Origin: Pegea sp. RAD2-039
Taxonomy: Eukaryota; Chordata; Thaliacea; Salpida; Salpidae
DNA: 64,000 nucleotides
Direction of reading: 5' to 3'
Assembly (NCBI GenBank): GCA_034620365.1
Contig: JAQGEQ010000343.1
Location: 372,001 to 436,000, forward strand
Numbering within the stretch: position 1 is the first letter of the stretch; every line of letters begins with the position of its first letter. The notes beneath the pieces are model-generated. The model saw only the letters and a list, made by a program, of their open reading frames with translations. It did no database searches and had not been told where the DNA came from. Of the stretch, positions 1 through 64,000 are shown piece by piece. The translations under genes and the position numbers were made by a program.

Positions 1-2868
1 TCTTTGTAAAGATTTTATGTAAACAAAATTTAACTTCAAGTAAATTAAGAAATTATAGAAAAATAATATTTTAATTTTGAGTATAATATATCTATCAATA
101 TTTTAATTAATTAATAAATCTGTTTACTTACTTGAAAGTATTTTAACTTTCTCTTCTTTTATTGCAGAAAAAAATTAATATTATTGAAGCCAACAAATTA
201 TTCAAACTTATCAATCTTCTTTTATAGGTACGATATAAAAATAACTCAATTATTTATTTGATATCAAATATATAAGCTTAAGAAATAAAAAATAATAAAT
301 TTTTTTATAAAATATTGAATATTTTAAGTTAAATCAAATAAAATAATGTTGATCGAGTTAAGATAGAACAATAGAAATTTTTGTAAACAGAATTGCAAGG
401 TTACGAATCGCTACAAATCGACAAAAACCAAAATATCACTGCTTACGCTAAATGTGTTATCACAACTATATGGTTTATTTTTGTATTTACACTTTCAATT
501 AATTTTAATAAAAGAATAAACTAAATTATTTATGTAGATTGTATACGTGAAAAAGTTATGAAAAAAAAGGTTGAAAAGATGCCTACCTTCGTGGAACTTG
601 TCATAACCTTCTATCAAAAAGAATTATGATTTAAAGGTGAATTAAAGCTAAAATATATCACAAGCTACTATTAATTGATATACAAACTTAGAATTAGGTA
701 GTATACGGAATATAGAAAAATGTGGTATTTGATTATTATTAACATCAATGTTATTATCAGCAAAAACAATCCCGGTTAAAATTTTGCTTAAAAACATTTT
801 AGATAAATACTTAAAGAATGTGTGAAGTTATATATGATATATTAGCAGTAAACAGGGTAATCTAGAAAGATCTAAAGTCTAACGATATTGAATAATATTT
901 GTGTAAAATTGTACTTCCTCTTCTTTACAATTTTAAAATCGATTGTTCACGTGGTAAGTATGATGATTTATTTGTTGTTATATCTATAAAATTGAAAAAA
1001 AAAAATGATTTAAACAAATATATTAAGTTTTATTAATTTGCTTATTATAATTTTTATTGTTATTCTATTTCATCAAATTGTTTTTTTTTGTAACTGTTAA
1101 CCACAACAATTTAAAACTAAATCAAAAAATTTGATGACTTTGCTTACAGAATTAATTTCAAATTTATTCTTACTTTATTAGAAATTTATGTATAAAAAAA
1201 TTTTGACAGCAAATAGTTTTTTAGTTTACTTTTTACTTTATTCATTTATAACTTACTTTTAGTAAAAGCCTCGGGCAAAATTATTTAGAAGTTGTTGAGG
1301 TCAATTTTAGTTTATTTTTTAGTTATTAAGTTTGGTAAGAAACTGGTTTAAACTTCATGCTTAAATCTTTTTATGAAGTTGTAGAGATTTCTACGCAACT
1401 AAAAATCCATCATTTTTTAAATGTTATCATTCATAAGCCTAACTTGTTGTTTTGGCATAGATACAATTTTTTAATAAATTAAAATGTTTTGCTAAAGGTC
1501 ATGAGAAAACAAACCTGTTTTTATTTAAAAATTTTAAATTTTTTAGTATTACAATAAACTCTTGGTTAAGAAATTAATAATTTAATATTTTCTCGGATTT
1601 TTAATCAAACCTTAACAAATAAAAGAACCATAGCATTTAAAATAACCCAAAAGTTAGATAAAATTAATATCTAAACGAAAAGTTTTCTTACAAATTTGGA
1701 TTTTTTTAAAACTTAGCTTAGTTTTTATCTCTTAAAAATTCCTGAAATTTTGTCAAAAATCAGTTTTCTTTAGTAATATACATTTTAAATCTTTTTGAAT
1801 TCTATGTCGGTTTTTTTTTTCATAAGCATTTTCTAAAAACTCTTCATATAAAAAGTTTCTTTTTTTCAAAAATCTTCTTAATTATCTTGTATAAATGTCT
1901 TCATTACTTGTGTTTAGTCAGGTTATGTCAGTTTAACGAAAAAATTCTTTAAAACATGGCATAAGCAGACTTTTGAAAGTGCTATAAAAATTTTAAGGAA
2001 TTTTATTTATCTTTTTTGTACTTAAGTAAGACTGCCATTGAATGACGCACAAAAGTTTATTTTTTGTTTATACTTTTAAATTGTACGTATTTGTAAAATT
2101 TATCTGTGCGTCACTACTTAAAATTATATAATAATAATTAAGCGTATCAATATTTACTATAAGATGCTCTTGTAACTGGTTTATGGCTTAACACTTATGT
2201 AACTGACCTTGTGAATTATAAACAGACACGATTTAAAAAATCTCATTTTAAAATTTGTAAATCTTATAATTATATTTGTTTTATCTTTAAAACTTTTCTA
2301 GAAATTTAGTTTTATTTTGAAAATTTGATGATATTTATAATTTATTTTTTTAATTATTTTTTCAATTAATCATTTCCCACAAATATTTAATTGGTAACAT
2401 TTAAGCCACTTGTTTCTTATGCTGCCACGACAAGTTTAAAAACAAAGTTTTTTTCATCATAAACTTCAAACCACTCAAAAAGTTGATCATGAAGCTACTT
2501 ATAGAAAAATCAAAGTGATATTTATGGAATTTTTGGCTCAAATTCACAGACTGTTTTTCAAACTTGTTTTCTTTTAATCTGAAATAGTTTTAAACAATAT
2601 ATTTGCAAACTACAAAGTAGGCATAAATATCATTCTTATGCTTTTATACGTTTTATTATATTTCTGTAATAGCGAAATATTCATGCATTTCAAAACGCAA
2701 AGCATTTTATATGATTAAGCGCTACACAAATTATTAAATACATCTGACTAATTTAAACATAACACAAAAGTGCAAACAGTTTGTTATCTAGACTTAATCT
2801 TCTCACTTAACTAAATGAAATTAAACAGTTTTAATTATGATAATTATTATTAAGTTATAATTACAAAA
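1..2868. other. AT-rich intergenic region, no gene seen
   Basis: I find no exon chain, RNA gene or recognisable repeat here. The stretch is strongly AT-rich with homopolymer runs and stops in all frames. It lies downstream of the stop codon of the large minus-strand repeat gene. Confidence 0.6.
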
Positions 2869-3800
2869 TTATTCATTCAAAATAGAGAAGATAATACTTA
2901 TAAACTTTCTCAAACTGTTTTTAATTGCATTGATATCAACTCTGTTGACATCTAAGGTTTCGTAAAACGATTCTATATCTTCTAAGACACATTTTTCCTC
3001 TATTAAAAGAGCAATTCTAGTTTCTGTTATGTCCAGTATGCTGAAATAAGAATAAGTTTATTAAAATAACTAATTAGTTTAGAGATATCATCTGAAACTT
3101 GATCTTACTGATAAATCTCTTCCTGATTTCTTGCCCATGAATATGTTCTATAAAATGTGGCCAAATGGTTTCTAATTTGAACAATAAAATTCTCTCCGCA
3201 TAATCCTGATAAGAAGTCATTATTAGAATGAGGAAATTGTAAGCCAAGAGGTGCGTGGGAACAAAAGATATCTAGAATATCATTTGAATTATTCTTAGGT
3301 ATCCAAAGAGTTTCAAAATATTTCTGTATCGTCTGAAATTTAACTGAATTATTTTTTGTCACTTTTTTTATTGATGAAGATTTACAATTATATCAATAAG
3401 TTGTTTTGTGTTCGGTGATATACTCCAAGAACACCCTAATAAAACATCATTTGCACACCTTACTAAATTTCCTAAATGTGATCTGAATAACGAACAGGAA
3501 ATATTTTCTTTTTTTAATTAAATGTTCGAAATATCTTAATTTCAAACCTGCATCCTTTGGGACCTTTAAATTTAGAGATCTTTAAAAAATTTGATCCGTA
3601 AAAACAGTTTCCATAAAATTGTTTGATCAAATGTCGTAGAGAACAAGAAGGTGTTATTGCATAATCTATAAAGGTCTAAATTATTGCAAATCAAACCCGC
3701 AGATGATAGAAAAAAAAGTTTTTTAATCTTTTATACTTAAAAAATGTTATTTTACCATCTTCAGAAATATCTGCCATCAAAACAACATCACCAGAAGCAC
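2869..3800 (-). other. Cysteine-rich C-terminal region of the repeat protein
   Basis: Five exons in consistent phase follow module 8: about 3754-3800 (SASGDVVLMADISED), about 3549-3673 (YAITPSCSLRHLIKQ ... KGPKGCR), about 3415-3503 (SHLGNLVRCANDVLLGC), about 3110-3332 (TIQKYFETLWIPK ... NQEEIY) and 2869-3041, ending FSILNE. The region carries eight cysteines (spaced as C, NC, GC, RC, GC, FC, LC, KC), enough for four disulphides. I do not recognise the family. One splice acceptor (TTTATAG at about 3674) was chosen because the neighbouring acceptor would lead to a stop. Confidence 0.55.
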
Positions 3801-6800
3801 CTAAGTATAAAAAAAGATTTATGTAAAGTAGTAAAAAACATATTTGTACAAAATAAACAGCAATTGAAAGTTTTTGAAAGCTTTAAACTAACTTTTTGCA
3901 AGTTGTAAAAGTAGTGGTTGCATTGCTAACCTAATTTCATGCTCAGCAACCGATTTTCCACCACGCCTAAAATTTATTGGGTTTATTTACTAATTTGATT
4001 TTAAATTTATAATAATAAAACTTTTTATTGGTTATATTTTATTAAATTTTTCACTGAATATCGGGTTAAGAATTTAAATCTTTTTTTTTTGGTATTTTTA
4101 TGCGGTTAGATCTTAATTTCCGAGAGCAAAAACAGTGATGTTTTATAACAAATAGACAGTGCATGCCGGATTAAATTTTATCGGTCAAAGTTGAATGTTA
4201 GAAAAACACATTTAAACAAAAATTTAACTTTCAACAAAAAGACAATTATGTTTCGTTTAATGACGTCATTAGATCTTTACTTTGATAGAAGGGTGTATCC
4301 TAAGAAGATATTATCTCCGGTCACTTCCAGTCTTCCAAGAAGACCATTTGATCCTGATGCATGGTAAAACGTGGGATCAGATAAGATACTTCTCCAAGAC
4401 TGATAGAGAATTGTAAAAGTATTTTACAAAACCACAACAAACAGATTTACCTCACTGTGGACTACAAAATAAATCTCGCAGATACTCGCATCTTCTTCTG
4501 CCTCACTGATCTGGTAAACATCATATTCTAAATGATAGTCTCCTAAGGATACAGTTCCTTTCATTCTTCCTGTTAATCCCCCTCCGTCTGCACCAGCATC
4601 ACCACGTACCTACTCATATTTTGTTAATATTTCTGGTAATTGCGAAATTGTTTGCAGCAACTTTATTTAATTAATAAATTTTAGTGGTTTGTAATTTCAT
4701 TTCATTATTTTTTAAACGAAATTTCAAAGAATTTCTTTGAAAATCTTCTAAGCAAATAAGAAGAATTATTTACAAGCTGCATATATATGATGTTTATCAT
4801 TGTTTTTGATAAGTTGCAAAAATTGATTTTAAAAACATTTCATTTAAATCTTCAAAACCTAAATTGCATACAAAGTCAAAAAAATACAGATGACGTTCAA
4901 TTTAAAAGCGATGAAAACCAAAACTAACCACAATTGTATACGTCGGCATATCGTCATCAGTATTTGTACTACTATTTGCCCACAAGAGGGCGACAAAGGG
5001 GTGAGACGCCACCACACCATAACTGTAACCGGTTTTTCTAGGAAAAATAACTTAAGTAAAAATGATTAACAGAAATATCGATTACCCCTGAATACTATCA
5101 TATTTAACCTTCCCTATTTCATCAGATCCAACAACATTTCTTCCGATATACACCTAGAAAGATGTTTGTATCTAATTCAGATGAAGAAGATCAGATCTTA
5201 CTGTGTTCCCTCCATCAAACATATCGTTTCCTCCATCATCAATTGAATAAGGGTTCGTTGAATCGTAAGAATAGGAAAAAAAGTTTGGAATAAAACGTCT
5301 CATTTGTTCTGCAGTTTCATTTCTAATTGCATTTAGAGCTTTTTCTACAACACCTTGAGTATGATCTGCTTCTAATATTCAATTTATTTAATTATTCAAC
5401 GCGTGGCTTCGAGTTACAACTTCAAAAGCTCTTATAACGAATAAATTGAAAGATTTTTACTTCAAAATGAACTCCGGTAAATTTAATTTTAGAAATTATA
5501 TTCTTCTAAACACTTACTTTCCAAATATTCTTCATTTATTTCTTCAGAACCACCTAATAAAAATAATATTATGAATTTGTTTATTAAAATTATGTTCAGG
5601 ACCTTGTACTGCATCCAGAAATATGTCCAGAGCGTTTTTGATTTCAGTCTCATTGACTTTCTCACCTAAAGACCTTTATCAAATTGTTTTAGTTAAAAAA
5701 TTTAGATAAATAAATTTGTTGCGATTAAATGTACTAATAAATCAAAAGATTTGGATTACTTGGAAAGTAACATGTAACCAATTAAAACTTGGTTCCCAAC
5801 TACAGTGAATGTACTGCTTAAATCATTCTTCCCGTTTATATAAGAGAAGTAATTAGGTCCATCTTGATATGATTCCCACTAAAATAGATTTTCAAAGAAA
5901 ATAACGTTTTTAATTTCTTGAGTCTCATCAAAATAACTTTTAATAATTTAAAAACTATAATTTCAAACTTACATGTTTACATTTTATTGAACAAAACACT
6001 TCACATATACTTGGGTCGTCAGCATTACTTAATTCAAATACATCGTAATGTAAAGTACAATTTTCATTTGTAATATTACCTCTAAAGATATGAACATTAC
6101 CAGAACCATCTGCACCAGCGTTACCGCTAACCTATAAAAGAATCATTTAAATAATATTCAGAAAAATATGATTAAGTGATGAGCTTACAGACAGTCTGTA
6201 TTCATGAGGTGTTTCATCTGGACTGTTGATATACAAAAGAGCATAAAAAGGGTGAGATGTAGCAGATATAAAGATATAATTCCGATTTCTAAAGTTTAAA
6301 AATAGATATTTGTAAATACAAGTTACTATCTCATTAATCTGTGAGACGTTTCTTCTGTCTTAGAGAAGAGTTTGAACCAATGACTCATTTGATTCAATTA
6401 TTTAAGATTCAATTCATTTCAACTAATGATTTGAAACAATAAAGATGTTGCTTACTCGTAAAGTTTGTTGTAATCTACAGTCATCTCAGGTTCTTCATCC
6501 ACTTTAATCTTAATCTGTAATTTGATTGGTTGATAAACTGTTTCTTAGATGATTATAAATTTGAAGAACTTACTTGATTCCCGGTATCATACATGTCGCT
6601 ACCACCATCTTTTATGCTATTGATATCTCCATCATAAGCATAAAAAAAGAAGTTTTCAATTTTCGTTGTGATCAGTTTAGTTGCAGTGGAATTAAGTCCA
6701 AGGTTCATGTTAGAGAACTCTCTGTTCACAACTTCTTCTAATTCATCTTCCTCAGAGGAAGTAAAAATAGGGAACTCGTAATCTGACCAAATATTTGTAG

Positions 6801-9800
6801 TTATGTCTTGTTGCTCTGTAGAGGTTGGAGCTTTATAAGCTGAAAATTTGAATGATCAATTTAAAGATATTTTGATAAATAAATATATTACTTGTTGGTA
6901 TTCTTTCTTTGGTTGTGTAGAGTTTAGTTGACTTTGTGCTAGGTGAAGTTGTTTGTTGTTGAGAGTTATCTTTAAATTTTTTTAGAAATAATTAAAAGTT
7001 TGAATTATGTTCAAAATAAGTTGGATAAACGGTTGAAACCTGTAGTTGATTCTGTTGTAGTTGAATCTGTTGTAGTTGATTCTGTTGTAGTTGATTCTGT
7101 TGTAGTTGAATCTGTTGTAGTTGATTCTGTTGTAGTTGAGTCTTCTGTAGTAGGTTGCGTAGTTGTGGAATAATCTTGAACAATTAAAAGATGTATTTTT
7201 ATCAACTAAATACAAAAAGATTTGAAAATCAAATCAAAATGAAATTGAAACTTATTCTTTCCTGGTTACCTGCTTCATTTTCAATTGTGAATGAAATCGC
7301 TGTAAACAAATACAAAAGTTGTTTAGAAATCTTGAAAAAGATCAGACTAATACCTGGAGCTAGTCTCTTCATCAAGTTATCCATTACTCTTGAGATCTCA
7401 TTTGTTGTCACAGCTTCTGCTCTTTGTCTATTTATCAAATTTCATATTTTGTTAAGAAGATTAAAACATCAATTTATGAATCCACAAACTTTGAAAGAAG
7501 TAAATAACCAAGAAGAAAGTTCCTTCCATTCGCCGTAAAGCTATTTTCTAACTGATCTGTGTCAGTTCCAACTGATAACTTCCCTGAACCTCTTATCTGT
7601 GACTTCCAATGCTTTAAAGATCATTTAATATTATTTACAGAAAAGCAGGAATAAAAAACCGACTTTTTCACTCGATAAAACGAAAAATATTTCACAAATA
7701 CTAGGATCACTGACAGCTCCACTAATTTGAAAGACACCGTATTGAAGTTTATATCCTGACCATTGATTGGTCACATTTTTAATCACACTAACAACTCCAG
7801 AACTATCGGCGCCAGCATTTCCACTAACCTAAAGACAGATTCGATTTGTAAAATAAAAATGTCAAAAATAAACTCACATTTATTGAGGCTGATCTCATGA
7901 GATCATTGGTGTTGCTTCCAACCCAAAGAAGAGCTACAAACGGATGCGTAGCAATCGTGGTGAAAGCATAATCATCATAACTACATTAGATAAAAATATT
8001 TCCTTTTAATCAAATCTATAAATTGATTCTTTTGAAAAACGTTTTATTTGAATGTTCAAGTTTTGGGTTATATTAAAACCTATCTTGATTCAAGTAAACT
8101 TTTATTCAATTTAAAATATAACTCACAAAAATGATTGGTTATAAACTGCTCCAATATTCTTAAAATATTCAAGTTCTCCGACAGAAAAAGAAACCTAAAC
8201 AGTAAACGTTTCCATTAAACCTGTTTATCTGTTACTATTTATAAAATAATTAATCTAATTTAGCTAAAAGTAAAAGGTTGAAAAATAATCAAAACTCAAC
8301 AACTTACTCGGTTGCCATTATCATACATATCATTTCCTCCATCGCCGATATTACTCAACGATTCTCCGTCATAACTATAAGCGTGCCAATTAGCTATTTG
8401 CAGAGCTATTCCAGCTAGACTTCCTCCAGCAGGTTGAAGACTCAATGTTGCGCTCATCATAATGGAATTTAAGATTGGGGAAGTTTGAGTTTCTATAAAA
8501 GATGATTTAGAATCGAATAAAAAGTCTTCCAGAAGCTTACCATCAGATTCAGATTCTTTGATTGTAGTTAATTTTGTGATCTCTGAATTAAAGAAGTTTT
8601 TAGTTGGATGTTTAGTTAAAGTGAACTAACCTGAAGATATCGCCTCAAATAAAGGTTCTAGAGATGATTGAATCTCGTAATCAGCGATGCGGTCTCCATT
8701 TTCTCTGTAAAAAATCATTTAGAGATTCGCTACAAAGATTAACTTTAAACCTTGATAGCAAGATGTAACCCAACATCATATTTTCACCGCGAGAAGTAAG
8801 TTTATTGGCCATGAAATCAGATCCTTGTGTCTCGCTGCTAAACAAAGTTTCTTCGACTTTCGAGTCCCATAACTACAACAGATTACTCAGTAAAAAGATG
8901 AGAAGATAAAATCTCTCTTACAGTAGGACTTGAGATTACAAAGAAGACTTCACAGATGCTGGGATCATCTGCATTGATCAGTTGAGACACACTATACTGG
9001 AGGATATAATCCTTCCAAAACATCATTTGATTTTCAACTTTTTCAATTTCTCCTAACCCATCTGCCCCTGTATCTCCACTCACCTAAACAAAGATCACAT
9101 CACAACAGATCTATATGTCTTATAGATGAAGACTTGGATCGTATAAGATTGAAGATTAGATGAATCCTTTGATGCTATCCATGCAAGAGTTATAAACGGA
9201 TGTGACGTCTTAGATCCATAGACACAGTTCTCTTTTCTAACATTAAAAGATTAATAAAATCTTTTTTTTGGGGGGGGGGGGGTTATGTGACTAACTTGTA
9301 ATATTGATTGTATTTCATTGGACTTGTCCATACTTCACCATCGACAAGGAAAGAAATCTAAAAATAGATTTAATTTGTTAAAATATTCACCATGGAAACG
9401 AGTAGAAGGTACAATATTTCCTTTATCAAACATATCACTCCCTCCATCTTCAATTTGAAAGTTGTTTCCATCGTATGAGTAAAAATGGAACATCGGAATA
9501 TCATCAGTGATCGGATCCATAATTGCCCCAGTTAAAGATAACAAAACACTCTCAACTAGATTACTAGGTGGTTCTAGACACAAAATACTTTTGAATAAGT
9601 TTATTTGTTTGAAATGATCTCACCAAGAGCTTCTGATGTGACTTGACCAGGTAAAGCTGTAATAAAATTTTCAATCAAATATCTGGGTAACTAGAAAAGG
9701 TTTTTCATCAAGATAATTGATTACATAACCACCTCTAGATATGGCAGCAAGTACAGAATTCATTGCTGAACGTATTTCATCTTCAGAAATAGCTTCGTTT

Positions 9801-12800
9801 TCACCATCTCTACCTAATCTATAAATAACATCAAACATTATACTTCGTGACAGACTTTTAAAACAATATTTTTCAGCACCTGGAAAACAGTAGAAAACCT
9901 AACAACAAATTTGTTCCTTTAGTTGATAAGTTGCTATCTAAACTGTTAGTTGCATTCAGATGAGAAAATGAATCAAATTCTCTGAGTCTTTTCGAATTCC
10001 ACATCTAGAAACAAAACGCCAAATTTGGTCAACAAATTTTAAATTATAAAAAATAGAACATTTATATATATGCGGCTAAACTTTTATATTTCAAAACTTA
10101 GGTGTTTTTAAATTGTAATTTAGAAGATTAAATCATCATTTACTAAGTGAGATCAAGAGAGGTTAACTTTGACCTCTCCTTTGCAACTGATGATTAACCT
10201 TTTTCTAATTTTAACTCATCAATTTCAAACTAGTTTAAAAAACTTTAAACATTTATTTGATATTTTTTCAACTGATTCTTTTGAATTTCTAAATAAACGA
10301 ACCTCTTCGCTGTAAACAACAAAATAAACTTCACAAATTGTCGGATCTTCTTCTGCGTTACTGATTTGAAAGACATAATAATCAAGATCTAATCTTCCAT
10401 AAGATGATGAAGCCTCTTGAACAACAGATCCTTGAAATTCTGTTGTGTGTCCAAAATGGTCAGCTCCAGCATTTCCCCGGACCTATCAAATATTTCAAGA
10501 TAGATTAAAAATTATCGGAGTTTAAGACTCACTCTTAAGATAAAAAGATGATCTTCTTCATCTGTGTTGTTGATCAACATCAGAGCATGAAAAGGATGAA
10601 TTGTTCTGCTCGTGAATTCATAGTTTTCACCACTAATAAATTTAATATATTTTTAATAATTGTTTAAGTTATTAGTGAGTTTTTTTACCGAAATTTTTTG
10701 TTGTATTTGTATCTATCAACATATCTATCATCTTCTCCAAACGAAATCTAAAAAATTTAAAAGAAAACTTTCAATTTCATCTTTATTAGTTTTTAATAAA
10801 CGTTTTTTTGTTCCAATTCATTGTTAGTTTCAATAATTTTAAATTTAAGTTTCAAATCTTATAACAAAAAATATTAAATTTATAAACTAAATCTGGTTTA
10901 AAGATAAGAGATTAAACATTAAGAACAGAAGAATTAAAATAAGATATAAAGAATTTGAAAAAGTATCCTTTACAAAAGGTAATAAATTAACTGTCAGAAC
11001 TCAAACGATACTCTGAGGTATTATCTGAGTAATTCAATTAGGATTTATTTGATCATCAATTCCCTAAAGGCCTTTTTTTCATTTCAATGTCAAAAAAAAC
11101 TATTAACAACTTTGGTTAAAATCTTTGTATTCTTAAATAAATAAATTAATATAATTAAAATATAATTCATTGACAACAACCACCAAAGATTAATTTTAAT
11201 TCAGTTTAGAAAAATCAAAATGTAATTAGTTAATACTCGTTTATTAATTTCAAGATTTATTTTAAATATTCCAAACTTTTCTTCAAATTTATCTTTTTAA
11301 GTTTTTCAAAACTGATATTTCAAATAATCTTTTTAGAAAAAAGATCAAAACTTCTCCTGAAAATACTAGAAAGAAACTTTTACCAAATTTCCAATATCAA
11401 ACATGTCTCCCCCACCATCTCCAATGCTGTTTATATCATCTTCTGTGTATTGATAATCATAAAATGAATTGATCTGTGATTTTATTTGTTCCGATTCCCG
11501 TTCAATAGCCGACGAAATTCCCCAAAGAGATAACTTAGATTTATTTTCTTCTTCATGATCTTCATCTAGAAGTAAGATCAAGTTTGAATCAATCAAACCA
11601 AGAGAATTTCCAAAATTAAAAATATAAAGATAAAAAGCAAAAAACAGAGCAACAAACCTCCAGTTCTGAAATGTAAATGACTTGAACCAAAATCTCGAAT
11701 AATTTCATTATATGAAGCAGTCCCATTAGTAACTGAAATTAAATCAAATTAGTTTTAATATTTAGTGAATCAAACTCACTATCTTGAAAGGTGTAGGTAG
11801 CAGTCTCAGATGAAAGACTCTTGTCACTTACACCTAAACATTAAAAATAATTACTTTGTAATCAATTTTTATTTCTGTGAAGGAATAACTAATAAGTTAT
11901 TTATTTGAATTAGAAGTTAATTGGTAAGTTTTCTTACTTTAAGTTCAAAAAGTTAATTACAAATTAAATGATTAAATGTTCACTTGAAGCAATTGATTTA
12001 AGCACAGGCAACATCGCTTCGTGTATTTCATTTCTTTTAATTGCACTGTTAGGTTCTTTTCTGTCACAAAGTAGTTAACATTTTACAAAAGATAGAAGAA
12101 TATTTGGTTTTACCTTGATAACAACATGAAAGCTAACATGATATTATTTCCATAAATTGTAATCTGACTTTTCATATTATTAGTTTCAGTCATATGTTCA
12201 AATTGATCCAAATTCCGGAACCTAATCGAGTTCCAGCTCTAAATAAATCCCAACTTGTCAATTTTCGACACAAATAATTAACTTCTTACTTCACGATCGT
12301 AGACAACAAAGTAAACTTCACAAATAACTGCATCATCTCCAGCCTCACTGATCTGAAAGACATTATAGTCTGCATTTAAGGAACCTAGATGGATAGTTCC
12401 TGATATCTCGCTGTAGATACCCCCTTGGTCAGCGCCCGCGTTTCCAGTAACCTTTAATTTGAAGTTGAAGTTGAAAATAATCTTTGAAATAATCTGACTA
12501 ACTCGAATTGTGTAACTATGACGTTGATTACTAGTATCATTGACAAACATCATTGCGAAAAACGGATTTCCGGCCTGAACTAAAAATTCAAGTCCTTCAG
12601 ATCTGTAAAAGAACTTTATTAATATTAAAATGAATCTAATCATCAACAAACTTGTAATATCTAGTTTGATCTTTGTTATAAAAAACTGGTTCTGAAAGCA
12701 TAAAATCACGACCAAATGAAACCTACAAAAAAATTTGATTAGAATAAAAAATAGTTAATCAAAATTCAATACCATATTTCCTTCATCGTACATATCATTT

Positions 12801-15800
12801 CCACCATCAAGTATGCTTATAATATCTCCCTTTCCGTATTCATACTCGTAGTAATTCTCAACTGCGCTTGTAACGTTATATTCTATCTCAGTTAAAGCCT
12901 CTGATAGCTCAATCATGAGAGGACTGATATTTCGTAAATCAGTTTGTTGTTGATGTGTTGTCCAGTCTATTGTAGTTGTGGTTTCGTCTTCTTGTTCTAA
13001 ACAACCAATAGTTTTCAAGTTGAAAGCTTGTAGTTTGTGGCACCTGTTGTTTGCTGTGTACTTGTTTCTGTTTGTAATTTAGTTGTAGCTGTTGTTGTTG
13101 TTGTTGTTTCTGTAGCTTTTGAGGTAACCTCAGGTTTTTCAGTTTGTGGTTCTTTAATTTTAAATGGAATCAACAAGCTTATAAACACACAGATGAAATA
13201 ACTTACGTAGATTTTCATTTTCATAATGTTTTATTTTCAATTGAGTCTTATCAAATCCTAAAAGATTAAAAGTTTCCTAAATTATTTTTTAGTTGAGTTT
13301 GTAACTAACCAGCGGCAGCAGCAACCAAAACTTGATGTAAAAATTTGTTAATTTCAGTCTCATTAACTTTATTATTTCTGTTATCCGTCCATCTTAAAAA
13401 ATAAACAGTTACTTAAATTAAAATATGTTAATTACAATTTCAATATATGTTAGATGTAATTTACTAATCTTTAAAACTTCAAAAGTATTAATCATAAATT
13501 TGGTAATATCTGAAAGTATTACAAGCAGTTGGCAGAAATAAGTATGACTAATTCTACTTACTTAGATAAAAGAGAATATCCAAGTAATATATTGCTACCA
13601 ACAACAGATAATTTATTATTCATCCTGTTCGTTTCTTTTAAATACTCAAACGTGTCTTCATGAGCATTTCTAGTTGAGTTCCATTTCTATATCAACAAGA
13701 TTATAGAAGTTTTTAAGATGATATCAGCTGATCAAAGAAAAGAAAAACTCACTAATGAGTTACTAATGATGAAATAAACTTCGCAAATAGATGCATCGCC
13801 AGAACCACTTATTTGGAAGATGTAATATGTGAGAACATAATTCAACATAACTATCTGTCCTTTAGATTCACCAAAATTCCCAGAACCATCGGCCCCAGCA
13901 TTTCCAACCACCTATTTAAAGTTCATCAAATTATGAAACCGAAAATTTTCAGCAAAATACTTTAATGGCATATCTTCTTTGGGTTTCTTTAGAATCTATC
14001 CACATTAAAGCGTAGAATATCGGTCCTTTTTCTGTAATGAATTCATATCGTTTCTCTCTGAAAAGAATATTTAGTTTTTATAAGATGTAGATGAAGTTAT
14101 ACCGGTAGTAATCTCCATAAAGGTCATTTTCTTTCATACTATGAGTTTCTCCAAATGAAATCTGATAAAAAAATTTGATAATTTATTCAATTTTGTCACG
14201 TGGTTAGATTATTCGAATAAGATGATTAATAGAACTATTAACATTAGAAGATAATATCTATAATTTTAATATTTCTATTTGAAAGAGACACATTGCGGAC
14301 TTAATTGATTTAATTAAAGATTTAAAGATTATTAATTATAATTTGTCTTAAATATTTTAGATTATAACTAAATGAGTTAATTTATTTTGAAATTGATATT
14401 TTTTAACTTTTATAAATAAAACGTTTCAAATGTTAAAGCTAAATTTAGGACTTGTTAAAAATAAAGTTTTAAAAATAAATTAAAAATATTATTAAATAGA
14501 AATATAATTAATATACTGAAAAGTATTCTAATTCAAAATTTAGCTTCAAAATCGTTACAGTAAAAAGATTAGCCAAAAGTTAAAAAAACCATTTTTGTCT
14601 CTGACCATATTTCCATTGTCATACATGTCATGTCCTCCATCTTCAATCAACGCAGCCTGTTTAGGGATTTGATAAAAATGAAAATCACTGATTTCATTTA
14701 AGATATTTTTATTTCTAGATTTTAGTTCGTTCACTATTCCTAACACGAGAGATGTCTTCAAATGTCGTTCATTTGATTTCACAATCGATTCTATAAACAA
14801 ATATTTTAGTTCAGAGATTATATAAAAGTCAGAAACAAACTTAATCCAATCACAAATCCCTCATCTTGTTCAGAGCTATCAGAATAAAACTTGAAAGTTA
14901 AATAATTAGATTTTGAAGTGTAATTCCGAATAGGGTCTCCTGTGATTATCAAATCAGGCTCTTTTCCATAAGTATCCATTCGACTTCGAGCGTTATAGAT
15001 CTGAATAAAAACATTTAAGACGAAATTCACGCCTAAAAATCGATATTTACTTCCATATAATCACAACATGACTCAATCTTGACTTTAGTAAGGAATAAGA
15101 CTTCAATTAAATGATCCTCTTCAACCTGCTTACTAATCCAGCACTCCGAGTTTTTATTGTATTGATTCGGGTAGTTTTGAGTCTTGATTAAATCCATTTT
15201 ATCTTTACTAACTCGAGATGATGGTGGTGAGTAATCACAAAAGACTTCTGCTTCGTTGATGTTGACTGTGAGATGATCTTAATTTAATTATCAGATGAAA
15301 TGAGGTTGTTATTACCTTTGGTGTTGATTGGTGTTGGGGTTGTTGGTTCTTCTCTGTCTGTTTCTGTGATTAGAGTTTAATGATTTTTTTTCTAGTTATA
15401 AATTCAATATTTAAATGAAAGAATTGAAATTTAAACTTATATATTTAGTTGGATTATTTATTTTCTAACTATATATGAAGATATTAGACTACAATTTTAT
15501 AACAAGTAAAAAAACTGGGAATTATATAAAAGTTTTGGTAAAAATTTGTAATTATTTTGGAGTAAAAGCACATGTTAGATCAGATATATAACCACCACCA
15601 ACTGCTAATTACAATATATAAACTGAAATATATAAATTAAAAACCATTTCAATATATCTGTAATTATTTCAGTGAAAGTCTAATTTGTCAGTCTACAAAA
15701 ATGAACAGATTTCTAAATGAACTCAAGCAAGCTTATTTATGATTTTTACAGCAATCATTCACTAAATAACTTCCTATTACAAAGTCAAATAAGATTGTTG

Positions 15801-17150
15801 GCATTTACGTATGAACAAAAGTATTAAACACTAAATCAAAATTTTTATTAAAAGTAAAAAAGATAATTATAGAGATTAATAGAGATTAGAATAAAAATTT
15901 AAATACGAGACTTACTCAACATCAAGTGAACCATCTTCTGCAAGGCATCTTCTATATCATCTTTATCAATTCTTTTAGATTTTTCTCTATGAAATTAAAA
16001 GAATTGAATGAAAAAATGGAATCAATTTTTAAATAATTTTACTTTGAGTAAAAAGTATAACCAAAGATTAGATTTCTTAACCCAGATAAGTTAGCATTAG
16101 CAGCAACATGATTAGAATCTTTATATTTTAAGTTAATTTCCACTCCTTCCACAGCATTTAAATCCTTAAAAAACAGATGACATCATCACAACATCTTCAA
16201 CCAATTTGTAATTTACGTTTTCATGAATCAAGACAAAAAACGTCAGACATGTTGTTGGTGATCTATTTGATCTGTTGTAAAGTTGCAAGGCTTTGTAATT
16301 AATCCTAATATTTGGAACTCTTTTTTCTTCAAGATTGACGACAACGTTTCCTCTCATTTCTTCTAAGGTCCCATCTTTATTTGTAGAAGGATCGTGATTT
16401 ATCTGGAATGATTTCAAGTCAGATATTTTAATGAAGGTTTTGTAAACTGACTATAATCGAATAACTTTCAGTTTCACCATAATCCACTTTCCATAACAAA
16501 GTGAAAGGATGGATTGAAGAAGAAAAAAGTTTATCAAATCTCATACTGCAAATATGAATCAATAATTTTTACTTAAATCTTCAAAAAAATGATGTTAAAA
16601 ATAATTAGCAAAAGTTTTATTACAATGTTATGAAGGATAAACATTCGATGAAGCAAAATACACTGCAAAATACTTGTCAAATTCAATAGTATTGATAATT
16701 CAATCAAATTATTTGAGAAAAACTTTCAGAAAAATGCAATAATTACGTACTTTATTACCAGAAGGTATTTGTAAACACCAAATCTAATTGCATGCCAATA
16801 CATATCATATTTTATTGGAAATTATTTATTTATACCCTCTGAAATATTTTGTGAAAATTATCTGAAACTTACGAATAAACGGTTTCATATGAAATGTTTG
16901 AATATCGAGTATCTCCAAATCCTATTGAAACCTAAAAATATTGAAAATTATTTAATGTAAACAAAAGAAGTAATCTCTATTAATATTAATTTAATTTTTA
17001 CTAACTATATTTCCAAACTCGTTAAACATTCCATCATTAGAAGAGATTTTGTTCTCTGCATAATTGTAAGGATAAAAATCTTCTATTTCTTCAGTGATTT
17101 CATTCCCATAATGCTCCAGCGTCCGAAGAAGATTTTGAACTTCTATAAAT
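2869..17150 (-). CDS. Giant modular extracellular protein with eight DGG/GNAGADG modules, CUB domain and Cys-rich C-terminus (5' end not found)
   Basis: A chain of about 55 small exons reads from about 17150 down to a TAA at 2869-2871. Eight modules share one order: (A) ...Y.YD...I.DGGNDMYD.GN; (B) a short S.G...Y.Y exon; (C) HPF.ALLWV...Y.I.V; (D) VSGNAGADG.G ... Y.VFQIS.A.DPSICEVYFVV.S; (E) W.S..........G.N.LLGY.LLS+; (F) NE..I..AL..L.AI. Thr/Ser-rich linkers, a CUB domain (about 14840-15270) and a terminal region with eight cysteines (about 2869-3968) suggest a secreted or surface protein. Exon phases can be followed through the C-terminus. I do not recognise a named domain for the module; DGG..MYD proteins exist in other animals, as I recall, without known function. 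No convincing start codon was found: the first module is degenerate and a LINE 3' end lies just upstream. It could instead be two genes divided near 13224, but phases favour one. Confidence 0.7.
3895..5375 (-). other. Repeat module 8
   Basis: Parts A 5203-5375 (SIDDGGNDMFDGGNTV), B 5088-5155, C 4926-5040 (HPFVALLWANS), D 4451-4612 (VRGDAGADGGG ... SEAEEDASICEIYFVV), E 4282-4403 (GDNIFLGYTLLSK) and F 3895-3968 (GGKSVAEHEIRLAMQPL). It is the last module before the Cys-rich C-terminus. Confidence 0.7.
5600..6838 (-). other. Repeat module 7
   Basis: Parts A 6577-6838 (SIKDGGSDMYDTGNQ, preceded by an acidic linker), B 6460-6515, C 6189-6290 (HPFYALLYIN), D 5973-6130 (VSGNAGADGSG ... SNADDPSICEVFC), E 5760-5878 (GNQVLIGYMLLSK) and F 5600-5665 (GEKVNETEIKNALDIFL). 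Confidence 0.7.
7040..7160 (-). repeat. 15-bp coding minisatellite encoding a Thr-rich (D/E)STTT linker
   Basis: On the plus strand, units of TCTGTTGTAGTTGA(T/A) repeat about seven times. On the coding strand they give alternating ESTTT and DSTTT pentapeptides. Since 15 is a multiple of three, copy changes lengthen or shorten the linker without a frameshift. Such Thr-rich stretches are usually O-glycosylated stalks in extracellular proteins. Confidence 0.85.
7357..8515 (-). other. Repeat module 6
   Basis: Parts A 8310-8515 (NIGDGGNDMYDNGNR), B 8132-8195, C 7877-7980 (HPFVALLWVGS), D 7660-7829 (VSGNAGADSSG ... SDPSICEIFFVL), E about 7490-7610 (GRNFLLGYLLLSK) and F 7357-7430 (AEAVTTNEISRVMDNL). 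It is followed by a short exon at 7277-7306 (ISFTIENEAG) and a Thr-rich linker. Confidence 0.7.
8632..9586 (-). other. Repeat module 5
   Basis: Parts A 9407-9586 (QIEDGGSDMFDKGNIV), B 9296-9358, C 9136-9240 (HPFITLAWIAS), D 8922-9083 (VSGDTGADGLG ... INADDPSICEVFFVI), E 8754-8873 and F 8632-8705 (ENGDRIADYEIQSSLEPL). The B-C order matches the other modules; a T8G13 homopolymer sits in the intron between C and B. Confidence 0.7.
9730..11590 (-). other. Repeat module 4
   Basis: Parts A 11385-11590 (SIGDGGGDMFDIGNLV), B 10688-10748, C 10531-10630 (HPFHALMLI), D 10305-10482 (VRGNAGADHFG ... ISNAEEDPTICEVYFVV), E 9887-10006 and F 9730-9820 (NEAISEDEIRSAMNSVL). The A-B intron, about 635 bp, is among the longest in the gene and holds nothing I recognise. 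Confidence 0.7.
11985..13151 (-). other. Repeat module 3 with Thr-rich N-terminal linker
   Basis: A Thr-rich linker exon (about 13023-13151, TETTTTTTATTKLQTETST) leads into A 12775-13015 (SILDGGNDMYDEGNMV), B 12655-12722, C 12503-12603, D 12290-12453 (VTGNAGADQGG ... ISEAGDDAVICEVYFVV), E 12117-12238 and F 11985-12062. The linker looks like a mucin-type O-glycosylation site. Confidence 0.7.
13309..14790 (-). other. Repeat module 2
   Basis: Parts A 14603-14790 (LIEDGGHDMYDNGNMV), B 14105-14160, C 13963-14055, D 13755-13912 (VVGNAGADGSG ... FQISGSGDASICEVYFII), E 13560-13687 and F 13309-13395 (NKVNETEINKFLHQVL). A roughly 440-bp AT-rich intron separates A from B. Confidence 0.7.
14840..15270 (-). 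other. CUB domain inserted between repeat modules 1 and 2
   Basis: Two exons split at about 15005-15050 encode an N-terminal half (IKTQNYPNQYNKNSECWI, then KVKIESCCDYMEV) and a C-terminal half (IYNARSRMDTYG ... YLTFKFYSDSSEQDEGFVIG). The YP..Y..N..C.W.I start, the C.DYMEIYN centre and the L..F.SD.S....GF ending are CUB hallmarks. CUB domains are extracellular beta-sandwiches that bind proteins or carbohydrates, often with calcium. It occurs once in the gene, so it was inserted rather than being part of the module. Confidence 0.75.
15915..17130 (-). other. Repeat module 1 (degenerate)
   Basis: Parts A 17005-17130, B 16870-16935, C 16455-16556, D 16170-16405, E 16042-16165 and F 15915-15990. 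Part A has lost the paired glycines of the DGG..M signature (SSNDGMFNEFGN) and part D lacks GNAGADG and ICEVYFVV. Part E still ends FGYTFYSK. It is the most worn copy and lies at the 5' edge of the gene. Confidence 0.55.
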
Positions 17151-17214
17151 TTAAATTTATCTTTAGATATCTATTGAAGCTTGAGTTATATGTTTATGGT
17201 AAGATTATCTATTA

Positions 17215-17360
17215 TGGTAAACGCGAAGGAGGGTGCCTGAAAAGAGCACCTCCCGCTAACACATTCTCACAAGTAATATTATATATAATTAAGTTTGAAA
17301 TACAGAAAGCAAAAGATGTAATGTATAAAAGCATAGAATGTTAATAATATAAAAAAGAGT
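17215..17360 (-). mobile_element. LINE 3'-end fragment
   Basis: Read on the minus strand this matches the 3' terminal region of the LINE copies at 21.8, 23.4 and 32.6 kb, including GTTAGCGGGAGGTGC and the hairpin GGTGC...GCACC just before the end. No coding part remains. It sits immediately upstream of the first recognisable exon of the repeat gene and may have displaced its 5' end. Confidence 0.75.
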
Positions 17361-20039
17361 AAATTTATTTTTGTATCTACCAATTTAGAATATAAAAGTG
17401 ACAATATAATTAAATAATTGATCAAGATCAGATTGAAATAATTAATTTGATCATCACTTAATAATAGTTAATCAAAATCATTGTACTGCACTGCAATATT
17501 ACCTGCACTGCAAATAGCTAAAGAAGCTAATAAGAGATACAAAAGCTTATATTGTTGAAATATAAGCATTGCTAAAGCATTTAGACTTGCTAGAAATAAA
17601 AACTTTTGTTGTTATTCGAAAGACTTTTTTTAAAAACAGTAATTAAAACATTTAAAAAAATATTAAAAACCATTTAAAGCTCTACAAAAACAACTAACTA
17701 AAAATATAAATCCTGTATCTCTAAGTCTTCAAAAAATAACAATTGTTGCTCAAGAACATTTTTTATATGATTAGCAAACACCGTTTAGATGCTAGGAAAT
17801 CGTTATACCCTATTCGAATATAAACCACAAATCATCGACTACTTCTGCGTTTGCATTTGATCTTGTTACAATCACAACCTTTTTCCCAGTGGAACTAACT
17901 TCTTTTTTCGTCTGCTGTTACAAACTAGTCATTTAATTTCAACTCTAAATTGAGTAACACGCTTATATAATCAAACTTATTGGCCAAAACTCTATTTAAA
18001 GATTCATTTTTTTTAATAAAGTTTTCTTTATGTTTTCCCAAAATTAATTCTCAGTTGTTTTTAAGCTCCTAAAAAAGCTTTCTTCATCATAAAAACTTTC
18101 TTAATTTTTACTATTAGATACTGTTTAAAAATATTTTAAACTCTCAGATATTTGTTTAGTGGAATATAAACCCAAATACTTTATTAAAAAAGTGTTTAAA
18201 ATAAATATCGAAACGTAAATTTAATCTGTAACGAAGTTAATGTAAAATTTTTACGACAAAACTATTCATAAACAAATTAGAAAACAACTTTTCACCGTTT
18301 TTAGCAGTTAAGGAATATACATTATCTTTTAATTTAAAATAATTAAGAAAATTAATTTCTATGTAGTACAATTTTCAGGAAAATGTTTGAGGTTGGCCTT
18401 AGTTTAAAGATGCTGTTTTGATCAAAATTTATATAAATATTTAGATAAAAGTGCTTAGGATACTTACAAAGTTCATTTACATTCAAATTTATTCAATCTT
18501 TAGAAATTAGAATAGCTAATTACTTTCAGTAGTAGATTTATTATTTTGTTTTTCAATTAGAAACTTTCAAAAACAAAATATTCAAACTTAAAAACTTTCA
18601 AAAATATTTTCTCTTTGAGTTTAACAAGTAAGAAATACACAAATTGATATTTACAGTAGTACCTGCGGCAATTTTTATGTTTGTAATGTGGTTACACGCA
18701 TATACAAATATGAAAACTAATTTTTTATCAAAAGTTCAAATAATAAATAAATCATAATCTTAAACTTTCAAGTTTTTTTGTTTATTGCCGATAAGATAAG
18801 ATTTTGAAGAACATCCTTACGATGTTCAGATGGTTTTAATATTTTAGTTACGTAATGTTAGTTACTTAGCTTAAAACGAGAACTAGATATCCTAAAGTTC
18901 ATTAGTTTGTTCTTTTAAGCTCAAAGAGTTTCTTATTACTTATCACTGATTGAAAAATTAATTTAATTAATTATTTCCAAAGTTGTTGACATTTAGTAAT
19001 TAATATTCTGCGCCAAAGTTTTAGTTTAGGGAAAAACCCGATTTTGAGTTATCTAATTTCCATATTTGCTTCCTATAATTGAGTCATTTTCAGGATGAAG
19101 AAAATAAAATAAAAATAATGTCCTTGCTTAAAAATTATGTTTTGATTAAGTGCTAACCTCAAATTGATATTTAGTAACATAAAAACAAAACTGAAAATAT
19201 AAGCTTACCAATTTTCTTTATTATTTTTATATAAATTATGCTAAATTGTGGTACTTAAGATTTTTTCATTATCTTTCTGTTTGTTTTTTTGCTTGTTATA
19301 AGATATAATTTTTGATATATAGCTATGTTTTGAAGAAAATAAATAAATGATTATAATGAAAAGATTTGAAAAATTCTCTATTTCCTAATATATAAAGATT
19401 AACGAATAAAAATTTACTTTTTTAAGATACTTGAAACTTAATTAAACAAATAATTTAAATGTCAATAAATAAATTCGATCAGGTTGAAGGTTACATTAAA
19501 AAGTAGATATTTTTACAATATTTCAAACAAAATAATTAATTTAAATAATGTTGACATGAAACGTTAAACAAATAAATTTGAAGAAATCATTAAAACCCAA
19601 ATACTTGAAAGTTTATTTTCTTTGATTAAATCAATTTTTTAATTTAGTTTTCTCTTTAGGTTGGTTTTTCAACAATTGCTAAAAGATTTACTTTTAATAA
19701 ACTACAGAGTGTAATCAGGTTTAATATTATATATACTTTTGTATTTATATTTGTTTTAATATTTTGTTCATCAATGTAAAAAATCATCATTAATATAATC
19801 ATTAGTTGCTTAGAAACTGTTTAATCAATATTTTCTTCACATATATTAAGCTATAGAACCTATTTCCTCATTTGGTTTAAACTTAAAGTTGTTTAATTTG
19901 ATTAGAAATTAATTAAAGTCAATCACTGTTATTAGCTTCTATTGTTTATTGTACATTCTAGCACTTTCTTCTTATATTTTTTCATATTACATTTTTTATT
20001 CATAATTTACGTTTTATCATAATAATAATTATTTATTGA
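17361..20039. other. AT-rich intergenic region, no gene seen
   Basis: No convincing exon chain, RNA gene or repeat. If the large repeat gene has more 5' exons, they should lie here, but I could not identify them. Confidence 0.5.
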
Positions 20040-20545
20040 TGAAATGGCTTTGCTGGGTTCTTCTCTTGTTGGTCCACAATCTAGATCTTTTATGACTAGT
20101 AATTGTTACATTTTATCCAGTGTAGAGTTCATCACGGTGTTTTGCTGTGAGTAAACGAGTTAAAAATGTTCCACGTGCCTCCCCATTGGTTCGTGTTTAT
20201 TGTACAAGATTTCTCCTGCGGCAGATTGCAGGGGAGCTGTTAAACGTTTTGTGGGTCCAATTGCACATCTAACACCATCATAAACGGATTCGGTGTCACC
20301 CATTGCTGCTACGGCTTCGATTTTTTACAGCCAAAACTCATTGACACATTTTCTTGCAGCTCTACAAATACTTTTCTAGCTTTGCGCAAAATCTCAGAGT
20401 TGCTAGATTGTTATTGGTGCCTTACATGCGATTGACGTTGGTAGGCTTTCCGTGTCAGAAAAAGGCATTTTGAGAGCCTTGGCGCATCTTAAGCGCGATA
20501 ATATCGACTTTTAGCAGAGGATCTATACCAGTGATCATGCGGTAA
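20040..20545 (-). pseudogene. Decayed LINE ORF2 fragment (region between endonuclease and RT)
   Basis: This is a GC-richer island in AT-rich DNA. On the minus strand, broken frames include GDTESVYDGVRCAIGPTKR followed by LTAPLQSAAGEILYNKHEPM and RHVEHF. This resembles the linker between endonuclease and reverse transcriptase in many animal LINEs, of the type ..IR.MYDGIK.A.GPT...TAPLKS.TGE......QM.RW.EHF. Multiple stops and frameshifts show it is dead. It seems a different LINE from the copies at 21.8-23.5 kb, but I could not compare the same region. Confidence 0.55.
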
Positions 20546-20832
20546 TAGAATATATAAAACAATTTTTTTGTAATAGACAATTTATTACTTTTTTTTACAA
20601 AGCATCAACTTTAAAAAACTTGACTTTTTTATTGACAACAAACTCATTTGAGTAATAAAATAATCACAAAACTAAATCACAAGTTTGTTATTAATCATCT
20701 GAAGTCAGTAAAACTCATACAGAAATGACAAGCATAAAAAACAGAAAGATAAAAAACAACAATAGTTCAATACATTCAATGAAAATGTTGATTCAATCTC
20801 TGCCTAGAGTCTTTATCATTTTAAAATAATTT

Positions 20833-21075
20833 TTATTCGAAGCTTAAACCTATAAATTCCATGTAAACGTAAAATAAAATGAAAAGGCCAACATGAAAAA
20901 CAACACTTTTGACGGAGTGTAAGGCCCTTGGTGAAAATATTGACTCCATACTTCTTGCTTTGTAAAATCTTTTTAGCCCTGTGTCTATTTTCCATATTAA
21001 AAACATAAAAAATAATAGTTTTGCAATAAACATTCTTGATCCAAATCCATGAGCTACTTTGAGGGTTATTTTCAT
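20833..21075 (-). CDS. Small hypothetical two-helix membrane protein (80 aa)
   Basis: A single open frame starts at the ATG at 21073-21075 and reads MKITLKVAHGFGSRMFIAK. It has a hydrophobic stretch near residues 15-30 (MFIAKLLFFMFLIW), a basic loop (GLKRFYKARSMES) and a second hydrophobic stretch near residues 60-77 (VVFHVGLFILFYVYM). I do not recognise the family. The composition is less AT-biased than the surroundings, which favours a real gene. It could also be one exon of a longer gene or a fragment. Confidence 0.35.
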   Translation of the reverse strand: MKITLKVAHGFGSRMFIAKLLFFMFLIWKIDTGLKRFYKARSMESIFSPRALHSVKSVVFHVGLFILFYVYMEFIGLSFE

Positions 21076-21844
21076 TTTCAAAGTTTGTTAGCTGATAAAA
21101 TTTACAATAAATTTGTTCCTTGGAAATTATAAGATAAATTTGTAACAGAAAAATCTTTTATGAATTTAAAATAATTTCTAAATAATATTTCCAATTCTTC
21201 TTCAAATTTATAGAAATAAAATATTCTAATTTGACAAAAAAACTTAAATTTAATTATGAAATTTATTACTAAATAAAAATATAAGTTTTATAAAATAAAC
21301 AACTTTTCAACAAATAATGAAATTATAAATAAAATATTTAAATAGTATTTTCAATAAAACTTAATTTACTCTAAATAATATATTATGAAATATATGCTAA
21401 CATTAGCTGTTACAAAAGTTACTTTGGAATATTATATAACAAAATTACAAAGCTTTTTGAATTATGCAACATTTCATAGAACAAGATGTCGAAAAAGACA
21501 CTAAAAACTAAAAATACCAAGCACTTTAAGAAACTGTAAAAAGAATAAAAACTATTTTTTTAAATACTTTTTAAGTTTATTACTTTAGAGGTACATTTAA
21601 GTGATAAAAAAATTCACAAAAACTTTTTGGAATGATTACTTTAACAGCTTATTACTTTTTAAATACTTTTGTTGGTTTTTAATCTGATTACAGAAATAAA
21701 AATTTAATAAAAAAATACAGTTATGTCTAGTCTTATATCATTTCAAAACAATTTCAATAAAAAGAGAAAAAAAAAACTTTTAAGAATTTGAAATCCGTCA
21801 AAAAAATTGCTAATAAGTCATCTGGTATTTATTTATTTCAATAA
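21076..21844. other. AT-rich intergenic region, no gene seen
   Basis: AT-rich with no recognisable coding or repeat structure; it ends at the 3' terminus of a minus-strand LINE. Confidence 0.5.
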
Positions 21845-22860
21845 ATGTGAAGAAGGGTGCCTGAAAAGAGCACCTCTCGCTAGCACACATTCTCACAAAC
21901 AATATCAATTAAGTCAAAAATATAGAAAGTAAAAGATGTAACAGATGGCATTTCGATATCACTCAAAAGCATATAACAGTGAACAATTACATAGAATGTT
22001 GATAATATAAAAAAGAGAAAAAATCACAGCTTAGAAATGACAATGTTGGCAATATTATAACGGTTCAACTTCTGCTTGAACAACGCGAGTGATTCTGACA
22101 TGACAATGTCTGATGGCAGCTGGTTCCAAGTACTAACTGTGTGGTATGAGAAAAAATTCGCTCTCATTAATGTACCCGGTGATATGGGCTTATTAAGATG
22201 TAATGTGTGTCGTCTGAGTTGATATAACTTGAGGAAAGTACTAATGGAAAAGAAATCATCAAACTGAATGTCAATTAAATTGTGGATAATTTTAAAAATA
22301 AGAATTTAGTCGTATTTAATCCGTCGGATTTCCAAAGTATCTAAATTGAAGAAACTGAGACGATGTTTATAACTGTCATACTTAATATTAAGTTTCCTGC
22401 ATACTATTCTCGTAAATGTCGCCTGAACAGACTCGATTTTTTTATATGGCATCCATGCACTAATATTGTTTTCAAGAGTTCGACCTACGTACAAGTTGAA
22501 AAGATTGATAAAAAAGTATGGGTCCTTAGAAGTAAAGGTCTTTATAATACGGTAGATAAAGTTGATTGATTTTACAAAGATTTTAGAAACATAATTGCGC
22601 CGTTTAAAGTCAGATGATAGAGTAATGCCAACGTCTAGGACCGAAGATACTCGTTGAATAATAAATCCTTTGATGGAGTATTGGTTCAAGCAATTTACCG
22701 CTGGTTTACGAGAAAAAGTTATAAGTTCAGACTTTGTGGGCTGGATTCTGAGCTGCCAATTCATAGACCAGTTTTCTACAGTGCGTAGTGCTGTTTGAAG
22801 TTTTGAAGGATTACAAGATAATAGCTTAATATCATCTGCATACACAAAAACTATCGTTAC
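21845..22860 (-). mobile_element. 5'-truncated LINE, RT from YADD box to 3' end
   Basis: The frame begins inside the reverse transcriptase at TIVFVYADDIKLLSC, whose YADD is the catalytic A/F-x-D-D box, and runs for about 180 codons (WSMNWQLRIQPTKSELITFS, then HRLSFFNLDTLEIRRIKYD), followed by a worn C-terminus and 3' UTR. The 3' UTR ends with GAGAGGTGC...GGCACCC, a potential hairpin. It is CR1/Jockey-like in style; the clade is uncertain. The copy is incomplete and joined head to head with the plus-strand copy that follows. Confidence 0.8.
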
Positions 22861-23485
22861 TGTATTGAAAACTCAAAAATCAACAGGTTTATCTTACAGT
22901 GGATTGAAGATTTCTTATCAGGTAGAACCCAACAAACCCGTGTAGAAAGATCTTTATCTACTTCTAGTCAAATCACTAGTGGTTTTCCTCAGGGTTCTGT
23001 TCTGGGTCCCCTTCTCTTTTTAAATTTTATCGAAGACCTCATCAGAAGATTAGTAGCAGTAGATGATGTCACAGTGTGTTGCTGTATTGCCCTCAAGTTA
23101 TATCAGCTCAGACGACACACATTACATCTTAATGAGCCTATATCACCTGGTACATTGGTCAAAGCAACTTTTTTCTCATGCCGCACAATTAGTATATGGA
23201 AACAGTTGCCATCAGACATTGTCATATCGAAGTCGCTCGCGTTGTTCAAAAAGAAGTTGAACCGTTATAATATTGCCAACATTGTCATTTCTAAACTGTG
23301 TTTTTTTTCTCTTTTTTATATTATTAAAATTATATGTAATTGTTCACTGTTATATGCTTTGAGTGCTATCGAAATACCATGTGTCACATCTTTTACTTTC
23401 TATATTTCTAACTTAATAGATGTTATTTGTGAGAATGTGTGTTAGCGAGAGGTGCTCTCTTCAGTCACCCTCCTTCGCGTTTATT
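22861..23485 (+). mobile_element. LINE copy in opposite orientation with internal deletion
   Basis: It opens with FILQWIEDFLSGRTQQTR and SGFPQGSVLGPLLF, the RT motif before YADD, and reaches AVDDVTV. There it jumps directly to the family C-terminus (LKLYQLRRHTLHLNEPIS, then TISIWKQLPSDIVISKSLA), losing the catalytic centre. The 3' UTR ends with GCGAGAGGTGCTCTCTTCAG. It is certainly non-autonomous. Confidence 0.8.
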
Positions 23486-23660
23486 GTAATAAAAATCAGG
23501 TTTCGATTTTTCAGTTTAAATTTTTCTTAAAATATTACTTTTGTGGAAACTACTAGTTTAAATTTCGACTAAAAATCTAATCAAGTAAAAAATTGCTGTT
23601 ACTGAGGTACAAATAAGAGCTCTAAAACGCTACTAAGAACCTACTACTTCCAAAAGACCT

Positions 23661-25448
23661 AAATGTGGATCTCAACCACCTTTGAATGAAATGTGGACCT
23701 CAACCACCTTTGAATGAAATGTCGACCTCAACCACTTTTGATTGAAATGTGGACCTCAACTACTTTTGATTGAAATGTGGACCTCAACTACCTTTGAATG
23801 AAATGTGGACCTCAACCACCTTTGATTGAAATGTGGACCTTAACCACCTTTGATTGAAATGTGGACCTCAACCACCTTTGATTGAAATGTGGACCTCAAA
23901 TACTTTTGATTGAAATGTGGACCTCAACCACCTTTGATTGAAATGTGGACCTCAACCACCTTTGAATGAAATGTGGACCTCAACTACTTTTGATTGAAAT
24001 GTGGACCTCAACCACCTTTGAATGAAATGTGGACCTCAACTACTTTTGAATGAAATGTGGACCTCAACCACCTTTGATTGAAATGTGGACCTCAACTACC
24101 TTTGAATGAAATGTGGACCTCAACCACCTTTGATTGAAATGTGGACCTTAACCACCTTTGATTGAAATGTGGACCTCAACCACCTTTGATTGAAATGTGG
24201 ACCTCAACTACTTTTGATTGAAATGTGGACCTCAACCACCTTTGATTGAAATGTGGACCTCAACTACTTTTGATTGAAATGTGGACCTCAACCACCTTTG
24301 AATGAAATGTGGACCTCAACTACTTTTGATTGAAATGTGGACCTCAACTACCTTTGAATGAAATGTGGACCTCAACCACCTTTGATTGAAATGTGGACCT
24401 CAACTACTTTTGATTGAAATGTGGACCTCAACCACCTTTGAATGAAATGTGGACCTCAACCACCTTTGATTGAAATGTGGACCTCAACTACTTTTGATTG
24501 AAATGTGGACCTCAACTACCTTTGAATGAAATGTGGACCTCAACCACCTTTGATTGAAATGTGGACCTCAACCACCTTTGAATGAAATGTGGACCTCAAC
24601 TACTTTTGAATGAAATGTGGACCTCAACTACTTTTGATTGAAATGTGGACCTCAACTACCTTTGAATGAAATGTGGACCTCAACCACCTTTGATTGAAAT
24701 GTGGACCTCAACTACCTTTGATTGAAATGTGGACCTCAACTACTTTTGATTGAAATGTGGATTGAAATGTGGACCTCAACCACCTTTGATTGAAATGTGG
24801 ACCTCAACCACCTTTGTGAAATGAACTACTTTGATTGAAATGTGGACCTCAACTACTTTTGATTGAAATGTGGACCTCAACTACTTTTGATTGAAATGTG
24901 GACCTCAACTACCTTTGAATGAAATGTGGACCTCAACCACCTTTGATTGAAATGTGGACCTCAACTACTTTTGATTGAAATGTGGACCTCAACCACCTTT
25001 GAATGAAATGTGGACCTCAACTACTTTTGAATGAAATGTGGACCTCAACTACTTTTGATTGAAATGTGGACCTCAACTATCTTTGAATGAAATGTGGACC
25101 TCAACCACCTTTGAATGAAATGTGGACCTCAACCACTTTTGATTGAAATGCGGACCTCAACTACCTTTGAACGAAATGTGGACCTCAACCACCTTTGATT
25201 GAAATGTGGACCTCAACTACTTTTGATTGAAATGTGGACCTCAACTACCTTTGAAACTGAAATGTGGGCCTCAAATACTTTTGAATGAAATGTGGACCTC
25301 AACCACCTTTGAATGAAATGTGGACCTCAACTACTTTTGATTGAAATGTGGACCTCAACTACCTTTGAATGAAATGTGGACCTCAACTATCTTTGAATGA
25401 AATGTGGACCTCAACCACCTTTGAACGAAATGTGGACCTCAAATACTT
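23661..25448. repeat. 28-bp minisatellite, about 64 copies
   Basis: Tandem units of the form AAATGTGGACCTCAAC(C/T)AC, (C/T)TTTGA(A/T)TG, 28 bp each, fill almost 1.8 kb. Two main variants (CCACCTTTGAATG and CTACTTTTGATTG) alternate in irregular blocks, implying local duplication of short runs. A few damaged units occur near 24760-24830. It ends about 125 bp downstream of the RPL12 stop codon. The unit is not a multiple of three and shows no coding sense. Confidence 0.97.
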
Positions 25449-25573
25449 TCTTAGTTCTTAAAAAGACACAACGAAAAGAAACCAAAAATTTTTTTTAATG
25501 AATTTTATTGAGATTCTGAAGAACTTACTCCTAAAAAAAAAACAAAATTGAAAAAGATTGAAGTTTGTGAAGT

Positions 25574-27269
25574 TTAGAAACTTACATTTGGACACACGAT
25601 GCTTTCATCATTAATTGCATCAATGATATCATGAGGTGGTTTACCATCAACAGTACAACCAACACTTTGAGCTGTTCCAAGAATTTCCTGAAATTGAAAA
25701 GTTGATGGATGATAGTAGAGATGAAGATGAAGCAAACCTTGACAGTTCCCGCGAAAAATCGAGCCATTGATCGCTCACGCATAACACGCGCGACGTTGTA
25801 GATATCTTCTAGGGTTACATTACCATTATGTTGAACTGTAAGGAATATTTTCTGTTTGATATCGGTGTCAGAACCACCGGTGGCTTTATTGACACTTAAG
25901 GTGCTGGATAGGATGCCAACCCCAACCATTTACTTACTGTTCTTCTGCTTCTTGCGGTCTCGTGGTGGTTCTTTTAAAGCTTTGATGACAAGTGAAGAAG
26001 CACTGGGTACAACTCTGACGGTGGCTTGTCTGAAAAATGAGATTTTTTTGAAGATTTTGGAATTTAATTTAAAAAGATTTTGAAATTTGAGACTTTTTCA
26101 GGTTCGGTTATAATTAGATCATCTAGAAATAAACAGATATTTGATGCAGAGATGAAATTAAATGATTTAAAGATGAAATTATTGACACAAAATATCTGCC
26201 GATTTACTAATCACTGCGCCGTACTTTTCATCATCAACAACAAGAAAACAAGCTGAAAAACAAACACAAAACCTGTTTTGAACTTTCAATTCAACAGTAA
26301 TACGAAGTCCCTTCCAATCTTGTGTGCCCTTAGCGATATCGTCACCAACTTTTTTAGGGCTTAGACCAAGTGGACCAATTTTAGGGGCTAAAGAAGCAGT
26401 TGCCCCGACTTCGCCTCCAGTTACACGAAGGTAGACTGAAAAAAGGTTTTAGATTAAAAAATAGGAAAATATAAAAGATTTGAGGGTTGGGTGAGTTGAT
26501 CTGCTTTTGTCAGAGAGCTGGGTTTATCTTCATATAAAAATCAGATAAGGAACAGTAATTTTGCATCATAAAAAGCAGATTAAATGAAATTTGGTTCATA
26601 AAAACTATAAATATCAAAAATAATTATTTAAAAGTGAGAATTATACCAAAAAAATTATAAAAAATATAATAAATTATAAAAAGTTATTTGATTTGAAATA
26701 TATAAAAAATAAAAACAATTTTTTGAAAAATAATTTATAAATATAAAACAAATTTGAAGATATAAATTAATTATATTAATAAAATTATCTATATACATTT
26801 ATCTATATTATTATTATATAAAACATAATATAAATAAAATTATATTGCATTTTACTTTCAGTGATAAAATATATATTTTTCTAATATTGTAAAATATATT
26901 TTCATCTAGAATAAAATTTATTTAAATTTAATAATTTCAAATACAACTTTAAGGTAGACAATAAAAAGAAACATAAAAAATAACTAAAATTGTTCAGCTT
27001 TTAGAAATTTAATTAAACTTATTAAATAAATAATTTTCTTAAAATATAACAAAAGTTAATAAAATATATTTAAATAAAAATAAAACTACTTAATTTGCTA
27101 ACAGGAATGAATCATAAAATAAAAATAATCAATATTATAAGAGATTAAATAAGCTAGGTAACATTTTCTAAATAGAGTTAAAACATAAAAAAGAATTAAT
27201 TAAAAGAATAAATTTGAAATAAAATTGCTTACCATAAGTAACAGCAGTTGGGTCGAACTTAGGAGGCAT
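25574..27269 (-). CDS. RPL12: 60S ribosomal protein L12 (uL11)
   Basis: Five exons: 27233-27269, 26273-26435, 25938-26029, 25738-25835 and 25574-25687. They join in phase to about 167 residues: [11 protein letters not shown], then [80 protein letters not shown] and [20 protein letters not shown]. This is full-length, collinear uL11, the stalk-base protein that binds the GTPase-associated centre of 28S rRNA. The start is the only ATG with the family N-terminus. The final VSF after VCPN assumes the last GTAAGT is not spliced. Intron 1 is about 800 bp and very AT-rich; the other introns are 50-243 bp. Confidence 0.95.
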
Positions 27270-28357
27270 TTTAGATATTAAGTTTAACTAACTCTACTAC
27301 AATCGCAACGCGAAAACTAGAAAAAGGACTGGACAACGTTGTAGAATTGAAACTTAATTTTTCTATGGTAAACGTAAAAGTTTATACTGTTTTTATTAAT
27401 TGTAAAAAATTATACTTATAAGCATTAAAAATACTTTTAAATAATTTAACGAATTTTAAAAATGTTAAAATATAAAAAGTTAGATTTTTATAGTTGGATT
27501 TGTTACGTAATCTTAAATGAAAAAAAATTATTTAGTTTAATTAGTTTAAAATTCAAAAAATATACTTATAGTTATTAGTTAGAACATACAAAAATAAGTT
27601 AACAGTTTGAGTAGCGATGTTAATTACAAAAATTAGAAATTATGTTTGAAACTTAGTTAGTTTATCGTTAATATCATATACTAAGTATGATTACTTAATT
27701 GCAATCAGCAAATATTATACAAAATAGTCGATCATGCGAAGAAATAGATAACTTAAGCTTCCATAAAGTTTACAATTTTTTTAGATATTTGATTTAGCTA
27801 ATTTACGATTTATATTTTCAGATATTTGAATCAATATAGCTGTTATCTCTGGCTATTTAAAGAGTATATTAACACTAATAAATGTTTATTAGTATTCTCT
27901 TTTAAAAACTTTCAAGAGTTGTCTTAAAGAAGGAATGATGTTTAGTTTTATATTTTTTAAAGAGGTGATTAGTTTAAAGAGCATCCTCTTATCGCAGTGA
28001 GTCTCAAATTCCTCGAGTAAAACTGATTGGTTGAGTTTGCAAGCTTGTTGAGTTTGCTTAAATCTTATTGGTTAAGTTGTAATCAGATTACGTTTAAGAG
28101 ATACTGAGTTTATTCAGAAAAATCACATATTAGTGTCAATCAAGTATTTATTTGTTTATTAAATTAATAAATTAAAAGTTATTTAGGAGTATGTTAGAAT
28201 TAAATTAATGATGATAAACAGTTTGATTAATTTCAGTTCTTTGAACTTAAAACTTGAAAAACTTTACTTCAAATTATTCAGCAAAAAACAGACTTAGAAA
28301 TAGAAAAATATTTATTAAAAAGATTTCTTTGTAACTCAAAGAAGACCCAAAAATTTT
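27270..28357. other. Intergenic region between RPL12 start and DRP1 paralogue 1 stop
   Basis: It holds the presumed RPL12 promoter (about 27270-27400) and otherwise AT-rich sequence. I recognise no TATA box, RNA gene or repeat with confidence. Confidence 0.45.
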
Positions 28358-31300
28358 TTAGAAATCTTTTTGGAAACGAATTGTATCAATCATTTTCGAG
28401 GCTTTCTCTAAAACCTAAAATAAAAGAATTTTGAGAATTTTTCATTTATAATTTTAACTAAACATCAGGTTTGAACCTTTATTTTTTCCTGGGCTCTCTT
28501 CCTTTTTTCAAGGACATCTTCAGATTCTTGAAGCAAGCTTTTAATCTCTTCAGGGTTCTTCAGTTCTTTTCTTAAACAACTTTCAAGGTGTTCCGTGGAA
28601 TATTCAATCATAAAAACCATAATTACTTTCGGGATACTGAATTTAGTTCCGGGATAATTTTTTGTTTTAAATTTAAACTAATCTTACTTTATTGTGATCA
28701 TCTTCATCACAAACTTGCTGTATGCTTCAACCAATTTTTGGACCGCTTCGACCTTTTCTTTTTGGCAGGGAGTTAAGGAGGACTCATCCTAAAAAAATCC
28801 CCCAAAATGAAAATTAAAAGAAATTTTTTTTAATAATTCCTACATCTTGGAGTTTAACTGAAGGATTTGTTTTAGGATCTTCTTCAACTACTTCTGAAGA
28901 TGTATTTTTATGCCAGCGTACTGGTTTCATATATGAAGAAAGACGACCTTTGAAAATAATGGAACCCAAAAGTTTATTTTGAAATTATAAAAGTTGAGAA
29001 ATTATTTTGGATTTGAAATCACTACAAATGACTCACCAAAAATTCTAAATGATTCATTCGAAGAACCCTGATTTGAATAATGAGTCAAATTTAAACATTT
29101 TTTTGATTGCTAATTCATTAGATAAAAAAACAAACAGAGATATGAATCACAAAAAAGAACTTTTCTATTTAAACTTTTGCAAATAAATCTACACAAGCTT
29201 AAAATAAATTTTAGAAATTAGAAAATCGCTTGTTAATCGTACTTATTTAATTATTATTAATTGTTTTGTATTTTAAACTAACCTCTGTTTCAGAAGTCTT
29301 ATTTTCATCTTTTAAAATCATTATATTTTTTGCTTTTATGTAAGATGACTCCATCTTTATTTGGAATCGTATCTAAAAAACGAGTTGTAGAATCATTTTC
29401 AGTTATTAGATAAATAAAACTAAATTTTAATTAACTTGTTCTTCAGTTTTATGAAGACTTCTTTTCAATAAATCCAACGAAATTTGATAAATTCGTTCTT
29501 GAAGCTTCGGGTAACGTTCGAAATAGTTTGAATAACGAAACTTGAATATAAATGAAAAATTATTAATTTTTTCAACCAGATTATCAACTCACATTTTCAC
29601 CGGTACGTCTTATAATTAAATGACATTCATCATAGACACTAGAAGCTAATTTTAAAGAAGGTTCTTCAAATAACTTGATCCTTTTTTTAACAAGTGGCTT
29701 AAAAACATCCAAGTCTGAAAAGTCGTCATCTAAACCCTACAATTTTGAAATTTTTAATTTTTTTAAGTAATGAAATTTATGCAAATTAATTACCTGCGCA
29801 TTTGCAATTGCAGTTTTAACAGCAGCATTACTAATCAATCGTTTTTCACTTGTTTTTTCCACACTTTTTTGAAATTGTTCTTCTAAAAGATTACTAATAC
29901 GTGCGCTGCCGACTCTAAGCACAAAAAATCCTCAAAATCTCCCCAAAAATTAAAATAAACAACTTACAGCTTATCCTCAACAACATTATTACTACTTCTC
30001 ATAAATACTTCCGAAAAGCCTCTAGAAAATTCAGATATAATTGATGTGATTACATCAACTCCATTTTCTCTACTATAAACCTCTAACATTGTTGAATATT
30101 TTGACTGTAAACTACAAATTGCTAGTTTTAGATCGGGAAGACATCTTCTTATATGCTCCACTAAACTCCTGAAAATCAAACTAATCAGCAACAGCTGATC
30201 TAAAGGAATCTGTTGACCTATTTAGGGTCACTGAAAGAAACTTTGTCCCATTTTTAGAAGCAATTGAAGGGTAATTTTCTTTAAGGAATATTTCCTCATC
30301 TCTTAATGAAGCTTTAATATTTTTTTTATTATTTATATCCAATTGACTTCTATTTACAACACCTAAATATATCTGAATAAACTTTTAAACTTTTAGATAT
30401 TTTTTTAGTTACCTATTATACCAAGTTTTACTGGAATGACATTTCCAGTTAAGACATTAACAGCATCAGTTCCTTTATCCATCAAATCCAGTTTCGTCAC
30501 AACGGCAAAAGTCCGTCTTCCGAACTGATCCACTTGCTTTGCTAACTGTGATGTAAAAAAAAAACAATTTTCTTCACCCCCAACTTATTTTATCTTACCA
30601 TCAACGCTTCAGATGTTGCAAAGTCGACGTTTGCTGGTGTAATAGCCAAAATAATCGCATTTTTATTCGAGATATAACTCAAAACTAACTCTTCAATTTG
30701 CTTTCCAATATTTTGTGGTTGGTCTCCGACAGCGACCTTAAATAAGCAAAGATTTTCATTTTTTGAAGATCAGTTTTTCTACATCTTTATCAGATCAAGG
30801 ATTATTTGTAAATAATTTTTAAAACTCTAATCGACCTTTACTAAACCTGGGAGATCTACTAAAGTCAGATTACAAACATCTGAACTAAAAATCTTCAGAT
30901 GAATAGCTTCAGTCGATATTCCTTTATTGCTTCCACTTAATCTTTCTGTTTCTTCTTCAATTTCAGTCCTTACTTTAGAAAAATTATAAAATTTCTTATC
31001 AGGTAGATGTAGAAACTCAGCGTAAGGTTTCACATCATTTTCTGTATCAAATAATTTTGTAAATATTTAGCAAGTTGAGTTTTAAAGTTCAAAATATCAA
31101 ATACAAATTTAAGCTTCGAGATTATTAGAATTATATTTGAAATCTTAAATATTTAAGGTGACGAAACTTAACATAGACATAATTCTTTCATCGTTTTCTA
31201 AAGTATTAACATCAAAATATTATTAAAATATCATTCTTAGTTATTGTAGAAAAATGATCAGTTTTTTCGTAGAACGAAAAATTTAATATTTAAATCTCAA

Positions 31301-31710
31301 AGTCATAGAAACAAATGTTTTAAAAACTTGATCAATTTCTTCAAAGTATTATTCAAAGTTTCATTTGGTATCTCTATCGAGTATTAACAATAGAACCTTT
31401 ATTTTTATCCAATGAGCTTTGAATATTAACCAATTGAAGAACTAGAGGTCTTCTTGTTACAATTCCAGCTCCTCTCGGTAAGAAATCGATTCCAACTATA
31501 TTCTCTAGCACAGAGCTCTTTCCACTGCTCTGTAATGAAAACGGAACTTGTGATAAGCTACTAATAGAAATATTCGCAGAAATTGAATTAAAAATCTTTC
31601 CAACTAACTTGAGACCCGACAACAACAAGTTCTGGTAATTTTTTAAACTCTGATCCAACAGTTTTAAAAATATCTTGAAGGTTTATAAGAGTAGGAACTA
31701 GTTTCTCCAT
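28358..31710 (-). CDS. Dynamin-related GTPase, DRP1/DNM1L-type, divergent paralogue 1
   Basis: Sixteen exons: 31609-31710, 31397-31529, 30836-31041, 30599-30736, 30413-30545, 30218-30362, 29968-30168, 29794-29914, 29593-29735, 29436-29540, 29283-29372, 29037-29067, 28844-28947, 28688-28788, 28477-28636 and 28358-28414. DRP1 proteins are cytosolic GTPases that assemble on mitochondria and peroxisomes to drive fission. The GTPase domain keeps G1 GSQSSGKSS, G3 DLPGLVK and G4 TKLD. The middle domain ([12 protein letters not shown]) and the GED ([14 protein letters not shown] ... [18 protein letters not shown]) are diverged but complete, and the variable B region is short. Exons 1-3 with their introns are nearly identical to paralogue 3, in inverted orientation. 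No frameshift or stop was seen, so it is probably functional. Confidence 0.88.
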
Positions 31711-31799
31711 ATTTTAAATTCAAGAACTCTGGTCTGGTTTGCTGCTCAATCGAACTATTAAGAACATAAAATAAATCTTTTTAAACAGAAGTTTGAAGA

Positions 31800-32589
31800 T
31801 AAATCTAAACTCTTTCTAAAAAGTAAGGAAAGAAAAATGTTTAAAAAAATTTTTGAAACTGACATTTAAATTTAAATAATCTCTTTATTGCCAAATAACA
31901 ATTTTAAAAATCCCAAAAATAATTAAAATCTAATTTTATCAAAATAAACATTTTGTAATCACTATTTTTCATAAATAATATTTTTGTATCAGTTTATATA
32001 GTTAAATAATAATATTTTATATAAGAATTAAGAATTATTTTCTGTTAACGTTTGGACATAAATTTAGTTGAAAAAATTAAAGAAATCATTAAAGAAATAT
32101 ATATTGAGTTTTTCATACTTTAAACTTCAAAAGAATATCTTCTGTAAACAAATCTAATCTAACATATAAACAGTTAACTACTTAAAATTTCAAAAAGTCA
32201 GTTAAAATAAAGAATAAAACTGACAAAGTATAAATATATAAAAATATATAAATATATAAAAGTATAAACAAATAAATCAAACTTGATATAGTGAATATTT
32301 CAACAGCTTTTAATTAAGAAATAACTCTAAAAGTAAAAATCTGTAAAAACAAACTATTAAGAAAACTAATCTTACAAAATAAACTTTATATCAACTTGCA
32401 ATTACAAATTACTTTTTTTAAGTTACCAATAAACTTTTTTATTTGTTATTACATCTTTTTCCTGACAGTTTTGGATTCATACAAAAAACTGGAATACATT
32501 TGAAAGTAAAAGTTAATTATTAACAAAAAATTAAAAGTTTTATTTGAAATATTTTATTTTATCTGTTTAAATATTTATTTATTACAATA
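31800..32589. other. AT-rich intergenic region, no gene seen
   Basis: Upstream flank of paralogue 1 beyond the shared inverted tract. No coding sequence recognised. Confidence 0.45.
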
Positions 32590-33250
32590 ATGAAAGCGAG
32601 AGTACCTCTTGCTAACACACATTTACTGAAATAATACTATATATAGATATAACTATTAATTTATTAGCTGTTATATATAATCAGAATACAAATATATAAA
32701 GAAAAAAATATAACACAATGTTGGCAATATTACAACGGTTCAACTTCTGCTTCAACAATGCGAGTGACTTCGACATGGCAATGTCTGATGGCAGCTGATT
32801 CCACGTACTAATTGAGCGGTATGAGAAAAAATTCGCTCTGACCGATCTATTAGGTGATATAGGCTTATTAAGGGGTAGTCTGAGCTGATATAACTTGAGG
32901 GAAGGACTAATGGAAAATAAATCATCAATTTGAAGGTCAATTAAATTGTGGATAGTTTTAGAAATAAGAATTAAGTCGTATTTAATCCACCAAATTTCCA
33001 AAGTATCTAAATTGAAAAAGCTAAGACGATTAGTAAGTTTTTTGCCATCTTCATACACAAACACACTGACATCATCTACTGCTACTAATCTTCTAATGAG
33101 GTCTTCGATGAAAATTAAAAAGAGAAGGGGACCCAGAACGGAACCCTGAAGAACACCACTAGTGATTTGACTAGGAGTAGATATTTAAGAGGTTTTACCT
33201 AATAAGTAACCTTTGATCCACTTTAAAATAAAGCGGCTGGTGTTAAGCTT
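32590..33250 (-). mobile_element. LINE copy with internal deletion
   Basis: On the minus strand it reads SRFILKWIKGYLLGKTS, an in-frame stop, QITSGVLQGSVLGPLLFLIF, LIRRLVAVDDVSVFVYEDG, then skips most of the RT palm to NRLSFFNLDTLEIWWIKYD and the C-terminus (ISTWNQLPSDIAMSKSLALL). The YADD box is changed to YEDG. Its 3' UTR (AGCAAGAGGTACTCTCGC) is a worn version of the family end. Same family as the copies at 21.8-23.5 kb. Confidence 0.8.
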
Positions 33251-34698
33251 CTGTAAAACAATAATCAGTTTATTTTGTTACACAAGGCTCATTAATATTA
33301 ACAAAAACAGTGAATAAACAATTGTTAAAATAAACTTAATTATTCACAAAAACATTTCCTATTTAACATATAAAATGAGTAAACCATTTGTTATAAACAT
33401 TTTTTAACACCACAGAATTTAGGAAATGCTTACCGAAAACGGATCTAATATTTTCACAAAAGGGTAATTATTCTAATATTTAGATAATTATTCCCTTGTT
33501 TAGTTTCATTTGTTTATTTATTATATATTCCTATTAACTTTTTCTTTTGAATAAAACTTGATAGCTAACAAAAAACTTTGAATTTATAATTGATTTAATT
33601 AAAAGTATTTAATATCGAATACAGTAAAGTCTAATAATTAGTTTGCTAAATTATTAGAATAATAAATGATCAATACAAAATTGATTAAATTTTTATTTAC
33701 TTGTAAACATAATTGATTTTTTAAATGTAAAATTACTAAATTTTATTTGATTTCCTGATTTTAGATTCAATTCTGATATCATCATTTGTAATTCAATTTA
33801 GTATTATTAAATATTAAGTTGATTTTTGTTTTATTGGCCGATATTCAAGCTTTTTTTTGCTTGTTTTAATACAAAAGATTTTAAAAGAAATAAGTTTTTA
33901 AATTAAAATAGTACCAATATTTTTTAGTTTTTATAAAAGTTTTATAACTTAAAATTGTTGATAACCTTTACAAGAAAACATAATTTAATTTTAGATACAA
34001 TATTATGCATTCTAAAAGCTGTCATAAAAAGAATAATAATATTTTATTTTAAACCATTTTCTTGCTAGACCAGAATCTAAGTTTTTAGTTATTTTTGTAA
34101 TTTCAAATTATCTCTAAATTTTTTTGGAATATTTTCTACTTATTACTTAAGTTAAATAAATAACAAATTTTTTATTTTGTCGTTTATTGCTTGTCGTAAA
34201 CGTTTTTTGTTATTTATTTTTGTTTTATTCTTTTTTAGTTAATAAAGTTTAAACATTTTTTCTTCATATTTAGTTACAGTTTTTTTTATTGGTTTGAACG
34301 TATATATTAATATATATAAATATATAAAGCTTAGACATTTATCCAAAATCATTTTTATGGCTAATAGTCTTAAATTTTATTTCGTAATTTTTAATTTAAT
34401 ATTTTTGAAATTTAGTTTACAACATTTTAAATTCCTTTTAATATGATTTACAGATTTCTTTTTCAAAATTTATGTTTTTTTTGTATTTTTTACTCTAAAT
34501 AAATTATTTTCGTTTCTAGATATAAACTTAAAAAATATAAATTTTTATAATATTTGTTGAATAAATGTTTTTATTAATAACTTACAATTATTTATTTTTT
34601 AATATTTATTGTCAATACTATAAAAATTTATATAATAATAATTTGTACTGATAATAAATTAATTTTTTATATTTTTAGAAATCAAATTTTTACAATTA
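33251..34698. other. AT-rich intergenic region, no gene seen
   Basis: Upstream flank of ZCCHC8, with long A/T runs; no exon or RNA gene recognised. Confidence 0.45.
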
Positions 34699-37600
34699 AT
34701 GGCTTCTTTTGGAACAACAAATTTATTTGATGAGTTTAAAACTGAAACACCTGTTGATAATAAAACCAAATCTTTAGAAAATGAAGATAGTGATAATTTA
34801 GAGGAAGAAGAAGAAGATGAGGATGATGATTATAAAAGTAGAAAACTAAAACAATATAAAACTCAAATCCACCAATTAAAAAAAGAGAATTCTGCTTTAA
34901 AAGTTGGTTAATTTTTAATATTTTTTTGTTTAGTGTTCTCTATTTAATTTTTTAAATATAAAATAGTTTCACTTAAAAATTTCAAAGCTATTTCTATTCA
35001 AATAACATCTAAACAACTTTTACTTTAATAATTTATAATTATCTTACTTAATAACTTTATAAAAACTATTTTATTAAATAATCTTTTTATCTGCTTCTTT
35101 CAATTTTAGAAATCTTTGAGAATATTCACTCAACAACCTAGTTTGAAAGTAAAAGAAATCATGAGAGATGGACCAGTAGCTCATCTAGTTTTATTTCATA
35201 ATACTTATACCAGGTGATTATTTGATTTTAAACTATTTTAACATTATAATTTTTTAATATCAAATTATATTTTTATTAAAGCTATTTATATTTTAAAAGT
35301 TTTTAATATAAATAAATGGTTTATTTTTTAGTATTTATTTGTAATTCAAATTATTTAAACAATTTAAACAATGTTTTTAGCTGGTTTTCTTTTAGATAAT
35401 TTTATTCTTATATTTTCTTGTTAACTAATTTTATTTTGAATATTTCAAATCCTTTAATAAAATAGAGTAACCATAGTTTGAAATATTACAACCAAAAACT
35501 TTATCAGCTCTCATAAAATAACTGGAGTAATTTGTTGACAAATTATATAACTGATTCTCTAATTATAATCCCTAAATTTGCTTTTGTAGTTTTACTTTTT
35601 ATAAACTCTTGATGGTAAACTACTTGAGACTTTTTAATTTCTTATGATTTATATTGCTCACTATAAGAGCTTTACAATTTATCATTTGAAGTTTAATAAA
35701 TAGATTTTAGAAGACAATTATTTGAATCTTACAGTGAACTTGCTGAGGACTTGAAACGAACTATTAGTAGAAAGATTGAGAAATATTCATCATCAGATAA
35801 TCAATTTCTTTGTAAATCACAATCTTCATCAATCCAATACACCCCAAAAACCCTTAGACATAATTATGATTATAAAAAATCTGATAAGAATGAAAAGAGG
35901 TTATCAAAAGTATTCACAGCAACTCACTCGTTACAATTTTATAAAGGTGACTTCTATATCGACCATCTAGGTGAACCAATTACAAATGTAAGATTCAGTT
36001 CCTTCAGATTCCTTTTTTTTAATCATTTATTCTCAGAATGAATCAACAATCGATTATGAAAGAGGATGTCTTGACCCAATGAACGGGATCATCGAATTGA
36101 AAGATGAACTTAACAAGTATTTAAGCTTTTGAATATATAAAGTAGTAGATGGAAGATCTGTCTGCGCATGTGCATTGAATATAGTGGACAGTAGAACCAC
36201 CCCTGCTCATCTGCTGTTCAGTGAAACGGCCCAGTGACCTAGGACAGTGACCACGAAGTCAACAGATTGTAGGTTTTGTGTTCACTTCATTCTTTCGAAG
36301 CAACCACAAAACTAAAACTGGGACAGTAGCTTAGGACAGTGGCCTGGGACAGAGAGGCTTGGGACAGTGGCCTGGGACAGTAGCTTGGGGCAGCAACCTG
36401 GGACATTGACCATGAGGCCCATAGGTTTCCCTGTCCTAGATGGTCCTACAACCAGGGCTGATTCCTCTGTAGTTTGCTTCTTCTGATACTTCCCGCGTTC
36501 GATAGATGACGTAACGACGCGATTTGTTGATATTTGATGAATTTTGAAATTTTGATAAATTGTCAAATTTTCAACAGAAAAACAAATCGGTCTTGTTGGA
36601 ATTGTGGAGGTGTAGACCATCAACTAAACAAATGTCCAGAACCACGAAACCACAAGAACATCCAACAAGCTAGAACAGTGAGTCCTCATCTTCATCTTTC
36701 AATCTCTTTATTGTGTCTTCGTTTTTTAGTCGTTTTTAGAACAAGCACACGGTTCTTTCTCCAACTCTCAGCGTTACCATGACGACGAACTAGATGAACG
36801 CTTCACTCAATTCAAATCTGGTGTTATCAGGTGACCACTTGTTGATGAACGCGAATGTGTTTCTAGGAAATTAGCGTGACTTTTGCAAACGAATCGTGTC
36901 TTTGCTGATATTTTCTAACATTTTTTTCGGTTTTTTAGTGACACACTTCGATCAGCTCTAGGAATTTCTTCTAAACAACTTCCTATCTTCATTTATCGAA
37001 TGAGATACTTTGGGTATCCTCCAGGACACCTTGAAGATGCTTTTGAATCACAAAGACCTCTTAATCTTTACAAAGATGCAAATGAGATGAACACAACAGC
37101 CGATGGTTGAATTTTATGGTTTTTTTTCATGAAATTTTCAACAAATTTTATTTCAGATTATTTAGATGTCTCAAAACTGATAGCTTATCCTGGATTTAAT
37201 ATTCATGATGAGAGTTATATTGATGTAAGTCTCTAAATAGTGTCTTCAAGATCTGATCTTCCTTTTACAGGAGCATCAACTGTTTGGATATCCTCCTATT
37301 GATCATGATAAAAGTTATCAGAAGATGGTGAAGTATTATGAAGATAGGAACAAGAAGAAGTCAGTTTTGATCTCCTTGAATTGATTGAAACTCAAATTCT
37401 GTTTTTAGTCAACCGGGTGTGAAACCGGATGTTGCAAACTTGGAAGAAAACCGCGATCTTCAAGATATGGATCTTGAATCGGAAGAACAAGGTTTGTATC
37501 TTCTAGAAGTTGTTGTCCATCTAGGGGGCGATGTGGTCACCAAGTGTGTGGTTACGGGTTCGATCTCTTATCAGTGACAAAGAAAAGTCCATAAAAACAC

Positions 37601-40600
37601 GAGTCCAGGTTCACGACCGCCTGACACGTGGCCCCAGGTTCGAGTCCAGGTTCACGCTCGCCTGACACTTGGTCCCAGGTTCGAGTCCAGGTTCACGACC
37701 GCCTAACACGTGGCCCAAGGTTCGAGTCCAGGTTCACGCCTGCCTGACACGTGGCCCAAGGTTCGAGTCCAGGTTCACGGCCGCCTAACACGTGGCCCAA
37801 GGTTCGAGTCCAGGTTCACGCCTGCCTGACACGTGGTCCCAGGTTCGAGTCCAGGTTCACGCCCGCCTGACACGTGGCCCAAGGTTCGAGTCCAGGTTCA
37901 CGCCCGCCTGACACGTTGTCCCAGGTTCGAGTCCAGGTTCACGACCGCCTAACACGTGGCCCAAGGTTCGAGTCCAGGTTCACGCCTGCCTGACACGTGG
38001 TCCCAGGTTCGAGTCCAGGTTCACGCCCGCCTGACACGTGGCCCAAGGTTCGAGTCCAGGTTCACGCCCGCCTGACACGTTGTCCCAGGTTCACGCCTGC
38101 TTGACACGTGGTCCCAGGTTCGAATCCAGGTTCACGACCGCCTGACACGTGGCCCAAGGTTCGAATCTAGGTTCACGACCGCCTGACACGTTGTCCCAGG
38201 TTCGAGTCCAGGTTCACGACCGCCTGACACGTGGCCCAAGGTTCGAGTCCAGGTTCACACCCACCTGACACGTGGTCCCAGGTTCGAATCCAGGTTCACG
38301 ACCGCCTGACACGTGGTCCCAGGTTCAAGTCCAGGTTCACGCCCGCCTGACACGTGGTCCCAGGTTCACGACCGCCTGACACGTGGCCCAAGGTTCGAAT
38401 CTAGGTTCACGACCGCCTGACACGTTGTCCCAGGTTCGAGTCCAGGTTCACGCCCGCCTGACACGTTGTCTCAGGTTCGAATCTAGGTTCACGACCGCCT
38501 GACACGTTGTCCCAGGTTCGAGTCCAGGTTCACGACCGCCTGACACGTGGCCCAAGGTTCGAGTCCAGGTTCACGCCCGCCTGACACGTTGTCCCAGGTT
38601 CACGACCGACTGACACGTGGTCCCAGGTTCGAATCCAGGTTCACGACCGCCTGACACGTTGTCCCACGAGTCCAGGTTCACTCCCGCCTGACACGTTGTC
38701 TCAGGTTCGAATCTAGGTTCACGACCGCCTGACACGTTGAGTCCCGCCCGCCTGACACGTTGTCCCAGGTTCACGACCGACTGACACGTGGTCCCAGGTT
38801 CGAATCCAGGTTCACGACCGCCTGACACGTTGTCCCAGGTTCGAGTCCAGGTTCACTCCCGCCTGACACGTTGTCTCAGGTTCGAATCTAGGTTCACGAC
38901 CGCCTGACACGTTGTCCCAGGTTCGAGTCCAGGTTCACGACCGCCTGACACGTGGCCCAAGGTTCGAGTCCAGGTTCACGCCCGCCTGACACGTTGTCCC
39001 AGGTTCACGACCGACTGACACGTGGTCCCAGGTTCGAATCCAGGTTCACGACCGCCTGACACGTGGTCCCAGGTTCGAGTCCAGGTTCACGCCCGCCTGA
39101 CACGTTGTCTCAGGTTCGAATCTAGGTTCACGACCGCCTGACACGTTGTCCCAGGTTCGAGTCCAGGTTCACTACCGCCTGACACGTGGCCCAAGGTTCG
39201 AGTCCAGGTTCACGCCTGCCTGACACGTGGCCCAAGGTTCGAGTCCAGGTTCACGCCCGCCTGACACGTTGTCCCAGGTTCACGACCGCCTGACACGTGG
39301 TCCCAGGTTCGAATCCAGGTTCACGCCTGCCTGACACGTGGCCCAAGGTTCGAGTCCAGGTTCACGCCCGCCTGACACGTTGTCCCAGGTTCACGACCGC
39401 CTGACACGTGGTCCCAGGTTCGAATCCAGGTTCACGACCGCCTGACACGTGGTCCCAGGTTCGAGTCCAGGTTCACGCCCGCCTGACACGTTGTCTCAGG
39501 TTCGAATCTAGGTTCACGACCGCCTGACACGTTGTCCCAGGTTCGAGTCCAGGTTCACGCCTGCCTGACACGTGGTCCCAGGTTCGAATCCAGGTTCACG
39601 CCCGCCTGACACGTTGTCTCAGGTTCGAATCTAGGTTCACGACCGCCTGACACGTGGTCCCAGGTTCGAATCCAGGTTCACGACCGCCTGACACGTGGTC
39701 CCAGGTTCGAGTCCAGGTTCACGCCCGCCTGACACGTTGTCTCAGGTTCGAATCTAGGTTCACGACCGCCTGACACGTTGTCCCAGGTTCGAGTCCAGGT
39801 TCACGCCCGCCTGACACGTTGTCCCAGGTTCACGACCGCCTGACACGTGGTCCCAGGTTCGAATCCAGGTTCACGACCGCCTGACACGTGGTCCCAGGTT
39901 CGAGTCCAGGTTCACGCCCGCCTGACACGTTGTCTCAGGTTCGAATCTAGGTTCACGACCGCCTGACACGTTGTCCCAGGTTCGAGTCCAGGTTCACGAC
40001 CGCCTGACACGTGGCCCAAGGTTCGAGTCCAGGTTCACGACCGCCTGACACGTTGTCTCAGGTTCGAATCTAGGTTCACGACCGCCTGACACGTTGAGGT
40101 TCGAATCTAGGTTCACGACCGCCTGACACGTTGTCCCAGGTTCGAGTCCAGGTTCACGCCCGCCTGACACGTTGTCCCAGGTTCGAGTCCAGGTTCATTA
40201 CCGCCTGACACGTGGTCCCAGGTTTGAGTCCAGGTTCACTACCGCCTGACACGTGGCCCAAGGTTCGAGTCCAGGTTTACGCCTGCCTGACACGTGGTCC
40301 CAGGTTCGAATCCAGGTTCACGCCCGCCTGACACGTTGTCTCAGGTTCGAATCTAGGTTCACGACCGCCTGACACGTGGTCCCAGGTTCGAGTCCAGGTT
40401 CACGCCCGCCTGACACGTTGTCTCAGGTTCGAATCTAGGTTCACGCCCGCCTGACACGTTGTCTCCCAGGTTCACGACCGCCTGACACGTGGTCCCAAGG
40501 TTCGAATCTAGGTTCACGACCGCCTGACACGTTGTCCCAGGTTCAAGACCGCCTGACACGTGGCCCAAGGTTCGAGTCCAGGTTCACGACCGCCTGACAC

Positions 40601-41659
40601 GTGGTCCCAGGTTCGAGTCCAGGTTCACGACCGCCTGACACGTTGTCCCAGGTTCGAGTCCAGGTTCACGCCCGTCTGACACGTTGTCCCAGGTTCACTA
40701 CCGCCTGACACGTGGCCCAAGGTTCGAGTCCAGGTTTACGCCCACCTGACACGTGGTCCCAGGTTCGAGTCCATGTGGACACATATTTGCGACAAGAAAA
40801 AGTTTATAAAAGACCGAGTAGAAAGCCTTGTTAGTCTGTTTTATGACAAAACTTCTAAGAAACGCAAAACTCCGAATTTAAAACCGGAGTTGGAGCCCCA
40901 TAGACAGTTTGTCGCTGTAGTCAGTGTCGTTATGACAACTCCTGCGACGCCAGCTGCATACCTTGCTGGCGTGAATCCTGCTTCATGGGCAACAACTGGG
41001 TCTTCACAATTTCTGCCCTGGCACATAAATGCGTGCAAGGTCTTTTGTGGGCCAAAAAGATTGAACCGATTTACCTTAATTGTCGGCACCTTAATTTGAA
41101 GCTTTTACGGTTTTAATCAAATTTATCAAATTCTGTTTTTACAGATGAAAGTAACATCAGTTTGTTCTGCAACAAACTTAAAGTCAGTTTGTTTTTTTTG
41201 TTTCTATCAAATTTTTTACAAAATATGTTTTAGAATGGAAATCTCGAAGCAGTCAATTCAAGCACGCCGAAATCCGACAGCCATCTAGTGGTAGGTTTTT
41301 CTCATCTTTTATTTGATTCTAATTTTTTTTTAATTTCAGAATAATCTGAACAACGAACCGAAAAAATCCGAAGAAAATGAAAAAGTACAAATTTCTAAAT
41401 AAATTTACTAATTTTTTAATTGGAAACACTTTTTCAGATTATTTATGAAGACGGTGAACTACATGATGAAGATGTTCCCGACACTTCAAGTTGTGACGTC
41501 ATAGAAGAAGTCGATCTTTCCACAGAGGAACCTTGTTCAGACACAAGAAGAGTTCCTCACCGAAGTAACTTTGCTTCTGGAATAACTGAATTTACTTATT
41601 GCAAAGAGACTCCATCTAAAGGGACATATGATGATCTGATGAAGATTTTAAAGAAATGA
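34699..41659 (+). CDS. ZCCHC8: ZCCHC8-type CCHC zinc-knuckle and PSP-domain protein (NEXT complex)
   Basis: Fourteen exons: 34699-34902, 35110-35213, 35711-35987, 36037-36116, 36578-36677, 36730-36830, 36939-37105, 37157-37224, 37271-37359, 37409-37491, 41145-41182, 41234-41290, 41340-41384 and 41438-41659. ZCCHC8 scaffolds the nuclear exosome targeting complex, bridging the helicase MTR4 and RBM7. Visible parts, in order: an acidic stretch with a coiled coil (QIHQLKKENSALK); the FYKGDFYIDHLGEPI segment; a CCHC knuckle (CWNCGGVDHQLNKCPEPR); the PSP domain (QRYHDDELDERFTQFKSGVI, FIYRMRYFGYPPGHLEDA, KLIAYPGFNI); and the C-terminal MTR4-contacting segment (FASGITEFTY). Exon 6 starts at 36730 because only that acceptor keeps frame. 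Intron 10 is about 3.65 kb, expanded by the SINE minisatellite; intron 4 holds a GGGACAG-rich element. Confidence 0.93.
36140..36535 (-). mobile_element. GGGACAG-rich dispersed element in ZCCHC8 intron 4
   Basis: It contains many variants of GGGACAGTGGCCT and GGGACAGTAGCTT plus unique ends. Read on the minus strand it begins near AATCGCGTCGTTACGTCATC and ends near GCGCATGTGC...ATCTAC, matching a longer copy in plus orientation at about 56620-57535. It carries no coding sequence. It ends about 40 bp before the next exon, so the splice acceptor is outside it. Confidence 0.7.
37511..37600 (+). other. tRNA-like segment at left edge of the minisatellite
   Basis: It includes CATCTAGGGGGCGATGTGG and a B-box-like GGGTTCGATCTC at about 37555-37566. 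It may be the remnant head of the SINE that seeded the array, or an unrelated SINE. The A box is not convincing. Confidence 0.3.
37601..40773 (+). repeat. 41-bp minisatellite made from a SINE tRNA head, about 77 copies
   Basis: Units read CGACCGCCTGACACGTGG, CCCAAGGTTCGAGTCC, AGGTTCA with few variants. Each keeps an anticodon hairpin (ACCGC-CTGACAC-GTGGT, five base pairs), then a T arm with a perfect RNA polymerase III B box (GGTTCGAGTCC or GGTTCGAATCC). The same segment occurs once in the intact SINE at 53911 (GCCCCCTGACACGC, then TAGGTTTGATACC). The array runs directly into that SINE's body on its right side. Many units contain the palindrome CACGTG. It lies wholly in ZCCHC8 intron 10. Long open frames on the minus strand (GGREPGFEPGTTCQ) are artefacts of repetition. 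Confidence 0.93.
40774..41024 (+). mobile_element. SINE body (tail part) adjoining the minisatellite
   Basis: It is closely similar to 53975-54247: CTTGTTAGTCTGTTTTATGA, CTCCGAATTTAAAACCGGAG, and CTGCTTCATGGGCAACAACT ending TTCTGCCCTGGCAC. The tRNA head has been replaced by the expanded array. A section near GCATCAGTCCTTCTGTTCCG in the other copy is shorter here. Confidence 0.88.
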
Positions 41660-42336
41660 GCTCACTAGAGGGCGCTTATAACTATTTTTCAGTTGTTATA
41701 TTGTTTATCAGGAAGTTTTTTTTATTGTTTTGACGGCTTTTTCAGTCGCATTGGTTTTTAAACACTTTGAATTCTTTCATCTGCAAAAAACTAATAATAT
41801 TTTATGAGTAGGCAAGGAAATTTGATTTAGTAATCTGTGATATATCAATCCAAACTTTTAAGAGGGTTGCAATTGAATTAAAACTTAAATAAAGAAATTT
41901 CTGAAATACTAGTTACTAACATTAAGCAGAAATATTTCAAATTTATTGATAAAATTTAATTAATAATTGTAAAAGAACTTCACATTTAAAGACTTTTTGA
42001 TGAAATATTTCAAAGTTTTTGAGCAAGATCATTAAAATCACTTTTTTGATAATGAAATTAAGTTTTTTAAACTTCGAAAGAATTGCTGAGTTTGAAAAAT
42101 GTTTTACGAAAATTTGTTTCAAAATAAATTTGATGAAAAAACTGATTATTTGATTGACAAAAAGATATTTTGTGATTTAATTGAAATCTTTTCTCTTTCA
42201 TTTTAAATTGTAATCGATTATTCTAAAAATTTGTAAATATACAAAATAAGTTTGATAATTATAAACTTTAAAAACTTTTTTATTCATTTTTACAATTTTA
42301 TTAACACAACGCACTTTTTCATTTTCGGGAAATTCC
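41660..42336. other. Intergenic region downstream of ZCCHC8
   Basis: It starts with a CTCF-like sequence (CACTAGAGGGCGCT, about 41663-41676) directly after the stop codon; the rest is AT-rich with no gene recognised. Confidence 0.45.
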
Positions 42337-42585
42337 CTAAACTGAATCTAAATCATTAATTGAACTAACTGCTGATAAAATTGGAAATAAATCGATTATG
42401 AGATGGTTTAATGCGCAGATGAAAACAGAAAAGACTTCCTTCAATAAAACATGCGTGTAAACACTTAGACCACTAGATAGAACTTCTAGTTGCTCCTGTA
42501 TGATCTCAACAGACTTCGCGAGATATATGACGTCATAGGAAGCGAATTTTGAATATAATAAATAATTAAACACTAAAAGTGTCAA
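42337..42585 (-). CDS. Hypothetical hydrophobic ORF or terminal exon
   Basis: An open frame of about 82 codons with no ATG at its 5' end; a stop lies just upstream, and GCATAG at about 42586 could be a splice acceptor, so it may be a terminal exon. It reads SVEIIQEQLEVLSSGLSVY, then a hydrophobic segment (EVFSVFICALNHLIIDLFPI). I do not recognise it. It lies between ZCCHC8 and Miro. It may be a chance frame. Confidence 0.25.
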   Translation of the reverse strand: MTLLVFNYLLYSKFASYDVIYLAKSVEIIQEQLEVLSSGLSVYTHVLLKEVFSVFICALNHLIIDLFPILSAVSSINDLDSV

Positions 42586-42756
42586 CTATGCGGGAAGATC
42601 ACTCAGAAGATCCTTTTGATAACATAAAGAAAAGAATAATAAGTGTCATGCCGCATAGAGGGGAATTCCCTCAAATATTTGGTCCATTCATAAAAATTTG
42701 TTTCAATTTCAGTAAAATTCTATCAATTTTTTGTGAAACGTAAAAATTTGAGAAAT

Positions 42757-44622
42757 TTATTTTAATATTTTGCGAGCATCTAAATATTTATATAAACCGA
42801 AACCCAATAGCGCTGTGAACGCGAATAACGACCCGACTTTTAAATAATAAGGGAAGGAAGAATCTTTTTGAGAAAGCTGAATTTGTGTAGTGGGTCGAGA
42901 AGCCATCGATGCTATCAACTCATAAATAGATTGATTTTTGAAATTTGCGGAAAACGCGATAGGCGGCGAGAGGTTGTTTGAGACACAAAATTCTTCAGGT
43001 TGTTGTACAGATCGTTGTTTAACTGATTTTCTATCTGATTTTGTTGATATCAAGATACAAGAGATATCTGATGACGTCTCAACGAATTGCCGATATGCTT
43101 CAACACATGGTTGGAAACTGTCCGCGTCCGTGACGTCATATAATAAACAAACGATATCACACATGAAGAGACCTTCACCAGCAGCCATCAAATCATCAAT
43201 ATCAACTTCATGTAGAAGAAGATAGACAGGAGCACGTTTTGGGAGCTTAATTTCGTTTATAGCGATCACGGAGTTATGAGATCGTTTTTTCGGATTTGTT
43301 TCATTTGAGTTGATGAGACCTTGAAGAAAATTCGATTTTCCAACACCTTTTGAACCGATTACTTTACATGTGAAGATATCTCTACCTAAACCACCAACTT
43401 TACCAGATACATAAGACACTGCATCAGTTTGTGAGAGCTTTCCACCTAAAGTTGCATATCCAAGGTAAGCTAGATGTTCTAAAGTTCTTGGTACATCGAG
43501 ATATGTGGTTAGAACCCACTGTGAAATGAAACCAACTAAAGTAACAGACCCATTTGTATCTGTGTTGACTGTACTCAATACATCATGCCCCCAGGGCTCG
43601 TATGGAAAGACACTGAATAAATCTTCAAGTTCGTTTTGGTTTAACGCCCCGTCTTTATCAAGATCAAACTTATTGAAAACTTCTGTGAGAAAACTTTTTC
43701 CGTTTTCACTTAATTGCGGGACTAAGTCTGTGTTTGGTGGTTGAATATTATCAGGTATTAAATACTCTTCTGAAATTTCTAAATTATCGTTATAACCAAA
43801 CTTTCGAAGTACTGCCCAGGTAGTTTCATGACGACCACGTTGAATGAAGAGTAGATGAAGATAAAGAAATCCTTCTAAGTTTAGACAATCATCTACAACC
43901 CCTTGATGAGGGCAGTTCTTTGAAACAACATTTTTAACATCTATAAGGGCTTGAGGTGCTAGAGGAGTGTTGAAACAGATGGTTTGGAACTGGTTCAGTT
44001 CTTCATCACTCAATAAACCATCGTTGTTTTTATCACAAAGTTTAAATATTCTCGTCAACGCTAACCTACTTTCTGGCTTCAGATAACCATCTTGTGGTGA
44101 ATAAAGAGGTCCTGTAGGATGTAGAACAGCTTTTTGTGCAAAGTAGAACATCTCACTGACATTATTCATCGTTTTAGAAGAACATTCAATACAAGTTTCA
44201 ATCTCAGGAAAATCACTCATAATAGGAACAGCGTCATAGACTTTCGAATCATTTATTAAATCTGATTTTGTTCCTACAAGTACTATAGGAGGACAATTAT
44301 CATGTAAATTATACTCTCGAATAAGGGGAAGCCACCTAGACCGAACTTTATGGAGCGTTACTACATCTGTTAGATCATAAACTAAACAAATGACATTAGC
44401 ACGTCCTATCTCTTCACATAATTGATATTCTTCTTGTTCAGCTTCAGAATAATCCACAATATAAGTGGGTACTTTTTCAGGTGTTACTTCTGCTGGTATA
44501 GTTATTTCTTCAACTCTATTTGGAACATCTTCAGGAAAGTCTTCTGTTACTAGAGCTAATATTAAAGAAGTTTTACCAACACCAGGTTCTCCCAGAAGTA
44601 GAATATGAATGTCTTTCCACAT
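42757..44622 (-). CDS. RHOT1: Miro / mitochondrial Rho GTPase (RHOT), intronless
   Basis: A single 621-codon frame, close to the family's usual length of about 618 residues. Miro is a tail-anchored outer-mitochondrial-membrane GTPase that links mitochondria to kinesin and dynein adaptors. The N-terminal GTPase has P-loop GEPGVGKTS (about residues 11-19), VDYSEAEQ and VGTKSD. EF hand 1 is CDKNNDGLLSDEEL and EF hand 2 is DLDKDGALNQNEL. The C-terminal GTPase has GSKGVGKSN and ISTKSD. The protein ends with a transmembrane anchor (FAFTALLGFGLYKYL) and a short basic tail. The start ATG gives the family N-terminus (MWKDIHILLLGEPGVGKTS). Open frames on the opposite strand are shadows. Every other large gene here has many introns, so its lack of introns is unusual. 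The symbol is by family; invertebrates usually have one Miro. Confidence 0.97.
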   Translation of the reverse strand: MWKDIHILLLGEPGVGKTSLILALVTEDFPEDVPNRVEEITIPAEVTPEKVPTYIVDYSEAEQEEYQLCEEIGRANVICLVYDLTDVVTLHKVRSRWLPLIREYNLHDNCPPIVLVGTKSDLINDSKVYDAVPIMSDFPEIETCIECSSKTMNNVSEMFYFAQKAVLHPTGPLYSPQDGYLKPESRLALTRIFKLCDKNNDGLLSDEELNQFQTICFNTPLAPQALIDVKNVVSKNCPHQGVVDDCLNLEGFLYLHLLFIQRGRHETTWAVLRKFGYNDNLEISEEYLIPDNIQPPNTDLVPQLSENGKSFLTEVFNKFDLDKDGALNQNELEDLFSVFPYEPWGHDVLSTVNTDTNGSVTLVGFISQWVLTTYLDVPRTLEHLAYLGYATLGGKLSQTDAVSYVSGKVGGLGRDIFTCKVIGSKGVGKSNFLQGLINSNETNPKKRSHNSVIAINEIKLPKRAPVYLLLHEVDIDDLMAAGEGLFMCDIVCLLYDVTDADSFQPCVEAYRQFVETSSDISCILISTKSDRKSVKQRSVQQPEEFCVSNNLSPPIAFSANFKNQSIYELIASMASRPTTQIQLSQKDSSFPYYLKVGSLFAFTALLGFGLYKYLDARKILK

Positions 44623-47600
44623 GTTTAAAACTAATGAATATGGAAATGATATTTAAACTGAAGCATTACACATTTGGTATCATCAGCTGAAAATAATTTG
44701 GTAATTTCAAAAAAAGAAATTTACTTTAATTTTAATATATTTATGAAATCATCAAAAAAAATTATAAGATAATATTCAAATATCAAATTAAAATATATAA
44801 TGATTCAAGTTAAAATTAAATTATTAAAAATAAAATAAAAAATAAACAACTTTATTAAACAGATTATCAAGTTTTTAACTTTTAATTAAAATATATATAA
44901 AATATTCTATAATAATAAAACCTTGATAAAAAATTTGAAGTATTTATAGCTAAATATTTGAATTTAATGAGATAAAAACTAATATAAGAAAATTCTAAAA
45001 GTTTAATGCTAAAAAAATGATATATAAAATTAGGTAAAGAATAAAACTTTTGATAAATAAAATAAAATAAATGTAAATATATAAAAAGATTTATTATTTC
45101 TATAATTTAAAACCAATAATTGAACTATTATATTACTTTTTTCAAGTCATAACAAATATTAAACTTTTCATATTTAATTATATAAAACTATCTCAACAAT
45201 TAAACTAAATGAAATAAAAAAAACTAAAGTTTAATTTCCTTAAACATTTAATAAAATAGAAAAAAACTTTTTATAAATCTGAAAATGAAACAAATTATGA
45301 TTAAAGCAAATGTAGATGATTAAGTTGCTTTCTTTATATGAGTAATTTTCAATCATACCTTATCTAAGTTATTAATTAACTAAAATTTAAATATTTCATC
45401 AAAAAACTATTTATCTAATTATATGCCTCATAAGAAAAATACTTTTTCATAATTATTTTTATGTGTTTGCATAATATAATTCAAATTAAAAAATAAATAA
45501 TTAAACTTTACAGAGTTTCAAAGTAGTAAATAAGAAATTATTTTCAAATACTTTAATTTTGTTTGAAAACAATTAATTTCAATTTAAAAAAAAATGATTT
45601 ATAAAATATTAGAATATGATGAAGTTATTTCATTAAGTAATAAGTTCTATAATAAAAAATATTAGTAAGTAAAGTAAAAAAGATACTAGAATAAAATTAT
45701 TGATATCTTTAAACAATATTTCTACAAAACTATCAATAAAATCATAAAAAAAAATTTAACTAAATAAAACAAAATCCATTTTAAAAATAACGAAATAGTT
45801 GGATGTTAAATAAACTAAAAACTATTTTGTTTAAATTTTATATTTACTATTTAATTAAATAGATTCAGACAAAAAATATAAATAAAGTTTATCCAATTAA
45901 AGATAAACTTTTATAAATTATCAATTTCTTATAAACTTCAATAATTAGAAAATAATTTCATCTAAATTTTAATAAAAAATTAAAACTTAAAGTCACAAAT
46001 TAGTAATTATAACTTTTTATTATTGATAAATAATTTTATTTACAATTTTTTTAATATTTTCATAAAAATATTTGAGAAGTTTTTAGCTAAATATTTCAAA
46101 ATATAGTTTTTAAAAATCGATAACTTTTTTTTACTTAATAAAATATCGAAAAATAATTAGCAAAAGAAATGTTTAAATACTTAACAAATAGTTTCTCAGC
46201 AAACATAATAAAATTAGATTTTTAAACAAACTTTTATAAGCAAATAAAAAATCAATAAATTACTAGAAAGAAAAAAAATTTTTGTAACTTTCTTAAACAT
46301 AAGATATTTCAGTGATAGAGTGACACTATGTTCTACGGTCAATATTTGAAGTTCAATATTTAAAAAAATTATACTTAAATAATAATGTTACTCCTTTTTA
46401 AACTTATAAGTATTGAAAATACAAAGAAAAAGCAAATCTTAAAAACTAAATAAATGATTTTAGTGCTAACAATGTATAAGGATCTTGTGTTTATATTACA
46501 CTGAAATTAAATTTGTAGTAAAGTATAAAATAGGCAGACCCTAAAAAAACACAAATCAGAAGATTTGTATAAAATATAAAAATCTATAAACAGAACAGTC
46601 TATAAAAATTCAAAGTTTTTTGGTTCAGTTTTGTAGAGCGAAGTAGTTAATAGAAGAAAGTTGGCGCTTTGATTGTAGTGAAGTTCAGCGTGCGCTAAAC
46701 CAACCCTAATTTATAATCGATGTTTGCGGACACAACAGATCAAAGTGAATGGTTGGTAATCAAAATACCTTCATTAAGAAGTCTGTTTTTAACACTATAA
46801 GTTTGTTGAATAAGCTTGATGTCTTTATTTAAATTATAGGTCGTTATATAAAGGTACATCTTAGATTATTAGATTTTTGTTTATCTATCCGCTTTTATAT
46901 AAAAAAGGCTTGTATAGCCTACCTACTTATAAACAATAGATAGATTAACTAATTAAATGTTGAAGTATTTAACCTAAAAAAACAATTTAGTAAAAGTTAA
47001 TAGTATTATCCATTATAAAAAGATTTTTAAAAGTTAGAAGATTAAGATTAGATATTTTTAAAGTAATTTTAATATGATGAGTATAACTACAGAAAATAAA
47101 AAGAAAGCATTTAGTGAATGATTGGAAACAAAGCTGAAAAGTTGGTCATGATAGATAAGTTTTTAATAACTCTGCATTTTATATGTTAACGACATAATCC
47201 CATCTAAAATATCATTATTTTCAGGCGTGCTAAATTGTTTATATTTCAACTGTATATTCCCCGTCTTATCTAAATCTTGGTAATTATTTCCTGGTCGGTA
47301 TTTGCTTTTGGAGTAATCCAGACAGAAAATCTGCAATCTGTCAGTCCCAACATCCTAGTAACTGAGACTCGGAGCCGAAAAATCAGGTGTAAAAATTGAG
47401 GAAGGTTAAAGGGAATCCCTTAAATATGAACAAAACGCATGCATGGAGGTATTATACAATAAAATTTTCCAACACTCTTATAGCGAGGGGTAACAAAACA
47501 AGGACAAACTAATTCTATTTATAGATACTCCAAAATTTTCTATATGCTAACATCGATAAATAACAAAAAAGTTTAAATTAACGCTATATTTAGTAATTTA

Positions 47601-48694
47601 GTTTTTAAAAATGTTTAATCTCTAAAAGCAAGTCTTCAGCAGTTTTATTGACAAGCCTTACAGACTGGTCTTTAGTGTCTGGTATCTAAAGTCTTGTATT
47701 TAGTGACTTTAAGTCTTTTAGGCAATTCTTTTTGAGCTATGCAAGTGTATAAAATGAATAAATTCTAAACTTAAGCATTGGAATATGAAAGAGTCTCTAA
47801 ACTTACAAAGTAAAGGGCTAGCATTTTTTTAACGATTTAAAAGTAGTATTTATGTTGAAAAGATTTATTTTTGGTGCTGAAACTAACTTGAAAAAACTTT
47901 TAGTTTAACCCAATTTATCATCGATTTTTTAAAATGCATGCTTTAGATAATTTATTTTTATTTTTGACAAAATAATTCCTCAATTTAATATTTTTTAATA
48001 TTCTTGAAATTTTTTAAAGTATTTAAAAATTGTATTTTATGAATATTTACATTTTCGAAAATTATTTAGATTTTGAACTAAATAAAAACAAACATGCTAA
48101 ACTTTGTGAATAACGAACCTTGCATTAATCATTCTATGAAATATTTGAGCTTGAAATAATTAAAGAACATTTCTTTTTTTAAAGTTTGATATTTTATTCT
48201 TTAAATATTTGAAAATACGAGTTTGCCTATAATATTTATACTGTTTTTAAACTATTTATTTTAGCATACTTTGTATAAATGGTTTTTTTAAGCTTTTTAG
48301 ATTAGTTTAAAATTTTGTTTTTGTTTTTATCTCTGAGTTTCTTAATTTTTTATTTCGAAAAAAAAGTTTATTTTGATGTAAAATTTGAAAAAGTTTTTTA
48401 CAAAACATAAACTATAAATGAAAATGTTAAAATTAAATCTTAGAAAATGTTTTCTTTTAATTATTTCTATTCTTTTTTCTAAATATAAATTATCTTTAAA
48501 TATTTTAATCATTTTTTTTTTATTTTTATAAAAAATAAAATATTTTTTGGTCATAGAAAACTTGAAAGAGTTTCAATATTTTTATGTTTTATAAAAAACT
48601 CATTTTACAAATATTTTAAATATCAAAAAAGTTGTTAAACTTGTTCATATTTATAGTTTGATATTTCACTTGTTATAAAAACTTATTTTAATTT
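44623..48694. other. Long AT-rich intergenic region
   Basis: About 4 kb between Miro and the canonical DRP1 gene. Most is very AT-rich and featureless. Two less AT-rich patches stand out: about 46620-46760 and about 47160-47520. The second contains an open frame listed separately. Confidence 0.5.
47163..47354 (-). CDS. Candidate orphan exon or gene fragment
   Basis: After a possible acceptor (TTACTAG) a 63-codon frame runs to a TAA: VGTDRLQIFCLDYSKSKY, then RPGNNYQDLDKTGNIQLKY and NNDILDGIMSLTYKMQSY. It is less AT-rich than its surroundings and reads like protein, but has no start codon, no family I recognise and no clear partner exon. It could be a piece of a dead transposable element. Confidence 0.22.
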   Translation of the reverse strand, partial: DVGTDRLQIFCLDYSKSKYRPGNNYQDLDKTGNIQLKYKQFSTPENNDILDGIMSLTYKMQSY

Positions 48695-51600
48695 ATGGAT
48701 GAATTAATTCCAACTATTAATAAGCTTCAAGATGTTTTCAACACAACTAACACCGACTGTATTCAACTTCCTGAGATTGTAGTTGTTGGAGCTCAGGTAA
48801 AAGTCAATTTTTTATTTATTTGTTTAATCATTTTATTATTTGCTTTATTCAATGCATGACTGAAATTATACAGCTCTTATAGCAAACATGAAATGATATG
48901 AGCAAAATAAAAGGTCATCATAATTAGAGAATGAACTACAAAATATAAGTTTTGAATCAGAAGTGGGGCCAGCTGATGAATAACTTTCATATATCACTTT
49001 TATATCTGCAAAATAACAAAGTATAAAGGCTTCTAATATAAACAAACATTTTGTTTTTGTTGTTGATGAACTTATATCAGAGCAAACAACAAAATATTCT
49101 TATTTATTCATTTATTCAACACATGACTGCAGATAATAAATTATACAGATTTTATAGCGAACAACATAAAACTAGATATGTAGAAAGATAATGAAAAGGT
49201 CTTAAGCATCACAATTTCACATAAATAATATATAAAAACAAGAACACTGCAGAGGAATTAGTAAAATGTTTGAAACAATATCACAAAATAACCAAATAAA
49301 TGAAGAAAATAAAGAAACTGATAATTCTATTTATCACTTGTTAACAGAATTACAAATTTTTAAACAAAAGTTTCAAGATCTGATCTTGATGTAGTGATGG
49401 AGTTAGAAAAAGGTTTGAAGATTTAGTCATCTTAATTAAAAAGCTGATACTTCACTGAGTGTTATTAGAGTTGTTGATTGATATAAGAAATAGCAAAATT
49501 ATGAATCATTTGTTTAGGAAATTACTCAAATCATAAACATCTAAGAAAAAGTTTTAATTAAGTTTGATCTTTTTTATTACAGAGCAGTGGAAAGAGTTCT
49601 GTGCTAGAAAATATAGTGGGAAGAGACTTTTTACCAAGAGGAACAGGAATTGTAACAAGAAGACCTTTAATTCTTCAATTGATACATATTAATCCTCCAG
49701 TCAAAGATAATGAAGATCTTAGTGGTAATCTTCTTCAACTTTCTCTTTAAACTTTAAATTTTCTGTTTAGAACTTCCAAACAGGGATTCCTTCTTTTCTT
49801 CTTCTATTTTATATAATCGATTGAAACCTAATCAAAATTATTTACTTTCAAATAACTTTTCAAACTCTATATCTACTTCTAAACTTTTTCCAGGTTCTTT
49901 TGAGACTGAATCGTCAGGTAAGTAACTGCATCTGAACCACTTCATAAAACTTAAATCAAAATTCCATTTGCTTTTTTTATAAATCATTTTCAACTTTCAA
50001 TTTACAACAATTCGTCCAACAGATGAAAACATATCTTTACCTGATAGCGGCGATAGTTCAGATGAAGATGTAGTTAAAGACTACGCAAAGTTCCTCCACA
50101 CACGTGACAAGATCTTCTATGACTTTCTCGAAGTCAAGGAAGAGATAGAACGCGAAACAGAACGCTTAAGTGGAACGAATAAAGGAATAACAGCTGATGC
50201 GATTCATTTGAAGATATTTAGTTCCGAAGTTTTTAATTTAACTTTGGTGGATTTACCTGGGCTTGTAAAAGTGAGTTTTTGGTTTAGAATAAAAGAAATC
50301 AAATATTATCGTTTAAAAAAATTGGTTTTAATCATTTATAAACATCTAGAAAACCAAATTAACAAACCAACAAAACTATTCTATCAACCATCACACCAAT
50401 TTTGCTACCACTTGTGAACCTGGTGAATTTTTTTTTGAAATTTATAGGTTCCAGTCGGTGACCAACCCCCAGATATTGAAGAGCAAGTAAAAGATTTGAT
50501 CTTAAGATACATCTCAAACCCAAACTCTATAATCTTGGCTTTAACTCCTGCAAATGTGGACTTTGCAACCTCAGAAGCTCTCATGGTGAATTCAATTCAA
50601 CAAAACAATTTTTCAAAAATAATTTATGTTTTAGTTGGCGAAGAAAGTTGACCCTACAGGTAGACGGACTCTTGCTGTGGTAACCAAATTGGACTTGATG
50701 GATCAGGGCACTGATGCGATTGATGTATTGTGCGGGAAAGTTATTCCTATCAAGCTGGGAATAATCGGTGAGTTGTTTAATTTGTGAGGACTCCACGCCA
50801 CTAAACTAGGTGCTACTCACCTAAATGTTTCATCTTCTGAGACACAATCATCTCATTGTGTCTTAAGAAGAAATTGTAAAGTTTTTGAAGTACCTCAAGA
50901 TGTAGACTTTATTTTATGTCCTAATTGGTTGATGAGGTGCCCTTGGGGCGTCATCTTTGTTCTGAAGATCTTTTAATCTTTTTTAAGGAGTCATGAACCG
51001 AAGCCAAATGGATATCAACACCAAAAAAAGTATAAAATCTGCAGTAAGAGATGAAAAACATTTTCTTCTGAAACAATATCCACAAATCGCTGCTAGGAAC
51101 GGGACTAAATTTCTGTCAAAGACCTTAAACAAGTAACCCTTTGAAAAGTAACAACAAAGATCTAATCTTAACTCCTCAGCTTACTGATGTATCACATCCG
51201 AGATTGCCTCCCTGATCTGAAAGCTAGGATCAGTATGTTAGCCTCCAATTACTTGTCGATTATTAATTCTTATGGAGACATTAGTGGAGATGAATTAGGG
51301 GTCTTACTCCGCATCATCACAGGATTTGCAAAAGAGTATTGTGATACAATTGAAGGGAGAGCACATAACATCGAGACCTCTGAATTGTAAGTCGCGTTTG
51401 TTGCTTCATCTTTTTCATGAGTGTCTTTAGGTGTGGTGGAGCAAGAATCTGTTACATCTTCAATGAGATCTTCGGTAAGACTCTAAGATCAGTTGATTCT
51501 GTAGAAGGATTAACGGATGTGGACATACTAACAGCTATTCGGAATGCAAATGTAATTCTTATTTTTAATTTTCTTCTTAAAATTTTAATAAATTTTTATT

Positions 51601-53188
51601 TGCTGGAAAACTTTTTCAGCTAAAACATATAAGTTGGGTAAATATCTAACTTCTTTTCAAACATCTTGAAATTAATCTCATCTACAGGGTTCACGCCCCA
51701 CTTGGTTTATCCCGGAATTGACCTTTGAACTTCTAGTCAAACGTCAAATCAAAAGATTAGAAGAACCATCTCTCTGTTGTGTGTCTTTAGTCTTTGATGA
51801 GTTACAAAGAATAGTTCAACACTGTGGAACAAAAGTAAGCTTCCAGGACATAAAAAGTGATCTTTAAACTCTTCTTGTAGTCTCTAGAAAGATTCCCGGT
51901 CTTATGGAGCCGAATTTGTGAAGTTATGAACGATTTATTGAAAGAAAGACTTCCTATAACCAACGAAATGGTATTTTCCTATCTCATCAATTATTAATTT
52001 ATCTACAAAACCTTATTTTCCAGGTTTCTCATCTAGTAGCAATTGAACTTGCTTATATCAACACCAAACACCCTGATTTTATCAACTCGCCGACAACTAC
52101 CGAGGTTATGACTTCTGTTCTTCAAGTAAGATTAAATCGAATCAAGTTTTGATGATTTTAAGTGAAATTTTAAAGACTCTGCAAGTAAAAGAAGAAACAG
52201 AAACTTTAAAAAATGAAGAAATTAATTATTTAAACGCTGAAAGAGTAAGATCAACTACAAAATATCTCAAACTCCTAAAAATGTTTATTTTAGATGAAAG
52301 AAAATACGTATACACCCTCAGAACCATCTCTAGATGCAGTACTTCACGAACAACCACAATCATCTCATCAAATTTTTGGTTTAAAAATCTTTTCATTGAA
52401 ATTTTTATTGAATTTTTTTTCATCTTTTTTTTAAAGAAAAATTAAACAGAATTTTTCTGCTCATAAAACAAAGTATTTCTTCTGTTGGTAAAAAAACCTT
52501 TCTTGGCTTTCTATTTACGTTCAAACCTCATCTGGTTCACGTTTAACAACTTCTTATCTCATCAGCAAAATGGAGAAAACCAAATAATCCTCATTTAGAA
52601 GAGCAGAAAAAATCACATTCGATTTTTTCAGAAGATTGCCCACTAGAGGGCACCTCAGAGTTTTATAAAACTCCTAATCAAAATAATCAACGAATTAATC
52701 TCATCAACAACGTAAGTCATCCCAATAAACTCTTTCAAATCTTCTAAATTATTCAAATAGTCGATGATGTCATCAAGAAATCTAACTCTTCACGAAAAGA
52801 GAGATGTAAATATTATCCGTGGGTTAATCAAGTCTTATTTTAAGATCGTTTTGAAGAATATTCAAGATAGGTTGGATTTTGTGTCTTTGTATCTTCCTAA
52901 AATTATCAGATTTTTAATTTTAGTGTTCCTAAAACAATCATGCACAATATGGTGAATTACGTGAAAGAACATCTTCAATCTCAGTTAGTTGGTGTTCTTT
53001 ATAAACCAGAAGACATAAAACAATTATTAAAAGAGTCAGATGACGTCTGTGAAAGAAGAATTGAAGCTATCAAGATGTTAGAGGTACTACAAAACCTCCA
53101 AAATGAAACTTTTAATAAAATTGATCTTTTAAAGGCTCTAAAAAAAGCATCTGTGATTATAAGCGAGATCAGGGACTTGAAGATCTGA
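48695..53188 (+). CDS. DNM1L: Dynamin-1-like fission GTPase DRP1, canonical copy
   Basis: Exons: 48695-48796, 49583-49724, 49771-49917 (likely cassette), 50023-50270, 50448-50585, 50635-50767, 50988-51132, 51180-51386, 51431-51551, 51688-51834, 51881-51970, 52024-52125, 52294-52379, 52566-52711, 52761-52870, 52924-53083 and 53135-53188. The GTPase domain has [23 protein letters not shown] and [12 protein letters not shown]. The middle domain has NRLLM-like [42 protein letters not shown] and [14 protein letters not shown]. The variable region keeps KWRKPNN. The GED has [35 protein letters not shown] and [13 protein letters not shown]. It is collinear with human DNM1L to the last residues, far closer than paralogues 1 and 3, and is probably the main mitochondrial and peroxisomal fission GTPase. 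The exon limits in 52126-52565 are the least certain. Confidence 0.95.
49771..49917 (+). other. Probable cassette exon in the DRP1 GTPase domain
   Basis: 147 bp (49 codons), phase 1 at both ends, so skipping or inclusion keeps frame. It encodes a Ser/Asn-rich peptide ([20 protein letters not shown] ... [12 protein letters not shown]) inserted after [19 protein letters not shown]. That is the region of the GTPase-domain loop where vertebrate DRP1 has its alternatively spliced A-insert. Paralogues 1 and 3 lack it. Confidence 0.55.
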
Positions 53189-53589
53189 TCCACAGATTAC
53201 AACATCCGGTTGTCTTGCATCTAATGTCTTATTCGATTTCTTATATCATGTCAATTGTCATTTGGAGATTTCTTGCCCTGTCTAAAGAAACTAGTTTCTA
53301 AATAATTTGTTGTCCTTTTTTGTGTGTTGTACTCCTGCAGATGAAGCTGTCTATTCTGTTTTCTAACTTTCTTCATGAAAATTGAATTTTAATAAAATTC
53401 AAACTGATAACTGCTGCTGACTACCACGAAACATCAGAAAGTAATTTCTATTTTTAATCTTAATAAGGCGTACTAACTATTAAAGCCTACTTACTCATCA
53501 ATTACTTCATCTGCTGTTTGCTTAATTGAAAGAAATTATTATCATCAACTATGTTTGAAATCACGTGACAAAAATCTAATAAAAACCTA

Positions 53590-53765
53590 TTTAGCACCTT
53601 GATTTGTAAAAACTCCTCGACCACCAACATCAAGTCAATAATAACTTGTCTTATAAACAAATCTTGTGTTTGGTTGTTGAAGGTGCTGAGAACTCACTTA
53701 TCTCTGGCACCTTGACTTGTAAAAACTCCTCGACAACCAACACCAAGTCAATAATAACTAGTATC
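53590..53765 (+). repeat. 113-bp repeat, about 1.5 units, downstream of DRP1
   Basis: TAGCACCTTGATTTGTAAAA, CTCCTCGACCACCAACATC, CAAATCTTGTGTTTGGTTGT and so on match the tandem array at 59250-60035 in the same orientation. The copy breaks off within the second unit. Confidence 0.88.
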
Positions 53766-53910
53766 TTGATATCTAATTAGATCTCAAAAAGTTTGAGGCT
53801 CGAAAGATGTAGAGTTTATTTAGAAAAGTAAATCTTCTAATAAACAAACTCGTGATAAAAGTAGAAAGCTAATTAATGAGTTTCCACCTCTGCTTTTTAT
53901 ACGATTCTAC

Positions 53911-54268
53911 GTCACCGTAGTGTAGCAGTTATCACGCCCCCTGACACGCAGAATGTCCTAGGTTTGATACCAGGACACATATTCGCATGGAGGAAAAGTT
54001 CATAAGAAACTCGGGTAGAAAAGCCCTTGTTAGTCTGTTTTATGACAAAACTTCTAAGAAACGCAAAACTCCGAATTTAAAACCGGAGTTGGAGCCTCGT
54101 AGGCAGTTTGTCGCTGTAGTCAGTGTTGTTATGACAACTCCTACGACGCCAGCTGCATCAGTCCTTCTGTTCCGCTGCATAATCTTGTTGGAGTGGAATC
54201 CTGCTTCATGGGCAACAACTGGGTCTTCACAATTTCTGCCCTGGCACAGGGCCATTTTCGGCCCTGTG
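53911..54268 (+). mobile_element. tRNA-Val-derived SINE, full length
   Basis: The head (53911-53983) aligns along its length with eukaryotic tRNA-Val: GTCACCGTAGTGTAGCAG, TTATCACG, the loop CTGACAC and a T arm GGTTTGATACC. The anticodon position reads GAC. The acceptor stem no longer pairs, so it is a SINE head and not a tRNA gene. The body continues CTTGTTAGTCTGTTTTATGA, CCGAATTTAAAACCGGAG, CTGCTTCATGGGCAACAACT and TTCTGCCCTGGCAC, ending in a perfect 9-bp hairpin (CACAGGGCC-ATTTTC-GGCCCTGTG, 54245-54268). I cannot assign the body to a named SINE superfamily. Open frames through it are incidental. Confidence 0.88.
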
Positions 54269-55314
54269 TTTAGATATTTATTATAATTTTTATTTTATTA
54301 TACTTATTTAGTATTATATCAACTGTTTACTTTAAGGTTGAAATTAACCAAAAACAAAGCTTCTGTTATACTAGTTATAGAGAGTCTTTGCGTTTAAGAA
54401 CCTCTTCGAACAAATGATCATCAATCTTTTAATTCGAAAGCAAAAACTCTACAAAAGGATTCCAAGAACATCTATTTATTAGATTGATTCATTCTGTGTT
54501 TCCAAACCCATCATTTTTGTGAATTATGTTGCTATGGACTTCTTAGGTGAAATTAATTTATTTAAAAGGTTAAGCTGCCAGTTTTACTTCAAATAATTCG
54601 TCGATAAATTAAGATTTTTTTGTTAAAAATATGAAACACTTTTTATGTTTGGTTGTCTTTGTCGAATATTACGTTTAGCGTGGCAGAAAAGATCTCAAAC
54701 AACAAAGTCCTAAGGTGCACCGAACTGACAACGAGTTGCTAAGCAAGCAAAAGGTCCGATGGACGACGGACTGATGCCATAAGATCTGTTGTGTGGGATC
54801 CATAGCAACATCTGCCGTTCCTGTTTCTATTTAAAGATATCGGCGAGCGCGATATGAAATCGCTCATCATCAATATAAACAGTTAGGAAGATATCGCAGC
54901 GGATCGCTCCGAATGGCGCTCTCTACTTCGCGAACAACTGAAAGAGAATGAAGAAAACCAGCTTCAAAGAAAAGAAGAATTTTCATTCCATCACTCAAAG
55001 CACATCCCGCTAATAAAGGACCGAAGATCAAATGATGAAATAATCTTTTGATTGAGTGTTTGTGAGAAGAAGAACCAACTTTAAGTTTAGAGTTAAAATT
55101 TGCTGATTAAAGTTTTGACGTTTCTAAGTAACTTTGAAGTCAAAAAAATAATAAATTTTTTGTGAAAATAATTTAATAAAAAAGTTTTAAATCAAAAAAT
55201 TGAAACTTTCAAACATTTTAATCAAAACTGTGAATGAATAAAACTTGAATATTTCCATAAAAAGTTTATTTTCTTATTTAAATCCTAGTTTTAATCGCTA
55301 CCAAGAAGTTTAGT
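54269..55314. other. Intergenic region upstream of DRP1 paralogue 3
   Basis: Mostly AT-rich. A GC-richer patch at about 54665-54960 (TAGCGTGGCAGAAAAGATC, ATATCGGCGAGCGCGATATG) has no coding sense I can read and may be a promoter-proximal element or old mobile DNA. Confidence 0.4.
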
Positions 55315-56333
55315 TCTTCAAACTTCTGTTTAAAAAGATTCATTTTATGTTCTTAATAGTTCGATTGAGCAGCAAACCAGACCAGAGTTCTTGAATTTAA
55401 AATATGGAGAAACTAGTTCCTACTCTTATAAAGCTTCAAGATATTTTTAAAACTGTTGGATCAGAGTTTAAAAAATTACCAGAACTTGTTGTTGTCGGGT
55501 CTCAAGTTAGTTGGAAAGATTTTTAATTCAATTTCTGCGAATATTTCTATTAGTAGCTTATCACAAGTTCCGTTTTCATTACAGAGCAGTGGAAAGAGTT
55601 CTGTGCTAGAGAATATAGTTGGAATCGATTTCTTACCGAGAGGAGCTGGAATTGTAACAAGAAGACCTCTAGTTCTTCAATTGGTTAATATTCAAAGCTC
55701 ATTGGATAAAAATAAAGGTTTTATTGTTAATACTCGATAGAGATACCAAATGAAACTTTGAATAATACTTTGAAGAAATTGATCAAGTTCTTAAAACATT
55801 TGTTTCTATGACTTTGAGATTTAAATATTAAATTTTTCGTTCTACGAAAAAACTGATCATTTTTCTACAATAACTAAGAATGATATTTTAATAATATTTT
55901 GATGTTAATACTTTAGAAAACGATGAAAGAATTATGTTTATGTTAAGTTTCGTCACCTTAAATATTTAAGATTTCAAATATAATTCTAATAATCTCGAAG
56001 CTTAAATTTGTATTTGATATTTTGAACTTTAAAACTCAACTTGCTAAATATTTACAAAATTATTTGATACAGAAAATGATGTGAAACCTTACGCTGAGTT
56101 TCTACATCTACCTGATAAGAAATTTTATAATTTTTCTAAAGTACGAACTGAAATTGAAGAAGAAACAGAAAAATTAAGTGGAAGCAATAAAGGAATATCG
56201 ACTGAAGCTATTCATCTGAAGATTTTTAGTTCAGATGTTTGTAATCTGACTTTAGTAGATCTCCCAGGTTTAGTAAAGGTCGATTAGAGGTTTAAAAATT
56301 ATTTACAAATAATCCTTGATCTGATAAAGATGT
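55315..56333 (+). repeat. Inverted 1,019-bp near-identical tract (partner 30781-31799)
   Basis: The two segments are reverse complements with a constant coordinate sum of 87114 and no net insertion or deletion. They cover 89 bp before the ATG, exons 1-3, introns 1-2 and part of intron 3. By eye I found only seven or so substitutions, in both exons and introns. Outside these limits the two genes diverge at once. Confidence 0.93.
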
Positions 56334-59300
56334 TTATTCACTAAAATCATTTGTAAATTATTTAGTTGAACTGATTTTTAGATACCGACTGGAGATCAAC
56401 CTGAAGATATCGGAGAACAAATCGAGTCTTTAGTTATTGAATATATCTCGAATAAAAATGCGATTATTTTGGTTGTAATCTCGGCAAATATCGATTTAGA
56501 AACCTCCGAGGCATTGATGGTAACAATTATTTTCTTTTATTGATTCTTTTGTTGGATGAACTCTACTAGTTTGTAGATCAACTAATCTTTAAGAGTATGA
56601 TTTTAAATCCCTGTTTGTCGCGACAAATCGCGTCGTACTACGTCATCTATCGAGCGCGGGAAGTACAGAAGAAGCCAACTACAGAGGAATCAGCCCTGGT
56701 CGTAGGACCATCTAGGACAGTCTGAAATCTATTGACTTCGTGGTCACTGTCCCAGGTTGCTGTCCTAGCCACTGTCCCAACCTAGTGTCTTAGGCCACTA
56801 TCCCAAGCTAATGCTTCAAGATACTGTCCCATTTTTAGCTTTGTGGTCGCTTCGAAAGAAAATGAAGTGAACACAAAACCTACAATCTGTTGACTTCGTG
56901 GTCACTGTCCTAGACCACCGTCCCAAGTCTCTGTCCTAGGCCACTGTCCCAACAGCGACAGTGAACAGCAGGTTTAGGTAGTAGGGATGGTTCAGCTGTC
57001 CCAAGCTACTGTCCCAAGTCATTGTCCTAAGCTATCAAATTAAATGTGCCTCACCTGGGATCTGGGATCTGGGCAGATTTGCCTTATCAGCCCTGGTCGT
57101 AGGACCATCTAGGACAGGGAAAGTCTGAAATCTGTTGACTTCGTGGTCACTGTCCCAGGTTGCTGCCCTTGTCAATGCTTCAAGTCACTGTCCCAAGCTA
57201 CTGTCCTAGTTTTAGTTTTGTGAACACAAAACCTACAATCTATTGACCTCGTGGTCACTGTCCTAGGCCACTGTCTCAACAGCGACAGTGAACAGCGGGT
57301 CTAAGTAGTAGGGGTGGTTCAGCTGTCCCAAACTATTGTCCCAGGTCATTGTCCTAAGCCATCAAATCAAATGTCCCTCACCTGGGGTCTAAAATCTGGG
57401 CAGATTTGCCTCGTCAGCCCTGGTCGTATGGCCATTTAGGACAAAAAGTCCGAAATCTACAATCTTGAGGTCACTGTCCTAGGTCATTGGGTCGTGTCAA
57501 GCGCATGCGCAGTTGGACTTCCTCTCATCTACAACTTCTGGTTTCTTTTTGCAGCTTGCGAGGAGAGTGGACAGATCAGGGGACCGGACTTTCACAGTTC
57601 TGACTAAACTTGATCTTATGGATCAAGGAACAAACGCGAGAAGCATCTTAGAAGGGGAAGTAGTTGACGTTAAGTTGGGGATAGTTGGTGACTTCAACTA
57701 AACATCATCTCTGACGTCATCTTGACATTTGTTGGTTGCTAGGTGTCGTTAATCGAAGTCAGTTGGATATTAAAAACGGAAAGAATATTAAAGTTGCTCT
57801 AGAAGATGAAAAGAAGTTTCTGGAAAAATATTATCCGTCGATCGCTTCAAAAAACGGAACTGAATTTCTATCGAAGGCTTTAAATTGGTAGAAAATTATC
57901 ACAAGTTCGAAATATTTTCTTAAAATCTATTTCAGTCTTCTTATGAATCATATCAAAACATGTCTTCCTGATTTGAAGAAACAGATCGATGAAATGCTTG
58001 CAAAGAATCTTAAAATTATTCAATCTTTTGATCAGAATAGTTCTTTTGCTTTAATCACTTCAATCATTTCAAGTTTTGCTGACAGATTTAAGATGATTTT
58101 TCAAGGACATTCACGTAACGTTTTAACAACAAAATTGTAATTTTCTTGAAATCATCTGCAACAAACTCAAACTTCTCTACTCAGACACGGAGGAGCTCGA
58201 ATCAATTATCTTCTGAATGACGGTTTCAATGAAAATCTGAACAAAATTTGTCATTCAGGAGGCTTAAGTGACACTCAAATCATAACTGCGATTAGAAATA
58301 AACAAGTATCTCGAGTTTTAGTCGAAAAAATATTTTTAAAATGTTTTTTAGGGGATAGAAAATGATTTTTCGGATTTAGAAGTCTTTAAGCCTCTTGTAA
58401 AAAGTCGAATTGAACTTCTTAAGGAGCCGTCTTTGGAGCTAGCCATGAATGTCTTTGAAGAATCATTAAAAATTATTGGAGACTGTAGCGATACTGTGAG
58501 TGAATATTTTAAACATTAAATTCTTATATGCAAATTAGTTTCCATACACGATGCATCTTAAACGCTTTCCAAAGCTTTCTCGTCATATATATGAGATAAT
58601 TAGAAGTTTATTCGCTGAGAGACTACCACTAACCCAAGAGATGGTAATTAGATCATCATATAGATTTAAATCTAATTGAATCTGTAGATTACAGATCAAA
58701 TTCAAATGGAATTGTGTCACATCCAAGTAAAAAATATTCATAATCTCAATTTTAATGTCAAACAGTATTTAATCAACTCAAAAAATGTGAGTTAAAACCA
58801 TTTTTCTAGCTAATTAACATTTACAAATGCGGTAAAATAATTTTCTAATATATTACAGGATGATACCAAGAAAACAGTTCGGCCAATTTCCACTAAGAAT
58901 TCGGTAAAGTATTTTTCATATTTTATAAAAATATTTTAATTGATTTTTTTTTAGGATAATAAAAGCGCTAAAAGTAGCTTTCTGGGTAAGTTTTCAATTA
59001 CTTTTGATGTTTAAAATGTTTTCTGATTTTAATCATTAAATACAAAAATTCTGGAAGTTAGAAATTGTGTCTTTAGATGTAAATTTTATTACAGGAAGAA
59101 GTGTTCTGTACTATCTAACTCCGAGTAGCTGGGTTAAAGAAAATTCCCAGGATAGCAAAGATTCTGAAGCGAGATCCTCATCTAAAGATAATCATAAAAA
59201 AGATCTCAAATGCGATCAACTAAACGAGGTCCTCATCAACTAACCCTTGATTCTAGCACCTTGATTTGTAAAAACTCCTCGACCAACACCAAGTCAATAA

Positions 59301-60684
59301 TAACTTGTCTTACAAACAAATCTTGTGTTTAGTGGTTGAAGGTGCTGAAGACTCACTTGTATCTAGCACCTTGACTTGTAAAAACTCCTTGACCACCAAC
59401 ACCAAGTCAATAATAACTTGTCTTACAAGCAATTCTTGTGTTTGGTGGTTGAAGATGTTGAAGACTCACTTGCTTCTAGCACCTTGACTTGTAAAAACTC
59501 CTCGACCACCAACATCAAGTCAATAATAACTTGTCTTACAAACAAATCTTGTGCTTGGTGAATGAAGGTGCTGAAGACTCACTTGTATCTAGCATCTTGA
59601 CTCGTAAAAACTCCTCGACCACCAACACCAAGTCAATTATAACTTCTCTTACAAACAAACCTTGTGCTTGGTGGTTGAAGGTGCTGAAGACTCACTTGTA
59701 TCTAGCACCTTGACTTGTAAAAACTCCTTGACCACCAACACCAAGTCAATAATAACTTGTCTTACAAGCAATTCTTGTGTTTGGTGGTTGAAGATGTTGA
59801 AGACTCACTTGCTTCTAGCACCTTGACTTGTAAAAACTCCTCGACCACCAACATCAAGTCAATAATAACTTGTCTTACAAACAAATCTTGTGCTTGGTGA
59901 ATGAAGGTGCTGAAGACTCACTTGCTTCTAGCACCTTGACTTGTAAAAACTCCTCGACCACCAACACCAAGTCAATAATAACTTATCTTATAAACAAATC
60001 TTGTGTTTGGTGGTTGAAGGTGCTGAAGACTCATTTGCTTATATTTTGTATCTTTAAAAATTAATCAGTTGATATTTCAACAGGAGATTTTTTCTGTTTC
60101 TGCTAAGGAACGAGAAACCGTTGGTATCATTCAATGTATGTTGAGAGATTATTACATTCACGTAAAAGAAATAATCAGAAGAAGGTTTGTCAAGAAAACT
60201 TTTGTTACAATTTCTTATTTTCAAATTTTTTCAAGCATTCCAAAAGTTATTCTTTATAAAATGATTGATCATGTGTTGAAAAATGTCCAGGAAAAGCTCA
60301 TTAAAGGTTTGATGGATCCTAAACTTGTAGGGGATTTACTTAAAGAGTCTAAAGAATTTTCAACAAAGAAAAAAAATGCGGAGAAGTTGATAAAAGTGAT
60401 TTTAACATTAAATCTAGCGGTTAAAATAACATCTGGTTAAAATATAGAATTATTAGATTTTTAAAATTGATTTAAAGCCATTTTAAGGTTTTAAACTTCT
60501 TTAATTAGAAAGGTCCGGGTTCGATCCCAGCAAAGAGCAAAGTTTTTTTATAAAATTTTTTTAAGTAATTTAGTTGAATTAGTTTCTAATAATTTTATGA
60601 AAAAATTTTTATTGTAAGGTTTTGGAAGAAGCACTAAGATTTATTCATGAAGTTGGATCTAATTATCAGAAGCAGATTTATTAG
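55404..60684 (+). CDS. Dynamin-related GTPase, DRP1/DNM1L-type, divergent paralogue 3
   Basis: Exons: 55404-55505, 55585-55717, 56073-56278, 56382-56519, 57555-57687, 57743-57897, 57936-58136, 58185-58305, 58352-58495, 58539-58643, 58688-58733 (or longer), short exons near 58774, 58860 and 58954, about 59095-59229, 60084-60184, 60236-60395 and 60619-60684. GTPase motifs GSQSSGKSS, DLPGLVK and [10 protein letters not shown] are intact. Middle-domain blocks [10 protein letters not shown] and [14 protein letters not shown], and GED blocks [20 protein letters not shown] and [16 protein letters not shown], are recognisable but diverged, resembling paralogue 1 more than the canonical copy. Intron 4 carries a GGGACAG-rich element and the intron before the GED holds a 113-bp tandem array. 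No disabling mutation was seen, but exon limits between 58644 and 59229 are uncertain. Confidence 0.85.
56620..57535 (+). mobile_element. GGGACAG/CTGTCCC-rich element in DRP1 paralogue 3 intron 4
   Basis: Left part AAATCGCGTCGTACTACGTC and right part GCGCATGCGCAGTTGGACTT match, in reverse orientation, the ends of the 36140-36535 copy in ZCCHC8. Internally a unit containing CAGCCCTGGTCGTA, GGACCATCTAGGACAG, GACTTCGTGGTCACTGTCC and GACAGTGAACAGC recurs about three times (near 56690, 57090 and 57415). No coding sequence. It ends 20 bp before exon 5. Confidence 0.75.
59240..60035 (+). repeat. 113-bp tandem repeat, about seven units, with fold-back structure
   Basis: Units read TAGCACCTTGACTTGTAAAA, CTCCTCGACCACCAACACC, AAGTCAATAATAACTTGTC, TTACAAACAAATCTTGTG, TTTGGTGGTTGAAGGTGC, TGAAGACTCACTTG. 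Equivalent points recur at 226 and 339 bp, exactly two and three units. Within each unit AGCACCTT pairs with AAGGTGCT and ACCACCAACACCAAG pairs with CTTGTGTTTGGTGGT, so every unit can fold into a long hairpin. The array fills the intron before the GED exons of paralogue 3. Short open frames in each copy are by-products. Confidence 0.92.
60505..60540 (+). other. tRNA T-arm-like remnant
   Basis: AAAGGTCCGGGTTCGATCCC has a B-box-like GGTTCGATCCC followed by AGCAAAGAGCA, but no D arm or anticodon arm is visible upstream. Probably the 3' half of an old tRNA-derived insertion in the last intron of DRP1 paralogue 3. Confidence 0.3.
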
Positions 60685-63600
60685 AAAACCTTTTCGATTT
60701 GTAGTTTTTAATATCAAATCTGTTAACTTTGTACAATTATTAAAGTACATATGCTTTTATTGTTGGACTCTTTTAGTGGTTTTATGTTGGTTTTAATAAA
60801 TGATTAATTTTCTGCATTTTGGTTTTCATTTGCTAGCAACCAATTTTATTAAACTTTAGATATTCAACTTTTGTAAAAACACTTACAGTTACTTTTAACA
60901 AAGTTTTCTATTACACTTAAAAGTTTTCCAGCTGACAACATTTATATTCAAACTGAAATTACGATAACCAGATGCTAGAAAAACTTTTAAATCTAAATTA
61001 TTAATCAGTTTATTTCTAATGGTCGACAAGTTTACATAAAGTCAACTTAGAACAAGTATTTGGTTGAGGCAACACTAAAAGTTCTTTGTTAGTAAAGCAT
61101 TTTGGTTTTTAAAATAATTTAAAGAAAATTTGTTGAAAAACAATTTTACAAAAACGTTATAGGGTTTAAAGAGATAATTTTTGAACGTTTTTGAACCTTC
61201 TAGAAATGTTTTTATCGAAATCTTGAAACATAAAAGTTCGGTTAAGTTAAAAAAAATCGAAATAACAACTTGCAACATTTTTTAAATATTTAAATATCCA
61301 GGTTTATTTAGTTAGTAGTTTTTTTGAAACAAAAAAAGCATTACAACGATTACATTCTCCAAATTTTGATGGAAATTATTTGTAAAATTCGAGTTTGTTT
61401 TTAAGACATGTTCTAATTTTGTGTAGACATAAAATTTGTAAAAAAGAAATTAGTAAATAGTTTTCACAAACCTCTAAATTTTGCTTGTAAATAAGAAAAA
61501 TAAATAATATAATTAAGTTTTTCAAATAATAATTTTTAATGTAATCAAAATAAAAGCTCAAAAATATAAGTGAAAGTTTATAGACAAATATTAGTCCAGT
61601 AAATATCATATTGCAATATAATGTTTACATTTCAACTTATAGAGAAATGATTAATTAATAAAAAATTACTGAAAATAGCTACTAGACAACTACAAAATTT
61701 GTTTAATGGTTTAGTTGATGAAAGACTTTAAAGAAAAAGTTTGACTAAAACAATTATTTATATAATTATATAAAATATAAATTAGGTTTTGTATTAAAGT
61801 CATGTTAAAATTAAAATCTTATAAACTTTATTCAGTTAAATTATTTTATCAAAACTTAAAGTTGATATTATCTTAAATATAAAAATAAATTTGGAATTTA
61901 AAAAATTCTATTTAGAAAATTGAAAAGTACAAAAATGTTAAACAGTTCTAAAAATACTTTCCTTAAAATTTCAATTCAAATTAGTTCTTTTTAGGCTAGC
62001 AATTTTTGCAGGTTCCTATGTACTTATTATGGATTTCTACATTTTTAACTTGGATTAAATTCAATTATTTTAAATAACTTAAAAAATGTTATTAATGTAA
62101 ATATAATTTAGCCTGACTAATTTTTAAAATTTAAAATTGCTGTAAAACTTGTTGAATAACAAAGTTGTATACAAGCTAATAGTTATAAAACCATTTACAC
62201 TACATAATGTTCTAACTACAAATTTGATATTGTATACTTGTAATCCTTTCAATATTCAGAACATGTTTTCAAGTTAGTAATATAAACTTTGAATTTTTTT
62301 ATATTTTTAATGAACTTGCTGGTTAGTCTTTAAAAATATGAAAGATCAAATTAACTTTTATTTATTTTAAAATAATATTTTTTTTTTCTATTTTATTTCT
62401 TTTTAATAATTTTTATTTATTTAAACTGAAAAAAACATTTTATTCATTTTATATTTCTAAATTATTTTTCAAAACTTTTTAACCAATAAGATTATTTTAA
62501 AAAAATTATTTGAAAATTTCAGTTTAAAATTTCTATTTATATTTTACAAAAAAAAATTTTATAAATAAAATAAACAAAGTTCTGAATAATTGTCTAAAAC
62601 TTTATATTTATTTTTTACTTTTATTTTAAAAAGTAAATTATTAAGGTTATTAACATTTTAAAGATTTTTTTCGCTTTAATGAATTTTGAATTATCGAAAA
62701 AAAAAATGACTTTGCAAAATTCAATTATTTGAACTTTGTATTTGAACTTATCACTTAATAATCAAATTTTATTTTATTTATCATCAAAAATTAAACTATT
62801 ATCTTTTACAAACCAAAAAATTCATCTATTTTTACAGAATTTTTTTTATTTCAATTTTTTTTTAATAATTAAGAATGTAAACATTTGAAAGTTTAATTTT
62901 AAAAAAAATTAAAATAAGAAAATTTTTTGTTTTATTTTTAATCATAAATAGTTTTATAAATTTATTTAGAATAAAAATACTTTATTTAACTTTTAATAAA
63001 ATTAGTCTGTAAAACTGCTAACCATAAAATCATAATTTTAAATTTCAAAATCTTTTATTCTAAGTTTTGATTTTAATCCTAATATGGCTATTTTTAGAAA
63101 AATTGTTTTTCAACTATCAAAATTAAACAAAAAAATTGTTTTATATACAGAGCTTTTACAATTTATATTATCCTTAAATAAATAAAAACAAGATTAAAAG
63201 ATTATTTATTTTGAAATCATTTATCGTTCAAAAAAATCAATTCTTTGGTTTAAATTGATTTAAAACAAATTTTATTTTAAAAATATTTGTCTTTTATCAA
63301 AAAAAAACTAAAAAAAATGTCTAAAATCAAACTCTATGAACAAGTTGTTTTTATCAAGTTTCTTGAAATAATTTAAAAGTATTTTAATTAAAAAGTATTT
63401 TAGTGGTTGACTACTTGAAATTTTAAATAATAAAGAAATTGTTATCAAATTTGTAAAGATTATTAACCAAGTTGACTCAAAACGAATCAAATTTTTCAAA
63501 TCTTTTGATAGTTTTATAAGCAACAAAAAACGTTTTTACTTTTAAAATTATCAAAACAGAAAAAGCGTTTTAAGAAGTTTAAATTAGAAAAATGTTAAAT

Positions 63601-64000
63601 ATTTTCTTAAAAGATTAAGTTTAGATAATAATTTGAATATTTTATTTTCAAGCTTAATTTAAGTTAACTTTAGTTTCATCTGAATGACGTCAATATGATT
63701 TAAAATACTGGCTTTCCTGTCTTTCATATATTTTTCTGTTTTCAGGAAACTGTTCTTAAAACCAAAATATTTCCGGTTATTCTGTGGCATAAATAAGATT
63801 TTTTCTGTAAACTTAAAGTTTTAATCAGTTGAAGACTTGTTGAATTATTTTAATCTAACAAAATTTTCTCTTAACTCTGTTTTAATCTATACATGACGCA
63901 CTTACAATCTTTTAAAGGTTTCTCCTTAATGAGTTTTATTATTGGGAATATCCCTAATGAGAAAAGAAAGCTATAATCATCACTTATATTTAAATTCATT
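60685..64000. other. AT-rich intergenic region, no gene seen
   Basis: Long A/T runs and only short chance frames with strongly biased composition. No exon chain, RNA gene or repeat recognised. Confidence 0.5.

What the first reader, a model, noticed from the sequence alone, without database searches (positions are those of the whole stretch)
37601..41024. A minisatellite built from the anticodon hairpin, T arm and Pol III B box of a tRNA-Val SINE
About 77 units of 41 bp each repeat the middle and right part of a tRNA: anticodon stem-loop (ACCGC-CTGACAC-GTGGT) plus T arm with a perfect B box. A single-copy version is the head of the full-length SINE at 53911, and the array runs directly into that SINE's body at 40774. 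So a SINE head expanded in place to 3.2 kb. It creates dozens of TFIIIC-type B boxes without A boxes inside an intron of ZCCHC8, resembling the extra-TFIIIC (B-box only) sites known from other eukaryotes.
Basis: partly seen in the sequence, partly recalled or inferred. Interest (0 to 1): 0.82.

Follow-up and report, generated by a model that had tools for sequence, protein, structure and literature searches.

The report
SINE-head minisatellite in a ZCCHC8 intron
Part of the tRNA-like head of a common short retroposon has multiplied about 80 times inside an intron of an animal gene, a clear example of a known kind of event; whether its many Pol III B-box sequences do anything is untested.

Summary
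37600-40773 is an array of 41-bp period (81 anticodon-loop anchors; 65 of 80 intervals are 41 bp, 10 are 29 bp). Its unit is nt 22-66 of the head of a tRNA-Val-like SINE, minus 4 nt. The last unit runs unbroken into a SINE body (to 41066). The unit's joint was found nowhere else in the held 105.7-Mb assembly, while the SINE itself is abundant, so the array most likely arose at this one copy. It lies in an intron (37492-41144) of a ZCCHC8 gene.

One correction: the left flank (37540-37605) is a second SINE remnant (T arm plus start of the body), joined at a shared CGAGT. One head expanding in place does not explain that edge; two neighbouring SINE copies plus a deletion do.

The TFIIIC idea is allowed but unsupported. 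There are 66 strict B boxes in 81 units and no A box on the + strand, but the B box varies about as much as the rest of the unit. The anticodon stem is fully paired in 14 of 81 units, the T stem in 0 of 67. SINE-derived satellites whose unit carries box B are already described in snakes. Verdict: new member of a known kind, modest interest.

The parts
37492..41144 (+). Intron of the ZCCHC8-like gene that holds the whole structure (3,653 bp)
   Evidence: GT-AG ends read from the sequence; joining the exon ending at 37491 to exons 41145-41182, 41234-41290, 41340-41384 and 41438-41660 gives one open frame to a stop codon. No RNA data.
37540..37605 (+). Left SINE remnant: T arm and start of body, ending at CGAGT, where the array begins
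   Evidence: nhmmer E 4.1e-6 in the window, profile positions 60-135; 87% over 46 bp to the SINE copy at C117:333610; 21 of 22 bases to the SINE consensus.
37600..40773 (+). Minisatellite of the SINE head: 81 units, mostly 41 bp, 10 intervals of 29 bp
   Evidence: TRF; anchors; 39 distinct unit sequences; joint word unique to this array apart from one ordinary SINE T arm.
40733..41066 (+). Right SINE: last array unit continuing into acceptor strand and body
   Evidence: nhmmer E 6e-89; 81% over 319 columns to the SINE at 53.9 kb.
53894..54280 (+). Full-length sibling SINE (not part of the array)
   Evidence: nhmmer E 1.3e-112; query of the genome search with 992 first-look candidates, 40 scored.
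36531..37110 (+). Region with upstream ZCCHC8 exons: zinc knuckle and PSP domain
   Evidence: zf-CCHC E 0.0014 (19.1 bits, below the cut-off of 20.8) and PSP E 1.5e-12.
41438..41660 (+). Last ZCCHC8 exon with the C-terminal motif
   Evidence: Only PDB hit at E<=10: 6c90_B, zinc finger CCHC domain-containing protein 8, E 0.87, 34 residues.

Best explanation
It is a SINE-derived minisatellite. Two copies of an abundant tRNA-Val-headed SINE lay one behind the other in an intron of a ZCCHC8 gene. In the right-hand copy, a stretch from the D loop to the 3' strand of the T stem (head nt 22-66) was duplicated head to tail. It then grew to about 80 units by slippage or unequal exchange of single units and of multi-unit blocks. 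Exchange between repeated GGTTC words also removed 12 bp from some units, giving the 29-bp type without box B. A deletion between CGAGT in the body of the left SINE and CGAGT in a T loop of the array removed the rest of the left SINE and the A-box half of the right one. Shown: the origin of the unit, its confinement to one locus in this assembly, the unbroken right edge, the SINE remnant at the left edge, and internal block duplication. Inferred: the order of events, the exchange mechanism, and that the likeliest role is none: it is spliced out as intron RNA and probably varies in length between individuals.
For: The unit aligns to the SINE head over 45 positions with one 4-nt gap. The right edge is continuous with a SINE body and the left edge is a second SINE fragment. 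The joint word is found 67 times in the array and once elsewhere, there as an ordinary T arm. 24 of 24 matches of a 201-bp array query are in the array. TRF on 31 other SINE-bearing loci (99,397 bases) found 86 arrays, 0 with a SINE-like unit. Longest exact internal repeat 214 bp at 39346 and 39785; 41-bp units 91% identical on average, against 67.5-84.3% between the SINE at 53.9 kb and the copies in the fetched loci.
Against: The left remnant is short (66 bp) and its A-box half is not recognisable, so a single rearranged SINE is not excluded. The 10-nt gap that it shares with the C117 copy is not a proven subfamily mark: a pattern with 3 mismatches found just those two places, but the reversed control also gave two hits. 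The genome searches score only the best candidates and skip very common words. No relative or second individual was seen.
Confidence: 0.85

Rival explanations
1. One reading: a cluster of extra-TFIIIC-like sites. Dozens of B boxes without A boxes recruit TFIIIC and act on chromatin or on Pol II passage through the ZCCHC8 intron.
For: 66 GGTTCGANTC sites on one strand, no A-box consensus and no TTTT on that strand. In a genome-wide search for three box-B words in a row, 44 of 52 matches are here. TFIIIC-only loci exist in yeast, and box B is the main determinant of TFIIIC binding (PMC5356446, passages).
Against: Copying of one founder unit gives the same counts. Clearly polymorphic positions (commonest letter under 90%) are 2 of 11 in the box and 7 of 30 outside (counted), so there is no special conservation. 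The 29-bp units lack the box. No binding data.
Confidence: 0.05
2. A single SINE whose head was duplicated and rearranged with its own body gave both edges; no second SINE copy was involved.
For: CGAGT occurs both in the body of the right SINE and in the T loop of the unit, so one element could supply both ends of the left joint. SINE copies with internal rearrangement exist (C116).
Against: The left and right remnants differ over the stretch that they share, and a body fragment followed by complete D-loop-to-T-stem units needs at least two further steps.
Confidence: 0.1
3. Assembly artefact: a short tandem duplication that was inflated during assembly.
For: Long arrays are often mis-sized in assemblies (general knowledge); no reads were available.
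Against: 39 distinct unit sequences in 81 units, no N in the window, both edges are SINE sequence, and the gene stays in frame across the array. The exact length is still uncertain.
Confidence: 0.03

Closest known systems
SINE-derived satellites (sSat) of squamate reptiles, above all snake sSat3 (PMC10702118; outline with abstract, Results part 1 of 3, Discussion and term passages seen)
   Same: Tandem unit cut from part of a tRNA-headed SINE, including box B without the whole head; an end unit continues into the SINE; long loci with sub-variants; proposed to start by duplication within a SINE.
   Different: Snake unit is 67 nt and includes body; here 41 nt, head only. Snake sSats occupy up to thousands of loci and lean to subtelomeres; here one locus, in an intron of a gene. 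'Intron' does not occur in the paper's main text. The animal is not a squamate as far as the 105.7-Mb genome size suggests (inference).
TE-derived minisatellites such as Alu and mouse B1 minisatellites, and tRNA-related tandem families of Xenopus and Hydromantes (review PMC9659126, passages only)
   Same: Minisatellite or satellite born inside a Pol III retroposon or tRNA-related sequence.
   Different: Other parent elements and unit boundaries. PMC10702118 doubts the tRNA origin of the Hydromantes family.
Extra-TFIIIC (ETC) loci of yeast (PMC5356446, passages only)
   Same: Box B without a usable A box, at the level of motif.
   Different: ETC sites are defined by TFIIIC occupancy, untested here; the yeast sites named there are separate loci, not an array.

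Membership tests
SINE-derived satellite (sSat-type repeat) | Unit is a part of a SINE that also exists as dispersed copies | tested here: met
   Unit = head nt 22-66 minus 4 nt; 40 scored SINE places of 992 first-look candidates.
SINE-derived satellite (sSat-type repeat) | At least four tandem units | tested here: met
   81 anchors.
SINE-derived satellite (sSat-type repeat) | An end unit extends along the SINE towards its terminus | tested here: met
   Right edge: profile hit 40733-41066. Whether the extreme 3' end is complete was not checked.
SINE-derived satellite (sSat-type repeat) | Many loci with concerted evolution, subtelomeric bias (typical, not required) | tested here: not met
   One locus found; it lies at about 410-413 kb of a 622-kb contig; chromosome position unknown.
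tRNA-derived SINE | tRNA-like head with A and B boxes, body, dispersed copies | tested here: met
   Consensus head 59 of 73 identical to a recalled tRNA-Val gene; copies aligned. ARAGORN and Rfam call no tRNA.
tRNA-derived SINE | LINE-related 3' end, target-site duplications | not tested
   No partner LINE was sought.
Extra-TFIIIC (ETC) site | Box B present, A box absent | tested here: met
   66 GGTTCGANTC; TRGYNNANNNG 0 on +, 3 on - in the array.
Extra-TFIIIC (ETC) site | TFIIIC bound without Pol III | not testable with these tools
   No ChIP data held.

The most novel reading that the evidence does not exclude
The array is a natural, dense TFIIIC sponge: 66 strict B boxes in 3.2 kb, about one per 48 bp, with no A box on that strand and no Pol III terminator, in an intron of the gene for an RNA-exosome adaptor. 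It would be a one-locus test of what B boxes do without A boxes, and its length could tune ZCCHC8 output.
Probability: 0.05. Interest if true: 0.72.

Novelty: new member of a known kind. Interest (0 to 1): 0.33.

Why it matters
It shows a minisatellite with its parent element still attached, unit boundaries readable nearly to the base, and a start limited to one SINE copy among many. If TFIIIC does bind, it would be a handy natural array of B boxes.

Tried and rejected
Permissive Rfam scan of 37000-55000: two sub-threshold snoRNA matches, neither in the array nor in a SINE; taken as chance. Rfam at gathering scores on the whole window: none. ARAGORN: no tRNA in the window or in the SINE consensus. 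Hairpin conservation: the outermost anticodon-stem pair varies freely (C-T 30, A-T 30, A-C 13, C-C 5, A-A 2, G-C 1), so no sign that a hairpin is kept. A fixed higher-order unit: autocorrelation gives 41-bp multiples and weaker lags of 234 and 275; not pursued. The only joint-like hit outside the array (C116:52670, 2 mismatches) is an ordinary T arm in a rearranged SINE copy. The other two places with three box-B words in a row, C6:3286718 (17-bp unit) and C11:2357124 (19-bp unit), are unrelated minisatellites: the SINE profile gives no hit at E<=1 in L072-L075 (best E 3.2, outside the repeats).

Literature: eight searches. None listed a paper whose title or abstract opening describes a SINE-derived array in a ZCCHC8 intron or a TFIIIC study of such an array. 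Only the listings were seen, apart from the three papers named. Naming the species failed: the eukaryotic SSU search did not complete.

Full report
The array. TRF reports 37600-40773 with period 41, 80.2 copies and score 3986. With the anticodon loop as anchor I count 81 units; of 80 intervals, 65 are 41 bp and 10 are 29 bp. There are 39 distinct unit sequences. The array is 61% G+C, against 28% in the rest of the window. The 65 units of 41 bp are 91% identical on average in pairs, with little trend along the array or with distance. The longest exact internal repeat is 214 bp, at 39346 and 39785, so blocks of several units have been copied.

The parent. The SINE at 53.9 kb gives 992 first-look candidates in the own assembly, of which the tool scored 40, so the true number is not known. 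In the fetched loci, copies are 67.5-84.3% identical to it, the array's own SINE among them. An alignment of 33 rows (31 distinct places, two of them counted twice) gives a consensus of 426 positions. Its 73-nt head agrees with a tRNA-Val(AAC) gene recalled from memory at 59 of 73 positions without gaps, against 41, 44 and 47 identities for recalled Ala, Gly and Glu tRNAs. So 'tRNA-Val' is well supported, although ARAGORN finds no tRNA in the window or consensus and Rfam none in the window.

Where the unit was cut. The unit corresponds to head nt 22-66: from the D loop through the anticodon arm and T loop to the 3' strand of the T stem, with one 4-nt gap before the T stem. By eye, that gap is not seen in the other copies that cover the stretch. 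Read this way the unit joint is blunt. Alternatively it is a GGT overlap followed by a 2-nt loss.

The edges. On the right, the last unit passes unbroken into the acceptor strand and body (40733-41066, E 6e-89). On the left, 37540-37605 matches SINE profile positions 60-135 (E 4.1e-6), with 21 of 22 identical bases in its core and 87% over 46 bp to the copy at C117. This fragment carries body sequence and stops at CGAGT, a word also in the T loop of the unit. A body fragment to the left of a head array is not expected if one head simply expanded; it is expected if two SINE copies stood in a row and a deletion joined the body of the first to the array of the second. The two remnants differ over the stretch they share. 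A 10-nt gap shared by the left remnant and the C117 copy is only suggestive: the pattern with 3 mismatches found just those two places, but the reversed control also gave two.

One locus. The joint word GGTTCGARTCYAGGTTCACG with up to 2 mismatches occurs 68 times (reversed control 0): 67 in this array and 1 at C116, which is an ordinary T arm in a rearranged SINE copy. A 201-bp array query gives 24 matches, all here. TRF on 31 other SINE-bearing loci (99,397 bases; L009 lies in the window, L023 and L027 overlap) finds 86 arrays, 0 with a SINE-like unit.

The gene. Upstream lie a weak zinc knuckle (E 0.0014, below the curated cut-off) and a PSP domain (E 1.5e-12). The last downstream exon has a single hit at E<=10 among 177,635 distinct PDB sequences: 6c90_B, zinc finger CCHC domain-containing protein 8 (E 0.87, 34 residues). 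The E-value is weak alone, but the name is the one predicted. Joining the exon that ends at 37491 to exons 41145-41182, 41234-41290, 41340-41384 and 41438-41660 gives one open frame to the stop (one search had one boundary off by one). The array thus lies in a 3.65-kb intron, in the sense orientation. No RNA data confirm the splice sites.

Does it look functional? GGTTCGANTC occurs 66 times (51 with the final C), all on the sense strand. The A-box consensus occurs 0 times on that strand and 3 times on the other. TTTT, a Pol III stop, never occurs in the array. Genome-wide, a pattern of three box-B words in a row has 52 matches (reversed control 1): 44 here, 6 and 2 in two unrelated minisatellites. 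These numbers follow from one founder unit being copied. Among the 41-bp units, positions whose commonest letter is under 90% are 2 of 11 in the box (one of them the free N) and 7 of 30 outside (counted), so the box is not specially protected. The anticodon stem is fully paired in 14 of 81 units (4 of 5 pairs in 43, 3 of 5 in 24), and the T stem in 0 of 67. Neither a kept hairpin nor a kept box is shown.

Compared with what is known. SINE-derived satellites are described in squamates. The main snake type has a 67-nt unit from the 3' part of the head, box B included, and part of the body, with up to 320 and nearly 950 units at single loci (PMC10702118; outline with abstract, Results part 1 of 3, Discussion and passages seen). 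A review lists Alu and B1 minisatellites and tRNA-related tandem families of amphibians (PMC9659126, passages). TFIIIC-only loci are known in yeast (PMC5356446, passages). The present case has the anatomy of the snake type with a smaller unit, at a single intronic locus, so I file it as a new member of a known kind.

Limits. The assembly is unnamed, and the rRNA search that would help name it did not complete. Array length rests on the assembly. No second individual, relative, RNA or ChIP data were available.

Noticed in passing
23661-25446: Another minisatellite, 28-bp unit, 63.7 copies, not SINE-like by the profile search.
   Followed up: no
59246-60040 and about 53600-53770: 113-bp tandem repeat (7.1 copies), with related copies seen just upstream of the SINE at 53.9 kb.
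   Followed up: no
36318-36405 and 56761-57034: 13-bp/26-bp GGGACAGT-type minisatellite in the ZCCHC8 gene, and a similar one on the other strand 20 kb away.
   Followed up: no
32681-33184 (-): Fragment with weak reverse-transcriptase similarity (RVT_1 E 0.0029, below cut-off).
   Followed up: no
42757-44652 (-): Miro/RHOT-like gene (Ras, EF-hand and EF_assoc domains) lying tail to tail with the ZCCHC8 gene.
   Followed up: partly
29964-31682 (-) and about 49568-53390 (+): Two dynamin-like gene regions in opposite orientation; Dynamin_N was tested only in the first, the second is by eye from ORFs.
   Followed up: no
L018/L019 and L026/L030 (contigs C247 and C102): SINE loci 98.4% and 98.8% identical over 3.2-3.3 kb between two contigs, in different order, which suggests duplication or rearranged haplotypes.
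   Followed up: partly
L071 (C116:52400-53000): Rearranged SINE copy: body fragment, then T arm, then body; a possible sign that head-body rearrangements recur.
   Followed up: partly
L028 1489-1520: SINE copy with its 5' head start (CTCCGTAGTGTA) duplicated.
   Followed up: no
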